DNA of 52,212 nt from an uncultured Lachnospiraceae bacterium (GTDB lineage: Bacteria > Bacillota > Clostridia > Lachnospirales > Lachnospiraceae), in NCBI GenBank assembly GCA_947570615.1, contig CANOVJ010000023.1:1-52212 (forward strand), given 5' to 3'. This document shows positions 1 through 52,212 of the stretch, piece after piece; the first letter of the stretch is position 1; each line of letters begins with the position of its first letter. A program made the translations under genes and the position numbers. The notes under the pieces are model-generated. The model did not search any database. It was not told where the DNA came from and worked only from the letters and a program-made list of their open reading frames with translations.

Positions 1-36
1 TGATTGGGCTGGTCGAAAGACCCTGGTCCACCGAAC

Positions 37-60
37 GGCGGGGAATTTCCCCGCCATTTT
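37..60 (+). terminator. Rho-independent terminator of a gene left of the window
   Basis: An 8-bp perfect stem (GGCGGGGA, 37-44, with TCCCCGCC, 48-55) closes a 3-nt loop and is followed by ATTTTCGTT. The U-tract is short. A second small hairpin with a GAAA loop lies at 11-22. Together they look like the 3' end of an upstream transcript. Confidence 0.6.
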
Positions 61-95
61 CGTTACTGAAATTTTAGAAGGACAAAGGTTAATCT

Positions 96-401
96 ATGGC
101 TGAAAAGATTTTAAGTGTTTTTATAGATGAATCGGGTGATTTTGGGCCATATGATTTCTTCAAATCACAGACAGGAGGATATGCCCATTGTGATCGGCGA
201 GAAATAAACCGGGGCCGGGGCATCGGGCGGAAGGTGATCCTGGCGCTGGCAGAGCGGGGCAGGGCGCTGGGCTTTCCATGTCTGTATGTAAGAAAAATTT
301 ACGACTACAATATCGCATCCGGAAAATGCTTTGAAAGCGCGGGCTTTCAGGTTTTTGAGAAGGTGGAAGGGGGAGAGAGCTTCCGCCTCTGTTTAACATA
401 A
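96..401 (+). pseudogene. Chimeric remnant: DUF3800 N-terminus joined to GNAT acetyltransferase C-terminus
   Basis: The 101-codon frame joins two unrelated pieces. Residues 1-20 carry FIDESGDFG, the opening motif of DUF3800 proteins (a family often found near mobile elements). From about residue 37 it reads as the second half of a GNAT N-acetyltransferase: RGRGIGRKVI matches the acetyl-CoA-binding motif A and NIASGKCFESAGF matches motif B. The base composition changes at the join, AT-rich before about 185 and GC-rich after. In another frame 182-205 reads MPIVIGEK then a stop, which fits the GNAT strand just before motif A, so the GNAT piece is probably also frameshifted. Neither half could fold into its full family domain (about 200 and 150 residues). 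I infer a deletion or recombination scar. A short expressed fusion protein cannot be excluded. Confidence 0.6.
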
Positions 402-410
402 GGGTGTCTG

Positions 411-430
411 GCGAAGCGTTCTGTCCGTTG
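411..430 (+). repeat. Dispersed 20-bp repeat, copy 1
   Basis: GCGAAGCGTTCTGTCCGTTG here differs by one base from 13232-13251 (GCGAAGCGTGCTGTCCGTTG). Both copies lie just after a gene end, in intergenic DNA. Its origin is unknown. Confidence 0.5.
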
Positions 431-567
431 CCTGATAAGCCGGAGCGCAAAGCGTGACATGGATTGTTTTACACAGTGACAGGAACAGGTTTTTCAGATT
501 CCAATATATTATCTTATAGAGAAGGATCAGGAAAGCCGCCCTGCGGCGGCAGAATGGAGGATAATAT

Positions 568-1113
568 ATGGAAGAAAAACGTCTGACCAATATATGCAAT
601 TTCGCCGGGATCAGGCCGATCATGGTGGATCTTCCCTGGCCTGAAATCCAGGTGAGGGGCTGCAATCAGGCCTGGGCCAATCTGCTCAGCGTGGATTACT
701 GCGGAGCGGTCTCCGAAATGTCGGCGATCACCCAGTACATTAACAACGAAAACCGCCTGTCCTGCGAAAAATGTCCCATAGCCAAAACCCTTCTGGGAAT
801 CGGCATGGCAGAAATGATGCATCTGCAGAAGCTGGGCGAGATGATCTATCTCCTGGGAGGAAAAGTAGATTTCGCCGCAAGGGGATGTAACGGAAGGCCC
901 AGGCTCTGGACGCCGGATTATCTGGATATCCCGGAAAACGCCGTGAAGATGATAACGGCTGACATCGAGGCGGAGAGAGCGGCCATCAATCAGTACGAAA
1001 TGCATATGGATATGATAGGAGACGACTGTGTGTGTGCGGTGCTGGCCAGGATCATCAGGGACGAGGAATATCATATCATGCTGCTTAAGGCATTAAGGAA
1101 CGAGGTATCATAA
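568..1113 (+). CDS. Ferritin-like di-iron domain protein
   Basis: A 181-residue protein of the ferritin/rubrerythrin-like four-helix superfamily. Two ExxH pairs (E82/H85 and E166/H169) with E50 and E134 or E136 are spaced as di-iron (or di-manganese) ligands on four helices. The N-terminus has extra cysteines (C10, C32, C45, C66, C69), and C66-x2-C69 could bind a metal. There is no signal peptide, so it is cytoplasmic. The family includes manganese catalases and rubrerythrin relatives; in an anaerobe a role in peroxide handling or metal storage is likely, but the substrate cannot be read from sequence. GGAGG lies just upstream of the ATG. The stop is 2 nt from the next gene, so the two are co-translated. 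Confidence 0.75.
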   Translation: MEEKRLTNICNFAGIRPIMVDLPWPEIQVRGCNQAWANLLSVDYCGAVSEMSAITQYINNENRLSCEKCPIAKTLLGIGMAEMMHLQKLGEMIYLLGGKVDFAARGCNGRPRLWTPDYLDIPENAVKMITADIEAERAAINQYEMHMDMIGDDCVCAVLARIIRDEEYHIMLLKALRNEVS

Positions 1114-1115
1114 AA

Positions 1116-1790
1116 ATGCATAAGATAAGCGTTATCTCTGACACCCACGGACTGCTGCGTCCACAGGTGATCAGAATGCTCTCAGGCTGTGACGCGATTC
1201 TGCACAGCGGAGACTTTGACAGGGAAGAAGTTCTGGAAAAGCTCAGAGAAATCGCTCCGGTGTACGCAGTTCGCGGGAATAATGACGACTGGATACAGGC
1301 AGGGCCTTCGGCGCTGCCTGAGTCCCTGTCACTGGAGTTATACGGTCTGCGGTTTTTCATGACCCACGACAAAAGAGACATTCCCCGGGATATCTCCGGC
1401 TACGACGTTATTATTTTCGGACATTCCCATAAATATGAAGAAATCCGTTCAGGCGGTCAGCTTATGCTGAATCCCGGAAGCTGCGGACCGAAGCGGTTCA
1501 CACTGCCGGTTACGATGGCGGTTCTGGAGATCGGAGAGAGCGGCGATTTCTGTGTGAAGAGAGTGGATCTGGAAAAAATGCCCTCGCAGGAGGCGGACTC
1601 GGAAAAGGTGCCTTTGGGGATAAGACGGATCGTGGCGCAGGTGATGAAGGATACCGGAAAGGGAATTCCGGTGGACAGTATCGCCAGCCGTCGCCACATC
1701 AGCTATGAGCTGGCGGAACAGATCTGCCGACTGTACCTCACCCATCCGGGCGTGGATGTGGATGGAATCCTGAAAAAAATGGGAATCTGA
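1116..1790 (+). CDS. YfcE/MJ0936-family metallophosphoesterase with C-terminal extension
   Basis: A 224-residue calcineurin-like phosphodiesterase. The two-metal site is visible: SDTHG near residues 8-12, HSGDFD near 31-36, RGNND near 54-58, and FGHSHKYEE with PGSCGPKR further on, the standard YfcE arrangement. E. coli YfcE hydrolyses phosphodiesters in vitro; its natural substrate is unsettled. YfcE proteins are about 155-185 residues. Here residues from about 165 form an extra 60-residue helical tail (GIRRIVAQVMKDTGKGIP... to LTHPGVDVDGILKKMGI) that looks like a small helix-turn-helix-type unit. It starts 2 nt after the ferritin-like gene and is probably in the same operon. Confidence 0.85.
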   Translation: MHKISVISDTHGLLRPQVIRMLSGCDAILHSGDFDREEVLEKLREIAPVYAVRGNNDDWIQAGPSALPESLSLELYGLRFFMTHDKRDIPRDISGYDVIIFGHSHKYEEIRSGGQLMLNPGSCGPKRFTLPVTMAVLEIGESGDFCVKRVDLEKMPSQEADSEKVPLGIRRIVAQVMKDTGKGIPVDSIASRRHISYELAEQICRLYLTHPGVDVDGILKKMGI

Positions 1791-1835
1791 GAAGGAATTT
1801 CAGGTACACAGTAATACGGAGCAGGGGCGATCGTT

Positions 1836-1920
1836 CATGTCCCTGCAGGGGAAAGTCCTGCAAAGGCCATGACCCTGCAGACCATGGGCTTGCAAAGACC
1901 ATGACCCCGGAAGGGACATG
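1836..1920. repeat. Short direct and inverted repeats before the PAP2 gene
   Basis: CATGTCCC (1836-1843) is the inverse of GGGACATG (1913-1920), enclosing a 69-nt segment. Inside are two 17-bp direct repeats, TGCAAAGGCCATGACCC (1859-1875) and TGCAAAGACCATGACCC (1891-1907), with one mismatch. The transcript could fold here. Significance is unknown. Confidence 0.45.
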
Positions 1921-1944
1921 GCCCCGGAAAGGAGCATACATAAA

Positions 1945-2529
1945 ATGTTGGAAGCATTATTGAATCTGGACGGAGGTATCCTTCTGTTTCTTCAGGAGGC
2001 GGTCAGAAATCCGATCCTCAACCCGGTGATGACGGCCATCACCACCCTTGGAAACGCAGGAATCCTCTGGATTGTCCTGACGGCGCTTCTGCTGATCCCC
2101 AGAAAGACCAGAAGGGTAGGACTGATAAGCCTCTGCGCCCTGCTGGCTTCTCTGCTGGTGAATAATATCCTGATCAAAAACCTGGTGGCCCGCGTCAGGC
2201 CCTACAACGCCCTGGACGGACTGGCGATCCTGGTCAGAGAGCCCTCCGAGTTCTCCTTTCCTTCCGGACACGCCGCCAGCTCCTTTGCCTCGGCCTGCGT
2301 ATTTTTTCGAAAGCTCCCGAAAAAGTATGGGATCCCCGCTCTCGTCATGGCCGCGCTGATCTCATTTTCCAGACTGTACGTGGGCGTCCATTACCCAACC
2401 GACGTACTGGCCGGGATTCTGAGCGGAATCGGGTGCAGCTACCTGGGAGAGTGGGCGGTGATCCAGGCGCAGAGGCACAGGAAAAAGACGGCGGATTCCG
2501 GAGATCACAGTGTCGAAGCCGGGGAGTGA
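1945..2529 (+). CDS. PAP2-superfamily membrane phosphatase
   Basis: A 194-residue integral membrane lipid phosphatase with all three PAP2 signature motifs: KNLVARVRP (K-x6-RP), FPSGHAAS (PSGH) and SRLYVGVHYPTD (SR-x5-H-x3-D). These form the vanadium-haloperoxidase-like catalytic site facing outside the membrane. Five or six hydrophobic helices are evident. Likely substrates are undecaprenyl pyrophosphate (BcrC-like, peptidoglycan lipid carrier recycling) or phosphatidylglycerophosphate; sequence alone does not decide. I chose ATG 1945, which has AAAGGAG (1928-1934) 10 nt upstream; an in-frame ATG at 1918 would add nine residues without a ribosome binding site. It follows the phosphoesterase gene by about 150 nt. 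Confidence 0.88.
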   Translation: MLEALLNLDGGILLFLQEAVRNPILNPVMTAITTLGNAGILWIVLTALLLIPRKTRRVGLISLCALLASLLVNNILIKNLVARVRPYNALDGLAILVREPSEFSFPSGHAASSFASACVFFRKLPKKYGIPALVMAALISFSRLYVGVHYPTDVLAGILSGIGCSYLGEWAVIQAQRHRKKTADSGDHSVEAGE

Positions 2530-2597
2530 AAATCAATCGGATTGAAAACCTAAAATCAATCGGGTTCAAAATGTAAAATCAATCGGATTGCGGCAGA
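2529..2597. repeat. Three tandem 23-bp repeats with palindromic core
   Basis: The core AAAATCAATCGG occurs at 2529, 2552 and 2575, an exact 23-bp period, beginning on the last base of the PAP2 stop codon. Copy 1 contains the 13-bp palindrome TCAATC-G-GATTGA; copy 3 keeps CAATC-G-GATTG; copy 2 is degenerate in the right arm. Phased palindromes of this kind resemble protein-binding arrays. The rest of the 2530-2860 gap holds the 2757-2782 palindrome and the sortase promoter; I see no gene at 2598-2756. Confidence 0.65.
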
Positions 2598-2756
2598 CCC
2601 CAAAGGCAGGCCGCCGGGAACGCTCGTTGTGCTCTGTGGTATGGCGAATGCGGCCTGGCGCCGCTCCGACGGCGTTTTTGTGGTTCCGGTTACGGCGTTG
2701 AAAAACTGAGATATAAATATCTGAAAAATCGAAACAGCATTGCCGGGCGCCTGAAA

Positions 2757-2782
2757 GTAAAAATTTGGAACCAAATTTTTAC
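2757..2782. promoter_or_regulatory. Perfect 12-bp inverted repeat upstream of the sortase promoter
   Basis: GTAAAAATTTGG and CCAAATTTTTAC are perfect inverse arms separated by AA. The element ends 19 bp before the predicted -35 (2802). It has no trailing U-tract outside the stem, so it looks more like an operator for a dimeric regulator than a terminator. The regulator is not identified. Confidence 0.6.
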
Positions 2783-2801
2783 CCACATATGGATAAAAGA
2801 C

Positions 2802-2829
2802 TTGAATTTATTTCAAGATATAGTAAAAT
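2802..2829 (+). promoter_or_regulatory. Predicted sigma-A promoter of the sortase/LRR operon
   Basis: TTGAAT (2802-2807) and TAAAAT (2824-2829) are spaced by 16 bp, about 30 nt before the AAAGGAG ribosome binding site at 2845-2851. Confidence 0.55.
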
Positions 2830-2860
2830 AAATCATATATGCGCAAAGGAGAAGTGGTCC

Positions 2861-4120
2861 ATGTCAGCAGACGACCTTACGGTTGCAGGAATACGATTCC
2901 GCTCCCGTGCGGATTATGAGGCCGCATTGCGAGACCAGAAAAAGATCAATGCAATCAGGGCGCGGATTGATCTGAGCAACCCCGGAGAATTGTATAAATT
3001 ATTCAGCGTATTGCAGAGCGGCAGTTATCGCTTTGAGACGCAGTTGGGAAACAGCTTCGATGATGAGATCTATGAGAAAATTGAGGATTTAAAGCGGCAG
3101 GGAATCACTCCGGTCAACGCAGGAAGCGTTCAGGAGGACAAACGAAAAGCCACGGCCGGCTTGGGGAAACGAAAAAGGACAGCCGCGGTCTGGGAATCCC
3201 CTCCCCGTTCCCCGTCTCTGAAAAGCAGAGGCGAGACTGCGGAAAGCCAGAAAAAGAGCAGGGGAAAAAGCAGTAATTTACGCCTGGAGGATTACGATAA
3301 GGAGATGCAGCAGCAGATCCTTGACGAACTCAAACGGGGCGAGAGGCGAAGGAAAATCGTGGTGGCGATTGCTTCTGTGGTGGCGGCTGTCAGCTTTGCT
3401 TATTTTGGTATTTATTACTATTTCAGCGCCAGAACCAGTGCGGAATATATGCAGCTGGCCTCCCTGAAGGGAAGCACGGTACTGGCTAAGAGCCAGCCCA
3501 AAAACGAGTTTTCCTTACATAAACAGACCATCAGGATGCCGGACGTGCTCGAGGAGTACCAGACTCTTTACCAAAAGAATAAAAAGCTAATCGGATGGCT
3601 TAAAATTGACGATACAATAATAGATTACCCTGTTATGCAGACTTCTGATAACGAATATTATCTTGAACACAATTTTAATCAGGAGTATGATAAGAATGGC
3701 AGTCTTTTTTTGGATTATGCGTGTAGCGTCTACCCCCGTTCCACCAACCTGATCATCTACGGTCATCACATGAAATCGGGACAGATGTTCGGGCAGCTCC
3801 AGAGATACGCGAAGGAGTCCTACGGGGAGAAGCATTCCCTGATCCGGTTCGACAGTATCTACGAAAAAGCGACGTATCAGGTAATGTACGTTTTTCGCTC
3901 GCAGGTATATAATGATGACGACTTTGTTTTTAAATACTATCAGTTCATCGACGCAAATTCTGAGGAGGAATTTAACTCCTATATGAGTGAGATGGAGGAG
4001 ATGAGCCTGTACGATACGGGCGTTACCGCCAGCTATGGCGACAGCCTTCTCACTCTTTCCACCTGTGACAATTCACAGACGGACGGGAGATTTGTTGTGG
4101 TGGCGAAACGGATTCAGTAA
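2861..4120 (+). CDS. srtB: Class B sortase with long cytoplasmic N-terminal domain
   Basis: A transpeptidase that joins secreted proteins to the cell wall. The start is ATG 2861, with AAAGGAG 9 nt upstream. The 419-residue protein has a roughly 164-residue charged cytoplasmic region, one membrane segment (about 165-188, IASVVAAVSFAYFGIYYYF) and an extracellular sortase domain (about 225-419). The catalytic set is complete: H302 in IYGHHM, C402 in LTLSTC and R410 in DGRFVVVAKR. The motifs NKKLIGWLKID and DYPVMQTSDNEYYL are typical of class B. Known SrtB proteins are about 225-250 residues, so the N-terminal region is additional; it contains a conserved-looking helical part (residues 1-80) and a basic low-complexity linker (about 90-140). 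The two genes downstream encode proteins with TPxTG sorting signals, which are its likely substrates. Confidence 0.92.
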   Translation: MSADDLTVAGIRFRSRADYEAALRDQKKINAIRARIDLSNPGELYKLFSVLQSGSYRFETQLGNSFDDEIYEKIEDLKRQGITPVNAGSVQEDKRKATAGLGKRKRTAAVWESPPRSPSLKSRGETAESQKKSRGKSSNLRLEDYDKEMQQQILDELKRGERRRKIVVAIASVVAAVSFAYFGIYYYFSARTSAEYMQLASLKGSTVLAKSQPKNEFSLHKQTIRMPDVLEEYQTLYQKNKKLIGWLKIDDTIIDYPVMQTSDNEYYLEHNFNQEYDKNGSLFLDYACSVYPRSTNLIIYGHHMKSGQMFGQLQRYAKESYGEKHSLIRFDSIYEKATYQVMYVFRSQVYNDDDFVFKYYQFIDANSEEEFNSYMSEMEEMSLYDTGVTASYGDSLLTLSTCDNSQTDGRFVVVAKRIQ

Positions 4121-4163
4121 CAGGAATTGGAAGTTACTTTACAGTAAAAGGAGAGTTAGCAAA

Positions 4164-7100
4164 ATGGCTAAGGGTGTCACAAAAAAGAAAAACAGGAAGC
4201 TGAGGAGACAGATCCGTAAGACGATTGGCGCACTGCTGATGGTTTCCGCGATTACGGTGGCGGCTGTCCCGGTGCCGGATATCAGTGCGAATCCCTCTGT
4301 GGGTAATGGCAGTGAAAAGATCAAGGTTGCTGTCACAAGTACGGAAGGGGAAGTGAAGCCTGCGGACGCGACAGACGGATATGCCAGCGTGGTTCCCTAT
4401 GTAAAGGACGCCCCCACGGATAAGGATAAGATCATATATACTTCCGGCGACGGTAAGTTCAAATTTGCGTTTATCCGAAATGTGGGCGCGGTTCTTCTGG
4501 ATTATCAGGACTCCCAGAGCGAGACGACGCTGACGATTCCCAATCAGCTCGAGGCATACCGCAGTTATGCAAATAACTATCAGGATGCCGCCTATTACTG
4601 CCTTGTAAGCTCCAATAATGAGCTGCTGGGGTATAAGCTGCAGAACGAGCCGCTGGTTGATGAAAAGACCGGGCAGCTTAAGTTTATGACCTCCGGAAGA
4701 GAAGAATTTGGGGAGATAAAGGAGATAGAAGTCCTCAGAAATCAGGTAGAGCCCTCGGGGGATAAGTGGATTTTTAAATATACAAAAAAAGAGTATGGGA
4801 AGAATGACGACGGTTCAATAAACACGGCTGTGACAATCGAAACACCCGCCGAATGTGAAGCGGTCCAGATGTTCGGAGAGAGAACCTATCCCTGTTTCTA
4901 TAATACAAGATCGGCGTGGGAGCATTTTTCGGATGAAGATCTGTATTTTATTCCGATAGATAAAACGACCGGAGCAGATCAGTATGGAACCTGGGAGAAG
5001 GCAGGCGCAAATACCGATCACTGGCGGATCCGGGCGGATGTGGCTTATATCGGCGCTGAAAAGGTTGATACTGTCAACAGCGGAAGCGGCTGGGCGCTCG
5101 GAGCGGTTCGAAGTACGATGGGAGACGGCGTTTTCAGGAACGCATTCTGGATCAGAGAGTTAAAGATTGACGCTGTTCTGCGCGGCGTGGCGGATTATGC
5201 ATTTTATGACTGTTCACAGCTTAACCGCATTGAGTTCAAGGCCGGACTGGAATCCCTTGGAAACGGCGCTTTTGCCAACTGTCAGGCATTGACAGAGGTT
5301 GTCATGCCGGACTGCCGGGCCATCGGAAAGGACGCCTTTTATAACTGTACGGCTTTAAGGAGATTTGAACTGCCCGCAGGGACATTGACGCATCTTGGAG
5401 ACTGTGCCTTTGAAGGATGTACCTCTCTGGAAGGGGTGAACTTCCATCGTGCAAGCGGGGAACCGGTTCCCCTGCAGAAGATAGGAAATCATACATTCTG
5501 GGGCTGTACGGCTCTGGCAAGCATGGAGTTCCCCAACGGATACTTTGAGGAGAGTCCGCTGGATATCGACATGTTTTACGGGTGTACTTCCCTGCAATAC
5601 ATAAAGATGCCGGATACGGATACCGGCGCGAATATTGATTTTGACACGCATCATAAAGATGATACTGCCAGCTATACGCGCTGTAAAGATAATACCTGGG
5701 AGAGCTTCAGGAAGACGGTTCCGGAGTCCTTCTATGTGGAGGGACCGGTGCGTTCCGATATCCATACAACGGCGAATAATAACTCGCTGACCTACAAATA
5801 TCCGAACGAGCAGCTCTATGAAAAGGTAGTATACGAGCATGACGCCGTGAAGGATAAAAATAATCTGGACGGCAGGTCGGCCAAGGTTTTCTATCAGGTC
5901 AGAGTAGATGGTAATAATGTAGGAAGGCTGGAACAATTCGGAATACTGAATTATGACGGAACCACCGGAGCGGATAATCTGAGTCATCCGGATATTATTT
6001 CCATTCCTGAAAAGGTTGGTACATTTGGAATCTCCTCTATTGAGGAGGGCAGCTTTAACAATAACTGTGATCTGGTGAAGGTAACGATCCCTGCCTCCGT
6101 GACGTCCATTGGCGCGAACGCCTTTAAGGGCTGTCATGAGCTCGAGACGGTTATTTTCACGGATACCACGCAGATACAGTCCATCGGCGCGGATGCTTTC
6201 AGGACACAGGAAACCCTGTCCGGGGTATGTAAGCATACGTTGTATCCGGGGACATATGGGGCTGATGATAAATCGGATATTCCGTTGTCCAAGCAGGATA
6301 AGTATGCAAAAGGTGATTCTGTCCCCAAGCCCAAATTGTATTTCGTAGGCACAATGCTTGACGAGAATAATAATGATACGGAAACCTTCAAGTATGCGAC
6401 CAATGGATCTACCTCCATCAGCCACAGAAATTCGGATGATATCTGGATTACCTGCCACAGTGGCTGGCCTACTAATATGGAGGTGCAGTATAATTATGAT
6501 CCGGGGACACAGACGGGGGAATCTCAGCTGGTGGGATATCCAAGATTTGCTGATCTGAGTGGAAATACAACGGCATGGGCCACGGATCTTCCGTATATAA
6601 CCAAGTCGGATGACATTACTTATTATGCCAATATGATTCAGAGGGCGATTGACTTTAACAGAGGAGTCGAGGTGTCTCCTGCAATTACTCCCGAGGAACA
6701 GGCCTTCCTGGCGGCTACGCTCAATCCGGTAATCCCTGCCAGTATCGACAGTATTAAGCCTGGTCTGTTTTCAGGATTTGACAGCAATGGGAACAAGATC
6801 GATATGGAGGGCTATTACGAGGATAAAGACGGTAATATTTTTGATCCTAAAGGAAAGCCTGCGGATGCGGGCTATCAGTTCAATCCTATCGTGACAGACA
6901 CGGAAATTAAAACCATAACGATCAACGGCGTAAAGGAGATTGAGCCTTATACCTTTAAGAATTGTACCGGTCTCACAGGGGCGGATATTATCGGCAGTGA
7001 GCAGTTGGGCGATTATGCTTTCGAGGACTGTACGCAACTTGCAGGTGCGACGGTTGGCGGAAACCTTCAGGATACCGGAAAGCGTCCCTTCAAGGGCTGT

Positions 7101-9305
7101 AAGAATCTCATGGAGATCAACTGCCTTGCATCGAATTTTTCTTATGCCAACGGAATTTTATACCGCAATACCGCAGACGGGAAGGAAATCGTAGAGTGTC
7201 TTGAAAACAGAGGTATGACAAGCGGAGGCACAGGCTCTTACAATGTGGGGCCGGATGAGCTCTCAGGGGTTTCGGCCATCAAACCGGAAGCCTTTGCGGA
7301 CTGTAGGGATATTACCCAGGTGGATCTGTCTACCACTACGATTCCTTACCTGATGGAGGGGAGCTTTAAGAATACTGCCATGAACAGTATTATACTGCCC
7401 GGAGCGCTGAGAAGAATTGAGGAAGATGCGTTCCAGAACGGGGAAGCCAAACGTCTGATGGTCTACTTTAAGGGGAACGGGAACGTAATCATTGTGGATG
7501 ATGCGTTTGCCAATGAGGATCCGACAAAGCAGCAGGAAGTAATTTTCCAGTGCCTGGAAGGAACGATTCCCTATGATTATGCGAAGGATTACGACTATAT
7601 TATTACCAGGAACGACGAGGTATATCAGGAATATGAAGTAGTATTCTGGAATCCTGTAGAATTTCCGTCCAAAGACCATGCGGTGCCTATCGAGGGCTCC
7701 AGACAGATGGTGCGTTCCGGGGAAGCTGCTGTTGCGCCTGATACGGAAGGTCTTAAGTGTAATAATGAAGAGCTGGTATTTGTAGGATGGGATACGGATT
7801 TCTCCAATGTTACAAAGGATCTGGATATTTACGCGACCTACGGTTCTCCTGAGTATACGGTAACCTTCATAGACGGCTTTGACGGTGCGACGCTCAAGAC
7901 AGAAACGGTCAGATATGGCGGTTCGGCGACTCCTCCTGCGGAGGAAGAGCTTCCTGAACATCCCGGGTATATGTTCGTAGGATGGGATAAACCGCATTAT
8001 AACATTACAGCGGACACGACAATCGTGGCTAAATTCGTGGATGCATCCGGTGATATCAATCGGTTTACGGTTTCCTTCTATCTTACCGATGAAGACACCG
8101 AACCCTGGTGGGTTACTCATGCCAGCGATGGCGAGGTGGTGATGGCGCCCATGCCTCCCGCAAGACCGGGATATACCTTCGTGAAATGGTTATGGGCCCC
8201 GGCCTCCTCTGCGACAGGCATAAAGCAGGATACCTCCGTTTATGCCCAGTGGACAACAGGCAGTGGCGGCGGTACGAACCCCAATCCATCCCCCAGCGGT
8301 GGTGGAAACGGTGGGAACAATGGTGGTAATAACGGCGGAAACAATAACGGCAGTCCTTCGCCTTCCAGCTCGAGTTCCCCTTCCGCATCACCCACAGCGA
8401 CGCCCTCCAACGGAAGCGATGTAGTGAAGTATACCGTATCGGTATCCGGCGGAAGCGGAAGCGGAAGCTATCCGGCAGGTGCAGTGGTGGCAATTAACGC
8501 TTACTATATGGGAGAGGGCCAGCAGTTTGACAAGTGGACCTCCTCCACGGCAGGGGTGGGCTTTGCCAATCCCAACGCTTCATCTACGACCTTTACCATG
8601 CCGGCCACCAATGTGGCTGTGACCGCCACCTACAAGACAGGCGGTTCGGGTTCTGCGGCTACAAATACCAGTGGCGGAGGCGGAAACGGCGGCGGTGGAG
8701 GAACTGTCACCGGATCGGCGACCAATAATAACGGTACCACAGTGGATGTAACCAGACCGGGAATTTCCAACACGAATCTGGCGGGTGCGACCGTCAGCGG
8801 AGCCACCGACAATTTCGTTGTCAAGGTGACGGAGGATCAGGCGGCTACCGACGCGGCGACGAGCGCTTTACAGGCGAGATTCGGAGACCTGGGCAGAATC
8901 AAGTATTTCCCGATGGATATCAGTCTCTATGATTCCACAGGGAGGACGAAGATTGCAGATACATCGGGTATTTCCGTAAATCTGACTCTCCCTCTGCCGG
9001 ATGAGCTGATCCAGTACGCCGGAAACAATAAGATGGCGGCGGTTTCAGGGGGAGCGCTGGAGGATCTGAACGCCAGATTTACCACGGTAGGCGGTGTGCC
9101 CTGTATCAATTTTACGGCGACTCACTTTTCACCTTATGTGCTGTATGTGGACACCGCGAACCTGACGGAGGCGACCATCGACGCAACGCCCAAGACAGGC
9201 GACCCGATTCATCCCAAGTGGTTCCTTGCTCTTGGAATGGCATGTATCTCGCTGATTCTGTTCTTCAAGCGCGATAAGGTGGCGGTTAAGACTAAGGCAG
9301 CATAG
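4164..9305 (+). CDS. Giant secreted BspA-type LRR surface protein with TPKTG sorting signal
   Basis: A 1713-residue surface protein. The start is ATG 4164, with AAAAGGAG 10 nt upstream. A basic N-terminus and hydrophobic stretch (about 20-45, ending near SANPS) form a signal peptide. BspA-like LRR_5 repeats occur at about 325-470, 615-670 and 910-1090, with the usual pattern of IxxxAFxxCxxLxxIxxP. At about 1155-1365 are InlB B-repeat/Listeria-Bacteroides domains (FVGWD, TFVKW, YAQW). Gly/Asn/Ser/Pro linkers (1366-1415, 1492-1515) flank another repeat ending in TMPATNVAVTATYK. A C-terminal domain (about 1549-1662) resembles that of the next protein. TPKTG (1675-1679), a hydrophobic helix and a basic tail form a cell-wall sorting signal. 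C. difficile SrtB uses (S/P)PxTG motifs, so the adjacent sortase probably anchors it. A role in adhesion is inferred. Confidence 0.88.
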   Translation: MAKGVTKKKNRKLRRQIRKTIGALLMVSAITVAAVPVPDISANPSVGNGSEKIKVAVTSTEGEVKPADATDGYASVVPYVKDAPTDKDKIIYTSGDGKFKFAFIRNVGAVLLDYQDSQSETTLTIPNQLEAYRSYANNYQDAAYYCLVSSNNELLGYKLQNEPLVDEKTGQLKFMTSGREEFGEIKEIEVLRNQVEPSGDKWIFKYTKKEYGKNDDGSINTAVTIETPAECEAVQMFGERTYPCFYNTRSAWEHFSDEDLYFIPIDKTTGADQYGTWEKAGANTDHWRIRADVAYIGAEKVDTVNSGSGWALGAVRSTMGDGVFRNAFWIRELKIDAVLRGVADYAFYDCSQLNRIEFKAGLESLGNGAFANCQALTEVVMPDCRAIGKDAFYNCTALRRFELPAGTLTHLGDCAFEGCTSLEGVNFHRASGEPVPLQKIGNHTFWGCTALASMEFPNGYFEESPLDIDMFYGCTSLQYIKMPDTDTGANIDFDTHHKDDTASYTRCKDNTWESFRKTVPESFYVEGPVRSDIHTTANNNSLTYKYPNEQLYEKVVYEHDAVKDKNNLDGRSAKVFYQVRVDGNNVGRLEQFGILNYDGTTGADNLSHPDIISIPEKVGTFGISSIEEGSFNNNCDLVKVTIPASVTSIGANAFKGCHELETVIFTDTTQIQSIGADAFRTQETLSGVCKHTLYPGTYGADDKSDIPLSKQDKYAKGDSVPKPKLYFVGTMLDENNNDTETFKYATNGSTSISHRNSDDIWITCHSGWPTNMEVQYNYDPGTQTGESQLVGYPRFADLSGNTTAWATDLPYITKSDDITYYANMIQRAIDFNRGVEVSPAITPEEQAFLAATLNPVIPASIDSIKPGLFSGFDSNGNKIDMEGYYEDKDGNIFDPKGKPADAGYQFNPIVTDTEIKTITINGVKEIEPYTFKNCTGLTGADIIGSEQLGDYAFEDCTQLAGATVGGNLQDTGKRPFKGCKNLMEINCLASNFSYANGILYRNTADGKEIVECLENRGMTSGGTGSYNVGPDELSGVSAIKPEAFADCRDITQVDLSTTTIPYLMEGSFKNTAMNSIILPGALRRIEEDAFQNGEAKRLMVYFKGNGNVIIVDDAFANEDPTKQQEVIFQCLEGTIPYDYAKDYDYIITRNDEVYQEYEVVFWNPVEFPSKDHAVPIEGSRQMVRSGEAAVAPDTEGLKCNNEELVFVGWDTDFSNVTKDLDIYATYGSPEYTVTFIDGFDGATLKTETVRYGGSATPPAEEELPEHPGYMFVGWDKPHYNITADTTIVAKFVDASGDINRFTVSFYLTDEDTEPWWVTHASDGEVVMAPMPPARPGYTFVKWLWAPASSATGIKQDTSVYAQWTTGSGGGTNPNPSPSGGGNGGNNGGNNGGNNNGSPSPSSSSSPSASPTATPSNGSDVVKYTVSVSGGSGSGSYPAGAVVAINAYYMGEGQQFDKWTSSTAGVGFANPNASSTTFTMPATNVAVTATYKTGGSGSAATNTSGGGGNGGGGGTVTGSATNNNGTTVDVTRPGISNTNLAGATVSGATDNFVVKVTEDQAATDAATSALQARFGDLGRIKYFPMDISLYDSTGRTKIADTSGISVNLTLPLPDELIQYAGNNKMAAVSGGALEDLNARFTTVGGVPCINFTATHFSPYVLYVDTANLTEATIDATPKTGDPIHPKWFLALGMACISLILFFKRDKVAVKTKAA

Positions 9306-9314
9306 GAGTTCCCT

Positions 9315-12152
9315 ATGAACAGAAAAATAGCAAAATCCCTGAGTGCGCTACTGCTGATCACAGCGGTGGCGGTCACTCAGGTACCTGTATCAGATGTGGA
9401 AGCAGTAGCGACTGCATCTGATTTTGAAATGGATGGAAATAAACTGCTCAGATATTCAGGCACGGAGGAATTCGTGTCTGTTCCTGACGGGATTAAGGTG
9501 ATCGGGGAGGAAGCCTTCGCCGGAAACGACAGTCTGGTTAAGGTGGAAATCGGCAATCAGGTAAAGTCCATAGGCTACCGGGCCTTTGCGGAGTGCGACA
9601 GTCTGCGGACCATTTCGGTGGGAGACGGCGTGGAGGAAATCGACACGGCGGCTTTCAGCAACGACAAAGAGCTGGTGAACGTGAGCCTGGGAGCGGGGGT
9701 GAAGAGACTGGGAAGCGGGGTCTTCGCAGGAAGCAATCACCTTGAAAGGGTCTCTGTCTCCGATGATAATTCGCATTTTCATTATTCCAACGGTATTTTA
9801 TATGATGCCGATGAGACGAAGGTCTACGCCCTGATGCCGGCCTTTGAAAAGACGGCCTATACGCTTCCTTCCACCGTAAAAGAGATCATGGGGTATGCCT
9901 TCTGGGGAAATCCCTATCTGGAGCGCGTTTCCCTGGGGAGCGGGCTGACACAGGTGCCCGCCTACGCTTTTTCCAACTGTATGAATCTGAAGGAGGTGGA
10001 GATTCCCATGGCGGTCAGGGGAATCGGCGCGAAGGCCTTTGAGGATTGCGTGAATCTGGCTTCGGTTTCTCTGCCGGAGACTCTGACACAGATTCATGAC
10101 ACTGCATTTGACGGATGTCCCAATGTCGAGTTTTCCGCTGCGCCGGGAACCTATGGCGCGGAGTATGCCGCCGCCCGCAAAACCTCCGAGGTGGAGGAGG
10201 TGGAGTATGAGGATGTGCAGGATGCCCAGGTGATCGATGCGGACGTGATTTCTGAGGACGGGGATCAGGGGAAACCGGCAATTTCTCCGGACGGTAATCA
10301 AAACGCCGGAAACGGCCAACCGGTGGAGGCCACACCGTCTCCTGCCGGGGAGGATACGGAGAGTGCTCCGGATGCAGAGCAGGAGGGGAGCGATGAAAGT
10401 GAGACGCCTTCTGCGGTGCCGGAGGTGAAGTCTGAGACGGAAGTCATCAATAATAAGACATTGCTGGGAGAGTCCAGTATCGTGTCGGGCAGGGCCCTTG
10501 TTTTTATCGATAACAGGCAGTCGCGGGTGATCAGTGGAGACGCTGGTGCATCTTCCGGAAAAGTGGATTTGTCCGGCATGGAAAATGCGGTAAATCAGGT
10601 GGGAGCGGCGCTGGCGAATACGACACAGGAGACGCTGGGAAATCTTGTGGCGGACAATGCCCGGAAGGGGAAGGATTTCCCCAAATATACGATTGTGGGC
10701 GACAACAGGATCGCCTCACAGGCCTTTTATCAGGATAAGGGGCTTACTTCCTATGAGATCGGAGAGGGAATCACGCAGATCGGCGAGTTTTCCTTTGCCA
10801 GGTCGGGGCTTACGCAGATAACCATTCCTGACGGTGTGACCAGAATCGGCTACGGCGCTTTTTATCACTGCGACAGTCTCATGGAGGTGTCTATCCCGGA
10901 TTCCGTGACAGAGATCGCGCCTTATGCTTTTGATAAGACTCCCTGGTTTTCAGAACTTGCCAAAGAAACCTTCGGGGTTGTGGGCGACGGGATCCTGATT
11001 TCCTACTCGGGGAGCGAGAGCGTGGTCAATATTCCCACCGGGGTAAAACAGATCGGCCCCGGCGTATTTAAGGAGCATATGGGGATTACGGCGGTAAACC
11101 TTCCGGATACGGTGGAGGTGATCGGGGAGGAGGCCTTTATGAACTGCCGGAATCTGAAGACAGTGAACGGCGGAGAGCATCTGGTGAAGGTGAAGGATCG
11201 GGCCTTTATGAACTGTCCTCTCTCCAGGGTAACTATTCCCGAGACAATGGAGGAGGTAGGACTTGGAGCCTACGCTCTCTCCGGCGGTACGGATACCGTA
11301 GTGTTTATGGGAAGCACGCTGCCAACGCTCACCATGGAGGATACGACAGGCAGGCTTGCCAATGAGGAATACCGCACCTATGCTTTCAGCGGCATTAAAA
11401 ATGCCATTATTATGGAAAGTGCGGGCGATCTGAACGGAACCGTGCTTGAGACAGGCACTTATGGATTCAACGGCATTATTTCCACGGAGACAGGGAGCCG
11501 GTCCATCGATAATCAGTCGGGCGCAGACCTGACGCAGGAGAGCGGCGTTACGCTTCATTTAAACAGCGATGTGATCGAGGAGGGTGTGAATACCTCGGCG
11601 ACGATTCCGGGAAATGAGGACGCTTTTGTTCTGGAGATAACAGATTCTGAGGATGCGGCGGAGAGAATTTCAGCGTCCTACGGCGAACTCTATGGAGGCA
11701 GGACGCCGACGGATCTGATGGCTTTTGATATAACGCTTTATGATGCGTCGGGAAGCATTCCCATCAAAAAGCTTGGCAAGCAGTACATTAATGTGCAGAT
11801 GAAGCTGCCCGGTGGAACTCCCACAGAGAATCTTCATGTGGTCACGCTGGATCAGGACGGCCAGCTCGAGGCAGTGGAGCATCGGATTCTGGAGATGGAG
11901 GACGGAAACTACATCCAGTATACTACCAGCCATTTTTCACCCTACGGGATTTATCAATATACTCCCATGAACGGGCAGGCGGTGGTGACGGACGGAAAGG
12001 CCGTGATCGCGAAGGGCTCCGGAGCCAGGGACGATACGCCGGATACCGGTGATTTTCTCCACCCCAAATGGTTCCTTGCACTGGGACTTCTGGCAGGGGC
12101 GGTGGCGTTGTTCTTTTATAAGGGGAACAAAAAAGGATCGCGGATAGTGTAA
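9315..12152 (+). CDS. Secreted BspA-type LRR surface protein with TPDTG sorting signal
   Basis: A 945-residue paralogue-like partner of the preceding protein. AGGAG (9304-9308) overlaps the upstream stop codon and lies 6 nt before the ATG, so translation is coupled. A signal peptide covers about residues 1-31. LRR_5 repeats fill about 45-280 and 455-650 (for example IKVIGEEAFAGNDSL). An acidic Glu/Pro/Ser-rich linker lies at about 290-375. The domain at about 770-875 (FVLEITDSEDAAER to THFSPYGIYQYT) matches the same-position domain of the upstream protein (FVVKVTEDQAATD to THFSPYVLYVDT), suggesting a shared wall-proximal stalk. The sorting signal is TPDTG (908-912), hydrophobic helix, basic tail. 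HPKWFLALG follows the motif in both proteins. The likely anchor enzyme is the SrtB encoded two genes upstream. Confidence 0.88.
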   Translation: MNRKIAKSLSALLLITAVAVTQVPVSDVEAVATASDFEMDGNKLLRYSGTEEFVSVPDGIKVIGEEAFAGNDSLVKVEIGNQVKSIGYRAFAECDSLRTISVGDGVEEIDTAAFSNDKELVNVSLGAGVKRLGSGVFAGSNHLERVSVSDDNSHFHYSNGILYDADETKVYALMPAFEKTAYTLPSTVKEIMGYAFWGNPYLERVSLGSGLTQVPAYAFSNCMNLKEVEIPMAVRGIGAKAFEDCVNLASVSLPETLTQIHDTAFDGCPNVEFSAAPGTYGAEYAAARKTSEVEEVEYEDVQDAQVIDADVISEDGDQGKPAISPDGNQNAGNGQPVEATPSPAGEDTESAPDAEQEGSDESETPSAVPEVKSETEVINNKTLLGESSIVSGRALVFIDNRQSRVISGDAGASSGKVDLSGMENAVNQVGAALANTTQETLGNLVADNARKGKDFPKYTIVGDNRIASQAFYQDKGLTSYEIGEGITQIGEFSFARSGLTQITIPDGVTRIGYGAFYHCDSLMEVSIPDSVTEIAPYAFDKTPWFSELAKETFGVVGDGILISYSGSESVVNIPTGVKQIGPGVFKEHMGITAVNLPDTVEVIGEEAFMNCRNLKTVNGGEHLVKVKDRAFMNCPLSRVTIPETMEEVGLGAYALSGGTDTVVFMGSTLPTLTMEDTTGRLANEEYRTYAFSGIKNAIIMESAGDLNGTVLETGTYGFNGIISTETGSRSIDNQSGADLTQESGVTLHLNSDVIEEGVNTSATIPGNEDAFVLEITDSEDAAERISASYGELYGGRTPTDLMAFDITLYDASGSIPIKKLGKQYINVQMKLPGGTPTENLHVVTLDQDGQLEAVEHRILEMEDGNYIQYTTSHFSPYGIYQYTPMNGQAVVTDGKAVIAKGSGARDDTPDTGDFLHPKWFLALGLLAGAVALFFYKGNKKGSRIV

Positions 12153-12208
12153 GGCGGCGCATGACCCGTTTAAATCAGTCAGAAAACAGACAACATCACA
12201 ATTTCAGG

Positions 12209-12246
12209 CTCCCGGCATATGATAATTAAAAAGCCGGGAGTTTTTT
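12209..12246 (+). terminator. Terminator of the sortase/LRR operon
   Basis: CTCCCGGC (12209-12216) pairs with GCCGGGAG (12233-12240) across a 16-nt AT-rich loop, followed directly by six T residues. The 3' arm contains GGGAG, which sits 6 nt before the ATG of the subtilase and may double as its ribosome binding site. Confidence 0.85.
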
Positions 12247-13158
12247 ATGCTTCGGGTAAGGCGTCAGGTGGGATGCACCGACGAGCTTGTAAGTTCCTGC
12301 GGGAAGCGCGGTGTAACCATAGCAATGCTGGATACAGGGGTGGCCATCCACCCTGATTTTGATAATAGAATTATTGCGTTTAAGGATTTTGTGAATGAAA
12401 AAAGGAATGTTTATGACGACAGCGGTCATGGAACCCATGTAGCGGGATGTCTGTGCGGGAGCGGTCTGTTATCGGAGGGAAGGTACAGAGGTATCGCGCC
12501 GGCCAGCCGTCTGGTGGTGGGGAAGGTGCTGGATTATAAGGGCGACGGAAATGTGGAGAACATGGCGGCGGGTCTTGAATGGGTTCTTAAGAATATCCGG
12601 GAATATGACATTCGTATTCTGAATATTTCGGTAGGGATGGACGACGGAATCGGTAAGGATAGGATGGAGCAGCTGGTGGAGCTGGTGGATGAAGCCTGGA
12701 ACCGGGGGTTGATCGTGGTCTGTGCCGCCGGCAATATGGGGCCAAAGCCCATGACGATCTCCCCGCTGGCGGCCAGGAAAGAGGTGATTACGGTGGGATG
12801 TCATGAGGGCGGATATTTTGGAGACCAGAAGAATCTCTGCGAGAATTATTCCAGCCGGGGCCCCAGCCCTTACGTCATAAAAAAGCCGGATGTGGTGGCT
12901 CCGGGGACAGATATTGTCTCCTGCAGCGCGCAGATCACCAGAAGAGGACGCTTTTACAGGAACGCCTATGTGAGCAAGAGCGGCACTTCCATGGCCACGC
13001 CGGTGGTCTCAGGGGGGCTTGCCCTGCTTCTTCAGAAATATCCCTTTTACACCAACAGCCAGGCAAAGCAGAAGCTGATGTACACCTCCCGGGATCTGAA
13101 CGAACCCTGGAGCAAGCAGGGGTGGGGGATGGTGCAGATCGACAGGCTGCTGAGTTAA
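12247..13158 (+). CDS. S8-family subtilisin-like serine protease, no signal peptide
   Basis: A 303-residue peptidase consisting only of the catalytic domain. The triad is D29 (AMLDTG), H61 (SGHGTHVAG) and S248 (SGTSMATP), with the oxyanion asparagine N163 (CAAGNMGP). There is no signal peptide, propeptide or C-terminal extension, so a cytoplasmic enzyme like intracellular subtilisins is likely; those usually carry a short inhibitory N-terminal extension, and only about 20 residues precede the first strand here. The ATG follows directly on the T-run of a terminator, and the only ribosome-binding-like sequence (GGGAG) is in the terminator stem. Expression therefore probably depends on readthrough or a start inside the hairpin. 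No promoter of its own was recognised. Confidence 0.88.
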   Translation: MLRVRRQVGCTDELVSSCGKRGVTIAMLDTGVAIHPDFDNRIIAFKDFVNEKRNVYDDSGHGTHVAGCLCGSGLLSEGRYRGIAPASRLVVGKVLDYKGDGNVENMAAGLEWVLKNIREYDIRILNISVGMDDGIGKDRMEQLVELVDEAWNRGLIVVCAAGNMGPKPMTISPLAARKEVITVGCHEGGYFGDQKNLCENYSSRGPSPYVIKKPDVVAPGTDIVSCSAQITRRGRFYRNAYVSKSGTSMATPVVSGGLALLLQKYPFYTNSQAKQKLMYTSRDLNEPWSKQGWGMVQIDRLLS

Positions 13159-13184
13159 AAATCAGATTTTTACGCTGCAGAGGG

Positions 13185-13216
13185 TGCAGAGCTTTCGGCG
13201 GGCTCTGCATCTTTTT
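13185..13216 (+). terminator. Terminator after the subtilase
   Basis: TGCAGAGC (13185-13192) pairs with GCTCTGCA (13202-13209), 9-nt loop, followed by TCTTTTT. Confidence 0.85.
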
Positions 13217-13231
13217 ACAATATGCTGGCTT

Positions 13232-13251
13232 GCGAAGCGTGCTGTCCGTTG
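13232..13251 (+). repeat. Dispersed 20-bp repeat, copy 2
   Basis: GCGAAGCGTGCTGTCCGTTG, 19 of 20 bases identical to 411-430. It lies between the subtilase terminator and the citrate synthase promoter. Confidence 0.5.
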
Positions 13252-13283
13252 TTTAGATACGCCGTAATATATGAAAGAAAGGA

Positions 13284-13312
13284 TTGACAGAAAAACTCTT
13301 ATTGTATACAAT
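13284..13312 (+). promoter_or_regulatory. Sigma-A promoter with overlapping GntR-type operator
   Basis: TTGACA (13284-13289) and TACAAT (13307-13312) are spaced by exactly 17 bp. The perfect palindrome ATTGTATACAAT (13301-13312) covers the -10. FadR/FCD-type GntR regulators typically bind short palindromes with a GTATAC-like centre, and such a regulator is the second gene of this operon, so negative autoregulation is likely (inference). Confidence 0.85.
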
Positions 13313-13414
13313 TATACATGGCTTTAACCAGATATGAAAATTTTTTCAGATATGTGTGGGAACGGAGCGGACTTCCGGTCTGCGGTTCCCGGGCCATGGG
13401 AGGAGGAGATCGCA

Positions 13415-14839
13415 GTGGCGGAAGAAAACAGATATTTTACCAACAGGCCGGTATCGCTTAACACAAAGAATAACCTGCTGGAGATAGAGGAGCATATGTA
13501 CATACTGGACGATGTGGCTAAGCCCAATGTGTTCAGGAATATGTTCCCCTACTCGGAGGTGCCCAAAATCCCTTTTAACGACAGGATCGTGCCCCATAAT
13601 ATGCCGAGGCAGATCTGGATCACGGACACCACGTTCCGGGACGGACAGCAGTCCAGAGCGCCTTATTCCACGGAGCAGATCGTTACGATCTATGATTATC
13701 TCCACCGTCTGGGAGGGCCAAACGGCATGATTCGGGCCAGCGAGTTTTTTCTGTACAGCAAAAAGGACAGGGACGCGGTCTGCAAATGCATGGAGCGGGG
13801 CTATGAGTTTCCCGAGGTGACGAGCTGGATCCGGGCCAGCAAGCAGGACTTTAAGCTGGTGAAGGAGCTTGGCATGAAGGAGACAGGTATTCTGGTGAGC
13901 TGTTCCGACTATCATATTTTCCTGAAGCTGAAAATGACCAGGCGGCAGGCTGTGGAGCATTATTTAAGTGTCGTCAGGGACTGCCTGGAGGAAGGGATCA
14001 GCGTCAGGTGCCATCTGGAGGATATCACCCGGGCGGATATTTACGGATATGTGGTTCCCTTCTGCCTTGAGCTGATGAAGCTGATGGAAGAGTACCGGAT
14101 CCCCATCAAGGTACGGGCCTGCGATACCATGGGTTATGGGGTGAATTATCCTGGCGCGGTAATTCCCAGGAGCGTGCAGGGAATCATTTACGCGATTCAC
14201 ACCCATGCGGGCGTACCTCATGAGCTCATAGAATGGCATGGCCACAATGATTTTTACAAGTCGGTGGTGAACTCCACCACGGCCTGGCTCTACGGATGTT
14301 CGGGAGTCAACACCTCCCTGTTTGGCATCGGCGAGCGCACCGGAAATACACCTTTAGAGGCCATGGTGTTTGAGTACGCGCAGCTCAAGGGCGATTTAAA
14401 CGGCATGGATACCACGGTGATCACGGAGCTGGCGGAGTATTACGAGAAGGAGATCGGCTATCATATTCCGGAGAGAACGCCTTTTGTGGGCAGGAATTTC
14501 AATGTCACCCGGGCGGGGATCCATGCGGACGGTCTTCTGAAAAACGAGGAGATCTACAACATTTTCGACACGGAGAAATTCCTCAACAGGCCGGTTCTGT
14601 GTGCGGTTTCCAATACCTCCGGGCTGGCGGGTATCGCTCACTGGATCAATACTTATTATAAGCTGACGGGAGAGGATCAGCTCGACAAGACCAGCCCCCT
14701 TGTGTCAGAGCTCAAAAAGTGGGTGGATGAGCAGTACGAGGATGGCCGCGTGACGGTTCTCACAGACCAGGAGCTGGTACAGAAAATTTCCGAGATTTGC
14801 GGAAAAATCGGTATAGATAAGGATGTATTTGTATCATGA
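13415..14839 (+). CDS. Probable citrate (Re)-synthase, homocitrate/isopropylmalate synthase family
   Basis: A 474-residue DRE-TIM metallolyase that condenses acetyl-CoA with a 2-oxoacid. TDTTFRDGQQ carries the catalytic Arg and metal Asp, and EWHGHNDF carries the metal-binding HxH. It lacks the LeuA C-terminal regulatory domain. The genes for a regulator and isocitrate dehydrogenase follow directly, which favours oxaloacetate as substrate, as for the Re-citrate synthase of Clostridium kluyveri and relatives; homocitrate synthase remains possible. These proteins are sometimes misnamed histone-lysine methyltransferases. I chose GTG 13415 because AGGAGG (13401-13406) lies 8 nt upstream; an ATG at 13334 has no ribosome binding site and lies about 15 nt after the expected transcription start. 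The 3' end overlaps the next gene by ATGA. Confidence 0.78.
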   Translation: MAEENRYFTNRPVSLNTKNNLLEIEEHMYILDDVAKPNVFRNMFPYSEVPKIPFNDRIVPHNMPRQIWITDTTFRDGQQSRAPYSTEQIVTIYDYLHRLGGPNGMIRASEFFLYSKKDRDAVCKCMERGYEFPEVTSWIRASKQDFKLVKELGMKETGILVSCSDYHIFLKLKMTRRQAVEHYLSVVRDCLEEGISVRCHLEDITRADIYGYVVPFCLELMKLMEEYRIPIKVRACDTMGYGVNYPGAVIPRSVQGIIYAIHTHAGVPHELIEWHGHNDFYKSVVNSTTAWLYGCSGVNTSLFGIGERTGNTPLEAMVFEYAQLKGDLNGMDTTVITELAEYYEKEIGYHIPERTPFVGRNFNVTRAGIHADGLLKNEEIYNIFDTEKFLNRPVLCAVSNTSGLAGIAHWINTYYKLTGEDQLDKTSPLVSELKKWVDEQYEDGRVTVLTDQELVQKISEICGKIGIDKDVFVS

Positions 14840-15537
14840 GCAGTTATGATGTAAAAAGGGAAGTTTCAGACCGGTACTCTCTGCGGGGACGGGTGTTCCA
14901 CCGTCTGCGGGAGGATATTCTGAACGGAAAATATAAGGAGCATGAGGAGCTTAAGGAGGTTGCCATCGGCGAGGAGCTGGGAGTCAGCCGCACGCCGGTC
15001 AGGGAAGCCTTCCGGCAGCTTGAGCTGGAGGGACTGATTCAGATTGTTCCAAACAAGGGCGCTTATGTGACGGGAATCACCGCCAGGGATGTGAAGGATA
15101 TTTATATGATACGCTCGTCTCTGGAGGGGATGTGCGCCCGCCTTGCCACGGAGCAGATTACGCCGGAGCAGCTCGAGGAACTGGAGGAAAATGTCTATCT
15201 CGCCAGCTTTCATGCATCTAAGGGGCATATGGAGCAGATGGCGGAGCTGGACAACCGTTTCCATCATATTCTCTATGAGGCCTGTAACTCTAAAATGCTG
15301 GAGAATCTTTTGCAGGATTTCCATCAGTATGTGATACGGATCCGCAAAAGAACCCTCTCCACGAAGGAGAGAGGAATCGCCTCCAACGAGGAGCACCGGG
15401 GAATTATGGAGGCGATCAAGGCGGGAAATCCGAAGGAGGCGGAGCGGCTTGCCACCCTCCACATGGAAAATGCCTATGACAATATTGTAAAAAGCGGGTT
15501 ATATGATATATTTGAAGCAGAGGAAAAGCAGCAATAG
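14836..15537 (+). CDS. GntR-family transcriptional regulator, FCD (FadR-type) domain
   Basis: A 233-residue DNA-binding regulator. The winged helix-turn-helix is at about 14-80 (LREDILNGKYKEHEELKE, then LGVSRTPVREAFRQLELEGL, which is strongly diagnostic). The all-helical FCD effector domain is at about 85-220, with metal-ligand candidates in ELDNRFHHIL, NEEHRGIMEAI and LATLHMENA, as in FCD proteins that bind carboxylates through a metal. It overlaps the citrate synthase stop (ATGA) and precedes isocitrate dehydrogenase by 40 nt. The palindrome ATTGTATACAAT over the operon promoter is the likely operator. The effector may be citrate, 2-oxoglutarate or a related acid (inference). Confidence 0.9.
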   Translation: MSSYDVKREVSDRYSLRGRVFHRLREDILNGKYKEHEELKEVAIGEELGVSRTPVREAFRQLELEGLIQIVPNKGAYVTGITARDVKDIYMIRSSLEGMCARLATEQITPEQLEELEENVYLASFHASKGHMEQMAELDNRFHHILYEACNSKMLENLLQDFHQYVIRIRKRTLSTKERGIASNEEHRGIMEAIKAGNPKEAERLATLHMENAYDNIVKSGLYDIFEAEEKQQ

Positions 15538-15577
15538 CAGCTGCAACGGCAGCGAAGAACAGGAGGTATGACTGAAA

Positions 15578-16783
15578 GTGGAAAAAATCAAAATGACGAC
15601 ACCCCTGGTGGAGATGGACGGGGATGAGATGACCAGGATTCTCTGGCAGATGATTAAGGATGAGCTTCTGCTCCCGTACATTGATCTGAAGACGGAGTAT
15701 TATGATCTGGGACTTGCTCACAGGAACGAGACCGACGATCAGGTGACGGTGGACAGCGCCAACGCCACGAAGAAATACGGGGTGGCGGTAAAGTGTGCGA
15801 CCATTACGCCCAACGCCGCCAGAATGACTGAGTACAATCTGAAGGAGATGTGGAAAAGCCCCAACGGCACCATCCGCGCGATTCTGGATGGAACCGTGTT
15901 CCGCGCGCCTATTCTGATTAAGGGAATCGTTCCCTATGTGAAAAACTGGACAAAGCCCATCACCATCGCCCGCCATGCTTACGGAGACGTCTACAAAAAT
16001 GTGGAGATCAGGGTTCCCGGTAAGGGAAAGGCGGAGCTGGTCTTTACCGGGGAGGACGGCGCACAGGTGCGGGAGACCATCCACACCTTTGACGGGCCGG
16101 GCATCCTTCAGGGCATCCACAACACGGAAAAATCCATCGCCAGCTTTGCCAGGGCCTGCTTTGGCTATGCCATCGACACCAGGCAGGATCTGTGGTTCGC
16201 CACCAAGGATACCATTTCCAAAAAGTATGACCACACCTTTAAGGATATTTTTCAGGAGATTTATGACGCCGAGTATAAGCAAAAATTCGAGCAGCTTGGC
16301 ATTGAATACTTTTATACCCTCATCGACGACGCGGTTGCCCGTGTGATCCGCTCCGAGGGCGGCTTTATCTGGGCCTGCAAAAACTATGACGGGGACGTGA
16401 TGTCCGACATGGTGGCTACCGCCTACGGGGATCTCTCCATGATGACCTCCGTTCTGGTATCTCCGGAGGGGGTTTATGAGTATGAGGCGGCTCACGGAAC
16501 CGTGCAGCGCCATTATTATAAGCATCTGAAGGGAGAGGAGACCTCCACCAACTCCATCGCCACCATCTTCGCGTGGACAGGCGCGCTGCGAAAGCGCGGG
16601 GAGCTGGACAACATCCCGGAGCTTGCGGCCTTTGCGGATAAGCTGGAGAGGGCCTGCATTCAGACTGTGGAGGATGGAAAGATGACAAAAAGCCTTTCGC
16701 TGATCTCCACCTGCGAGGAGCCTGTGATCTTAAACAGCCTTGATTTTATTAAGGCGATCAGAGAGACGCTGGATACGATGTAA
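15578..16783 (+). CDS. icd: NADP-dependent isocitrate dehydrogenase
   Basis: A 401-residue enzyme that oxidatively decarboxylates isocitrate to 2-oxoglutarate and makes NADPH. It belongs to the homodimeric, eukaryote-like IDH subfamily: [20 protein letters not shown] at the N-terminus, [12 protein letters not shown] in the substrate site, and [17 protein letters not shown] with [11 protein letters not shown] in the cofactor region. AGGAGGT (15561-15567) lies 10 nt before GTG 15578, which I take as the start; ATG 15593 is a less well placed alternative, and ATG 15568 is out of frame. With the Re-citrate synthase it forms the oxidative branch of an incomplete TCA cycle feeding glutamate synthesis. 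No aconitase gene is in the operon, so it must be elsewhere. Confidence 0.95.
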
Positions 16784-16822
16784 ACAAACGCTGTCACGCT
16801 CTGCGTGGCTGAATGTAAAAAG

Positions 16823-16847
16823 AGCTGACCGTGCGGTCAGCTTTTTT
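16823..16847 (+). terminator. Terminator after icd
   Basis: AGCTGACC (16823-16830) and GGTCAGCT (16835-16842) form a perfect 8-bp stem with a GTGC loop and a run of six T residues. Confidence 0.92.
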
Positions 16848-16855
16848 CATGAGAA

Positions 16856-17040
16856 TTATTGCAGAATATTTTCATAGTCCTGCAAGTCATGGTAAATCCC
16901 GATGATATATGCACAGTCATCAACGATCTTATACAACATAAAATTTTAGATGCGGATCTGTGACTTTTTTATGACTTCATATTTTTCTCTGAATACAGCA
17001 TACTCTTGTTTTAGCTTATGCTTTACAGTATAATTTTTTG
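16856..17040 (-). pseudogene. Decayed RelE/ParE-family toxin fragment
   Basis: Read on the minus strand, this stretch gives about 30 residues ending KYEVIKKSQIRI, an in-frame TAA at 16948-16946, then NFMLYKIVDDCAYIIGIYHD and LQDYENILQ up to a TAA at 16856. The second part is characteristic of the C-terminal strands of RelE/ParE toxins (a YKIVDD-like strand, then a Y/H-D core and an L-x-D-Y tail). The upstream half of the gene is missing: beyond about 17040 the frame runs into the ATPase gene on the opposite strand. A likely single change (GAA to TAA) made the internal stop. No antitoxin gene is adjacent. I infer a dead toxin-antitoxin remnant whose 5' part was replaced when the neighbouring operon was joined. 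Confidence 0.7.
17006..17034 (+). promoter_or_regulatory. Predicted promoter of the MoxR/VWA operon
   Basis: TTGTTT (17006-17011) and a consensus TATAAT (17029-17034) are spaced by 17 bp. The start would fall close to 17041, giving a leader of about 20 nt that just includes GGAAGGAGG (17043-17051). The promoter lies inside the RelE remnant. Confidence 0.6.
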
Positions 17041-17059
17041 TAGGAAGGAGGACACAGCC

Positions 17060-18175
17060 ATGGAACACAAGACAGAGATCAGGCCGCCTGTGGAGGAGCG
17101 CTACCGTGCGGAGCTGGAAGCGCTCAGGGCTCTGGACAGGGGCCGAAAGCCCCAAAACTGGCAGCTTTCACCGAAAGCAGTGCGCACATTCATTCTGGGA
17201 AGCCGGGAACCCCTTAGCTGGCAGGGGGAGCAGATCCATATCCGAAAGAAATATCTGGGCAATGACGCGCTGGTGGAGCGCTGTATCATCACGCTGGCGG
17301 GAAACCGGGGGCTGATGCTGGTGGGGGAGCCGGGGACGGCCAAGACCATGCTCTCGGAGCTTTTGTCTGCGGCGATCAGCGGAGTGAGCACCAACACCAT
17401 TCAGGGGACGGCGGGAACCACGGAGGATATGATCAAATATAGCTGGAACTATGCGCTCCTGCTGGCCAGGGGGCCGGTGCGGGAGGCGCTGGTGTCTTCG
17501 CCTCTCTACACTGGCATGGAAAAGGGGATCATCACCCGGTTCGAGGAGATCACCCGCACGCCGGCGGAGATTCAGGACAGTCTGATCAGTGTGCTCAGTG
17601 ACAAGGTGATGAATGTGCCGGAGCTGGGAGAGGAGGGGCTTCTCTTTGCCAGGGAGGGCTTTAATGTGATCGGAACGGCCAATACCAGGGACAAGGGCGT
17701 CAACGAGATGAGCAGCGCCTTAAAGCGCCGCTTTAACTTTGAGACGGTGATGCCGGTGAAGGATGTGGCCATGGAAAAGCAGATTATCATCAGCGAAGTA
17801 GAGTCTCTTGCAGGCCAGGCACAGATCGACATGCCTGTGGACGAGGATGTGGCGGGGCTTCTGGCCTCCACCTACCATGAGCTCCGGGAGGGCGTCTCCT
17901 CCATGGGACACCGGATCGATCGTCCCGCTGCGGTGATGAGCACGGCGGAGGCGGTGTCAGTCTATTACCAGACCATGATGAGCGCCTACTATTACGGCGA
18001 TTCCCGGATGGACCTGGGCGATCTGGTGCGGAATCTGGTGGGAGCCGTCCAGAAGGAAAACAGCGAGGACATGGAAAAGCTGCGCGGTTATTTTGACACG
18101 GTGGTTCGGGATAAGGGAGGAAAAGAGGGCGGCTTATGGAACAGTTATTACGAAGCCAGGAAGTACCTTCGGTAA
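17060..18175 (+). CDS. MoxR-type AAA+ ATPase (YehL-like)
   Basis: A 371-residue AAA+ ATPase, first gene of a five-gene operon. Walker A is GEPGTAKT (89-96), the Walker B-like acidic pair is E162/E163 in TRFEEI, and sensor 1 is in VIGTANTRDKG. The acidic pair FEE in place of the usual DE is common in this branch. MoxR proteins act with VWA-domain partners as chaperone-like machines that insert metals or remodel complexes, and a VWA gene is present two genes on. The order ATPase, DUF5682, VWA, SWIM, DUF4132 matches the E. coli yehL, yehM, yehP, yehQ and yehI families, whose biological role is not established. The start is ATG 17060, with GGAAGGAGG 8 nt upstream. The 3' end overlaps the next gene by 40 nt. 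Confidence 0.88.
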   Translation: MEHKTEIRPPVEERYRAELEALRALDRGRKPQNWQLSPKAVRTFILGSREPLSWQGEQIHIRKKYLGNDALVERCIITLAGNRGLMLVGEPGTAKTMLSELLSAAISGVSTNTIQGTAGTTEDMIKYSWNYALLLARGPVREALVSSPLYTGMEKGIITRFEEITRTPAEIQDSLISVLSDKVMNVPELGEEGLLFAREGFNVIGTANTRDKGVNEMSSALKRRFNFETVMPVKDVAMEKQIIISEVESLAGQAQIDMPVDEDVAGLLASTYHELREGVSSMGHRIDRPAAVMSTAEAVSVYYQTMMSAYYYGDSRMDLGDLVRNLVGAVQKENSEDMEKLRGYFDTVVRDKGGKEGGLWNSYYEARKYLR

Positions 18176-20652
18176 TTCCTGAAGTACCTCCGGTAACTTC
18201 CGAAGTACCTCCGGGATCATGGGATTTGAACAGTCCGGTTCTGTATTTTCCGATCCGGCATCACAGTCCGGCCTGCGGCTTTCATCTGAAAAAGGCCATA
18301 GAGGCATATGAGCCCGACTGTATCCTCATAGAGGGCCCGGAAAACGCGGGGGAGATGATCCCGGTGCTTGCCCATGAGCAGACCAGGGCCCCCGTGGCGC
18401 TGTATTATTTTTTCAGGGACAAAAAGGGGCTCCTGAGTGAGAAAAAGGAAGATTACAGGTGTTATTACCCGTTTCTGGACTGCTCTCCGGAGCTGGTGGC
18501 CCTGCGGGAGGCGAAGGCGCGGGAGATTCCCGCCCGCTTTATCGATCTTTCCTATGCAGAGATCCTGCTGGGAACCAGGAGGGGGAACACTCTTTCCGGG
18601 GCGGACGGCGCAGGAGAGGATGCCGCAAAAGAAAATGATGCGGAAGAAAAGCCGCGGGAATCTGGCAGCTTTCAGTATAACGATGATTATCTGCTCTCCC
18701 GCAGCCGTTATGTCCGTCTTCTCTGTGAAAAAACAGGGCTGCGCAGCTTTGCGGAGTTCTGGGAAAAGTATTTTGAGATAGAGGGCCTTTTTCTGGGGAC
18801 GCAGGAGTTTGTGGAGCGGATGCTGGCATATTGCCGGCTTACCAGAAGCCACACGCCCTGGCAGGAGCCTGAGGATGACGGATGTCTGTTGCGGGAGCGG
18901 TATATGGCGCAGCAGATCGCGCAGGCATCCCGGGATTTTCAGCGGATCCTGGTGGTGACGGGGGGCTTTCACACGCCCGCTCTCACAGAGCTTGTGAAAT
19001 GGCAGGAGGATCATTTTGAGTACATCGGCGAAAGGGTAAAGCTTCATTCCTTCGGGGAGGGGGAGCAGGGCGTTTATCCTCTGGCTTACTCCATGGAGGC
19101 GGCGGACGCGCTGAACGGCTATGCAAGCGGCATGCAGTCTCCGGGCTTTTATCAGCAGGTGTGGGAGGCGCTCATGGCCGGCGAGGAGCCGGAAGGGGTC
19201 TACCGGGAGGCGGTGCTGAATCAGCTTGTGCGGGCGGGACGCGGGGCCCGGAAGAAAAAGGAGGGCATCTCTTCTTATGATGTGATCTGCGCTTTGTCCA
19301 TGGCCAGGGGACTGGCGGCCCTTCGGGGAAAAAGAGAGCCGGGGCTGTATGAGCTGTGGGACGGCGCGCTTTCCTCCTTTGTGAAGGGGGAAAGGAACGC
19401 TTCCACGGATCTGCCCATGCGGATTTTGCAGGAGCTGAATACGGGCAGGCAGACCGGGATTCTGTGCAGGGACGCGAAAAGGCCGCCCCTGCTTTCCGAC
19501 TTCGAGCAGCAGTGCCGCAGGTTTGGCCTTAAGATACAGTCCTCTGCCAGGCAGGAGGTCACGCTGGAGCTTTTCACCAAAAAAAAGCATCTGTCCATGA
19601 GCCGTTTCTTTTATCAGATGGAGTTTCTGGAAACCGGATTTGCTGTCCGCAAAAAGGGCGCAGATCTGGTGGGACGCAGGGACAAAAGCCGGATCAGGGA
19701 GCTCTGGGAGTACCGCTACGGCGCCCAGGTGCTCTCTGCGCTGGTGGATGTGTCCATGGCGGGAGCAACGGTGGCGGAGGCCGCCCGGGCGATGCTGATC
19801 CGGAAATTCGGCGAAAGCACGGACAGCCGGGATGCGGCGGCGCTTCTGGCCAGGGGTTTTCTCATGGGCTTTCTGGAGGAACAGGCGGATATGGGAGCCC
19901 ATATCCGGGAGGTGATCCTGGAGGACGGAGATTTCTTTTCCCTGACGGAAGGGTTTTCCCATCTGCGGATGCTCTATGAGCTTCAGGAGCTGTATCAGGT
20001 GGAGGACGCTGCGGAGCTGTCCGGGCTCCTTCATATTTCCTTTCAGAAGATCGTGCAGCTCCTTCCGTCCATGGCTCAGGTGAAGGAGGAGCAGCTTAAC
20101 GCCTGCATGGAAAGCTGCCTGTCTCTGTACCAGATGACGGGAAAAAAGGGGTTTACCCATTTCCGGCCCGGGCTTCTCACGGCGCTCACCCTTCTTCTTG
20201 AAAAGAAGGATTTGCGGCCGGGGCTTGAGGGAGCCGTGCTGGGTATCCTCTATGGCTATGACAGCGATTACGGGGAGCGGATCGAGGCCGCCGCCGCGGG
20301 CTATCTGCGGGGGACGGAAAAGAGACAGCTTATGAGCGCGGCGTTTTTGCGGGGGCTGTTTTTTACGGCCAGGGATCTGGTGTTCGTCCGGGAAGGATTT
20401 CTTGCGATGATCCATGAGCTGCTCTCGGAGCTGTCCGTGGAGGCGTTTTTGAGGCTGCTGCCGGAGCTTCGTCAGGCGTTCGGATATTTTACGCCGCTGG
20501 AGACTGACCGGATTGCCGGGAGGGCGGCCGCCCTCTGCGGCGGAAAAAAGCGGGAGCTCTTAAAGGGCAGGATGGTGTCTCCCCGGGAATACGCCTATGG
20601 GGAGCAGCTTAACGCCTGGGCAGCACAGCGCAGCGCCCGGGAGAGCGGATGA
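18136..20652 (+). CDS. DUF5682 protein (YehM-like), partner of the MoxR/VWA system
   Basis: An 838-residue protein. The conserved core begins at about residue 35 with VLYFPIRHHSPACGFHL and DCILIEGPENAGEMIP, followed by ILVVTGGFHTPAL near 270. These conserved His/Glu/Gly motifs mark the DUF5682 family, found almost always beside a MoxR ATPase and a VWA protein. Its biochemical activity is unknown; the HHSPAC motif suggests a metal or catalytic site (inference). The rest is mainly alpha-helical. ATG 18136 lies within the ATPase gene, with GAGGG just upstream, so translation is coupled. The first 30 residues come from a 21-bp tandem repeat and are probably not functional. There is no signal peptide or membrane segment, so it is cytoplasmic. 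Confidence 0.8.
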   Translation: MEQLLRSQEVPSVIPEVPPVTSEVPPGSWDLNSPVLYFPIRHHSPACGFHLKKAIEAYEPDCILIEGPENAGEMIPVLAHEQTRAPVALYYFFRDKKGLLSEKKEDYRCYYPFLDCSPELVALREAKAREIPARFIDLSYAEILLGTRRGNTLSGADGAGEDAAKENDAEEKPRESGSFQYNDDYLLSRSRYVRLLCEKTGLRSFAEFWEKYFEIEGLFLGTQEFVERMLAYCRLTRSHTPWQEPEDDGCLLRERYMAQQIAQASRDFQRILVVTGGFHTPALTELVKWQEDHFEYIGERVKLHSFGEGEQGVYPLAYSMEAADALNGYASGMQSPGFYQQVWEALMAGEEPEGVYREAVLNQLVRAGRGARKKKEGISSYDVICALSMARGLAALRGKREPGLYELWDGALSSFVKGERNASTDLPMRILQELNTGRQTGILCRDAKRPPLLSDFEQQCRRFGLKIQSSARQEVTLELFTKKKHLSMSRFFYQMEFLETGFAVRKKGADLVGRRDKSRIRELWEYRYGAQVLSALVDVSMAGATVAEAARAMLIRKFGESTDSRDAAALLARGFLMGFLEEQADMGAHIREVILEDGDFFSLTEGFSHLRMLYELQELYQVEDAAELSGLLHISFQKIVQLLPSMAQVKEEQLNACMESCLSLYQMTGKKGFTHFRPGLLTALTLLLEKKDLRPGLEGAVLGILYGYDSDYGERIEAAAAGYLRGTEKRQLMSAAFLRGLFFTARDLVFVREGFLAMIHELLSELSVEAFLRLLPELRQAFGYFTPLETDRIAGRAAALCGGKKRELLKGRMVSPREYAYGEQLNAWAAQRSARESG
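18160..18216 (+). repeat. 2.7 copies of a 21-bp tandem repeat at the ATPase/DUF5682 junction
   Basis: GAAGTACC is repeated at 18160, 18181 and 18202 with a 21-bp period. The first copy holds the ATPase stop codon (TAA, 18173-18175). In the DUF5682 frame the copies encode EVPSVIP, EVPPVTS and EVPPG. This looks like slippage duplication of the ATPase 3' end that lengthened the N-terminus of the next protein. Confidence 0.7.
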
Positions 20653-20728
20653 GCCGCCGCGCGTTTCGGATCAGGCAGGCGTCTGTGTGGGGCGCAGCGG
20701 ACGGTGCAGAAAAGGAGTGAGGGGCAGG

Positions 20729-21856
20729 ATGAATACCAGTCAGATGAACAGATGGAGGCTGATTCTGGGCGGCTTTGCGAAGGACCGGCTTGCCTTCGGG
20801 GAGGGGGCCGCGCTGGAGAACGGGATCTCCTGCGTGGATCTGGAGGATGTGCTGGATTTTCTTTATAACAGGGAACAGGGGGAGGATGTGCGCAGGCAGG
20901 GAGGCACCCAGGAGAGCCATCTGATGGCGGCTGAGTGGATCACCCGGATCCGCAGGCTCTTTCCCGGAGAGACGGTGGAAATTCTGGAGCGCCACGCGCT
21001 GGAGCATTACGGGATGACGGAGCTTCTGGCCGATAAGGAGGTTCTGGAGAAGTTAGAGCCCAATCAGGAGCTGCTCAAAACCATTTTACAGCTTAAGCAT
21101 CTGATGAAGGGGGATGTGCTGGACCAGGCCCGGCGGATTGTAAGGAAGGTGGCCGGGGAGATTGCGGAGAGGTTAAGCCAGGATATCCGCCGCTCCCTTC
21201 TGGGAAGAGTGGACAGAAATTCCGCAAGCGCCATTCCCTCCATGAGGAATCTGGACATTCAGAAGACCATCCGCAGGAACTTAAAGCACTATGACCCCGA
21301 GCAGGAGCGTCTGGTGCTGGAGCGGGTGTATTTTAACAGCCGCGTGCGGCGTTTTTGCAAATGGCGTGTGATCATTGCGGTGGACGAGAGCGGCTCCATG
21401 CTGGACTCGGTGATCCACAGCGCGGTGATGGCGGGGATTTTTGCCGGACTTCCCATGCTGGATACCCGTCTGGTGATCTTTGACACTCAGGTGGTGGATT
21501 TAAGCGGTTATCTGGACGATCCGGTGGCCACTCTGATGAGCATTCAGCTCGGAGGAGGAACTTATATCGCGGGGGCCCTGCAGTATTGCGAATCTCTCGT
21601 CGAGAATCCCCACAGAACCATGGTGGTGCTGGTCTCCGATCTGTGTGAGGGGGGAAGTATCCAGGGGCTTTTGGGTGTCAGCCGGGGGATTATTGAGAGC
21701 GGCGCGAAGCTGATCTGTCTGACGGCTCTGGATATGGACGCCAATCCGGCCTATGACCGTCGCACGGCTCAGAAGCTGGCGGACCTTGGCGCCCATGTGG
21801 GGGCCATGACGCCGGAGGCCCTGGGGGATTTTATGGGAAGGATCATGAACGCTTAG
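20729..21856 (+). CDS. VWA-domain protein (YehP-like)
   Basis: A 375-residue protein with a helical N-terminal half and a C-terminal von Willebrand factor A domain (about 210-375). The metal-ion-dependent adhesion site is complete: D219, S221 and S223 in VDESGS, T278 in GGGTY and D304 in VSDLCEGG. This predicts a Mg-dependent protein-binding surface, the usual partner of MoxR ATPases. At 375 residues it is about the size of E. coli YehP. I chose ATG 20729, with AAAAGGAG and GAGGGG upstream; the reading frame is open further upstream but overlaps the DUF5682 end in another frame. It ends 10 nt before the next gene. Confidence 0.9.
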   Translation: MNTSQMNRWRLILGGFAKDRLAFGEGAALENGISCVDLEDVLDFLYNREQGEDVRRQGGTQESHLMAAEWITRIRRLFPGETVEILERHALEHYGMTELLADKEVLEKLEPNQELLKTILQLKHLMKGDVLDQARRIVRKVAGEIAERLSQDIRRSLLGRVDRNSASAIPSMRNLDIQKTIRRNLKHYDPEQERLVLERVYFNSRVRRFCKWRVIIAVDESGSMLDSVIHSAVMAGIFAGLPMLDTRLVIFDTQVVDLSGYLDDPVATLMSIQLGGGTYIAGALQYCESLVENPHRTMVVLVSDLCEGGSIQGLLGVSRGIIESGAKLICLTALDMDANPAYDRRTAQKLADLGAHVGAMTPEALGDFMGRIMNA

Positions 21857-21866
21857 GAGAGAGCCA

Positions 21867-24086
21867 ATGGATGCCTTAAAATCTATGATCGAAAAAGTGG
21901 ACGACGATTATCTGACCGGGCTCAGCAATAAGGGGACGCTGAAACGGGCATATAAGGATCTGGAGCAGGAGACGCCCTCTCTCACATGGCAGGAGGGGCA
22001 GGCGCAGGTGAAGCTGAAGGAGGAGACCTGTCTTCTGCGCATGCCTCTGGGGGAGAGCAGCTGCACTTGTCCTTCCCGCAGCATTTGCCGGCACATTCTG
22101 ACGGCGGTGCTGTGGATGAAGGGGGAGCTGGCCTTTGGAAAAGAAGCCGCGCAGGAGCCTTCCGGTGCGTCGGAGCCGGGGGAGGCGGGGAGGGCGGACG
22201 CTGCCAGTGAAGCCGGGCAGGAGGAAAATGCCGGATTCACGGAATTGCTCTGTATTCCCGTGGACCGTCTCAGGCGGGCCTGCGGGGGTAAGCGCTATGG
22301 CCAGCTTCTGTCCCATATGCGGGCGGGAGAGCTGCCACCCATGACGGAGAGCTCCATTGTGACGGTGAGCCTTCCCTGGGAGAATGCCACGGTCAGGCTC
22401 CTTACGCCTTTTGAATATAGCTCATGTAGCTGCCACAGGAGCGATCTGTGTCCCCATAAGGCGCAGGCGCTTCTGGCATATCAGGTTCACAGGAAAAGAC
22501 ATACCCTGGAGGAGCTGGAAAAGCTCCTGGAGCCGGATACGGTGTGGGAGGAGGAGCTGGTAAGACAGGCGGGAGAAAGCATCTGTGAGGAGCTCTGCCA
22601 GCAGCTCTGCACGGGGCTTTCCAGAGCGTCAGCCGAAGCGGCCGGGAGTCTTGTGCGGCTTGCGGTGATTGCACACCGGGCGGGGCTGGCCCGGCCGGAA
22701 GGGATGCTTCGGGAGGCGGCCGCATACTATGAGCAGTATTTTGCCCGCTCCGCCCGCTTTCGGGGAGGGGAGCTGATGGGGAAATTACTCGCCCTTTACC
22801 GCACCGCCCACAGGCTTTCCAGGGCGGAGGGCGGGGAGGAGATCCGCCTGCTGGCGGGCTCCTTTCGGGACGCCTATCTGCCTGTGGGAGATCTTCATCT
22901 GGTGGGAATGGGAGCCAGGTCCTTCTTAAGCAGGACGGGGTACGCGGGAGAGATCTACTATTTTCTGGAGACGGGCCAGAGGAGATGGTACACCTGGACG
23001 GATGCACGGCCTGCCTTTTATGAGGGAAGGGATAACAGGAGACCGGTTCCTTCCGGGAGCGCGCCTGCTCCCTGGGGATTAAACTGCAGCCGGGAAACGC
23101 TCCAGAGCCTTTCCTTTGACCTGCGAAATGCCAGAGTCGCCTCCGGCAGGCGGCTTTCGGCCAGTCAGGAATGCCATGGGGAGGCCACGGGGAACCGCAG
23201 CATGGAGCAGGAGGAAATCAGGCAGATGATCTGGTGGGATTATGAGAAGCTGCTTCTGGATTCCATCAGGCGCAGGGACGCAGAGCGGGGATACGGGGAG
23301 GAGGATTACGCAGAGGAAAGTCCTGCGGAGTATTCCCAAAGGAGAGAATATCCCGTGCTTGTGGGAGCGGTGAGGTGGGATGAGGCCTCCTTCGATAAGG
23401 TACGGCAGCGGTTTTCCTGGAATATGTACGATACGGAGGGCAGAAGACTCTGTATCTCTGTGAACTATACGAAGCAGGAGGGACTGGTGATCGGCCTGCT
23501 GGAGCGGTTAGAGCAGCGCCTTGGGAAGCGCTGCGCGGGAAATATTGTTTTTTTCGGCTCCTTTTATATGGATGAGGAGGGCGGGCTCTGTCTCTATCCC
23601 ATCGAATTTTTTGTGGGGGACGGGAAGTCCGGGCTCTCTCCGGAGAGAGATGATGCCGGGGCTTACGGAAATCTCTCCCAAGAAAATCGGAAAGGCTGCG
23701 AAGCCCTTCCCGGGGCAGACCCGGACGTTTCCCTGGGAGAAGGTCTTGTCTCCATGGAGATTCTGGAGAGTATGGAGGGGTATTGCCGACAGGTGCGGGG
23801 CCTTGTGGAGGATCTGTTTATCAGCGGCCTTGTCTCCCTGACGGAGGAGACCCTTTCCTGGCTGGAGCGCCTTTCCCGGGAGGGGGAGCAGATGGGACTG
23901 CACCAGGCGGGCCTGGAGCTTATGCAGATTCACAGGATCTTAACGGGCAGGAGACATCAGATGGAATTTTCACCGGAGCTGGCGGTGGAGGCTCTTGGCA
24001 GGCTGGCGGCTTATCTGGACGCCTGTCAGGAGAGGCTTCTGAGGGATAAGGCGCTTGTGGCTTTGCAGGGCGGGCAGATACAATAA
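21867..24086 (+). CDS. Protein with two SWIM zinc-finger motifs (YehQ-like)
   Basis: A 739-residue protein. Two SWIM-type CxCx(n)CxH zinc-binding motifs are visible: C66-C68-C74-H76 (CTCPSRSICRH) and C187-C189-C195-H197 (CSCHRSDLCPH). SWIM fingers bind DNA or proteins. A low-complexity Ala/Glu/Gly linker (about 93-122) separates them. The C-terminal 500 residues are helical, with no family I can name beyond YehQ-like. GGAGAG precedes the ATG, and the gene lies 10 nt after the VWA gene. As the only operon member with a nucleic-acid-binding type of domain, it may define the target of the ATPase-VWA machine (inference). Confidence 0.82.
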   Translation: MDALKSMIEKVDDDYLTGLSNKGTLKRAYKDLEQETPSLTWQEGQAQVKLKEETCLLRMPLGESSCTCPSRSICRHILTAVLWMKGELAFGKEAAQEPSGASEPGEAGRADAASEAGQEENAGFTELLCIPVDRLRRACGGKRYGQLLSHMRAGELPPMTESSIVTVSLPWENATVRLLTPFEYSSCSCHRSDLCPHKAQALLAYQVHRKRHTLEELEKLLEPDTVWEEELVRQAGESICEELCQQLCTGLSRASAEAAGSLVRLAVIAHRAGLARPEGMLREAAAYYEQYFARSARFRGGELMGKLLALYRTAHRLSRAEGGEEIRLLAGSFRDAYLPVGDLHLVGMGARSFLSRTGYAGEIYYFLETGQRRWYTWTDARPAFYEGRDNRRPVPSGSAPAPWGLNCSRETLQSLSFDLRNARVASGRRLSASQECHGEATGNRSMEQEEIRQMIWWDYEKLLLDSIRRRDAERGYGEEDYAEESPAEYSQRREYPVLVGAVRWDEASFDKVRQRFSWNMYDTEGRRLCISVNYTKQEGLVIGLLERLEQRLGKRCAGNIVFFGSFYMDEEGGLCLYPIEFFVGDGKSGLSPERDDAGAYGNLSQENRKGCEALPGADPDVSLGEGLVSMEILESMEGYCRQVRGLVEDLFISGLVSLTEETLSWLERLSREGEQMGLHQAGLELMQIHRILTGRRHQMEFSPELAVEALGRLAAYLDACQERLLRDKALVALQGGQIQ

Positions 24087-24107
24087 TGAACAGGGGGTAA
24101 TGGGATC

Positions 24108-27100
24108 ATGAATGTAAGCGAAGAACGTAATTATCAGAAGCTGATGGAGACGCTGGATCTGCTGGAGCTGTCCCGGGAAAACCGGGAGCTGGCCGAGGCG
24201 TATCTGGACTGCTCCGCTCCGGAGAAAAGGGAGCTTCTGGCGAAGCTGAAGAAGCAGGATTTTGCCCGGCTGGATAAGGATAAGCAGCAGAAGGCAAAGG
24301 CGTACGCAGAGCATCTGCAAAAGAGAGGAAGGATGGAGGAGATGGAGCGCTTCGTGCGGTTTGCGGCCGCGGCGGGAGGCTCCACAGCCTGCTATGTGCT
24401 GGTTTCCTACGGCTGGAACCTGGATAAATATAAGGAATGGCTCACGCCGGCCCAGCAGGCGGCGATCAGGGCGGAGGCCATCGCCTGGAGCGCCTGGCAG
24501 CTTCAGGACGCGGCCAAAAATATCGGCCAGAAGGATCCGGAAATCCTGCGGCAGGCAGTGAAGCTCTGCTATAATAAGAGCGGCAACGCCGGGGTACTCC
24601 TTGCGGGGCTGTCCCTTCGCTATGAAAAAAGCGATAAGGGACCGGGAGGCTTTCTGAAGGGCCTTTTGTCAAAAGAAAGGTTTTCCTCCGAAAAGAATCC
24701 TCTTCAGAAGACGAAAAAGGAGATTGCGGAAACGGTAAAGAATCTGGAGGACAGCCTGATCAGCAGTATCGAAAACCTTTTTGTGGGAACGGCCCCCTCC
24801 GGAGAGGATATAAAAAAGCTGGAGAATTTTGTGCGGACGCAGGATCCGAAAAAGGGGATGCTTTCTGCCCAAAATTCCGGGGAGCTTTCGCCGGAGATTC
24901 TGAGCATCATTCAGGGAAAGCAGTTCTCGGAGTACCTTATTTCCCTTCTGGCCGGCGCGGCGTTTCTGGGGATGGAGCGTTCCCCGGCGCTGGTCGGCTT
25001 TCTGCGGCTGATGGCGGCCATGGACAGGGAGGCGGGACGCACTGCGGTGCTGGATACCTGCCTGAAAATCGGAGGAAGGCAGTGGTTTGACGAGCATATA
25101 GAAACGCTGGAGGATATTCTGCCTCTGGATCAGGTCGCCTTTGTACTGTGGTGTCTGGTACATAATGCCGACGGCTCCCTGGGGCGTCTGAGCCGAAACA
25201 ATCCCGGGGTGATCCGAAGGGCCATGCCGGATGTACCTACCCAGTATTACGATTATCTTCTTGAGCTCATAAAGCGGGAGAATCCGGATCTCTATAAGGA
25301 GGTCAGCGCCAGCGGGCAGGAGGATTTCCGAAGGAGGCTGGCACAGGAATTCACCAGCCGCTATATGCAGGTACAAAGCGGCGGGGTGAGCGGACAGCAG
25401 GAGGCCATCCGGTATCTGCTGGGGGAGGCAGAGCTGGAGGCGGTTTATCCTTTCGTAAACGGATGGCGCAAAGACTGGCGCTATGACAATAACCGTGCCC
25501 GGAAGATGTATGAGCTGAAAAAAAGCGGCAGGGAGCCTGCGCTTTTCCGCCGGGCGGTGGTGATGGAGGGGCTCTGTCAGAGATCGGCCTTTTTTGTCTC
25601 TTACTGGTACGGAAAGTATCATAAAATCGACCGGGAGGAGATAGCGGGAATCCTTGCTGTCTTTGAGGAGGAAAAGCTGCCCTTTTCATATCAGATGGAG
25701 GCCCTCGGGGGGATCTGGGAGGGCTTTTATCAGGAAAAGGATAAGACGGCCTTTATCAACGAGTGTGTGGCAGTTCTTTCCAGGAGGATGGAACAGTGGA
25801 AGGAGGACTTCGCCGCCCAGGCCAGGGAGGGCTCGGTCTTTAACCGGTTTCTGAGCATTCGTATCCTGGACGTTTACTGGAAGGAGTACCGGGACGTGCT
25901 GCTTGCCTGCGCCATGGACAGCGCAAGACAGGTGCGGGAGCTTCTTGAGGCGGTGTACGTAAGTCATAAGGAGTGGGAGCCCCGGATCAGGGCCATGCTC
26001 TCCTCCAAAAAATCCCAGGAAAGAGAGCTGGCGGTACGGGTTTTGAAAAACTGGGGGGTGGATTCCTGCCGGGAAGAGCTGGAAAACGCCCTGGCGGTGG
26101 AAAAGAGCAAAAAAATCAGGGAGCTTTTACAGGACTGTCTGGGGATCGCGTCGCAGGAGCCGGAGCAGTCAGGTGAAAAAGGAGAAAAGACTACCGCGGA
26201 TCTCGCCGGGGAAATCCTCAAAGGCGGCAAAAAGCGTAAGGTTTCCTGGGCTCTTGAGGGACCTCTTCCGGAGGTACACAGGACAGACGGGTCTCCCGCT
26301 TCCCAGGAGGAGCTGGCGGCAATTCTGGTAACCTATGCGGACATGGGGACGCCCGGCGTGAATAAGGAGGCTTCCAGACTGGCGGCAGGGCTTATTTCCT
26401 CAGAGCTGGCAGTGTGGATCAACCGAATTTTCGTAAAATGGCTGGATATAGGAGCAGAGGCAAAGAAGAAGTGGGTGCTCTATGCCGCCTCCATCCATGG
26501 CGGGGAGCAGATCGTTCCCGCGCTGTATGCCCAGATCCAGGAATGGCCGGCCGCCGCCAGGGGAGCCATGGCGGCGGAGGCCGTGAAGGCCCTTGCCCTG
26601 AACGGAAGCGCCACGGCCCTTCTCCTGGTGGATCAGATTTCGCGTAAGTTCAAATTCCGGCAGGTAAAGACCGCCGCAGGGGAGGCCCTCTCCTGGGCCG
26701 CCAGAGAGCTGGGGATATCCAGAGACGAGCTGGAGGACCGGATTGTGCCGGATCTGGGCTTCGATGAGCGGATGGAGCGGAGCTTTGACTATGGCAGTCG
26801 AAGGTTTAAGGTGATTCTCACCCCCACCCTGGAGCTTCAGGTTTTTGATGAGGAAGGAAAGAAGCTTAAGAGCCTTCCGGCCCCCGGAAAACGGGATGAG
26901 GCGGAGAAGGCGCAGGCGGCCAGCGGGGAGTTTAAGCTCCTTAAGAAACAGCTTAAGACCGTGGTGTCCAATCAGAAGCTTCGTTTAGAGCAGGCCCTGA
27001 GCGCGGAGCGGCGCTGGCCTGTGGAAAAATGGCGGGCATTGTTTGTGGAAAATCCCGTGATGCACCAGTTCGCCATGGGACTGATCTGGGGCGTGTATGA

Positions 27101-27722
27101 GGACGGTGCTTTGAAGGATACCTTCCGCTATATGGAGGACGGAAGCTTTAACACGGTGGACGGGGAGGAATACGAGCTGGCGGAGGGCGGCCTGGCAGGG
27201 CTGGTGCATCCCATCGAGCTGACGCAGGAGGAGCGTGAGGCCTGGAAGGAGCAGCTTAGTGACTACGAGGTGGTTCAGCCCATCGAGCAGCTGGAGCGCC
27301 CGGTTTTCCGGATGACGGAGCAGGAGAGGGAACAGAAGGAGCTGACCCGCTTCGGAGGAAAGCTGCTGAACGGTCTGTCCCTTTCCGGTAAGCTCCAGGG
27401 ACAGGGCTGGTATCGGGGAAGCGTACAGGACGCCGGGGGATATTACAGCTTTTACAGAGAGGATGGAGAGATGGGCGTGGAGCTGGAATTCTCCGGAGCC
27501 TTTGTGGGAGACGAGAACGAGGAGGTGACGGTTTACGGGGCGCGCTTTTATAAGGCGGGTACCGTGAAGCGGGGCAGCTATGTCTACGACACCATAAAGA
27601 AGGAAAACCTTTACCGGCTGGGGGAGGTGAGTCCCCGGTACTTCAGCGAGATCGTGCTGCAGCTCACGAAGGCCACGGCGTCCAGCCAGGAGCAGTTGGC
27701 GTATCCGGAGTGCAGGAAATAG
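24108..27722 (+). CDS. DUF4132 giant protein (YehI/MolR-like)
   Basis: A 1204-residue cytoplasmic protein, last gene of the operon. The DUF4132 region lies at about 890-1080: WPVEKWRALFVENPVMHQF, LIWGVYEDG, DTFRYMEDGSF and LVHPIELT. The preceding 850 residues are helical, with HEAT/ARM-like stretches (for example REPALFRRAVVMEGLCQ and SQERELAVRVLKNWGVDSC). E. coli homologues include YehI and MolR; MolR was once linked to molybdate regulation, but the biochemical function is unknown. It begins 21 nt after the SWIM gene, with GGGGG about 11 nt before the ATG. Size and repeat architecture suggest a scaffold or client-binding subunit (inference). Confidence 0.8.
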   Translation: MNVSEERNYQKLMETLDLLELSRENRELAEAYLDCSAPEKRELLAKLKKQDFARLDKDKQQKAKAYAEHLQKRGRMEEMERFVRFAAAAGGSTACYVLVSYGWNLDKYKEWLTPAQQAAIRAEAIAWSAWQLQDAAKNIGQKDPEILRQAVKLCYNKSGNAGVLLAGLSLRYEKSDKGPGGFLKGLLSKERFSSEKNPLQKTKKEIAETVKNLEDSLISSIENLFVGTAPSGEDIKKLENFVRTQDPKKGMLSAQNSGELSPEILSIIQGKQFSEYLISLLAGAAFLGMERSPALVGFLRLMAAMDREAGRTAVLDTCLKIGGRQWFDEHIETLEDILPLDQVAFVLWCLVHNADGSLGRLSRNNPGVIRRAMPDVPTQYYDYLLELIKRENPDLYKEVSASGQEDFRRRLAQEFTSRYMQVQSGGVSGQQEAIRYLLGEAELEAVYPFVNGWRKDWRYDNNRARKMYELKKSGREPALFRRAVVMEGLCQRSAFFVSYWYGKYHKIDREEIAGILAVFEEEKLPFSYQMEALGGIWEGFYQEKDKTAFINECVAVLSRRMEQWKEDFAAQAREGSVFNRFLSIRILDVYWKEYRDVLLACAMDSARQVRELLEAVYVSHKEWEPRIRAMLSSKKSQERELAVRVLKNWGVDSCREELENALAVEKSKKIRELLQDCLGIASQEPEQSGEKGEKTTADLAGEILKGGKKRKVSWALEGPLPEVHRTDGSPASQEELAAILVTYADMGTPGVNKEASRLAAGLISSELAVWINRIFVKWLDIGAEAKKKWVLYAASIHGGEQIVPALYAQIQEWPAAARGAMAAEAVKALALNGSATALLLVDQISRKFKFRQVKTAAGEALSWAARELGISRDELEDRIVPDLGFDERMERSFDYGSRRFKVILTPTLELQVFDEEGKKLKSLPAPGKRDEAEKAQAASGEFKLLKKQLKTVVSNQKLRLEQALSAERRWPVEKWRALFVENPVMHQFAMGLIWGVYEDGALKDTFRYMEDGSFNTVDGEEYELAEGGLAGLVHPIELTQEEREAWKEQLSDYEVVQPIEQLERPVFRMTEQEREQKELTRFGGKLLNGLSLSGKLQGQGWYRGSVQDAGGYYSFYREDGEMGVELEFSGAFVGDENEEVTVYGARFYKAGTVKRGSYVYDTIKKENLYRLGEVSPRYFSEIVLQLTKATASSQEQLAYPECRK

Positions 27723-27790
27723 CGGCAAAGTACAATAAAATACATTGCCTGTTAAAAATGGCAGTAATAAAATAAAAAGGATGGGTGTAT

Positions 27791-28603
27791 ATGGCTTTAA
27801 ACTGGATTAACGTAGAGGAATACTCTTTTAACAGCTTTCTTTTGATGGAACGGTTCCAGATCCGGATGCTTCTGGAGTGGGCGGAGCAGGACGCGGAGCT
27901 GGCGGGAGAGCTTGGGATCGCTCTCCGGGCGAATCCGGCGGTTTCATGGTATTTTCGGCATAAATGTCCTGAGTGTGGGGCTATTGTGCAGGAGCTGGAG
28001 AAAAAGGGCCCCTGCGGGGCCGATGGATCCGGGGTTCGCCGGGCGGAGGTGTATGTGCTCTCCCGGGTGGAGGATTTCGTCGTCTATACCACGCCGGAGG
28101 TGATGGACACAAAGTGTGATTTTATTTACGCGTGGGATAAGGAGCGGCTTTTCGAGCTGGCAGATTTTCGCGGGAAAAGGGTTCTGGATATAGGGAGCGG
28201 TTCGGGGAGGCTGGCATTTGCCGCCGCCGAAAGAGCGCTGGAGGTCTATGCCAGCGAGCCGGTTGACTGTCTGCGCGAATATCTGCGGGATAAGGTTACC
28301 CGGGAGAAGATCGCAAATGTAAGGGTCGTGGACGGAAGGGCGGACGCTCTGGCGTATCCGGACAATACCTTTGATATCGTCATGTCCGGCCATGTGGTGG
28401 GAGACGATTATGAGGGGGAGCTTTCCGAGATTTTCCGTGTGACCAGGCCGGGAGGCTGGGTGCTTGACTGTCCCGGCGAGGAAAGCCGCAGATGTGAGCC
28501 GGACCGTGTGCTGTTGGAGCGAGGCTTTGAAGAGTTTCACTATGTGAGTTCTCTGGGCGGGGATGTGTACCGCTATAGAAAGCAGATTTTTAAGGAAGAT
28601 TGA
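27791..28603 (+). CDS. Class I SAM-dependent methyltransferase
   Basis: A 270-residue methyltransferase. The SAM-binding fold starts near residue 130: VLDIGSGSGRLAF (motif I), then an acidic residue in VYASEP, VVDGRADALAYPDNTFDIV (motifs II/III) and RVTRPGGWVLDCPGEE. This is the Methyltransf_11 type. The N-terminal 110 residues are unassigned, with a CPECG pair (about 56-60) but no matching second pair. The substrate is unknown. I chose ATG 27791, with AAAAAGG 10 nt upstream; GTG 27785 is possible. It follows the DUF4132 gene by 68 nt, with a weak promoter-like pair (TTGCCT 27745, TAAAAT 27768), so it may be the tail of that operon or separate. Confidence 0.85.
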   Translation: MALNWINVEEYSFNSFLLMERFQIRMLLEWAEQDAELAGELGIALRANPAVSWYFRHKCPECGAIVQELEKKGPCGADGSGVRRAEVYVLSRVEDFVVYTTPEVMDTKCDFIYAWDKERLFELADFRGKRVLDIGSGSGRLAFAAAERALEVYASEPVDCLREYLRDKVTREKIANVRVVDGRADALAYPDNTFDIVMSGHVVGDDYEGELSEIFRVTRPGGWVLDCPGEESRRCEPDRVLLERGFEEFHYVSSLGGDVYRYRKQIFKED

Positions 28604-28796
28604 TGAACGGGGAGCCTGTGGGCAGCAGGGCAGGGCGTGTCGTTGCGCGTCTTTGCGGCGGCCCGCGGGATTCCATGACGGCAGGGCAGTCCGCAGAGCG
28701 TACTGCCCGCTGTTAACATGGGAATGTCCGGTGAAAGCACAGATCCGTTGTCTTAGATATGAAGCGGAGACAGAAAGAAAAACGGGGAGATTTGAG

Positions 28797-30167
28797 ATGG
28801 AGCAAAAGCAGCACAGCAGAGCAAAAAAGTATGACAGAGACAATATCAGTTCAGCGATTTCCATGGCGTGGCCGTCCATTGTGGAGTCCTTTTTTACGGC
28901 CTTTGCGGGACTGGTGGATTCGCTGATGGTGAGCTCCCTGGGAGCCTGGGCGGTGGCGGCGGTGGGGCTGACCACACAGCCAAAGTTTATAGGGCTTTCT
29001 CTGTTTTTTGCCCTGAATGTATCGATCTCCGCACTGGTGGCAAGACGGCGGGGGCAGGGAAAGCAGGAGGACGCCAACCGGATTCTGCATACCGCCCTGA
29101 TTTTTCTGGTGGCGGCGTCAGTGGTGCTGAGCGTTCTCTTTGTGGCGCTGGCCAGCCCAATCATCCGTCTGTGCGGTTCCACGCCGGACACCCACGAGAG
29201 CGCGGTGGCCTATTTCAGGATCATTATGGGGGGGATGATTTTCAACTGTATCCAGATGGGCGTCAACTCAGCCCAGCGGGGGGCCGGAAATACAAAGATT
29301 ACCATGCGCACCAACATTACCTCGAGTACCATCAATATCATCGCCAATTATCTGTTGATTAACGGGCATTTCGGGTTCCCTGCCCTGGGGATTCACGGGG
29401 CGGCGCTGGCCACGGTCCTGGGGACGGTGGTGGCCTGTGTGATGAGTATCTGCTCCATCATGAAGGCGGACGGCTTTATCAGTATTCCATATATGATTAA
29501 AAACAGAATCAGGCCGGCCTGGTACGCCTTTGGCAATCTGGTGAGAGTGGGGTACAGTATCTTCTTTGAACAGATTCTCATGCGGATCGGCTTTATGATG
29601 ACGGCGGTGATGGCGGCCCATCAGGGGACGGACGCCATGGCGGCCCACCAGGTGGGGATGAATATCATGGGGCTTTCCTTTTCCTTCGGAGACGGACTCC
29701 AGGCGGCGGCAGTGGCGCTGATCGGCAGAAGCCTTGGGGAGGGCAATCAGGGACTTGCCAGGGAGTACGGGCGGATCTGCCGGATGATGGGCGGGATAAT
29801 CTCGGTATGCCTTGCAGCGCTGTACTTTTTCGGCGCAAGGCCGCTGTTCGGACTGTTCTTCCAGGAGGAGCATATCGTGGATATTGGAGTGAAGATCATG
29901 TGGGTCATTATTCTGGTGGTCGTGTTCCAGATCAGCCAGGTGATCTATATGGGATGCCTGCGGGGAGCGGGGGATACGCTTTATACGGCCATCGCCTCCA
30001 CCATCAGCGTTACCGTGATCCGAACCCTGGTCTCTTACCTGGGGGGTTATGTCCTTGGTTTCGGGATCGTAGGAATCTGGCTGGGCGTTCTGGGAGATCA
30101 GATTTCCAGATTTATCTTTGCCTCCGTACGTTTTAAAGCCGGAAAATGGACGGAAATCAAAATTTAA
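28797..30167 (+). CDS. MATE-family multidrug/metabolite exporter
   Basis: A 456-residue membrane protein with about 12 hydrophobic segments in two similar halves, the MATE (NorM/DinF-like) fold. These export cationic drugs or metabolites in exchange for Na+ or H+. Typical stretches are MAWPSIVESFFTAFAGLVDS in the first helix, GVNSAQRGAGNTKITM, and in the second half MAAHQVGMNIMGLSFSFGDG and MGCLRGAGDTLYT. ATG 28797 has GGGGAG (28784-28789) 7 nt upstream. The 193-nt gap before it holds no gene; a hairpin GGGCAGT/ACTGCCC lies near 28685-28710. Confidence 0.92.
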   Translation: MEQKQHSRAKKYDRDNISSAISMAWPSIVESFFTAFAGLVDSLMVSSLGAWAVAAVGLTTQPKFIGLSLFFALNVSISALVARRRGQGKQEDANRILHTALIFLVAASVVLSVLFVALASPIIRLCGSTPDTHESAVAYFRIIMGGMIFNCIQMGVNSAQRGAGNTKITMRTNITSSTINIIANYLLINGHFGFPALGIHGAALATVLGTVVACVMSICSIMKADGFISIPYMIKNRIRPAWYAFGNLVRVGYSIFFEQILMRIGFMMTAVMAAHQGTDAMAAHQVGMNIMGLSFSFGDGLQAAAVALIGRSLGEGNQGLAREYGRICRMMGGIISVCLAALYFFGARPLFGLFFQEEHIVDIGVKIMWVIILVVVFQISQVIYMGCLRGAGDTLYTAIASTISVTVIRTLVSYLGGYVLGFGIVGIWLGVLGDQISRFIFASVRFKAGKWTEIKI

Positions 30168-30299
30168 GAATATTTTTCCAGTCTTGTCCATATATTATAC
30201 TATACGTCATAAGGAAAATTCCTTACGATCTGCGCACTCCAATATATCGTACATCCCATAAACGCGGGAGGCGAAAAAGGAGCGGGAAGGAGGTGAGAT

Positions 30300-30530
30300 A
30301 TGGCAAGAGGACAGAGAAAACCCATCGAGGAGAAAATTGCGGAGAAGGAGGAGTTGATCGGCGCGCTCAGGACAAGAGTAAAGTCGGAGCAGGCAGAGCT
30401 GGACGCCCTGTATAAGGAAAAAAGGGACAGGGATCTGGAGGGGCTGAATCAGATTCTGGAAGACGCCGGGCTGGATGTGGGGGAGGCGTCGGATATTCTC
30501 CAGAGCTACATCCACAGCAGAGAGAGCTGA
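30300..30530 (+). CDS. Small charged coiled-coil protein
   Basis: A 76-residue protein, not recognised at family level. It has a ribosome binding site that fully matches the anti-SD (AAGGAGGTGA, 30287-30296), so it is probably well translated. Residues 8-50 are a heptad-like, Lys/Glu-rich helix (EEKIAEKEELIGALRTRVK), followed by a short C-terminal helical part (DLEGLNQILEDAGLDVGEAS). The pattern resembles small DUF4315-like proteins, but I cannot confirm this. There is no signal peptide or membrane helix. Confidence 0.65.
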   Translation: MARGQRKPIEEKIAEKEELIGALRTRVKSEQAELDALYKEKRDRDLEGLNQILEDAGLDVGEASDILQSYIHSRES

Positions 30531-30553
30531 ACCGGCAAACTCGAGGTTCCTGC

Positions 30554-30582
30554 TTTACACTTTTCATATAATCTGCTATGAT
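30554..30582 (+). promoter_or_regulatory. Predicted sigma-A promoter
   Basis: TTTACA (30554-30559) and TATGAT (30577-30582), 17-bp spacing, about 45 nt before the small gene at 30629. Confidence 0.75.
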
Positions 30583-30628
30583 GAGACTGTAACAGACAGT
30601 GCGGATGATGAGGGAAGTGGGTGATCGT

Positions 30629-30811
30629 ATGACAGAAAAAGAAATGCTGAAAATTACAGTCGAAGAGTTCTCCAGAGTGCAGGATTATATGATTGATATT
30701 GATAAAGAATCTGTCGCATACAAAAAGATGAAACGCCGTTACATCGAACTGAAGGTCGTGCTGACAGCTTCCGGCATCAATCTCACAGAGCTGGACATAT
30801 TGAAGGAGTAA
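30629..30811 (+). CDS. Small conserved-looking protein of unknown function
   Basis: A 60-residue soluble protein (MTEKEMLKITVEEFSRVQDY at the start, LTASGINLTELDILKE at the end), not recognised. It is predicted helical: two amphipathic helices and a basic centre (KKMKRRYIELK). It has its own promoter (30554-30582) and terminator (30846-30886), so it is an independent transcription unit, which argues that it is real. I chose ATG 30629, with GGAAGTGG upstream; in-frame alternatives are GTG 30599 and ATG codons at 30605 and 30608. Confidence 0.65.
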   Translation: MTEKEMLKITVEEFSRVQDYMIDIDKESVAYKKMKRRYIELKVVLTASGINLTELDILKE

Positions 30812-30845
30812 GGTCAACAGTTTCATATCTGTTCCGCAGCCGAAG

Positions 30846-30886
30846 GGTGCGAAGTCTGCCGCAGGGCGGGACTTTGCACCTTTTTT
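30846..30886 (+). terminator. Terminator after the small gene at 30629
   Basis: GGTGCGAAGTC (30846-30856) pairs with GACTTTGCACC (30870-30880) with one G-U pair, 13-nt loop, then six T residues. Confidence 0.9.
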
Positions 30887-30990
30887 ATGCACACGGGGAT
30901 GTCTGACTATTGTGTAAAATGGATAAATGTTGTAAAATTATAATGTAGATTTGTGACAGTTTCAGCGATACAGCATGAAAGGAGAAAGCC

Positions 30991-32214
30991 ATGCTTGCAA
31001 CATTGATTCCCTTATTTGACGAAGATATGAGCGTTCGGGCGTATTCCCTGTTTACGCAGAAAAAGAACTTCCTTTTAAATCCCAGCTTTCAGGGAACCGG
31101 CTCCAACGACGGCGCCGCTCAGGTCACCGGACTTGAGGTGATCGAGACCATGAGGCTTGAGAGCTTCCCCACCGACAAAGAGGTTTTTGTGGCAGTCAAC
31201 AATATTTCCATCTTCTCAGACGCCCTGGAGCGCAGCACACTGCCGTCGGGCCGCCTGACGCTTCTGACGGACAATTCCATCCAGCCGGAGGAGATTTATA
31301 TTAACCGGCTCCGCAGTCTGAAGGAGAGAGGATACCGTCTCGCCGTCCGAAAGCTTCCGGTGCAGGATTTTGAGCGGTACAGGGAGATCCTTCTCCTCAT
31401 GGATTATGTGCTGCTGGACTGTAAAAAGATTGATGTGAGCAAAGCGCGGATTTATTTTGGGAAGGCTTATCCTGAGATAAGGCTCTGCGTGGTTAATATT
31501 TCGTCTCAGGAGATGTTCGAGACGCTGAAAAAGGAGAGCGGCTTCGCGCTCTATGAAGGCGAGTTTTACCGCATGCCCGTAAACCGCGGTGAAACGCAGG
31601 TTACGCCTCTGAAAGTAAATTATATTGAACTGCTCAATATGGTGAACGGGGATGACTTTGAACTGACGAAGGCGGCGGATATCATCGGAAGAGACACGGC
31701 CCTTGTGATCTCGTTGCTTCGGATGGTGAACAAAATGGCCGTCAACTCAGAGATCACATCCATCCGTCATGCGGCCGCCATGCTGGGACAGAGAGAGCTG
31801 CAAAAATGGATCAATACGGCCGTGGCAGGCAGGCTCTATGCGGATAAGCCCAATGAGATCACCAGACTCTCTCTCATCCGGGCCAAATTCGCGGAGAATC
31901 TCGCTCCGGCCTTTGCGCTTGGAGCGCAGTCTCAGGAGCTGTTTCTGATGGGACTCTTTTCCGTGCTGGACCTGATCCTGGAACAGCCCATGGAGCAGGC
32001 TCTGAAGCTTGTAAAGGTGTCCAGGGAAATAAACGAGGCGCTTATCAGCAGGAAGGGCGCTTTTGCGCCGGTGCTGGAGTTTGCGCTCAGCTATGAATGC
32101 GCCGACTGGCAGGAGGTTTCCAGACTGATGATCCTGAAAAATATCGATATGGATTCGGTCTATGAGGCTTATCTCCAGACGCTTAAGTGGTATCGGAGCC
32201 TGTTTTCAGACTGA
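30991..32214 (+). CDS. EAL-HDOD protein with degenerate EAL domain (YuxH-like)
   Basis: A 407-residue signalling protein of the YuxH/COG3434 type. Residues 1-205 follow an EAL fold but lack the EAL signature and most catalytic acidic residues; the expected K-x-D strand reads VLLDCKKIDV and the final motif is ALYEGEFY. It is therefore probably not an active cyclic-di-GMP phosphodiesterase. Residues 205-400 form an HDOD domain (NYIELLNMVNG, LLRMVNKMA, IRHAAAMLGQRELQKWI), which lacks HD hydrolase metal ligands. Such proteins act as regulatory or scaffold proteins. AAAGGAG is upstream of the ATG, and a TATAAT occurs near 30939 without a clear -35. Transcription ends at the shared hairpin 32225-32262. 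Confidence 0.85.
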   Translation: MLATLIPLFDEDMSVRAYSLFTQKKNFLLNPSFQGTGSNDGAAQVTGLEVIETMRLESFPTDKEVFVAVNNISIFSDALERSTLPSGRLTLLTDNSIQPEEIYINRLRSLKERGYRLAVRKLPVQDFERYREILLLMDYVLLDCKKIDVSKARIYFGKAYPEIRLCVVNISSQEMFETLKKESGFALYEGEFYRMPVNRGETQVTPLKVNYIELLNMVNGDDFELTKAADIIGRDTALVISLLRMVNKMAVNSEITSIRHAAAMLGQRELQKWINTAVAGRLYADKPNEITRLSLIRAKFAENLAPAFALGAQSQELFLMGLFSVLDLILEQPMEQALKLVKVSREINEALISRKGAFAPVLEFALSYECADWQEVSRLMILKNIDMDSVYEAYLQTLKWYRSLFSD

Positions 32215-32224
32215 GAGGGTAATT

Positions 32225-32262
32225 GAAAACCTCCCCGCCCATCAGTCGGCGGGGAGGTTTTC
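32225..32262. terminator. Bidirectional terminator between convergent genes
   Basis: GAAAACCTCCCCGCC (32225-32239) and GGCGGGGAGGTTTTC (32248-32262) are perfect 15-bp inverse arms with an 8-nt loop. A and T runs at the stem base serve both strands. The right arm is also the last codons of the minus-strand DUF4317 gene. Confidence 0.9.
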
Positions 32263-33387
32263 GATTCGGTTTCTTATGGAAATTCCGTTCACCTCCACAT
32301 GGTCGCTCAGTTCGATCACGAGACAGGGCCTGCCGTCCACCGTCATGGTATTTACCAGGTCGGCCCGCTCGGGATTGACCTTCACCACCACATCCGGCGT
32401 TTTGACCTCAAAGGTTTTCGTGTTCGCCACATTGTCCACCAGCAGGGAGGTGTTCTCCCCGGCGGCGGCATCGTAGATCTTTTCGAAATCCGTCAGCCGC
32501 TCCTGCTCGACTCCGCTTTTCTCAAAGAGATTCTTAACCTGCTGCCGGTCCAGGGTGAGCGGCTCCGGGATTTCCCTGTGTTCCTCGATCATATCGGTCA
32601 GATTCTCATGGATGCTCTTCACAACCTCGTACTCCGCTTCCTCCCCGAGGGTCTCCTCGATCAGGGTCTGGAAGGTCTCCTTCTGGCCTTTGGCGGTAAG
32701 GGGCAAAGCCGCGCCCAGAATGCCGTCCACGAACTCAGAGTGAGGTTCCTCCGGATTTTTGGTGTAGTAGAGGGTACTGTGGAGATCGCTCCCTCTGTCG
32801 TTGAAGGCAGGAAAAAGAAAGCCGGTCTGAGGCATGTCCACGATCCAGTCCCGGATCCGGTTATGGAATTCGTTGGCTCCGGCGTCGTAGCTCAAGCCCG
32901 GTTTGGACAGGTTTACCGGGCAGATACAGCACAGAAGATACTCAAATACCGTGTCGGAGGCGTCGTCCATGGTGAGGCCGTCGGTGGTTTTGCCGGGGAC
33001 ATCGTAGGCGTCGTGGATGATCAGGACGAGATAATTGCCCACATATTCGTAGGAGCCGATGACCCTGTCGAAAAATTCCTCCAGCAGCGCGTCGTCCTTT
33101 AATTTACTGTCCCGCAGCCGCAGAAGAAATTCCTGGGTGCCGCCCTCCTGCTCGCTGGAAAGAGGAAATTCCAGATTCAGCATATTTTTGCCCACAGAGC
33201 CGGAGAGGGCTTTGCGCAGCAGTTCAAAATATTTGAAGATTTCCTCCTCGGGGAGGGAGAGAAAGGCCTCCTTAAACTGTGTCTTTTTGTTCTTCTCCCC
33301 GTCCACGTAGCAGCCGCAGATACGGGTGATGGAGCAGTTTCGCGGCGTATAGAGACGTTTGATTTCGTTTACTTCCTGTTTGATCAT
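32242..33387 (-). CDS. DUF4317 protein
   Basis: A 381-residue cytoplasmic protein matching the DUF4317 family of Clostridia (N-terminus MIKQEVNEIKRLYTPRNCSI, then ITRICGCYVDGEKNKK; FPAFNDRGSDLHSTLYYTK in the middle; VDGRPCLVIELSDHVEVNG at the end). No catalytic motif is recognisable and the function is unknown. The gene begins 4 nt after the stop of the dehydratase activase gene, so the two are one operon. Its stop lies inside the terminator hairpin shared with the convergent EAL-HDOD gene. Confidence 0.85.
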   Translation of the reverse strand: MIKQEVNEIKRLYTPRNCSITRICGCYVDGEKNKKTQFKEAFLSLPEEEIFKYFELLRKALSGSVGKNMLNLEFPLSSEQEGGTQEFLLRLRDSKLKDDALLEEFFDRVIGSYEYVGNYLVLIIHDAYDVPGKTTDGLTMDDASDTVFEYLLCCICPVNLSKPGLSYDAGANEFHNRIRDWIVDMPQTGFLFPAFNDRGSDLHSTLYYTKNPEEPHSEFVDGILGAALPLTAKGQKETFQTLIEETLGEEAEYEVVKSIHENLTDMIEEHREIPEPLTLDRQQVKNLFEKSGVEQERLTDFEKIYDAAAGENTSLLVDNVANTKTFEVKTPDVVVKVNPERADLVNTMTVDGRPCLVIELSDHVEVNGISIRNRIENLPAD

Positions 33388-33391
33388 TTGA

Positions 33392-36300
33392 TTACCCTTT
33401 CAGATTCTTATGCGCGGTGGAGAGCATCAGCTTGATCCGGTTTAACTGGTTCACCTCGCTGGCTCCCGGATCATAATCGATGGCGACGATATTGCTCAGA
33501 GGGTATCTTCTGCGCAGCTCCTTGATTACGCCTTTCCCCACCACGTGGTTTGGCAGACAGCCAAAGGGCTGGGTACAGACGATGTTGTTCACGCCCTCCT
33601 TAATCAGCTCCACCATTTCCCCGGTGAGAAACCATCCCTCGCCGGTCTGATTGCCGATGGAGACGATGGGGCTGGCGTATTCCACGGTCCGGTAAATACT
33701 GGTGGGCGGCGTGAAATGCCTGCTTGCGGCAAAGGCTTTCGTGGCGGCTCCCCGCAGAAATTCCAGCGCCTGGATTCCTGCCCTGGAGACCAGGGCCGCT
33801 TTTTTGCTGGTGCCCAGCTCCCTGGCCTTATAAATCTGATTATAAAAGCAGTAGAGCATAAAGTCCAGAAGATCGGGAACCACAGCCTCGGCTCCCTCGG
33901 CCTCGAGCAGCTCCACCAGGTGATTGTTGGCGGCCGGGGCGAATTTCACCAGAATTTCACCAACGATGCCAACCCGGGGTTTCTTTTCATCCGTGATGGG
34001 AACCGCGTCGAAGTCCGCCACAATCTCTCTGCACATCCTGCGGAAGGTAAATAAGCTCATATGGCTTCCGGTCAGGAAGGCCCGGCATTCCTTCAGCCAC
34101 TTCCGGTGCAGGGCCTCCACGCTCCCCTTTTCCTTTTCATAGGGGCGCATGCGATAGATACAGCGCATGAAAATATCCCCGAACACAGCGCCGTAGGCGG
34201 CCCGGATGAGAAGCTCTGAATTAATGTGGAAGCCGGGGTTGGACTCGATTCCGCCCAGGTTTAAGGAGATGACGGGCACGTGGGACATGCCTGCCTTTTC
34301 CAGGGCCCGGCGGATAAATCCGATGTAGTTGGTGGCGCGGCATCCGCCCCCTGTCTGGGTGATGATCACGGCGGTCTTTTCAAGGTCGTATTTGCCTGAT
34401 AAGAGGGCGTCCATGATCTGTCCCACCACCATAAGGGAGGGGTAGCAGGCGTCGTTATTCACATATTTAAGGCCCACGTCCACGGCCTGGCGGTTATCGT
34501 TGGACAATACCTCAAAATGATATCCGCAGGCGCAGAAGGCCGACTCTAACAGGTCGAAATGGATGGGCGACATCTGGGGACACAGAATCGTGTACTGCGC
34601 CCGCATTTCCTCTGTAAATTTGACTTTTTCAATGGCGGAGGAACGGATGGTGCGCTGCGTCCGGTCCTTTTTCTGCTGCTTTTCCTTCGCCCGGATGGCG
34701 GAGAGCAGGGAACGGATGCGAATCCTGGCGGCCCCCAGATTGTTCACCTCATCGATTTTCAGACAGGTGTAGATCTTGTCGGAGCCGGTGAGGATATCGC
34801 TGACCTGGTCGGTGGTCACGGCGTCCAGGCCGCAGCCGAAGGAATTGAGCTGGATCAGATCCAGATTGTCAACGGTTTTCACATAGCTGGCCGCCGCATA
34901 GAGCCGGGAATGATACATCCACTGGTCGGAAACGATCAGCGGACGCTCCGGGCAGGCCAGATGAGAGATAGAATCCTCCGTGAGCACGGCAATACCGTAG
35001 GAGGTGATCAACTCCGGGATTCCGTGATGGATCTCCGGGTCGATATGATAGGGCCTGCCGGCGAGCACAATGCCCCTTCCGCCGGTTTCCTCAAGCCAGG
35101 CGAGCACCTCCTCCCCCTTTTTGCGCATATCCAGGCGGGCCTTTTCAAGCTCCTCCCAGCCCAGGCGGGCGGCTTCCATCACTTCCTCCGGGGGCAGCTC
35201 GCGAAATTCCCTGGCCAGAGCCTCGCTGACGGTCTTTAAGTTTGCGAAGGACATAAAGGGATTGCGGAGCACGGCTTCCCCTCGTCCGATCTCCTCCACA
35301 TTGTTCTTGATATTTTCGGAATAGGAGGTGACGATGGGACAGTTATAGTGGTTGTTGGCTTCCTCAAACTCATTCCGCTCATAAAAGAGGGCGGGATAGA
35401 AGATAAAGTCCACCTTCTGGCTGATCAGCCAGCTCACATGCCCGTGTACCAGCTTGGCGGGATAGCATTCCGACTCGCTGGGGATGGACTCGATCCCGAG
35501 CTCATAAATCTTCCGGTTGGAGAGAGGAGAGAGCACGACCCGGTAGCCCAGCCTGGTGAAGAAGGTGTGCCAGAAGGGATAGTTTTCATACATATTTAAA
35601 GCCCGGGGAATCCCCACGGTTCCCCTTTTGGCCTCGTCGGCCGCAAGAGGCTCGTAGCCGAAGATCCTTTTGAGCTTGTAGTCGAACAGATTGGGGATGT
35701 TGCTTTCATTTTTCGTTTTTCCCAGTCCGCGTTCACAGCGGTTTCCGGAGATATACTGCCGTCCCCCGGTAAAACGGTTGATGGTCAGACGGCAGCTGTT
35801 GGTGCAGCCCTTACATTTGGCCATGCTGGTCTCAAACTGCAGGGCGTCGATCTTCTCAAAGGGCAGCATGGTGGTCTCATAGTCCACACTGTAGCGTTCC
35901 CTGGCGATCAGGGCCGCTCCGAACGCGCCCATGATCCCGGCGATATCGGGACGGATGGCATCGCATCCGGCGATCTTTTCAAAGCTGCGCAGCACCGCGT
36001 CATTGTAAAAGGTGCCGCCCTGGACAACGATATTTTTTCCAAGGGCGGAGGCGTCGGAGACCTTGATCACCTTAAAGAGGGCGTTCTTGATGACGGAGTA
36101 GGCCAGTCCCGCGGAGATATCGGGAACGCTGGCGCCCTCCTTCTGAGCCTGCTTAACCTTTGAGTTCATGAAAACGGTGCATCTGGTTCCAAGATCGATG
36201 GGGTGGCGGGCAAAGAGCGCCGCCTGGGCAAAATCCTCTACGGAATAGTTCAGGGATCTGGCGAAAGTCTCGATAAAGGAGCCGCACCCGGAGGAGCAGG

Positions 36301-37633
36301 CTTCGTTTAACTGCACACTGTCTACCGTCTGATTTTTGATCTTGATGCACTTCATGTCCTGTCCGCCGATATCCAGGATGCAGTCCACCTGAGGATCGAA
36401 AAAGGCGGCGGCGTAATAGTGGGCCACGGTTTCCACCTCCCCGTCGTCCAGAAGAAAGGCGGCCTTCATAAGGGCCTCCCCGTAGCCGGTGGAGCAGGAG
36501 CGCACGATAACGGCCTCCCTGGGCAGGAGCGCATAGATTTCCCGGATGGCCCGGATGGCGGTCTTTAAGGGACTGCCGTCGTTGTTGCTGTAAAAGGAGT
36601 ACAGAAGAGAACCGTCCTCCCCCACGAGGGCCACCTTGGTGGTGGTGCTGCCGGCATCGATGCCCAGGTAGCAGTTGCCACGGTAGGAGGCAAGCTCCCC
36701 GGCCCGTACATGATGCTTCTGGTGACGGGCCTTAAACCCTTCATATTCCTCCGGGGAAGAAAATAAGGGTTCCATCCGCTCCACTTCGAATTCCATCTTA
36801 ATGTCGCCGGAGAGCTTTCCGGTGATCTCCTCCATGGTAAAGGAAATCTCCCGGTCCGCGTTCATGGCGGAGCCCATGGCGGCAAAAAGATGAGAGTGCT
36901 CCGTATCGATCACATGCTCCGCATCCAGCTTAAGGGTGCGGATAAAGGCGGTCTTTAATTCGGAAAGGAAATGTAAGGGGCCGCCCAGGAAGGCCACATG
37001 TCCCCGGATGGGCTTGCCGCAGGCAAGACCGCTGATGGTCTGACTGACTACTGCCTGAAAAATGGAAGCGGACAGATCCTCTTTGGTAGCGCCGTCGTTG
37101 ATAAGAGGCTGGATGTCAGATTTGGCGAACACGCCGCATCTGGCAGCGATGGTATAGAGCAGATGATAATCTTTCGCATATTCGTTTAAGCCCGCGGCGT
37201 CCGTCTGGAGCAGGGAGGCCATCTGATCAATGAAGGATCCCGTTCCTCCGGCGCAGATGCCGTTCATGCGCTGTTCCACGTTCCCGCCCTCAAAATAAAT
37301 AATCTTGGCGTCCTCGCCGCCAAGCTCAATGGCCACATCGGTCTGAGGGGCTAATTCCTTCAGCGCCGTGGCCACACAGATCACCTCCTGAACGAAGGGG
37401 AATCCCAGATGCCGGGCCAGGGTCAGACCGCCGGAGCCGGTGATCACCGGGTGGAGCCTTAAATTGCCCAGCAGCGCGCCGGCCCTGGTGAGTAAATCGG
37501 AAAGCGTTTCTTTTATATTGGCAAAATGTCTCTGATAATCTGAAAAAAGAATATGATGCGCATCGTCCAGTATGGCAATTTTGACAGTGGTGGAGCCAAT
37601 GTCAATGCCGAGCGCAAAGGATTGAAAATCCAT
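33392..37633 (-). CDS. Fused 2-hydroxyacyl-CoA dehydratase activase / HgdB-like protein
   Basis: A 1413-residue fusion. Two ASKHA ATPase domains of the BadF/BcrA/HgdC type are at about 1-275 ([43 protein letters not shown]) and 325-585 ([47 protein letters not shown]). CKGCTNSC near 615 may bind an Fe-S cluster. Then follow a DUF2229 region (about 670-900; [15 protein letters not shown]) and an HgdB-like region (about 1000-1400; [29 protein letters not shown]). HgdC-type activases use ATP to inject a low-potential electron from a [4Fe-4S] cluster into 2-hydroxyacyl-CoA dehydratases. This large fused family is common in Firmicutes, but its substrate is unknown. AAAGGCGG precedes the ATG. Confidence 0.88.
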
Positions 37634-37664
37634 GACCTACCGCCTTTCTATCAATTAGCTGATC

Positions 37665-37702
37665 TGCGACGCGTTTTCTGACATGCGACGCATTTTCTGA
37701 CA
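37665..37702 (-). repeat. Two tandem 19-bp repeats in the activase 5' leader
   Basis: Plus-strand TGCGACGCGTTTTCTGACA (37665-37683) is followed by TGCGACGCATTTTCTGACA (37684-37702), one mismatch, and then a partial TGCG. They lie between the predicted transcription start (about 37705) and the ATG (37633), so they could be an operator or an RNA element (ACGCAT/ATGCGT can pair). Confidence 0.65.
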
Positions 37703-37711
37703 TGCGTTGTT

Positions 37712-37740
37712 ATTATACGACAGGATTTTTTAAAATGCAA
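37712..37740 (-). promoter_or_regulatory. Predicted promoter of the activase-DUF4317 operon
   Basis: On the minus strand TTGCAT (37740-37735) and consensus TATAAT (37717-37712) are spaced by 17 bp. Confidence 0.75.
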
Positions 37741-37812
37741 TCACACAAACCTAAACATTTCGTAAAGAAAACCATTCAGATTTTTTAAATTTCTAAAAAA
37801 ACAGGGGTTTTA

Positions 37813-37841
37813 TTTACATTTCAAAACAAGAATGATAGAAT
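37813..37841 (+). promoter_or_regulatory. Predicted promoter of the rhomboid-like/sigma-like operon
   Basis: TTTACA (37813-37818) and TAGAAT (37836-37841), 17-bp spacing, about 50 nt before the ATG at 37895. Divergent from the activase promoter. Confidence 0.72.
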
Positions 37842-37894
37842 ATATGAAGTTTCTGGCAGGATGATGATTAAACGGTTAAAGGAGTAACAGGCTT

Positions 37895-38800
37895 ATGAAA
37901 TTCCAGGGTGATTTCGAAAGAAAATTCGGGAAATACGCCATCAAAAATTTGTCTCTGGTGCTGATCATATGCTATGCCTGCGGATATGTTTTTCAGATAC
38001 TCTATCCGGGGCTTTTGCGTTATCTGTACTTAAATCCCTACGAGATCCTTTTTCACGGACAGATCTGGCGGCTGCTCACCTGGCTGATCGTTCCGCCCTC
38101 CAGATTTGACTTTTTTACGCTGCTGATGCTGTATTTTTATTATTCACTGGGAACTACCCTGGAACGGACCTGGGGGACGTACCGGTACAATGTGTATATC
38201 CTGTCGGGAATCCTGTTCACCATCCTGGGAGCGTTCCTCCTGTTTGGGTATACGGCCGTTTTTCAGAACGAGACGGATGTCCGGACAGCGCTTTATATCC
38301 TCTGGGGGACGTCCGATTCCAGGCTGGCGTCCGGATTCAGCACTTACTATATTAATATGTCGATCTTCCTTGCCTTTGCCTCGACCTATCCCAATATGCA
38401 GGTGATGCTGTTTTTCCTGCTCCCTATCAGGATCAAAATTCTGGGCATTATTTACGGGGCGCTTCTGGTATATCAGTTCCTTATGGGCGGGATCGCAGAT
38501 CAGTTTGTGATCGCGGCGTCCCTGATGAATTTCGTTGTATTTTTTATCACAGGCAGGGGAAAGGTTCATATGACGCCCAGGCAGGCCAGGCGCAGAGAGC
38601 AGTTCCGCCGGGAGGTAAAAAAGACTGCGAAGGCGACCCGGCACAAATGCGCCGTCTGCGGCAGAACGGATGAGACCAACCCGGAGCTCCAATTCCGGTA
38701 CTGCTCCAAATGCGATGGCAATTATGAATACTGCGAGGATCATATTTTTACCCATACCCATGTAAAAATGAACGCCGGAGACGGAAAGGAACAGAGATAA
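37895..38800 (+). CDS. Rhomboid-like membrane protein without catalytic serine, zinc-ribbon tail
   Basis: A 301-residue protein with about six membrane helices (20-220) and a cytoplasmic tail. The rhomboid fold is suggested by GQIWRLLTWLIVPPS (the WR motif of loop 1) and LGTTLERTWGTYRYNVYIL (the LE..WG motif after helix 2). The GxSG catalytic serine motif of helix 4 is absent, and no helix-6 His is evident, so it is probably a pseudoprotease (iRhom/Derlin-like). The tail carries C252, C255, C270, C273, C280, H283, H287 and H289 (CAVCGRTDE, YCSKCDGNYEYC, HIFTHTHV), a probable zinc-binding domain. The next gene starts 1 nt after its stop, so it is tightly linked to the sigma-like protein. Confidence 0.75.
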   Translation: MKFQGDFERKFGKYAIKNLSLVLIICYACGYVFQILYPGLLRYLYLNPYEILFHGQIWRLLTWLIVPPSRFDFFTLLMLYFYYSLGTTLERTWGTYRYNVYILSGILFTILGAFLLFGYTAVFQNETDVRTALYILWGTSDSRLASGFSTYYINMSIFLAFASTYPNMQVMLFFLLPIRIKILGIIYGALLVYQFLMGGIADQFVIAASLMNFVVFFITGRGKVHMTPRQARRREQFRREVKKTAKATRHKCAVCGRTDETNPELQFRYCSKCDGNYEYCEDHIFTHTHVKMNAGDGKEQR

Positions 38801-38801
38801 T

Positions 38802-39596
38802 ATGGCACAGGATCAGAGAGCTACACAGGAAATTCTTTTTGCCAGGACCCTTGCGCAGGTGAGAGCGCTTGCCGGAATGCAGCATAACCGTATTTCCCGG
38901 GAGCAGGCGGAGGAGGCTTTTGAGAGCCTGTCCCTGTCGCAGGAGCAGCTTCTTCTGGTATTCGACTATCTGCAAAAGCACAATATCCGTATCGGGCAGG
39001 AGAGCGAAGAGGGGCAGGAGGAGGATCCGCAGGATCAGGAGCCTTTGGAGGCGGACTGCCTGGAGGAATACCGAAGGAGCGTTCTGACCGACGAATTCTT
39101 AAGCGACGGGGAACGGGAGGCGGTTATTCTTTCCGCCATGGCGGGAGAAAAGCAGGCGCAGCACAGGCTGATCGGTCTTTTTCTGCCGAGGGTAGCCGAG
39201 GTGGCAAGGCTGTATACCGGACAGGGAGTCCTTCCGGAGGATCTCATAGGGGAAGGAAATTTGGCGCTGTCTGTGGGAGTCACCATGCTGGGGTGTCTTG
39301 AGAATGCCGACGAGGCGGAGGGAATGCTGATGAAAATGGTGATGGACGCCATGGAGGATGCCGTCTCACAGAGCTTTCATGACAGAGAGCGGGATCAGAA
39401 GGTGGTAAACCGTGTAAATCAGGTGGCGGAGAAGGCGGGCGAGCTCTCGGGCGAGCTGCACAGAAAGGTTACGGTTTCGGAGCTGTCAAAGGAGACCGGA
39501 ATATCCAGGAAGGTCATCGAGGACGCCATGCGCATGAGCGGCTTTAAGATAGAAGGTCTGCAGCTGGAGGATCCGCAGGAGCAGAGGTCTTTATGA
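38802..39596 (+). CDS. Sigma-70-like protein lacking region 4
   Basis: A 264-residue protein that follows the primary sigma factor in order. Residues 30-65 (NRISREQAEEAFESLSLSQE, then LLLVFDYLQKHNIRI) resemble region 1.1. About 85-165 resembles regions 1.2 to 2.2: LSDGEREAVILSAMAGEKQA, then HRLIGLFLPRVAEVARLY, and VLPEDLIGEGNLAL, which matches the core-RNA-polymerase-binding DLIQEGNIGL. Regions 2.3/2.4, which melt and read the -10, lack the aromatic FSTYATWWIRQ-type sequence. About 195-250 resembles region 3 (NQVAEKAGELSGELHRKVTV then SELSKETGISRKVIEDAM). Region 4, which reads the -35, is absent. It may bind RNA polymerase without promoter recognition, as a modulator or decoy (inference). AAAGGA is upstream; the 3' end overlaps the next gene (ATGA). 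Confidence 0.7.
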   Translation: MAQDQRATQEILFARTLAQVRALAGMQHNRISREQAEEAFESLSLSQEQLLLVFDYLQKHNIRIGQESEEGQEEDPQDQEPLEADCLEEYRRSVLTDEFLSDGEREAVILSAMAGEKQAQHRLIGLFLPRVAEVARLYTGQGVLPEDLIGEGNLALSVGVTMLGCLENADEAEGMLMKMVMDAMEDAVSQSFHDRERDQKVVNRVNQVAEKAGELSGELHRKVTVSELSKETGISRKVIEDAMRMSGFKIEGLQLEDPQEQRSL

Positions 39597-40015
39597 AAAT
39601 CATGGAAAATATTACCCGGTACGATGATTTTAAATATGTGCTCCAGGATGTGGGAAGCCTGTATCTGGGGGCCGGATTTTCCTATCAGGAGCTGCTCGAG
39701 CATGAGATGGTTCCCTTTAAGCTCAGAGCCGTTCTGACGCAGTATGTCTTTAAGGAGGCGGATCCGCAAACCACTCTGGAGAGTGAGTTTTATTATCTGG
39801 AGCGGGAGACGTTTCTGTATGAGGTTTTTTCCCAGCTTAAGATACAGGTAAAGGTACAGGTTCAGGAGAGAAAAAGAAATAAACCGGTATATCGGGAAAG
39901 GACATACGCGCTGGAGGAGCTGACAGGAATCAGTCCCGCCAGGAAAGAGGCGTGCGGGATGATGATCCGGGAGATTATCATTTCAAAGCTGGGGCTTATG
40001 ACTTTTCATATTTAA
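39593..40015 (+). CDS. Unknown protein, third gene of the sigma-like operon
   Basis: A 140-residue soluble protein, not recognised. The start overlaps the sigma-like stop (ATGA), so translation is coupled. Predicted mixed helix and strand; notable stretches are LYLGAGFSYQELLEHEMVPF, SEFYYLERETFLYEVFSQLK, a strand IQVKVQVQERKR, and RTYALEELTGISPARKEACG. No cysteine pairs, membrane helix or signal peptide. Its constant coupling to the sigma-like gene would suggest a shared process, but this cannot be tested from one genome. Confidence 0.75.
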   Translation: MKIMENITRYDDFKYVLQDVGSLYLGAGFSYQELLEHEMVPFKLRAVLTQYVFKEADPQTTLESEFYYLERETFLYEVFSQLKIQVKVQVQERKRNKPVYRERTYALEELTGISPARKEACGMMIREIIISKLGLMTFHI

Positions 40016-40031
40016 AAAGTTAATTTGGGGC

Positions 40032-40060
40032 TTGAAATCCGTCGGGTTTTATGATATGAT
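40032..40060 (+). promoter_or_regulatory. Predicted promoter of the structured leader
   Basis: TTGAAA (40032-40037) and TATGAT (40055-40060) are spaced by 17 bp. The start would be near 40067, within the first hairpin. Confidence 0.72.
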
Positions 40061-40063
40061 ACA

Positions 40064-40152
40064 TTCAGTCAGAAGAAATTCTGACTGAAAAATCGGTAAA
40101 ATTCCCCTTTTACACTGGGCGGGTCAGAAACTTTGTTTCTGCCCGCTCTTTT
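40064..40152 (+). ncRNA. Three-hairpin leader or small RNA upstream of the M16C protease
   Basis: Three hairpins follow the promoter: TTCAGTCAGAA/TTCTGACTGAA with a GAAA loop (40064-40089, 11 bp perfect), GTAAAA/TTTTAC with a TTCCCC loop (40096-40113), and a terminator-like stem GCGGG-T-CAGAAAC/GTTTCTGCCCGC (40119-40146) followed by TCTTTTAT. The result would be an RNA of about 85 nt, either a free small RNA or an attenuated leader of the protease gene at 40300. It matches no riboswitch class that I recognise. The first stem begins 3 nt before the predicted start, so the exact 5' end matters. The 150 nt from 40153 to 40299 hold no other feature that I see. Confidence 0.5.
40119..40152 (+). 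terminator. Intrinsic terminator or attenuator before the M16C gene
   Basis: A 12-bp stem with one bulged T, TTT loop, then TCTTTTAT. It lies 150 nt before the protease start and 104 nt after the previous operon, so it could serve the small RNA, attenuate the protease gene, or end the upstream operon. Confidence 0.7.
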
Positions 40153-40299
40153 ATGCGCAGCCCCATGCAGAGGAAGTATGCCGCTAAAGCGGCGCATGAG
40201 GCGCGCGGCGGGCAGGGAAAAGCCCCCTGCTCGATTTGGCAGGCAGAAGGCATCGGAACAGCGGATGCGGAAAATAAATTTAAGAAAGGAAATTAAATT

Positions 40300-43230
40300 A
40301 TGGAGCGACAACTGGAGAATCTGAGCGCGTACGAGGTACTTGAAAAGCGTAAAATTACCGACCTGAATTCGGACGGATATGTGCTCAGACACAGGAAAAC
40401 GGGGGCGGCTGTCACGCTGCTTCTCAATGATGATGAAAATAAGGTGTTTTATATCGGGTTTCGTACGCCGCCGAAAGACAGTACGGGAGTTGCCCACATT
40501 CTCGAGCACTCGGTGCTTTGCGGATCCAGGAATTTTCCGGTGAAGGATCCCTTTGTGGAGCTGGCCAAGGGCTCTCTGAATACCTTTCTGAACGCCATGA
40601 CCTATCCGGACAAGACCGTCTATCCTGTGGCCAGCTGCAACGACGCGGATTTTAAGAATCTGGTGCATGTCTACCTGGATGCGGTTTTCTATCCCAATAT
40701 CTACGGGGAGGAGCGAATCTTCCGGCAGGAGGGCTGGCATTATGAGATGGAGAATATGGACGATACGCTGACCATCAACGGCGTGGTATACAATGAGATG
40801 AAGGGGGCGTTCTCCTCCCCGGACGATGTGGTGGAGCGGGAGATCATGAATTCCCTTTATCCGGATATCACCTATGGCCTTGAGTCGGGAGGCGACCCGG
40901 AGGTGATTCCGGAGCTTACCTTTGAGGAATTTCTGGCGTTCCATCAGAAATATTATCATCCCTCCAACAGCTTTATCTATCTTTATGGGAATCTGGACGC
41001 GCAGGAGTATCTCACCTTTCTGGACGAAGCGTATCTCTCCGCTTTCGAGACCCTTGCCGTGGATTCTCAGGTGGGACTTCAGAAGCCCTTTGAAGCGCCC
41101 AGGGTGGTGGAGCGGGAGTACCCCGTTATGGAGGACGATTCTACTGAGGACAATACCTACCTGGCTTATAATATCTCCATGGGAAACAGTCTCGACAAAA
41201 AGCTCTATGTGGCCATGCAGGTGCTGGATTATGTGCTCTGCTCCGCGCCGGGAGCCATTGTAAAGCAGGCTCTGATCGATCAGGGGATTGGGAGGGATGT
41301 TTACAGCTCCATGGAAAACGGCATTTTCCAGCCTTATTTTTCCATTGTGGCCAAGGGCGCGCAGGAATCGCAGAAGGAGAAATTCATTTCTGTGATTGAA
41401 AAGACGCTTGGGGAGGCGGTGCAGGACGGGCTGAACAGGAAGGCCCTGACTGCTGCCATCAATTATTTTGAATTTAAGTACCGCGAAGCGGACTACGGCC
41501 CTTACCCCAGGGGGCTGATGCTGGGTCTGCAGTCCCTGGACAGCTGGCTGTATGATGAAAATCAGCCCTTTATGCACATTGAGGCCAACCAGACCTTTAA
41601 GGATCTGAAGGATTCCATCGATGAGGGGTATTTTGAGGGACTGATCCGGGAATATATCCTTGAAAATCCCCACAAGGCATATCTTACGGTGCGGCCTGTG
41701 CCGGGACTGACTACCCGCAGGGACACGGAGCTGCAAAAGAAGCTGGAGACGTACAGGGATACCCTGACGAAGGAGCAGAGACAGGCGATCGTGGACGCTA
41801 CGGCATCCCTGCGGGTATTTCAGGAGACCCCGGATACGCCGCAGGCGCTTGCCACGATTCCCCTTCTTAAGAGGGAGGATATGAAGAAGGAGGCGGCGTC
41901 CTTTGTGAATGAGGTGCGCAGCGCAGGGGACACCACCATCCTTTTCCACAACATTTTTACCAACGGGATCGGTTATCTCAATCTGATCTTTGACATTGGA
42001 AAGGTTCCGGAGAGACTGTTTCCCTTTGTGGGCATTCTCAAAAGCATGCTGACCATGGTGGACACGGAGCATTTCGGCTACGGAGAGCTCTTTAACGAGA
42101 TCAACATCCATACCGGTGGAATCCGGGTGGCGGCCAACACCTATACAGACGCACAGAATCTGAAGGAATATAAGATGACTCTGGAGATCCGCGCCAGAGC
42201 GCTTTATGAAAAGAGGGATAAAGCCCTTGAGCTGATGAAGGAAATCCTTCTGACCTCCAGATTTGAGGACAGCAAACGTCTTTTTGAGGTGATCGCGGAG
42301 ACAAGATCCAGGATGCAGGCGACCATGACCAGCGCCGGCCATTCTGTGGCGACGATCAGGACGCTGAGCTATTTCTCGCCCACGGCGGCAGTTTCAGAGC
42401 AGATCAGCGGTATTCCCCAGTACCGTCTCCTGGAGGATCTGGAAAAGAACTTTGAAGAGAAAAAGGAAGAGCTGGCGGCAAATCTGAAGGAATTATGCAG
42501 GATTATTTTCCGTCCGGAAAACCTGTTGGTGGATTACACGGCCACGCCGGAAGGATATACCGGCCTGGAGGAGGCAGTTGTCGCGTTTAAGAAGGAGCTG
42601 TTCAGCGCCCAGGAGCGGGAGGAGGGCTTCCGGCCCGGGCTGAGCAGAAAGAATGAAGCATTTATGACCGCCGGGCAGGTTCAATACGTGTGCCGGGCAG
42701 GGAATTTCATCGACAGAGGGCTTGCCTACACAGGGGCGCTTAAGGTGCTCAAGGTGATGATGGGGCTTGATTATCTCTGGAATCAGATCCGGGTAAAGGG
42801 CGGCGCATATGGCTGTATGTGCGGTTTTTACAGGAACGGGGACGGATACTTTGTATCCTACAGAGACCCCAACCTGGAAAAGACTGTGGATGTCTATCGT
42901 CAGGCGGCGGAATATATCCGAAATGTGGATCTTGACGAGCGGGAGGTGACCCAGTTTATCATTGGCGCTGTCAGCGAGCTGGATACGCCCATGACCCCGG
43001 CTGCCAGAGGGCTCTATTCCCTGGGCGGTTATCTCACCGGTCTTTCCATGGAGCAGGTGCAGAAGGAGCGGGATGAGCTTCTGGCTACTACCGGAGAGAC
43101 CATAAGAGGGCTGGCCGGACATGTGGAGGCCTTTATGGCGGACGACAATCTGTGTGTGGTGGGAAATGGAGAGAAAATAAAGGAAAACAGCGGCATGTTT
43201 ATGAATGTGGAGCAGTTGTTCCGCATTTGA
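40300..43230 (+). CDS. M16C-family zinc metalloprotease (presequence protease/insulinase type)
   Basis: A 976-residue peptidase of the pitrilysin/insulinase superfamily, M16C branch. The inverted zinc motif HILEH is at 66-70 (H66, E69, H70), with the third ligand expected in the VVYNEMKGAF segment. Fused halves, about 970-1000 residues in total, are normal for M16C enzymes such as PreP, which enclose and degrade unfolded peptides. A C-terminal half with VKGGAYGCMCGFYRNGDGYF provides the substrate Arg/Tyr-type region. There is no signal peptide, so it is cytoplasmic. GAAAGGAAA lies about 10 nt before the ATG. Expression may be controlled by the hairpin leader at 40064-40152. Confidence 0.92.
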   Translation: MERQLENLSAYEVLEKRKITDLNSDGYVLRHRKTGAAVTLLLNDDENKVFYIGFRTPPKDSTGVAHILEHSVLCGSRNFPVKDPFVELAKGSLNTFLNAMTYPDKTVYPVASCNDADFKNLVHVYLDAVFYPNIYGEERIFRQEGWHYEMENMDDTLTINGVVYNEMKGAFSSPDDVVEREIMNSLYPDITYGLESGGDPEVIPELTFEEFLAFHQKYYHPSNSFIYLYGNLDAQEYLTFLDEAYLSAFETLAVDSQVGLQKPFEAPRVVEREYPVMEDDSTEDNTYLAYNISMGNSLDKKLYVAMQVLDYVLCSAPGAIVKQALIDQGIGRDVYSSMENGIFQPYFSIVAKGAQESQKEKFISVIEKTLGEAVQDGLNRKALTAAINYFEFKYREADYGPYPRGLMLGLQSLDSWLYDENQPFMHIEANQTFKDLKDSIDEGYFEGLIREYILENPHKAYLTVRPVPGLTTRRDTELQKKLETYRDTLTKEQRQAIVDATASLRVFQETPDTPQALATIPLLKREDMKKEAASFVNEVRSAGDTTILFHNIFTNGIGYLNLIFDIGKVPERLFPFVGILKSMLTMVDTEHFGYGELFNEINIHTGGIRVAANTYTDAQNLKEYKMTLEIRARALYEKRDKALELMKEILLTSRFEDSKRLFEVIAETRSRMQATMTSAGHSVATIRTLSYFSPTAAVSEQISGIPQYRLLEDLEKNFEEKKEELAANLKELCRIIFRPENLLVDYTATPEGYTGLEEAVVAFKKELFSAQEREEGFRPGLSRKNEAFMTAGQVQYVCRAGNFIDRGLAYTGALKVLKVMMGLDYLWNQIRVKGGAYGCMCGFYRNGDGYFVSYRDPNLEKTVDVYRQAAEYIRNVDLDEREVTQFIIGAVSELDTPMTPAARGLYSLGGYLTGLSMEQVQKERDELLATTGETIRGLAGHVEAFMADDNLCVVGNGEKIKENSGMFMNVEQLFRI

Positions 43231-43355
43231 GGAAAAGCTGTGAAAAAATCAGATCATTTCCCATATCCCCACAAAAAAGGGCAGTCCGGACCGTATCTCT
43301 TTCAGAGAACAAAAAGGCGGCCATGGAACGTGGCGGCAAACAGGGAGGGATTGTC

Positions 43356-44441
43356 ATGAAAAAATGGAAAAAACAATGGAAAGTAATCGCACTGGCAGGA
43401 GCGCTGGCACTGCTCCTTGCAGGCTGCGGATCCCACGGCGGCTCCGGAAAGTATTATGAGGCCGCCGCCGCGGACACCGCCGCTGCGCCACAGGAAAACT
43501 CCGGCAGCGCGGGGGGCGCGTATTTGAGCGACGGGGTTTCCCGTGAGGAGATCGCAGAGGAAGCGGGCGAGGCGGACGCCGGCGGGGAGGGAAGCGGATC
43601 CTCTGCGCCCCAGGTGCAGGATACGGCCCGTAAGCTCATACGGAATGTGGATTTGGAGGTGGAGACGGAGAGCTTTGACGATCTTCTGGTCGAGGTCCGC
43701 AGGAAGACGGATCAGACGGGCGGATACATCGAGGAGAGCTACACGTACAATGGGAGCAGCTACCAGGGAAACCGGCTCCGCAACGCCCATCTCACCCTGC
43801 GCATCCCGGCGGATCACCTGGAGGAATTCCTCTCCGATATGGCCCAGGTTTCCAATGTGATCAGCAGAAACGAGAGCGTAACGGACGTGACCCTGCAATA
43901 TGTGGATATGGAGAGCCATAAGAAGGTGCTCCTGACAGAGCAGGAAAGACTGCTCTCTCTGCTGGAAAAGGCGGAGACCATCGAGGACATCATCACTCTG
44001 GAGAGCCGTCTTTCGGAGGTGCGTTATCAGCTCGAGAGCATGGAGGCCCAGCTTCGGGTGATGGATAACCAGGTTTCCTACAGCACCGTTTATCTCTACA
44101 TAGACGAAGTTGCCAAACTGACGCCTGTGAAGGAGCAGAGCACCTGGGAGAAAATCTCCACCGGCTTTGCCAACAGCCTCTATGACGTCGGGGATGGCTT
44201 TGCGGATTTCGGGATCGGACTGCTTATCGATCTTCCCTATATCGTGGTGTGGGCGCTGATCCTGCTTGTGGTCTTTTTCCTGGCCCGTCTGATCCTGAGA
44301 CGGATCCTGAAGAAGAGATGGATCAAAAAGGAAAAGAGTTCCACAGCCTTCTTCCGGAAAAAGGAAAAGAACGCGTCTGATACTGCCGGCAGCGCTGAGG
44401 CGGAGAGTAATAAAAGAACAGATAAAGCACAGGAAATATAA
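43356..44441 (+). CDS. DUF4349 lipoprotein
   Basis: A 361-residue membrane-anchored lipoprotein. The N-terminus MKKWKKQWKVIALAGALALL ends in the lipobox LLAGC (cysteine near residue 24). A low-complexity Ala/Gly/Ser/Glu segment (25-90) leads to the DUF4349 domain (about 95-300): RKLIRNVDLEVETESFDDLL, TGGYIEESYTYNG, LTLRIPADHLEEFL, a coiled coil at about 195-235, and NQVSYSTVYLYIDE. One membrane helix (about 285-312) is followed by a basic cytoplasmic tail. DUF4349 function is unknown; a cell-envelope role is likely. GGGAGGGA (43343-43350) decides the start at ATG 43356; the frame is open upstream to 43152, but that part overlaps the protease gene. Confidence 0.9.
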   Translation: MKKWKKQWKVIALAGALALLLAGCGSHGGSGKYYEAAAADTAAAPQENSGSAGGAYLSDGVSREEIAEEAGEADAGGEGSGSSAPQVQDTARKLIRNVDLEVETESFDDLLVEVRRKTDQTGGYIEESYTYNGSSYQGNRLRNAHLTLRIPADHLEEFLSDMAQVSNVISRNESVTDVTLQYVDMESHKKVLLTEQERLLSLLEKAETIEDIITLESRLSEVRYQLESMEAQLRVMDNQVSYSTVYLYIDEVAKLTPVKEQSTWEKISTGFANSLYDVGDGFADFGIGLLIDLPYIVVWALILLVVFFLARLILRRILKKRWIKKEKSSTAFFRKKEKNASDTAGSAEAESNKRTDKAQEI

Positions 44442-44452
44442 GGAGCAGACAA

Positions 44453-45364
44453 ATGAATGACCAGAATGACCAGTACAGATCCGGCTTTGCGGCCCTGATC
44501 GGCAGACCCAACGTGGGCAAGTCCACTCTGATGAACGCCCTGATCGGTCAGAAGATCGCCATCACATCCAATAAGCCCCAGACTACCAGGAACCGTATCC
44601 AGACGGTTTATACCTCGCAGGAGGGGCAGATCGTTTTCGTGGATACCCCGGGAATCCACAAGTCCAAAAACCGTCTGGGGGACTATATGGTAAATGTGGC
44701 GCAAAGGAGCCTGAAGGAGGTGGACGTGATCCTCTGGCTGGTGGAGCCGTCCGGCTTTATCGGCGCGGGGGAGCGTCATATCCTTGATCAGCTCGGCAGA
44801 CTGAATACCCCGGTGATTCTGGTCATCAACAAAATCGACACGGTAAAGCGTCAGGAGCTGCTGGGCTTTATCGACACCTACCGGAAGGAGATGGATTTTG
44901 AGGAGATCGTTCCGGTATCGGCCTTAAAGCGCGATAATCTGGAGGAGCTGATCAAATGTATCATGCGTTATCTCCCTTACGGTCCCGCCTTTTTTGACGA
45001 GGATACCATCACCGACCAGCCGGAGAGACAGATTGTGGCAGAGCTCATACGGGAGAAGGCCCTTCGCCGGCTGGAGGAGGAGATTCCCCACGGGGTCGCC
45101 GTCACCATCGAAAGGATGAAGCGGCGAAGGAATATTGTGGATATCGAGGCCACCATCATCTGCGAGAAGGACTCCCACAAGGGGATCATCATCGGAAAGC
45201 AGGGTTCAATGCTTAAAAAAATAGGCACGGACGCGCGGGCGGATATTGAGGATATGCTGGGGAGCCAGGTAAATCTCCAGCTCTGGGTGAAGGTGAAAAA
45301 GGACTGGCGGGACAGCGATTTCCTTCTCAAAAATTTTGGCTATAATCAGAGGGAGAGCGAATAG
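44453..45364 (+). CDS. era: GTPase Era
   Basis: A 303-residue GTPase that helps mature 16S rRNA and assemble the 30S subunit. G motifs: GRPNVGKST (G1), TTRNRIQ (G2), DTPGIHK (G3), NKID (G4) and VSALK (G5). The C-terminal KH domain, which binds the 16S 3' end, shows GKQGSMLKKIGTDARADIE. Full length for the family. AGGAG lies upstream of the ATG. The order era-yqzL-recO is typical for Firmicutes. Confidence 0.97.
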   Translation: MNDQNDQYRSGFAALIGRPNVGKSTLMNALIGQKIAITSNKPQTTRNRIQTVYTSQEGQIVFVDTPGIHKSKNRLGDYMVNVAQRSLKEVDVILWLVEPSGFIGAGERHILDQLGRLNTPVILVINKIDTVKRQELLGFIDTYRKEMDFEEIVPVSALKRDNLEELIKCIMRYLPYGPAFFDEDTITDQPERQIVAELIREKALRRLEEEIPHGVAVTIERMKRRRNIVDIEATIICEKDSHKGIIIGKQGSMLKKIGTDARADIEDMLGSQVNLQLWVKVKKDWRDSDFLLKNFGYNQRESE

Positions 45365-45419
45365 AAAAACGAAAAAAGTAAACCCTAATATCTATACTTT
45401 GGATGTCAGGGGGCATAAG

Positions 45420-45629
45420 ATGAGGGCATTGAATTACTGGGAACAATTTTTAAGTACAGGGAAGATTGGGGATTATCTCTCCTACAGAGACAATCTTTCC
45501 TGCGATAAGAAGGAGATTTCCTGCCAGGAGAAGCAAAGCCGGAAAGAGGAGAAGAAAGAGGGAGGCAGTGAGGGATTTAATCAGTGTTACAGGGATGATC
45601 CTGAAAACAGAGCCTGTTGGAGAATATGA
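45420..45629 (+). CDS. yqzL: YqzL-family small protein between era and recO
   Basis: A 69-residue protein. LNYWEQFLSTGKIGDYLSYRD resembles the conserved core of YqzL (W..F..TG.I..YL.YK), and B. subtilis yqzL (about 47 residues) sits at the same place between era and recO. AGGGGG lies just upstream of ATG 45420. The charged, Cys-containing C-terminus after about residue 25 is longer than in B. subtilis and overlaps the recO start by 62 nt, so that part may be poorly constrained. Function unknown. Confidence 0.65.
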   Translation: MRALNYWEQFLSTGKIGDYLSYRDNLSCDKKEISCQEKQSRKEEKKEGGSEGFNQCYRDDPENRACWRI

Positions 45630-46224
45630 CAGACGGGTTGTTATATTGACAAGGGAGAGGGGAAAGATAGCGGCTTTTGCACGGGGCGCCAGAAAACAGG
45701 GCAGCAGGCTGTTAGCTTCCACCAATCCCTTTTGCTTTGGGGAGTTTTCCCTTTATGAGGGAAGGACGGCCTACGGGATTTCGGAGAGCGTCATCAGCAA
45801 CTACTTCGAGGGCTTTCGGGAGGACTTTGAGGGCGCGCTGTATGGTATGTACTTTCTGGAGGTGATGGATTACTATACGAGAGAAAACAGCGACGAGAAG
45901 GAAATGCTTAAGCTCATCTATCAGTCTCTGCGGGCGCTGCTTCATCCGGGGCTGTCCAATGAGCTGGTGCGATACATATTTGAAATCCGTGCGCTGGCTG
46001 TAAACGGGGAGTATCCGGGCCTGCCCCGGAGCGGACGCCCCTGGCTTGCATCCACCGTCTACGCGGTGGATTATATTGTAAATGCGGGTGTAGAAAAGCT
46101 CTATACCTTTACGGTGACACAGGAGGTGCTCTCGGAGCTTTCCCGGATCGCCGATACATACAGGGAACGTTTTGTGGACAGGAAAATGAAGAGCCTTGCC
46201 ATATTAGATGAAATTCCATGTTGA
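45568..46224 (+). CDS. recO: DNA repair protein RecO
   Basis: A 218-residue recombination mediator that anneals single-stranded DNA and helps RecR load RecA. The N-terminal OB fold reads VTGMILKTEPVGEYDRRVVI and LTRERGKIAAFARGARKQGS, the RecO signature. The C-terminal helical domain lacks the CxxC zinc site found in many RecO proteins: none of the paired cysteines is present. I chose GTG 45568 because the OB-fold starts right there and a GAGGGAGG purine run precedes it; the spacing is short. Upstream in-frame codons overlap YqzL. The length is slightly shorter than usual (240-250). Confidence 0.9.
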   Translation: MRDLISVTGMILKTEPVGEYDRRVVILTRERGKIAAFARGARKQGSRLLASTNPFCFGEFSLYEGRTAYGISESVISNYFEGFREDFEGALYGMYFLEVMDYYTRENSDEKEMLKLIYQSLRALLHPGLSNELVRYIFEIRALAVNGEYPGLPRSGRPWLASTVYAVDYIVNAGVEKLYTFTVTQEVLSELSRIADTYRERFVDRKMKSLAILDEIPC

Positions 46225-46322
46225 AAAACGGGGGTAACTCATATATAATAGGTTGGTAAATTGAGGGAGATGGATCTTGTGTCCGTGGCCCGGAATTTGC
46301 AGGCTGTGGAAAGGGCATGGTT

Positions 46323-46943
46323 GTGAAAATGAAGAACGGCATTAAATTCTTGCACAGATCGGCGTTTTTGCTGTTATTGTCGGGAGTCCTGTGGACGACT
46401 TCCTGCGGCGGGCCAAAGGCGGAGGATGGCGAAGGCGCTATCTCATTTACGAAGGAAGGAACCATACGGGCAGATATCAGGGAGAGCTTTGAACAGAGCT
46501 ATTACGATAAAGACGAGCTGCAGCAGACGATTCTGCAGGAAGTGGCCGAATACAACAGCGGCGCGGGAGCCGGAAGCATTGCCGTTGAAAAGGTGGAGGT
46601 GGAGGACGGTACCGCGCTGGTACAGATGACCTATCAGACGAGTGCCGATTATGCCGCTTTTAATCAGGTGACCTTTTTCTGTGGTCTGGCCGCGCAGGCG
46701 AAAAGCGAGGGCCTTAACCTGAATGTGGTCTTAAGCGGTCTGAAGGATCCGACGCAGACGGTGGGAGAGTCGGATATTCTTGCCATGGAGGGAGCCATTC
46801 TTCTGATCACGGATGTGCAGGAGGAGATTTCCTTAAACGGGAAGGCGCTGTACGCAAGCGATAACGCGGTAATTTCCGAAAACGGAAAGAACGTGCGCTC
46901 AGCCGGCGAAGACGGGAAACTGATATACATTATATATAAATAG
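46323..46943 (+). CDS. Putative secreted lipoprotein of unknown function
   Basis: About 206 residues. A basic N-terminus (MKNGIKFLHRS) and hydrophobic run (AFLLLLSGVLW) precede TTSC, a non-classical lipobox (Thr instead of Leu at -3); a lipoprotein is likely but not certain. The mature part is acidic, mixed helix and strand, ending SAGEDGKLIYIIYK. No family is recognised. AAGGG (46311-46315) best fits GTG 46323; in-frame ATGs at 46317 and 46329 are alternatives. It lies between recO and glyS, probably co-transcribed. Confidence 0.75.
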   Translation: MKMKNGIKFLHRSAFLLLLSGVLWTTSCGGPKAEDGEGAISFTKEGTIRADIRESFEQSYYDKDELQQTILQEVAEYNSGAGAGSIAVEKVEVEDGTALVQMTYQTSADYAAFNQVTFFCGLAAQAKSEGLNLNVVLSGLKDPTQTVGESDILAMEGAILLITDVQEEISLNGKALYASDNAVISENGKNVRSAGEDGKLIYIIYK

Positions 46944-46958
46944 AAAGGTTGTAGCATT

Positions 46959-48347
46959 ATGGAAAAAACAATGGAAAAAATCGTTGCTCTGGCAAAGGCG
47001 AGAGGCTTTGTTTACCCCGGCTCGGAGATCTACGGCGGGCTGGCTAACTCCTGGGATTATGGGAATCTGGGCGTGGAGTTAAAGAACAACTTAAAGCGTG
47101 CCTGGTGGCAGAAATTCATCACGGAAAATCCCTACAATGTGGGAATCGACAGCGCTATTCTGATGAACCCTCAGACCTGGGTGGCTTCGGGGCATCTCGG
47201 CAGTTTTTCGGATCCTCTGATGGACTGCAGGGAGTGTCACGAGCGGTTCCGCGCCGATAAGCTGATTGAGGACTACGCCGCGGAGAAGGGGATCGCTCTG
47301 GACAGCTCCATAGACGGCTGGAGCCAGGAAAAGATGAAGGCGTTTATCACAGAACATAATGTGCCCTGTCCTTCCTGCGGGAAACATAATTTTACGGATA
47401 TCCGTCAGTTTAACCTGATGTTCAAGACCTTCCAGGGCGTCACTGAGGATGCTAAAAACACTGTTTATCTGAGGCCGGAGACGGCGCAGGGCATCTTTGT
47501 GAATTTTAAGAATGTGCAGCGTACCTCCCGGAAGAAGATCCCCTTCGGGATCGGACAGGTGGGCAAATCCTTCCGCAACGAGATCACGCCGGGCAACTTT
47601 ATCTTCCGCATCAGGGAGTTTGAGCAGATGGAGCTGGAGTTTTTCTGCGAGCCGGACACGGATCTGGAATGGTTCGCCTACTGGAAACAGTTCTGCATTG
47701 ACTGGCTGAAGAGCCTTGGCATGAAGGAGGAGGAGATGCGTGTGCGCGACCACGATAAGGAAGAGCTTTCCTTCTATTCCAAGGCCACCACGGACATTGA
47801 ATTCCTGTTCCCCTTCGGCTGGGGAGAGCTCTGGGGGATTGCGGACCGGACGGATTACGACCTGACACAGCACCAGAATGTTTCCGGACAGGATCTGACT
47901 TATTTTGACGACCAGAAGAATATCAGATACGTGCCTTACGTGATCGAGCCCTCTCTGGGGGCGGACCGTGTGCTTCTGGCGTTTCTGTGCTCGGCCTATG
48001 ACGAGGAGGAGCTGGAAGGCGGGGATACGCGTACCGTACTTCACTTCCATCCGGCGATTGCGCCGGTCAAGATCGGTATCCTGCCTCTGTCCAAAAAGCT
48101 GGGCGAGGGTGCGGAGAAGATTTACGCGCAGCTCTCCAAAAAGTACAACTGTGAGTATGACGATCGGGGCAATATCGGTAAGAGATACCGCCGCCAGGAC
48201 GAAATCGGCACGCCGTTCTGCGTGACCTGGGACTTTGATTCAGAGACGGACGGGTGCGTTACCGTCAGATTCCGGGATTCCATGAAGCAGGAGCGGGTGG
48301 CGGTCGCTGACCTGGACGCTTACTTTGCAGAGAAGATGACTTTTTAA
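46959..48347 (+). CDS. glyS: Glycyl-tRNA synthetase, single-chain type
   Basis: A 462-residue class II synthetase that charges tRNA-Gly, of the homodimeric (eukaryote/archaea-like, GlyQS) type used by many Firmicutes instead of the alpha2beta2 form. [20 protein letters not shown] is the signature N-terminus. A zinc site is formed by CRECH and CPSCGKH. Motif 2 is [20 protein letters not shown], and motif 3 is [14 protein letters not shown]. The C-terminal anticodon-binding domain starts near 360. GAAAGG is upstream. There is no room for a T-box in the 15-nt gap to the previous gene. Confidence 0.97.
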
Positions 48348-48358
48348 AGGAGTAAATT

Positions 48359-50998
48359 ATGAAATCATACGGCGTTAACGAACTGCGCAGAATGTTTCTG
48401 GAGTTTTTTGAAAGCAAGGATCATCTTGCCATGAAGAGCTTTTCCCTTGTGCCCCACAACGATAACAGCCTGTTGCTGATCAATTCCGGGATGGCTCCCT
48501 TAAAGCCCTATTTTACAGGACAGGAGATTCCGCCCAGGAGAAGGGTGACCACCTGCCAGAAGTGTATCCGTACGGGGGATATTGAGAATATCGGAAAGAC
48601 GGCCCGTCACGGCACCTTCTTTGAGATGCTGGGAAATTTTTCCTTCGGCGACTACTTTAAGCGTGAGGCTATCGCCTGGACATGGGAATTTCTGACCGAT
48701 GTGGTGTGCCTTGATCCGCAGCGTCTCTATCCTTCGGTTTATCTGGAGGACGATGAGGCGTATAACATATGGAATCAGGAGATCGGTATTCCGGCGGAGC
48801 GGATTTACCGTTTCGGCAAGGAGGACAATTTCTGGGAGCATGGCTCCGGCCCCTGCGGCCCCTGCTCGGAGGTTTATTACGACCGGGGGGAGAAGTACGG
48901 ATGCGGAAAGGCGGACTGCCGGGTGGGATGCGACTGTGATCGCTACATCGAGGTCTGGAACAATGTCTTTACCCAGTTTGATAACGATGGCAGGGGAAAC
49001 TATTCGGAGCTGGAGCAGAAAAATATCGATACCGGTATGGGGCTCGAGCGTCTGGCGGCGGTGGTGCAGGATGTGGATTCCATTTTTGATATTGACACCA
49101 TCTGCGCGCTGCGCAGCCGGGTAAGCGAGATCTCCGGTAAGGAATATAAGAAGGAGGATAAGTGGGACGTTTCCATCCGTATTATCACCGATCATATCCG
49201 TTCTGCCACCTTTATGATTTCAGACGGGATCATGCCCTCCAATGAGGGAAGAGGTTATGTACTGCGCCGGATTATCCGCCGGGCCGCCCGGCACGGAAGG
49301 CTCCTTGGGATTCAGGGAGAGTTCCTGGCGGATCTGAGTAAAACGGTGATTGAGGGAAGTGCGGACGGCTATCCCGAGCTGGAAGAAAAGAAAGCGTTTA
49401 TCTTTAATGTGCTCACGCAGGAAGAAAATAAATTTAACAGAACCATCGACCAGGGGCTTACCATTCTGAGCGAGCTTGAGGACGCCATGGAAGCGCAGGG
49501 ACGAAAGGTCCTGGATGGGGCGGAGGCATTCCGGCTCTATGATACCTTTGGCTTCCCCCCTGATCTGACCATGGAAATTCTGGAGGAAAAGGGCTTTACG
49601 GTAGATCAGGAGGGCTTTGCCGCCGCCATGCAGGAGCAGAAGGATAAGGCACGCAGGGCCCGTAAGGTTACCAATTATATGGGGGCGGATGTGACGGTAT
49701 ATGAGTCGATCGATCCTTCCATCACCACGGAGTTTGTGGGATACGACCGGTTTATCCATGAATCGGAGATTACGGCGCTTACCACGCAGACGGAGGTGGC
49801 GGCGGCTCTCACCGACGGGGAGGCCGGTACCATCATTGTAAGGGAGACGCCTTTCTATGCCACCATGGGCGGACAGTGCGCCGATACAGGAGTGATCACC
49901 TGCGCCGGAGGGGAATTTCAGGTGGAGGACACCATAAAGCTTCTGGGCGGCAAGGTGGGCCATGTGGGGCGCGTGACCAGAGGGATGTTTAAGGTGGGAG
50001 ATCAGGTGTCTTTGCAGGTAAATCAGGCGCAGAGACAGGATACCTGTAAGAACCACAGCGCGACACATCTGCTTCAGAAGGCGCTCCGCACAGTGCTGGG
50101 AACCCATGTGGAGCAGGCCGGTTCCTTTGTAAACGGGGACAGGCTGCGGTTTGACTTCAATCACTTTTCGGCCATGACGCAGGATGAGCTGGATCAGGTG
50201 GAGAGAATCGTTAATGAGAAGATTGCACAGGGCCTGCCAGTGGAGACGAAGGTGATGAGCCTTGAGGAAGCCAGAAAGACGGGAGCCATGGCGCTTTTCG
50301 GTGAAAAATACGGGGAGTCTGTCCGTGTGGTAACCATGGGGGACTTCTCCACGGAGCTGTGCGGCGGTACCCATGTGGAGAATACCGCGTCAATCCTGCT
50401 GTTCAGGATCATATCCGAAAGCGGCGTTGCCGCAGGAGTGCGCAGAATTGAGGCGCTGACAGGACAGGGAGTGCTGAAATATTACGCCGATATGGAGGAG
50501 AGGCTGAAGGAGGCCGCATCCATTGTAAAGACGGCCCCCGCAGAGCTTACGGTACGGCTGGAGCATTTGATGACAGAATTGAAGGAGCTTCGCAGCGAGA
50601 ATGAATCCTTAAAGAGCAAAGCGGCCAGCCAGGCGCTGGGCAATGTGATGGATCAGGTGCGTCAGGTGAAGGGCATAAAGTTTCTTGCTGCCAGGGTCGC
50701 CGGTGTGGATATGAACGGCCTGCGGGATCTGGGGGACCAGATTAAGGAAAAGCTCGGGGACGGTGTGATCCTGCTGATTTCTGAGAATGAGGGGAAGGTA
50801 AACATGGTCGCCATGGCCACGGAGGATGCCACGAAGAAGGGAGCCCATGCGGGAAACCTGATCAAAGGCATCGCGGCGCAGGTGGGAGGCGGCGGTGGAG
50901 GACGTCCGAATATGGCCCAGGCGGGAGGAAAAAATCCTGCCGGTATCGAAAATGCCCTTGCTCAGGCAATGAGTGTTCTGGAATCTCAGATAAAATAA
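48359..50998 (+). CDS. alaS: Alanyl-tRNA synthetase
   Basis: An 879-residue class II synthetase that charges tRNA-Ala and edits Ser/Gly mischarging. The N-terminus (LRRMFLEFFESKDHLAMKS, RRRVTTCQKCIRTGDIENIG, ARHGTFFEMLGNFSFGDYFK) and GSGPCGPCSEVYYD are typical. The editing site has HSATHLLQ and CGGTHV zinc-ligand motifs. The DHHA1/C-Ala end reads GGGGGGRPNMAQAGGKNP. AAAGGAG lies 7 nt upstream of the ATG and 4 nt after the glyS stop. Confidence 0.97.
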   Translation: MKSYGVNELRRMFLEFFESKDHLAMKSFSLVPHNDNSLLLINSGMAPLKPYFTGQEIPPRRRVTTCQKCIRTGDIENIGKTARHGTFFEMLGNFSFGDYFKREAIAWTWEFLTDVVCLDPQRLYPSVYLEDDEAYNIWNQEIGIPAERIYRFGKEDNFWEHGSGPCGPCSEVYYDRGEKYGCGKADCRVGCDCDRYIEVWNNVFTQFDNDGRGNYSELEQKNIDTGMGLERLAAVVQDVDSIFDIDTICALRSRVSEISGKEYKKEDKWDVSIRIITDHIRSATFMISDGIMPSNEGRGYVLRRIIRRAARHGRLLGIQGEFLADLSKTVIEGSADGYPELEEKKAFIFNVLTQEENKFNRTIDQGLTILSELEDAMEAQGRKVLDGAEAFRLYDTFGFPPDLTMEILEEKGFTVDQEGFAAAMQEQKDKARRARKVTNYMGADVTVYESIDPSITTEFVGYDRFIHESEITALTTQTEVAAALTDGEAGTIIVRETPFYATMGGQCADTGVITCAGGEFQVEDTIKLLGGKVGHVGRVTRGMFKVGDQVSLQVNQAQRQDTCKNHSATHLLQKALRTVLGTHVEQAGSFVNGDRLRFDFNHFSAMTQDELDQVERIVNEKIAQGLPVETKVMSLEEARKTGAMALFGEKYGESVRVVTMGDFSTELCGGTHVENTASILLFRIISESGVAAGVRRIEALTGQGVLKYYADMEERLKEAASIVKTAPAELTVRLEHLMTELKELRSENESLKSKAASQALGNVMDQVRQVKGIKFLAARVAGVDMNGLRDLGDQIKEKLGDGVILLISENEGKVNMVAMATEDATKKGAHAGNLIKGIAAQVGGGGGGRPNMAQAGGKNPAGIENALAQAMSVLESQIK

Positions 50999-51053
50999 TT
51001 GAGTTTTCAGACAATATTTGTGAAAAATATTTTAAACTTCCCAAAATAAACGA

Positions 51054-51081
51054 TTGACGTAATCAGATTTTATGGTATAAT
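51054..51081 (+). promoter_or_regulatory. Promoter of rpsU
   Basis: TTGACG (51054-51059) and consensus TATAAT (51076-51081) with 16-bp spacing, giving a leader of about 75 nt before rpsU. Confidence 0.85.
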
Positions 51082-51163
51082 CGACAGTATGTATGTAAGT
51101 ACAAATAGAAACCCAATCAGTCAATGTTGCTTGGAAGGGACTGAAGGGAGGTTAGGGTGTAGG

Positions 51164-51340
51164 ATGTCCAACGTAATTGTAAAGGAAAACGAGACTTTAG
51201 ACAGCGCTTTACGTCGCTTCAAAAGAAGTTGTGCAAAGGCCGGAATCCAGCAGGAGATTCGTAAGCGTGAGCATTACGAGAAGCCAAGCGTAAGACGTAA
51301 AAAGAAATCTGAAGCGGCAAGAAAACGTAAATACAATTAA
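51164..51340 (+). CDS. rpsU: 30S ribosomal protein S21
   Basis: A 58-residue basic ribosomal protein: [20 protein letters not shown], then [20 protein letters not shown] and a Lys/Arg-rich tail ending KRKYN. Length and sequence are normal for Firmicutes. GGGAGG (51146-51151) and AGGGTGTAGG precede ATG 51164. The frame is open upstream to 51089, but that part is the leader. Confidence 0.97.
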
Positions 51341-51357
51341 TGTACTTAGTGTGCAAT

Positions 51358-51386
51358 GAAAGCCCTGGTTTCACAAGGGCTTTCTT
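51358..51386 (+). terminator. Terminator after rpsU
   Basis: GAAAGCCCT (51358-51366) and AGGGCTTTC (51376-51384) pair perfectly over a 9-nt loop; GCAA/TTGC just outside can extend the stem. The U-tract is short (TTTCTT). Confidence 0.8.
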
Positions 51387-51531
51387 GCATGTGCGAAGGA
51401 ATGCAGCCGGATTTTGTAATGGGGCCGAGCATTCCGCGCAGCAGGCGGAAGCTTTCCGTCTGGTCTGAAAAATTGCTTCGCAAGATCTCTTATTATAATT
51501 TTATATAAAGAATGGAAAGGATTAGGTGAGT

Positions 51532-52125
51532 ATGTGGAGCTGGGAATTATTTGGCACGGATATCTATCATCTGATTGCGGCTTTCATTATATACAGCATA
51601 ATAGGGTGGCTGGTCGAATCCATTTATATGTCATTTTGTAATAGGAAACTGACGAATCGAGGTTTTGGAAGAGGGCCCTTCTGCCCGATTTACGGATTTG
51701 GAGGGGTTCTGGGATATTTGATTTTACATCCTTTGAGTAACCATCTGGTTGGGCTGTATCTGGCGGGCGCGGTTCTCGCCACCACGTTTGAATATTTTGT
51801 GGGCAGGCTGATGCTTAAAATATTCGGAGAGGTGTGGTGGGATTACAACGACAAGCCCTGCAATTATAAGGGGATTATCTGTCTGGAGAGCACTGTTGCA
51901 TGGGGGTTTTACGCAATTATTATTATTACCTTCTTACATAGCAGGATCTTAAGGCTGGTCGACTGGTTTGACAAGGGCTGGGGGATCAGGGCATGTATTC
52001 TGATTCTTTTTCTTGTGACGGTGGACTATCTGCTGAAGCTGATGCATATTTTTCACATCAGCATTAAGGAACAGAGAGAAAAAATTGTGGATGCTTACCG
52101 GGCCTTTCGGATGAGGTGGTATTAA
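51532..52125 (+). CDS. CmpB-type membrane protein (ABC_trans_CmpB family)
   Basis: A 197-residue protein with four or five membrane helices. IYSIIGWLVESIYMS, NRGFGRGPFCPIYGFGGVLG and TFEYFVG are hallmarks of the family named putative ABC transporter permease CmpB (PF06541), common in Clostridia. No ABC ATPase is nearby, so a transport role is uncertain. I use ATG 51532; GTG 51526 has better spacing to AAAGG (51516-51520) and is equally possible. A TATAAT at 51494-51499 with TTGCTT at 51473 (15-bp spacing) is a possible promoter. The 190-nt gap before it holds only the rpsU terminator and this promoter-like pair. Confidence 0.8.
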   Translation: MWSWELFGTDIYHLIAAFIIYSIIGWLVESIYMSFCNRKLTNRGFGRGPFCPIYGFGGVLGYLILHPLSNHLVGLYLAGAVLATTFEYFVGRLMLKIFGEVWWDYNDKPCNYKGIICLESTVAWGFYAIIIITFLHSRILRLVDWFDKGWGIRACILILFLVTVDYLLKLMHIFHISIKEQREKIVDAYRAFRMRWY

Positions 52126-52127
52126 TG

Positions 52128-52150
52128 CGGTCCGGCGAAAAGCCGGGCCG
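52128..52150 (+). terminator. Terminator-like hairpin after the CmpB-type gene
   Basis: CGGTCCGGC (52128-52136) pairs with GCCGGGCCG (52142-52150), one T-G pair, loop GAAAA. It lacks a T-tract, so it may only stabilise the 3' end. The last 60 bases of the window are AT-rich with no gene seen. Confidence 0.5.
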
Positions 52151-52212
52151 TAATCCGAATTGTACGTGCATTTTAAAAACAAATAAAACATATCCATAGT
52201 AATAGAATACAT

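Follow-up and report, generated by a model that had tools for sequence, protein, structure and literature searches.

We report that a five-gene operon of an uncultured Lachnospiraceae bacterium encodes a YehL-type MoxR-VWA system, almost certainly the same one as the yehI-yehL-yehM-yehP-yehQ set of Escherichia coli, and that the N-terminal ~300 residues of its DUF5682 (YehM) protein very probably form a domain of the TIKI/TraB superfamily (PrgY/GumN, PF01963), as judged from profiles and a predicted structure. Our main reading, to which we give a probability of about 0.5, is a MoxR-VWA machine that remodels its client with ATP and works together with a putative TIKI-type hydrolase. Such a domain in YehM, from a family of enzymes that cleave proteins and esters and with its catalytic-type residues invariant, would supply a specific, testable hypothesis for a chaperone-like set that is uncharacterised in E. 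coli K-12; the operon described here is the form taken in a gut bacterium by a gene set, so far unexplained, that is common to most E. coli genomes and many phyla.

Operon structure

The window (the whole stretch of DNA analysed, 52,212 nucleotides) holds five intact same-strand open reading frames (ORFs) in 17060-27722, for the ATPase, DUF5682, VWA, SWIM, and DUF4132 proteins, the same five that the initial annotation had listed. Its spacing was also reproduced in the ORF coordinates (a 40-nt overlap of the ATPase and DUF5682 genes, then gaps of 76, 10, and 21 nt). The features are as follows (basis in brackets).

16823..16842, no strand assigned: hairpin then T run after icd, probable terminator (scan gave a minus-strand reading; plus-strand T run by eye)
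17006..17034, + strand: possible promoter, TTGTTT (-35, weak), 17 nt, TATAAT (perfect, 17029-17034) (read by eye)
17060..18175, + strand: YehL-type MoxR AAA+ ATPase, 371 aa, Walker A GEPGTAKT, FEEI at the Walker B position (ORF, Pfam, homologues, tree, alignment)
18136..20652, + strand: DUF5682 (YehM family) protein, 838 aa, predicted N-terminal TIKI/TraB-like domain and C-terminal helical repeat (ORF, Pfam, profiles, structure model)
18217..19155, + strand: predicted TIKI/TraB-superfamily domain, aa 28-340, with H42, E66, R253, and H279 invariant (structural match, profile comparison, alignment)
20729..21856, + strand: VWA protein (CoxE-like, YehP family), 375 aa, complete MIDAS (ORF, Pfam, homologues, alignment)
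21867..24086, + strand: double-SWIM protein (YehQ family), 739 aa (ORF, Pfam, homologues, alignment)
22062..22094, + strand: first SWIM motif, CTCPSRSICRH, from residue 66 (alignment)
22425..22457, + strand: second SWIM motif, CSCHRSDLCPH, from residue 187 (alignment)
22587..22841, + strand: predicted internal copy of a duplicated helical domain (profile comparison)
23742..24068, + strand: predicted second copy of the helical domain, at the C terminus; in 28 related loci it is a small gene of its own (neighbour clusters, profile comparison)
24108..27722, + strand: DUF4132 protein (YehI family), 1204 aa, modelled HEAT superhelix and C-terminal domain (ORF, Pfam, structure model)
26856..27410, + strand: DUF4132 Pfam domain, aa 917-1101 (Pfam)

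ORF prediction placed the ATPase start at ATG 17018, with the next ATG at 17060; the latter was adopted (371 aa) because homologues and a AGGAAGGAGG ribosome-binding site, eight bases upstream, agree on it. The promoter proposed earlier is no more than a plausible match; its -35 element is weak, and it was missing from a consensus scan that gave 3 promoter-like sites in 16700-28000 (3.7 expected by chance). The hairpin at 16823..16842 probably sets the operon apart from icd. A downstream methyltransferase gene (27785-28603) was rejected as a sixth operon member because it occurs in 2/30 genomes of the genus, in the second of which it and the operon are on different contigs, and because it is absent among the neighbour clusters. 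The dead toxin gene that had been described alongside was not seen: a Pfam scan of 20 flanking ORFs, which are part of the window's ORFs, gave no match to a toxin family.

Families and conserved neighbourhood

Pfam placed four of the proteins far past the cut-off (AAA_5, E = 1e-34; DUF5682, 3e-101; VWA_CoxE [PF05762], 7e-44; DUF4132, 1e-54) and the SWIM protein slightly past it (21.7 versus 19.6 bits). Of 53 homologous loci in which the VWA gene is flanked by >7 kb on each side, 48 held all five families together, and such loci span Bacillota, Verrucomicrobiota, Planctomycetota, Actinomycetota, and Pseudomonadota. The initial annotation, which had staked its assignment on co-location in other genomes and on placement by profiles, thus stood on both counts. 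So did its proposed correspondence to E. coli yehL/M/P/Q/I, as the K-12 cluster is annotated with the same five families; the plasmid-borne E. coli copy L026 encodes a VWA protein 42% and an ATPase 49% identical to those of the window. Searches of PDB sequences with the DUF5682, VWA, and SWIM profiles gave no credible match.

A probable TIKI/TraB-type domain in DUF5682

Two G-x-x-H motifs mark the TIKI/TraB superfamily. Across 63 aligned DUF5682 proteins, the signature His, Glu, Arg, and His were invariant (63/63); both motif histidines were kept and the second motif was complete in every one, while the first G of the first motif was P in 61/63 window-type proteins and G in E. coli. The Glu after the second strand (E66) and the basic residue that precedes the second His motif (R253), which the relevant passages of PMC6254334 give as conserved in the superfamily, were likewise present in 63/63. 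The predicted N-terminal domain probably has a TIKI fold, its best structural match being a TraB chain. Against one PF01963 subgroup, the local score of the DUF5682 profile was at least double the shuffle maximum with two disjoint sets; the score against the other subgroup was weaker. The Arg and second G-x-x-H of DUF5682 align with those of TraB, as does the His-Glu spacing of 24 residues. H43, the counterpart of the TraB His in the first hhalign run, was set aside for H42 because of the second set's alignment and this spacing, which is gapless; H43 is L in some relatives.

Pfam TraB was not matched by the DUF5682 protein, the relation being too remote, and Foldseek of the whole protein returned mostly helical repeats. 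EreA, ChaN, and Tiki structures were absent among the best 50 structural matches listed, and ChaN (PF04187), with two matching genomes of 149, was left out of the comparison. The domain differs from the rest of the superfamily in being joined to a helical-repeat arm and in lying within a MoxR-VWA operon. It is one of three additions to the initial annotation; the others, described below, are the modelled HEAT superhelix of DUF4132 and a sixth module that is part of the SWIM protein.

The ATPase-VWA core

Both functional sites named by the initial annotation were borne out by alignment. Walker A (GEPGTAKT) is intact in the window ATPase, with its Lys kept in 11/11 aligned ATPases, and the MIDAS residues (D219, S221, S223, T278, and D304) were correctly assigned; across 11 VWA proteins, D, S, S, and D were present in 11/11 and T in 10/11, the window copy being complete. 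YehL is one of seven MoxR subfamilies described in the relevant part of PMC3893208, where it is assigned no function. In the ATPase tree, the window ATPase and E. coli YehL fell in one group of 20 (support, 98/100), and no difference from the YehL subfamily was found. RavA and 8 MRP rows were split from this separate clade by a 100/99 branch, in a tree in which RavA sits on a very long branch and NorQ and CoxD were not among the sequences.

NorQD, CoxDE, and RavA-ViaA likewise pair a MoxR ATPase with a MIDAS-bearing VWA protein; the window set differs in having three additional conserved proteins and no metalloenzyme prominent among the neighbours listed. The chaperone-like character noted initially is supported for this MoxR-VWA core. 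We propose that the ATPase ring would grip and remodel a client via the VWA protein, that the HEAT (DUF4132) and SWIM proteins may be scaffold or client receptors, and that the TIKI-like domain, a putative enzyme, would cut or otherwise hydrolyse the client, so that the whole set would process its client at the expense of ATP. The link between remodelling and hydrolysis is the tentative part, for which we put the chances a little below even. That the set is a new kind of ATP-driven protease/hydrolase, in which MoxR ring and VWA adaptor feed HEAT/SWIM-held clients to a TIKI/TraB-type putative active site, is on the unlikely side; we know of no earlier AAA+ machine built around a TIKI enzyme.

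The set could instead be a maturation chaperone of the CoxDE/NorQD kind, in which the ATPase and VWA proteins open up a metalloenzyme so that a metal or cofactor can be inserted, with the other proteins as client adaptors. The match of the VWA protein to the CoxE family (PF05762) fits this, as does NorQD, which twists its target to insert iron according to part of PMC13036017. MolR (YehH; PMC5541211) is tied to molybdate use as cited in PMC8533742, although the latter itself saw no change in molybdate genes, and a yehM mutation is among those given for copper-exposed E. coli populations in an excerpt of PMC12409786. Against it, no metalloenzyme or cofactor gene was prominent among the neighbour clusters of 80 loci (those present in 4 or more loci, named by inspection) or among the commonest 25 of 133 families for 123 flanking proteins from 38 loci, and the invariant TIKI-type residues would be left without a role. 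We judge maturation unlikely.

SWIM and DUF4132 proteins

Both SWIM motifs of the window protein are CxCx5CxH. By profile comparison, this protein holds a duplicated helical domain, the second copy of which is a sixth module, found as a stand-alone gene in the 28 loci. In the structure model, the DUF4132 protein forms a giant HEAT superhelix with an additional C-terminal domain.

The initial annotation took the zinc finger of the one and the size of the other as hints of a nucleic-acid target, which is a putative one. These two proteins also bear on a further alternative, a nucleic-acid-linked stress machine whose ATPase would remodel complexes formed by DUF4132/WGR and SWIM proteins with damaged DNA or RNA. 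Besides the SWIM motifs, it can draw on E. coli plasmid pF17EC0245-1, where a WGR-DUF4132 gene lies next to a DUF4132 gene. Also in its favour, DdrO depletion in Deinococcus radiodurans strongly induces DUF4132 and WGR-protein genes, as the relevant section of PMC8533742 reports. Pfam gave no WGR match for the window's DUF4132 protein, however, and SWIM domains also mediate protein contacts; on balance, we regard this alternative as very improbable.

Distribution and genomic context

The operon is accessory, DUF5682 occurring in 8/30 genomes of the genus and 21/200 of the family; it adjoins icd in 3 of the 8 genus carriers and lies on a different contig from icd in the other 5. Of the "mobile or accessory module" proposed initially, only the second term is supported. 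A VWA profile search of viral contigs gave only 2 loci, both partial and weak; the window VWA protein matched 1/50,697 phage records (a fecal clone, unverified and unannotated); and DUF5682 matched 31 plasmid records, all at <60% identity and several chromosome-sized. These matches do not make the module a phage one, and a phage or mobile origin was rejected.

Patchy occurrence in the genus would suit a role in conflict or phage defence similar to that of the MoxR-vWA ternary systems, the TIKI-like domain being the effector, as would the varying number of DUF4132 copies (one to four) and restriction-type genes near two plasmid copies. MoxR-vWA pairs are the switch in the systems proposed in PMC7159879, the main text of which does not mention DUF5682, DUF4132, or SWIM. 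Passages of two further papers describe parts lost or broken in some E. coli relatives: Shigella sonnei lineages in the case of yehM and yehL (PMC12795559), and an ST131 branch in that of the DUF4132 region (PMC9334617). The link to conflict systems drawn initially is nevertheless not supported. PADLOC on the operon proteins gave only two IetA matches (E = 0.007 and 0.05), on the P-loop stretch of the ATPase; and the bpMoxR (beta-propeller-system MoxR) model stayed under its cut-off (22.8 versus 27 bits). For the five proteins, the Pfam models, which may not cover all three kinds, gave no VMAP, iSTAND, or FtsH third component. Few flanking proteins resemble defence genes. Two of 123 flanking proteins matched PtuA very strongly (best E = 1e-148), which favours defence, but the commonest flanking PADLOC families at E = 1e-10 matched just 5 and 4 of the 123 and were largely ATPases (best 25 of 161 families matching at least 1 member; no control set). 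Sequence constraint also speaks against a conflict role, and the match of 5375/5426 complete E. coli genomes to part of the yeh cluster (3963 over at least 80% of its 15 kb) better fits a wider one. We consider a conflict system improbable, and the processing machine remains our preferred reading.

DUF5682 and DUF5691 are named in none of 5.39 million open-licence papers, and DUF4132 is named in three. In the passages that name them, the yeh genes are mostly items of screens or gene lists: a BW25113 yehQ deletion in the strain table of a butanol-tolerance study, yehP slightly down in simulated microgravity, and yehM under biofilm genes in a transcriptome, each with no mechanism given there.

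Variant layouts

The E. coli cluster differs from that of the window in having two DUF4132 genes, placed first, and an extra yehK. In K-12 the first of these, yehH, is a pseudogene preceded by a separate yehF; the MolR (YehH) locus is the site where pF17EC0245-1 carries its WGR-DUF4132 gene. A sister layout ("type B") runs SWIM, DUF5691 or another 620-670-aa protein, ATPase, DUF5682, VWA. Like the window, it has the ATPase, DUF5682, and VWA families together with a SWIM protein; its other large protein stands in place of DUF4132. Its SWIM proteins have one SWIM motif (6/6 checked) where that of the window has two, and its ATPases fall outside the DUF4132-associated clade (7/7 tested). DUF5691 was rejected as a DUF4132 relative, the profile comparison not being significant (score, 28; probability, 2%). 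In the Clostridial sister layout, the 620-670-aa protein matched the HEAT part of DUF4132 (score, 52; 57 columns), which may reflect the shared repeat alone. In Hymenobacter, the sister layout has one long DUF5691 gene, and the SWIM gene is not annotated separately.

The window spans bases 1-52212 of its contig, within a draft genome of 4.05 Mb in 112 contigs, and carries the operon as follows.

17060-27722 (+): genes for MoxR-type ATPase, DUF5682, VWA, double-SWIM and DUF4132 proteins (open reading frames, family matches)

Gene spacing agreed with the initial annotation (overlap, 40 nt; gaps, 76, 10, and 21 nt). The ATPase start was set at 17060, preceded by AGGAAGGAGG; this start replaced 17018. 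An HMGL-like gene (possibly a Re-citrate synthase gene), a GntR/FCD regulator, and the isocitrate dehydrogenase gene (icd) lie consecutively at 13334-16783, directly upstream, and icd is closed by a hairpin and T run at 16823-16842. A scan of 20 flanking open reading frames did not turn up the dead toxin gene once placed beside the operon.

The five-gene set is real and conserved. A VWA profile search returned at least 568 stretches encoding relatives, and the best 80 loci were retained. All five families (matches of >60 bits) were present in 48 of the 53 loci with >7 kb on either side of the VWA gene, bearing out the proposed fixed co-location; the exceptions were L033, L064, L097, L103, and L106. 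Across the best 80 loci, the order was ATPase-DUF5682-VWA-SWIM-DUF4132 in 42, DUF4132-ATPase-DUF5682-VWA-SWIM in 12, and ATPase-DUF5682-VWA-DUF4132-SWIM in 5, with the remaining 21 gene lists incomplete, many ended by contig edges. Hosts in these 80 include Lachnospiraceae, Ruminococcus, Bacillus, Paenibacillus, Verrucomicrobiota, Planctomycetota, Kribbella, Pseudomonas, and Providencia. In the Brachyspira loci (L103, L106), none of the other four genes lies near the VWA gene; inspection by eye places a P-loop ATPase gene immediately ahead of it on the opposite strand. The unverified fecal clone MT835988.1 (“Bacteriophage sp.”), which may be a bacterial contig, also encodes a VWA relative, 37% identical over 98%.

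Escherichia coli K-12 has yehI, yehL, yehM, yehP, and yehQ, with yehH a pseudogene, and the 15-kb E. coli cluster was matched at least partially in 5,375 of 5,426 E. coli genomes (at ≥80% of its length in 3,963). The set can be dispensable, because Shigella sonnei lineages (PMC12795559) and an E. coli ST131 branch (PMC9334617) are reported to lack parts of it or to carry them in disrupted form.

YehL is described as one of seven MoxR subfamilies (PMC3893208). In a maximum-likelihood tree (NorQ and CoxD left out), the window ATPase and E. coli YehL fell in one group of 20 rows (support, 98/100), separate from eight MRP rows and from E. coli RavA, itself on a very long branch; the nearest rows to the window ATPase were Lachnospiraceae. 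Two records titled Bacteroidales and Tannerella (L077 and L093) also hold the set, through either transfer or misbinning; the ATPase of the former, the one included in the tree, branches inside Bacillota.

DUF5682 scored above the cut-off in 5 of 299 genomes of a phylum sample (8 at E ≤ 0.001) and DUF4132 in 7; in a family sample of 200 genomes, the counts were 21 and 20, figures that take in the sister layout (a related gene set lacking DUF4132) and long DUF4132 proteins of a different kind. Within the genus, icd was present in 30/30 genomes and DUF5682 in 8/30; of these 8 genomes, 3 have the two genes within about 2 kb of each other and 5 have them on separate contigs. The operon is therefore accessory, as initially suggested, and seemingly variable in location; it has likely been transferred. 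Against two relatives, dN/dS was 0.05 to 0.22 in 8 of 10 comparisons, with synonymous sites saturated in the other 2 and near saturation in several more, so the low values are only a rough sign of constraint.

The sister layout runs SWIM, DUF5691 or another 620- to 670-aa protein, ATPase, DUF5682, VWA, and was found on plasmids of Rhizobium, Deinococcus, and Methylosinus and also in two genomes from the family to which the window belongs. The Deinococcus copy has a small additional gene ahead of DUF5682, the VWA reading frame of Methylosinus is fragmented, and Hymenobacter has a single long DUF5691 gene and a small additional gene, with SWIM not separately annotated. All seven sister-layout ATPases in the tree fell outside the DUF4132-associated clade without forming one group. 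Since this layout keeps ATPase, DUF5682, VWA, SWIM, and another large protein, the common core seems to be those four plus one further large protein.

Simple pattern matching in 60 aligned SWIM proteins found at least two motifs in 43, one in 15, and none in 2, whereas sister-layout proteins had one each (6/6 checked). Six neighbor clusters recurred in at least four loci. Five lay in the flanks, variously placed; judged by eye, they were an ABC-type ATPase (12 loci), a sensor kinase (10 loci), a response regulator (5 loci), a MatE-type transporter (5 loci), and an alanyl-tRNA-synthetase-like protein (4 loci), and for the transporter and the synthetase-like protein the count takes in the window. 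The sixth, inside the operon, was a small open reading frame (roughly 95 to 125 aa), mostly directly after the SWIM gene, whose product is a homolog of the C-terminal region of the window SWIM protein; an internal segment of the SWIM protein is homologous to both (score, 62 versus a maximum of 15.5 in 50 shuffles). Where recognized, this module stood as its own gene in 28 loci and was fused to the SWIM protein in 31 records, including the window. Naturally occurring fusion and splitting of this kind offers good evidence that the small and SWIM proteins act together.

In the model of the DUF4132 protein (predicted structure of residues 5 to 1204; mean pLDDT, 89.8; pTM, 0.62), a helical superhelix runs as far as about residue 870, and a mixed domain containing the Pfam DUF4132 stretch comes after it. 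By sequence and fold it matches HEAT- and armadillo-type repeat proteins, which fits a scaffold and implies no named function. Two copies occur on an E. coli plasmid and in Verrucomicrobium, Kribbella, and Iodobacter loci. In one genome (G471, contig C11, loci L149 and L150), four DUF4132 genes stand in tandem beside a SWIM-VWA-DUF5682 set; one of the four bridges two sequence pieces, within which no ATPase gene was recognized. Because the copy number of this one component varies, a client or receptor role would suit it.

The component genes, their conservation, and the invariant active-site-type residues are shown; complex formation, catalysis, and a client are what we infer. MoxR-VWA pairs are described as remodelers of targets, with NorQD as the example; in its proposed model, the ATPase ring twists and stretches a NorD linker, opening the target (PMC13036017). 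The MoxR-VWA pair of the operon may be the same kind of motor, remodeling a client that the TIKI-type domain of DUF5682 would then hydrolyze as an added step. Metal insertion by the set is a rather unlikely alternative, and action on nucleic acids an improbable one. The set is probably not a defense or conflict system, a reading that the initial annotation raised by way of MoxR-VWA pairs: PADLOC models matched the set only by two weak P-loop hits, and DUF5682, DUF4132, SWIM, WGR, and YehM go unnamed in the main text of the 2020 conflict-system paper (PMC7159879). Among 123 flanking proteins (38 loci), each PADLOC family matched at most 5 at E 1e-10, but as many as 161 families (25 displayed) matched one or more, and two proteins matched PtuA, at up to 1e-148 (raw counts, without a control set).

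DUF5682 and DUF5691 were named nowhere in 5.39 million open-licence papers, and DUF4132 in three. Of five open-licence papers naming at least three component families or domains, none mentioned MoxR together with TIKI or TraB; subscription journals were outside the search, so the TIKI link may have been noticed there before, or as a Pfam clan assignment.

Elsewhere in the window, a DUF3800-XI RNA motif (RF02975; 72.9 bits) occupies 5-52 (+), at the extreme start of the contig. A sortase gene, two large BspA-type leucine-rich repeat proteins (1,756 and 945 aa; the larger one matches an InlB-like repeat), and then a subtilase follow at 2765-13158. At 32242-37633 (-), a DUF4317 protein adjoins a 1,413-aa CoA-enzyme activase-like protein (BcrAD_BadFG plus DUF2229).
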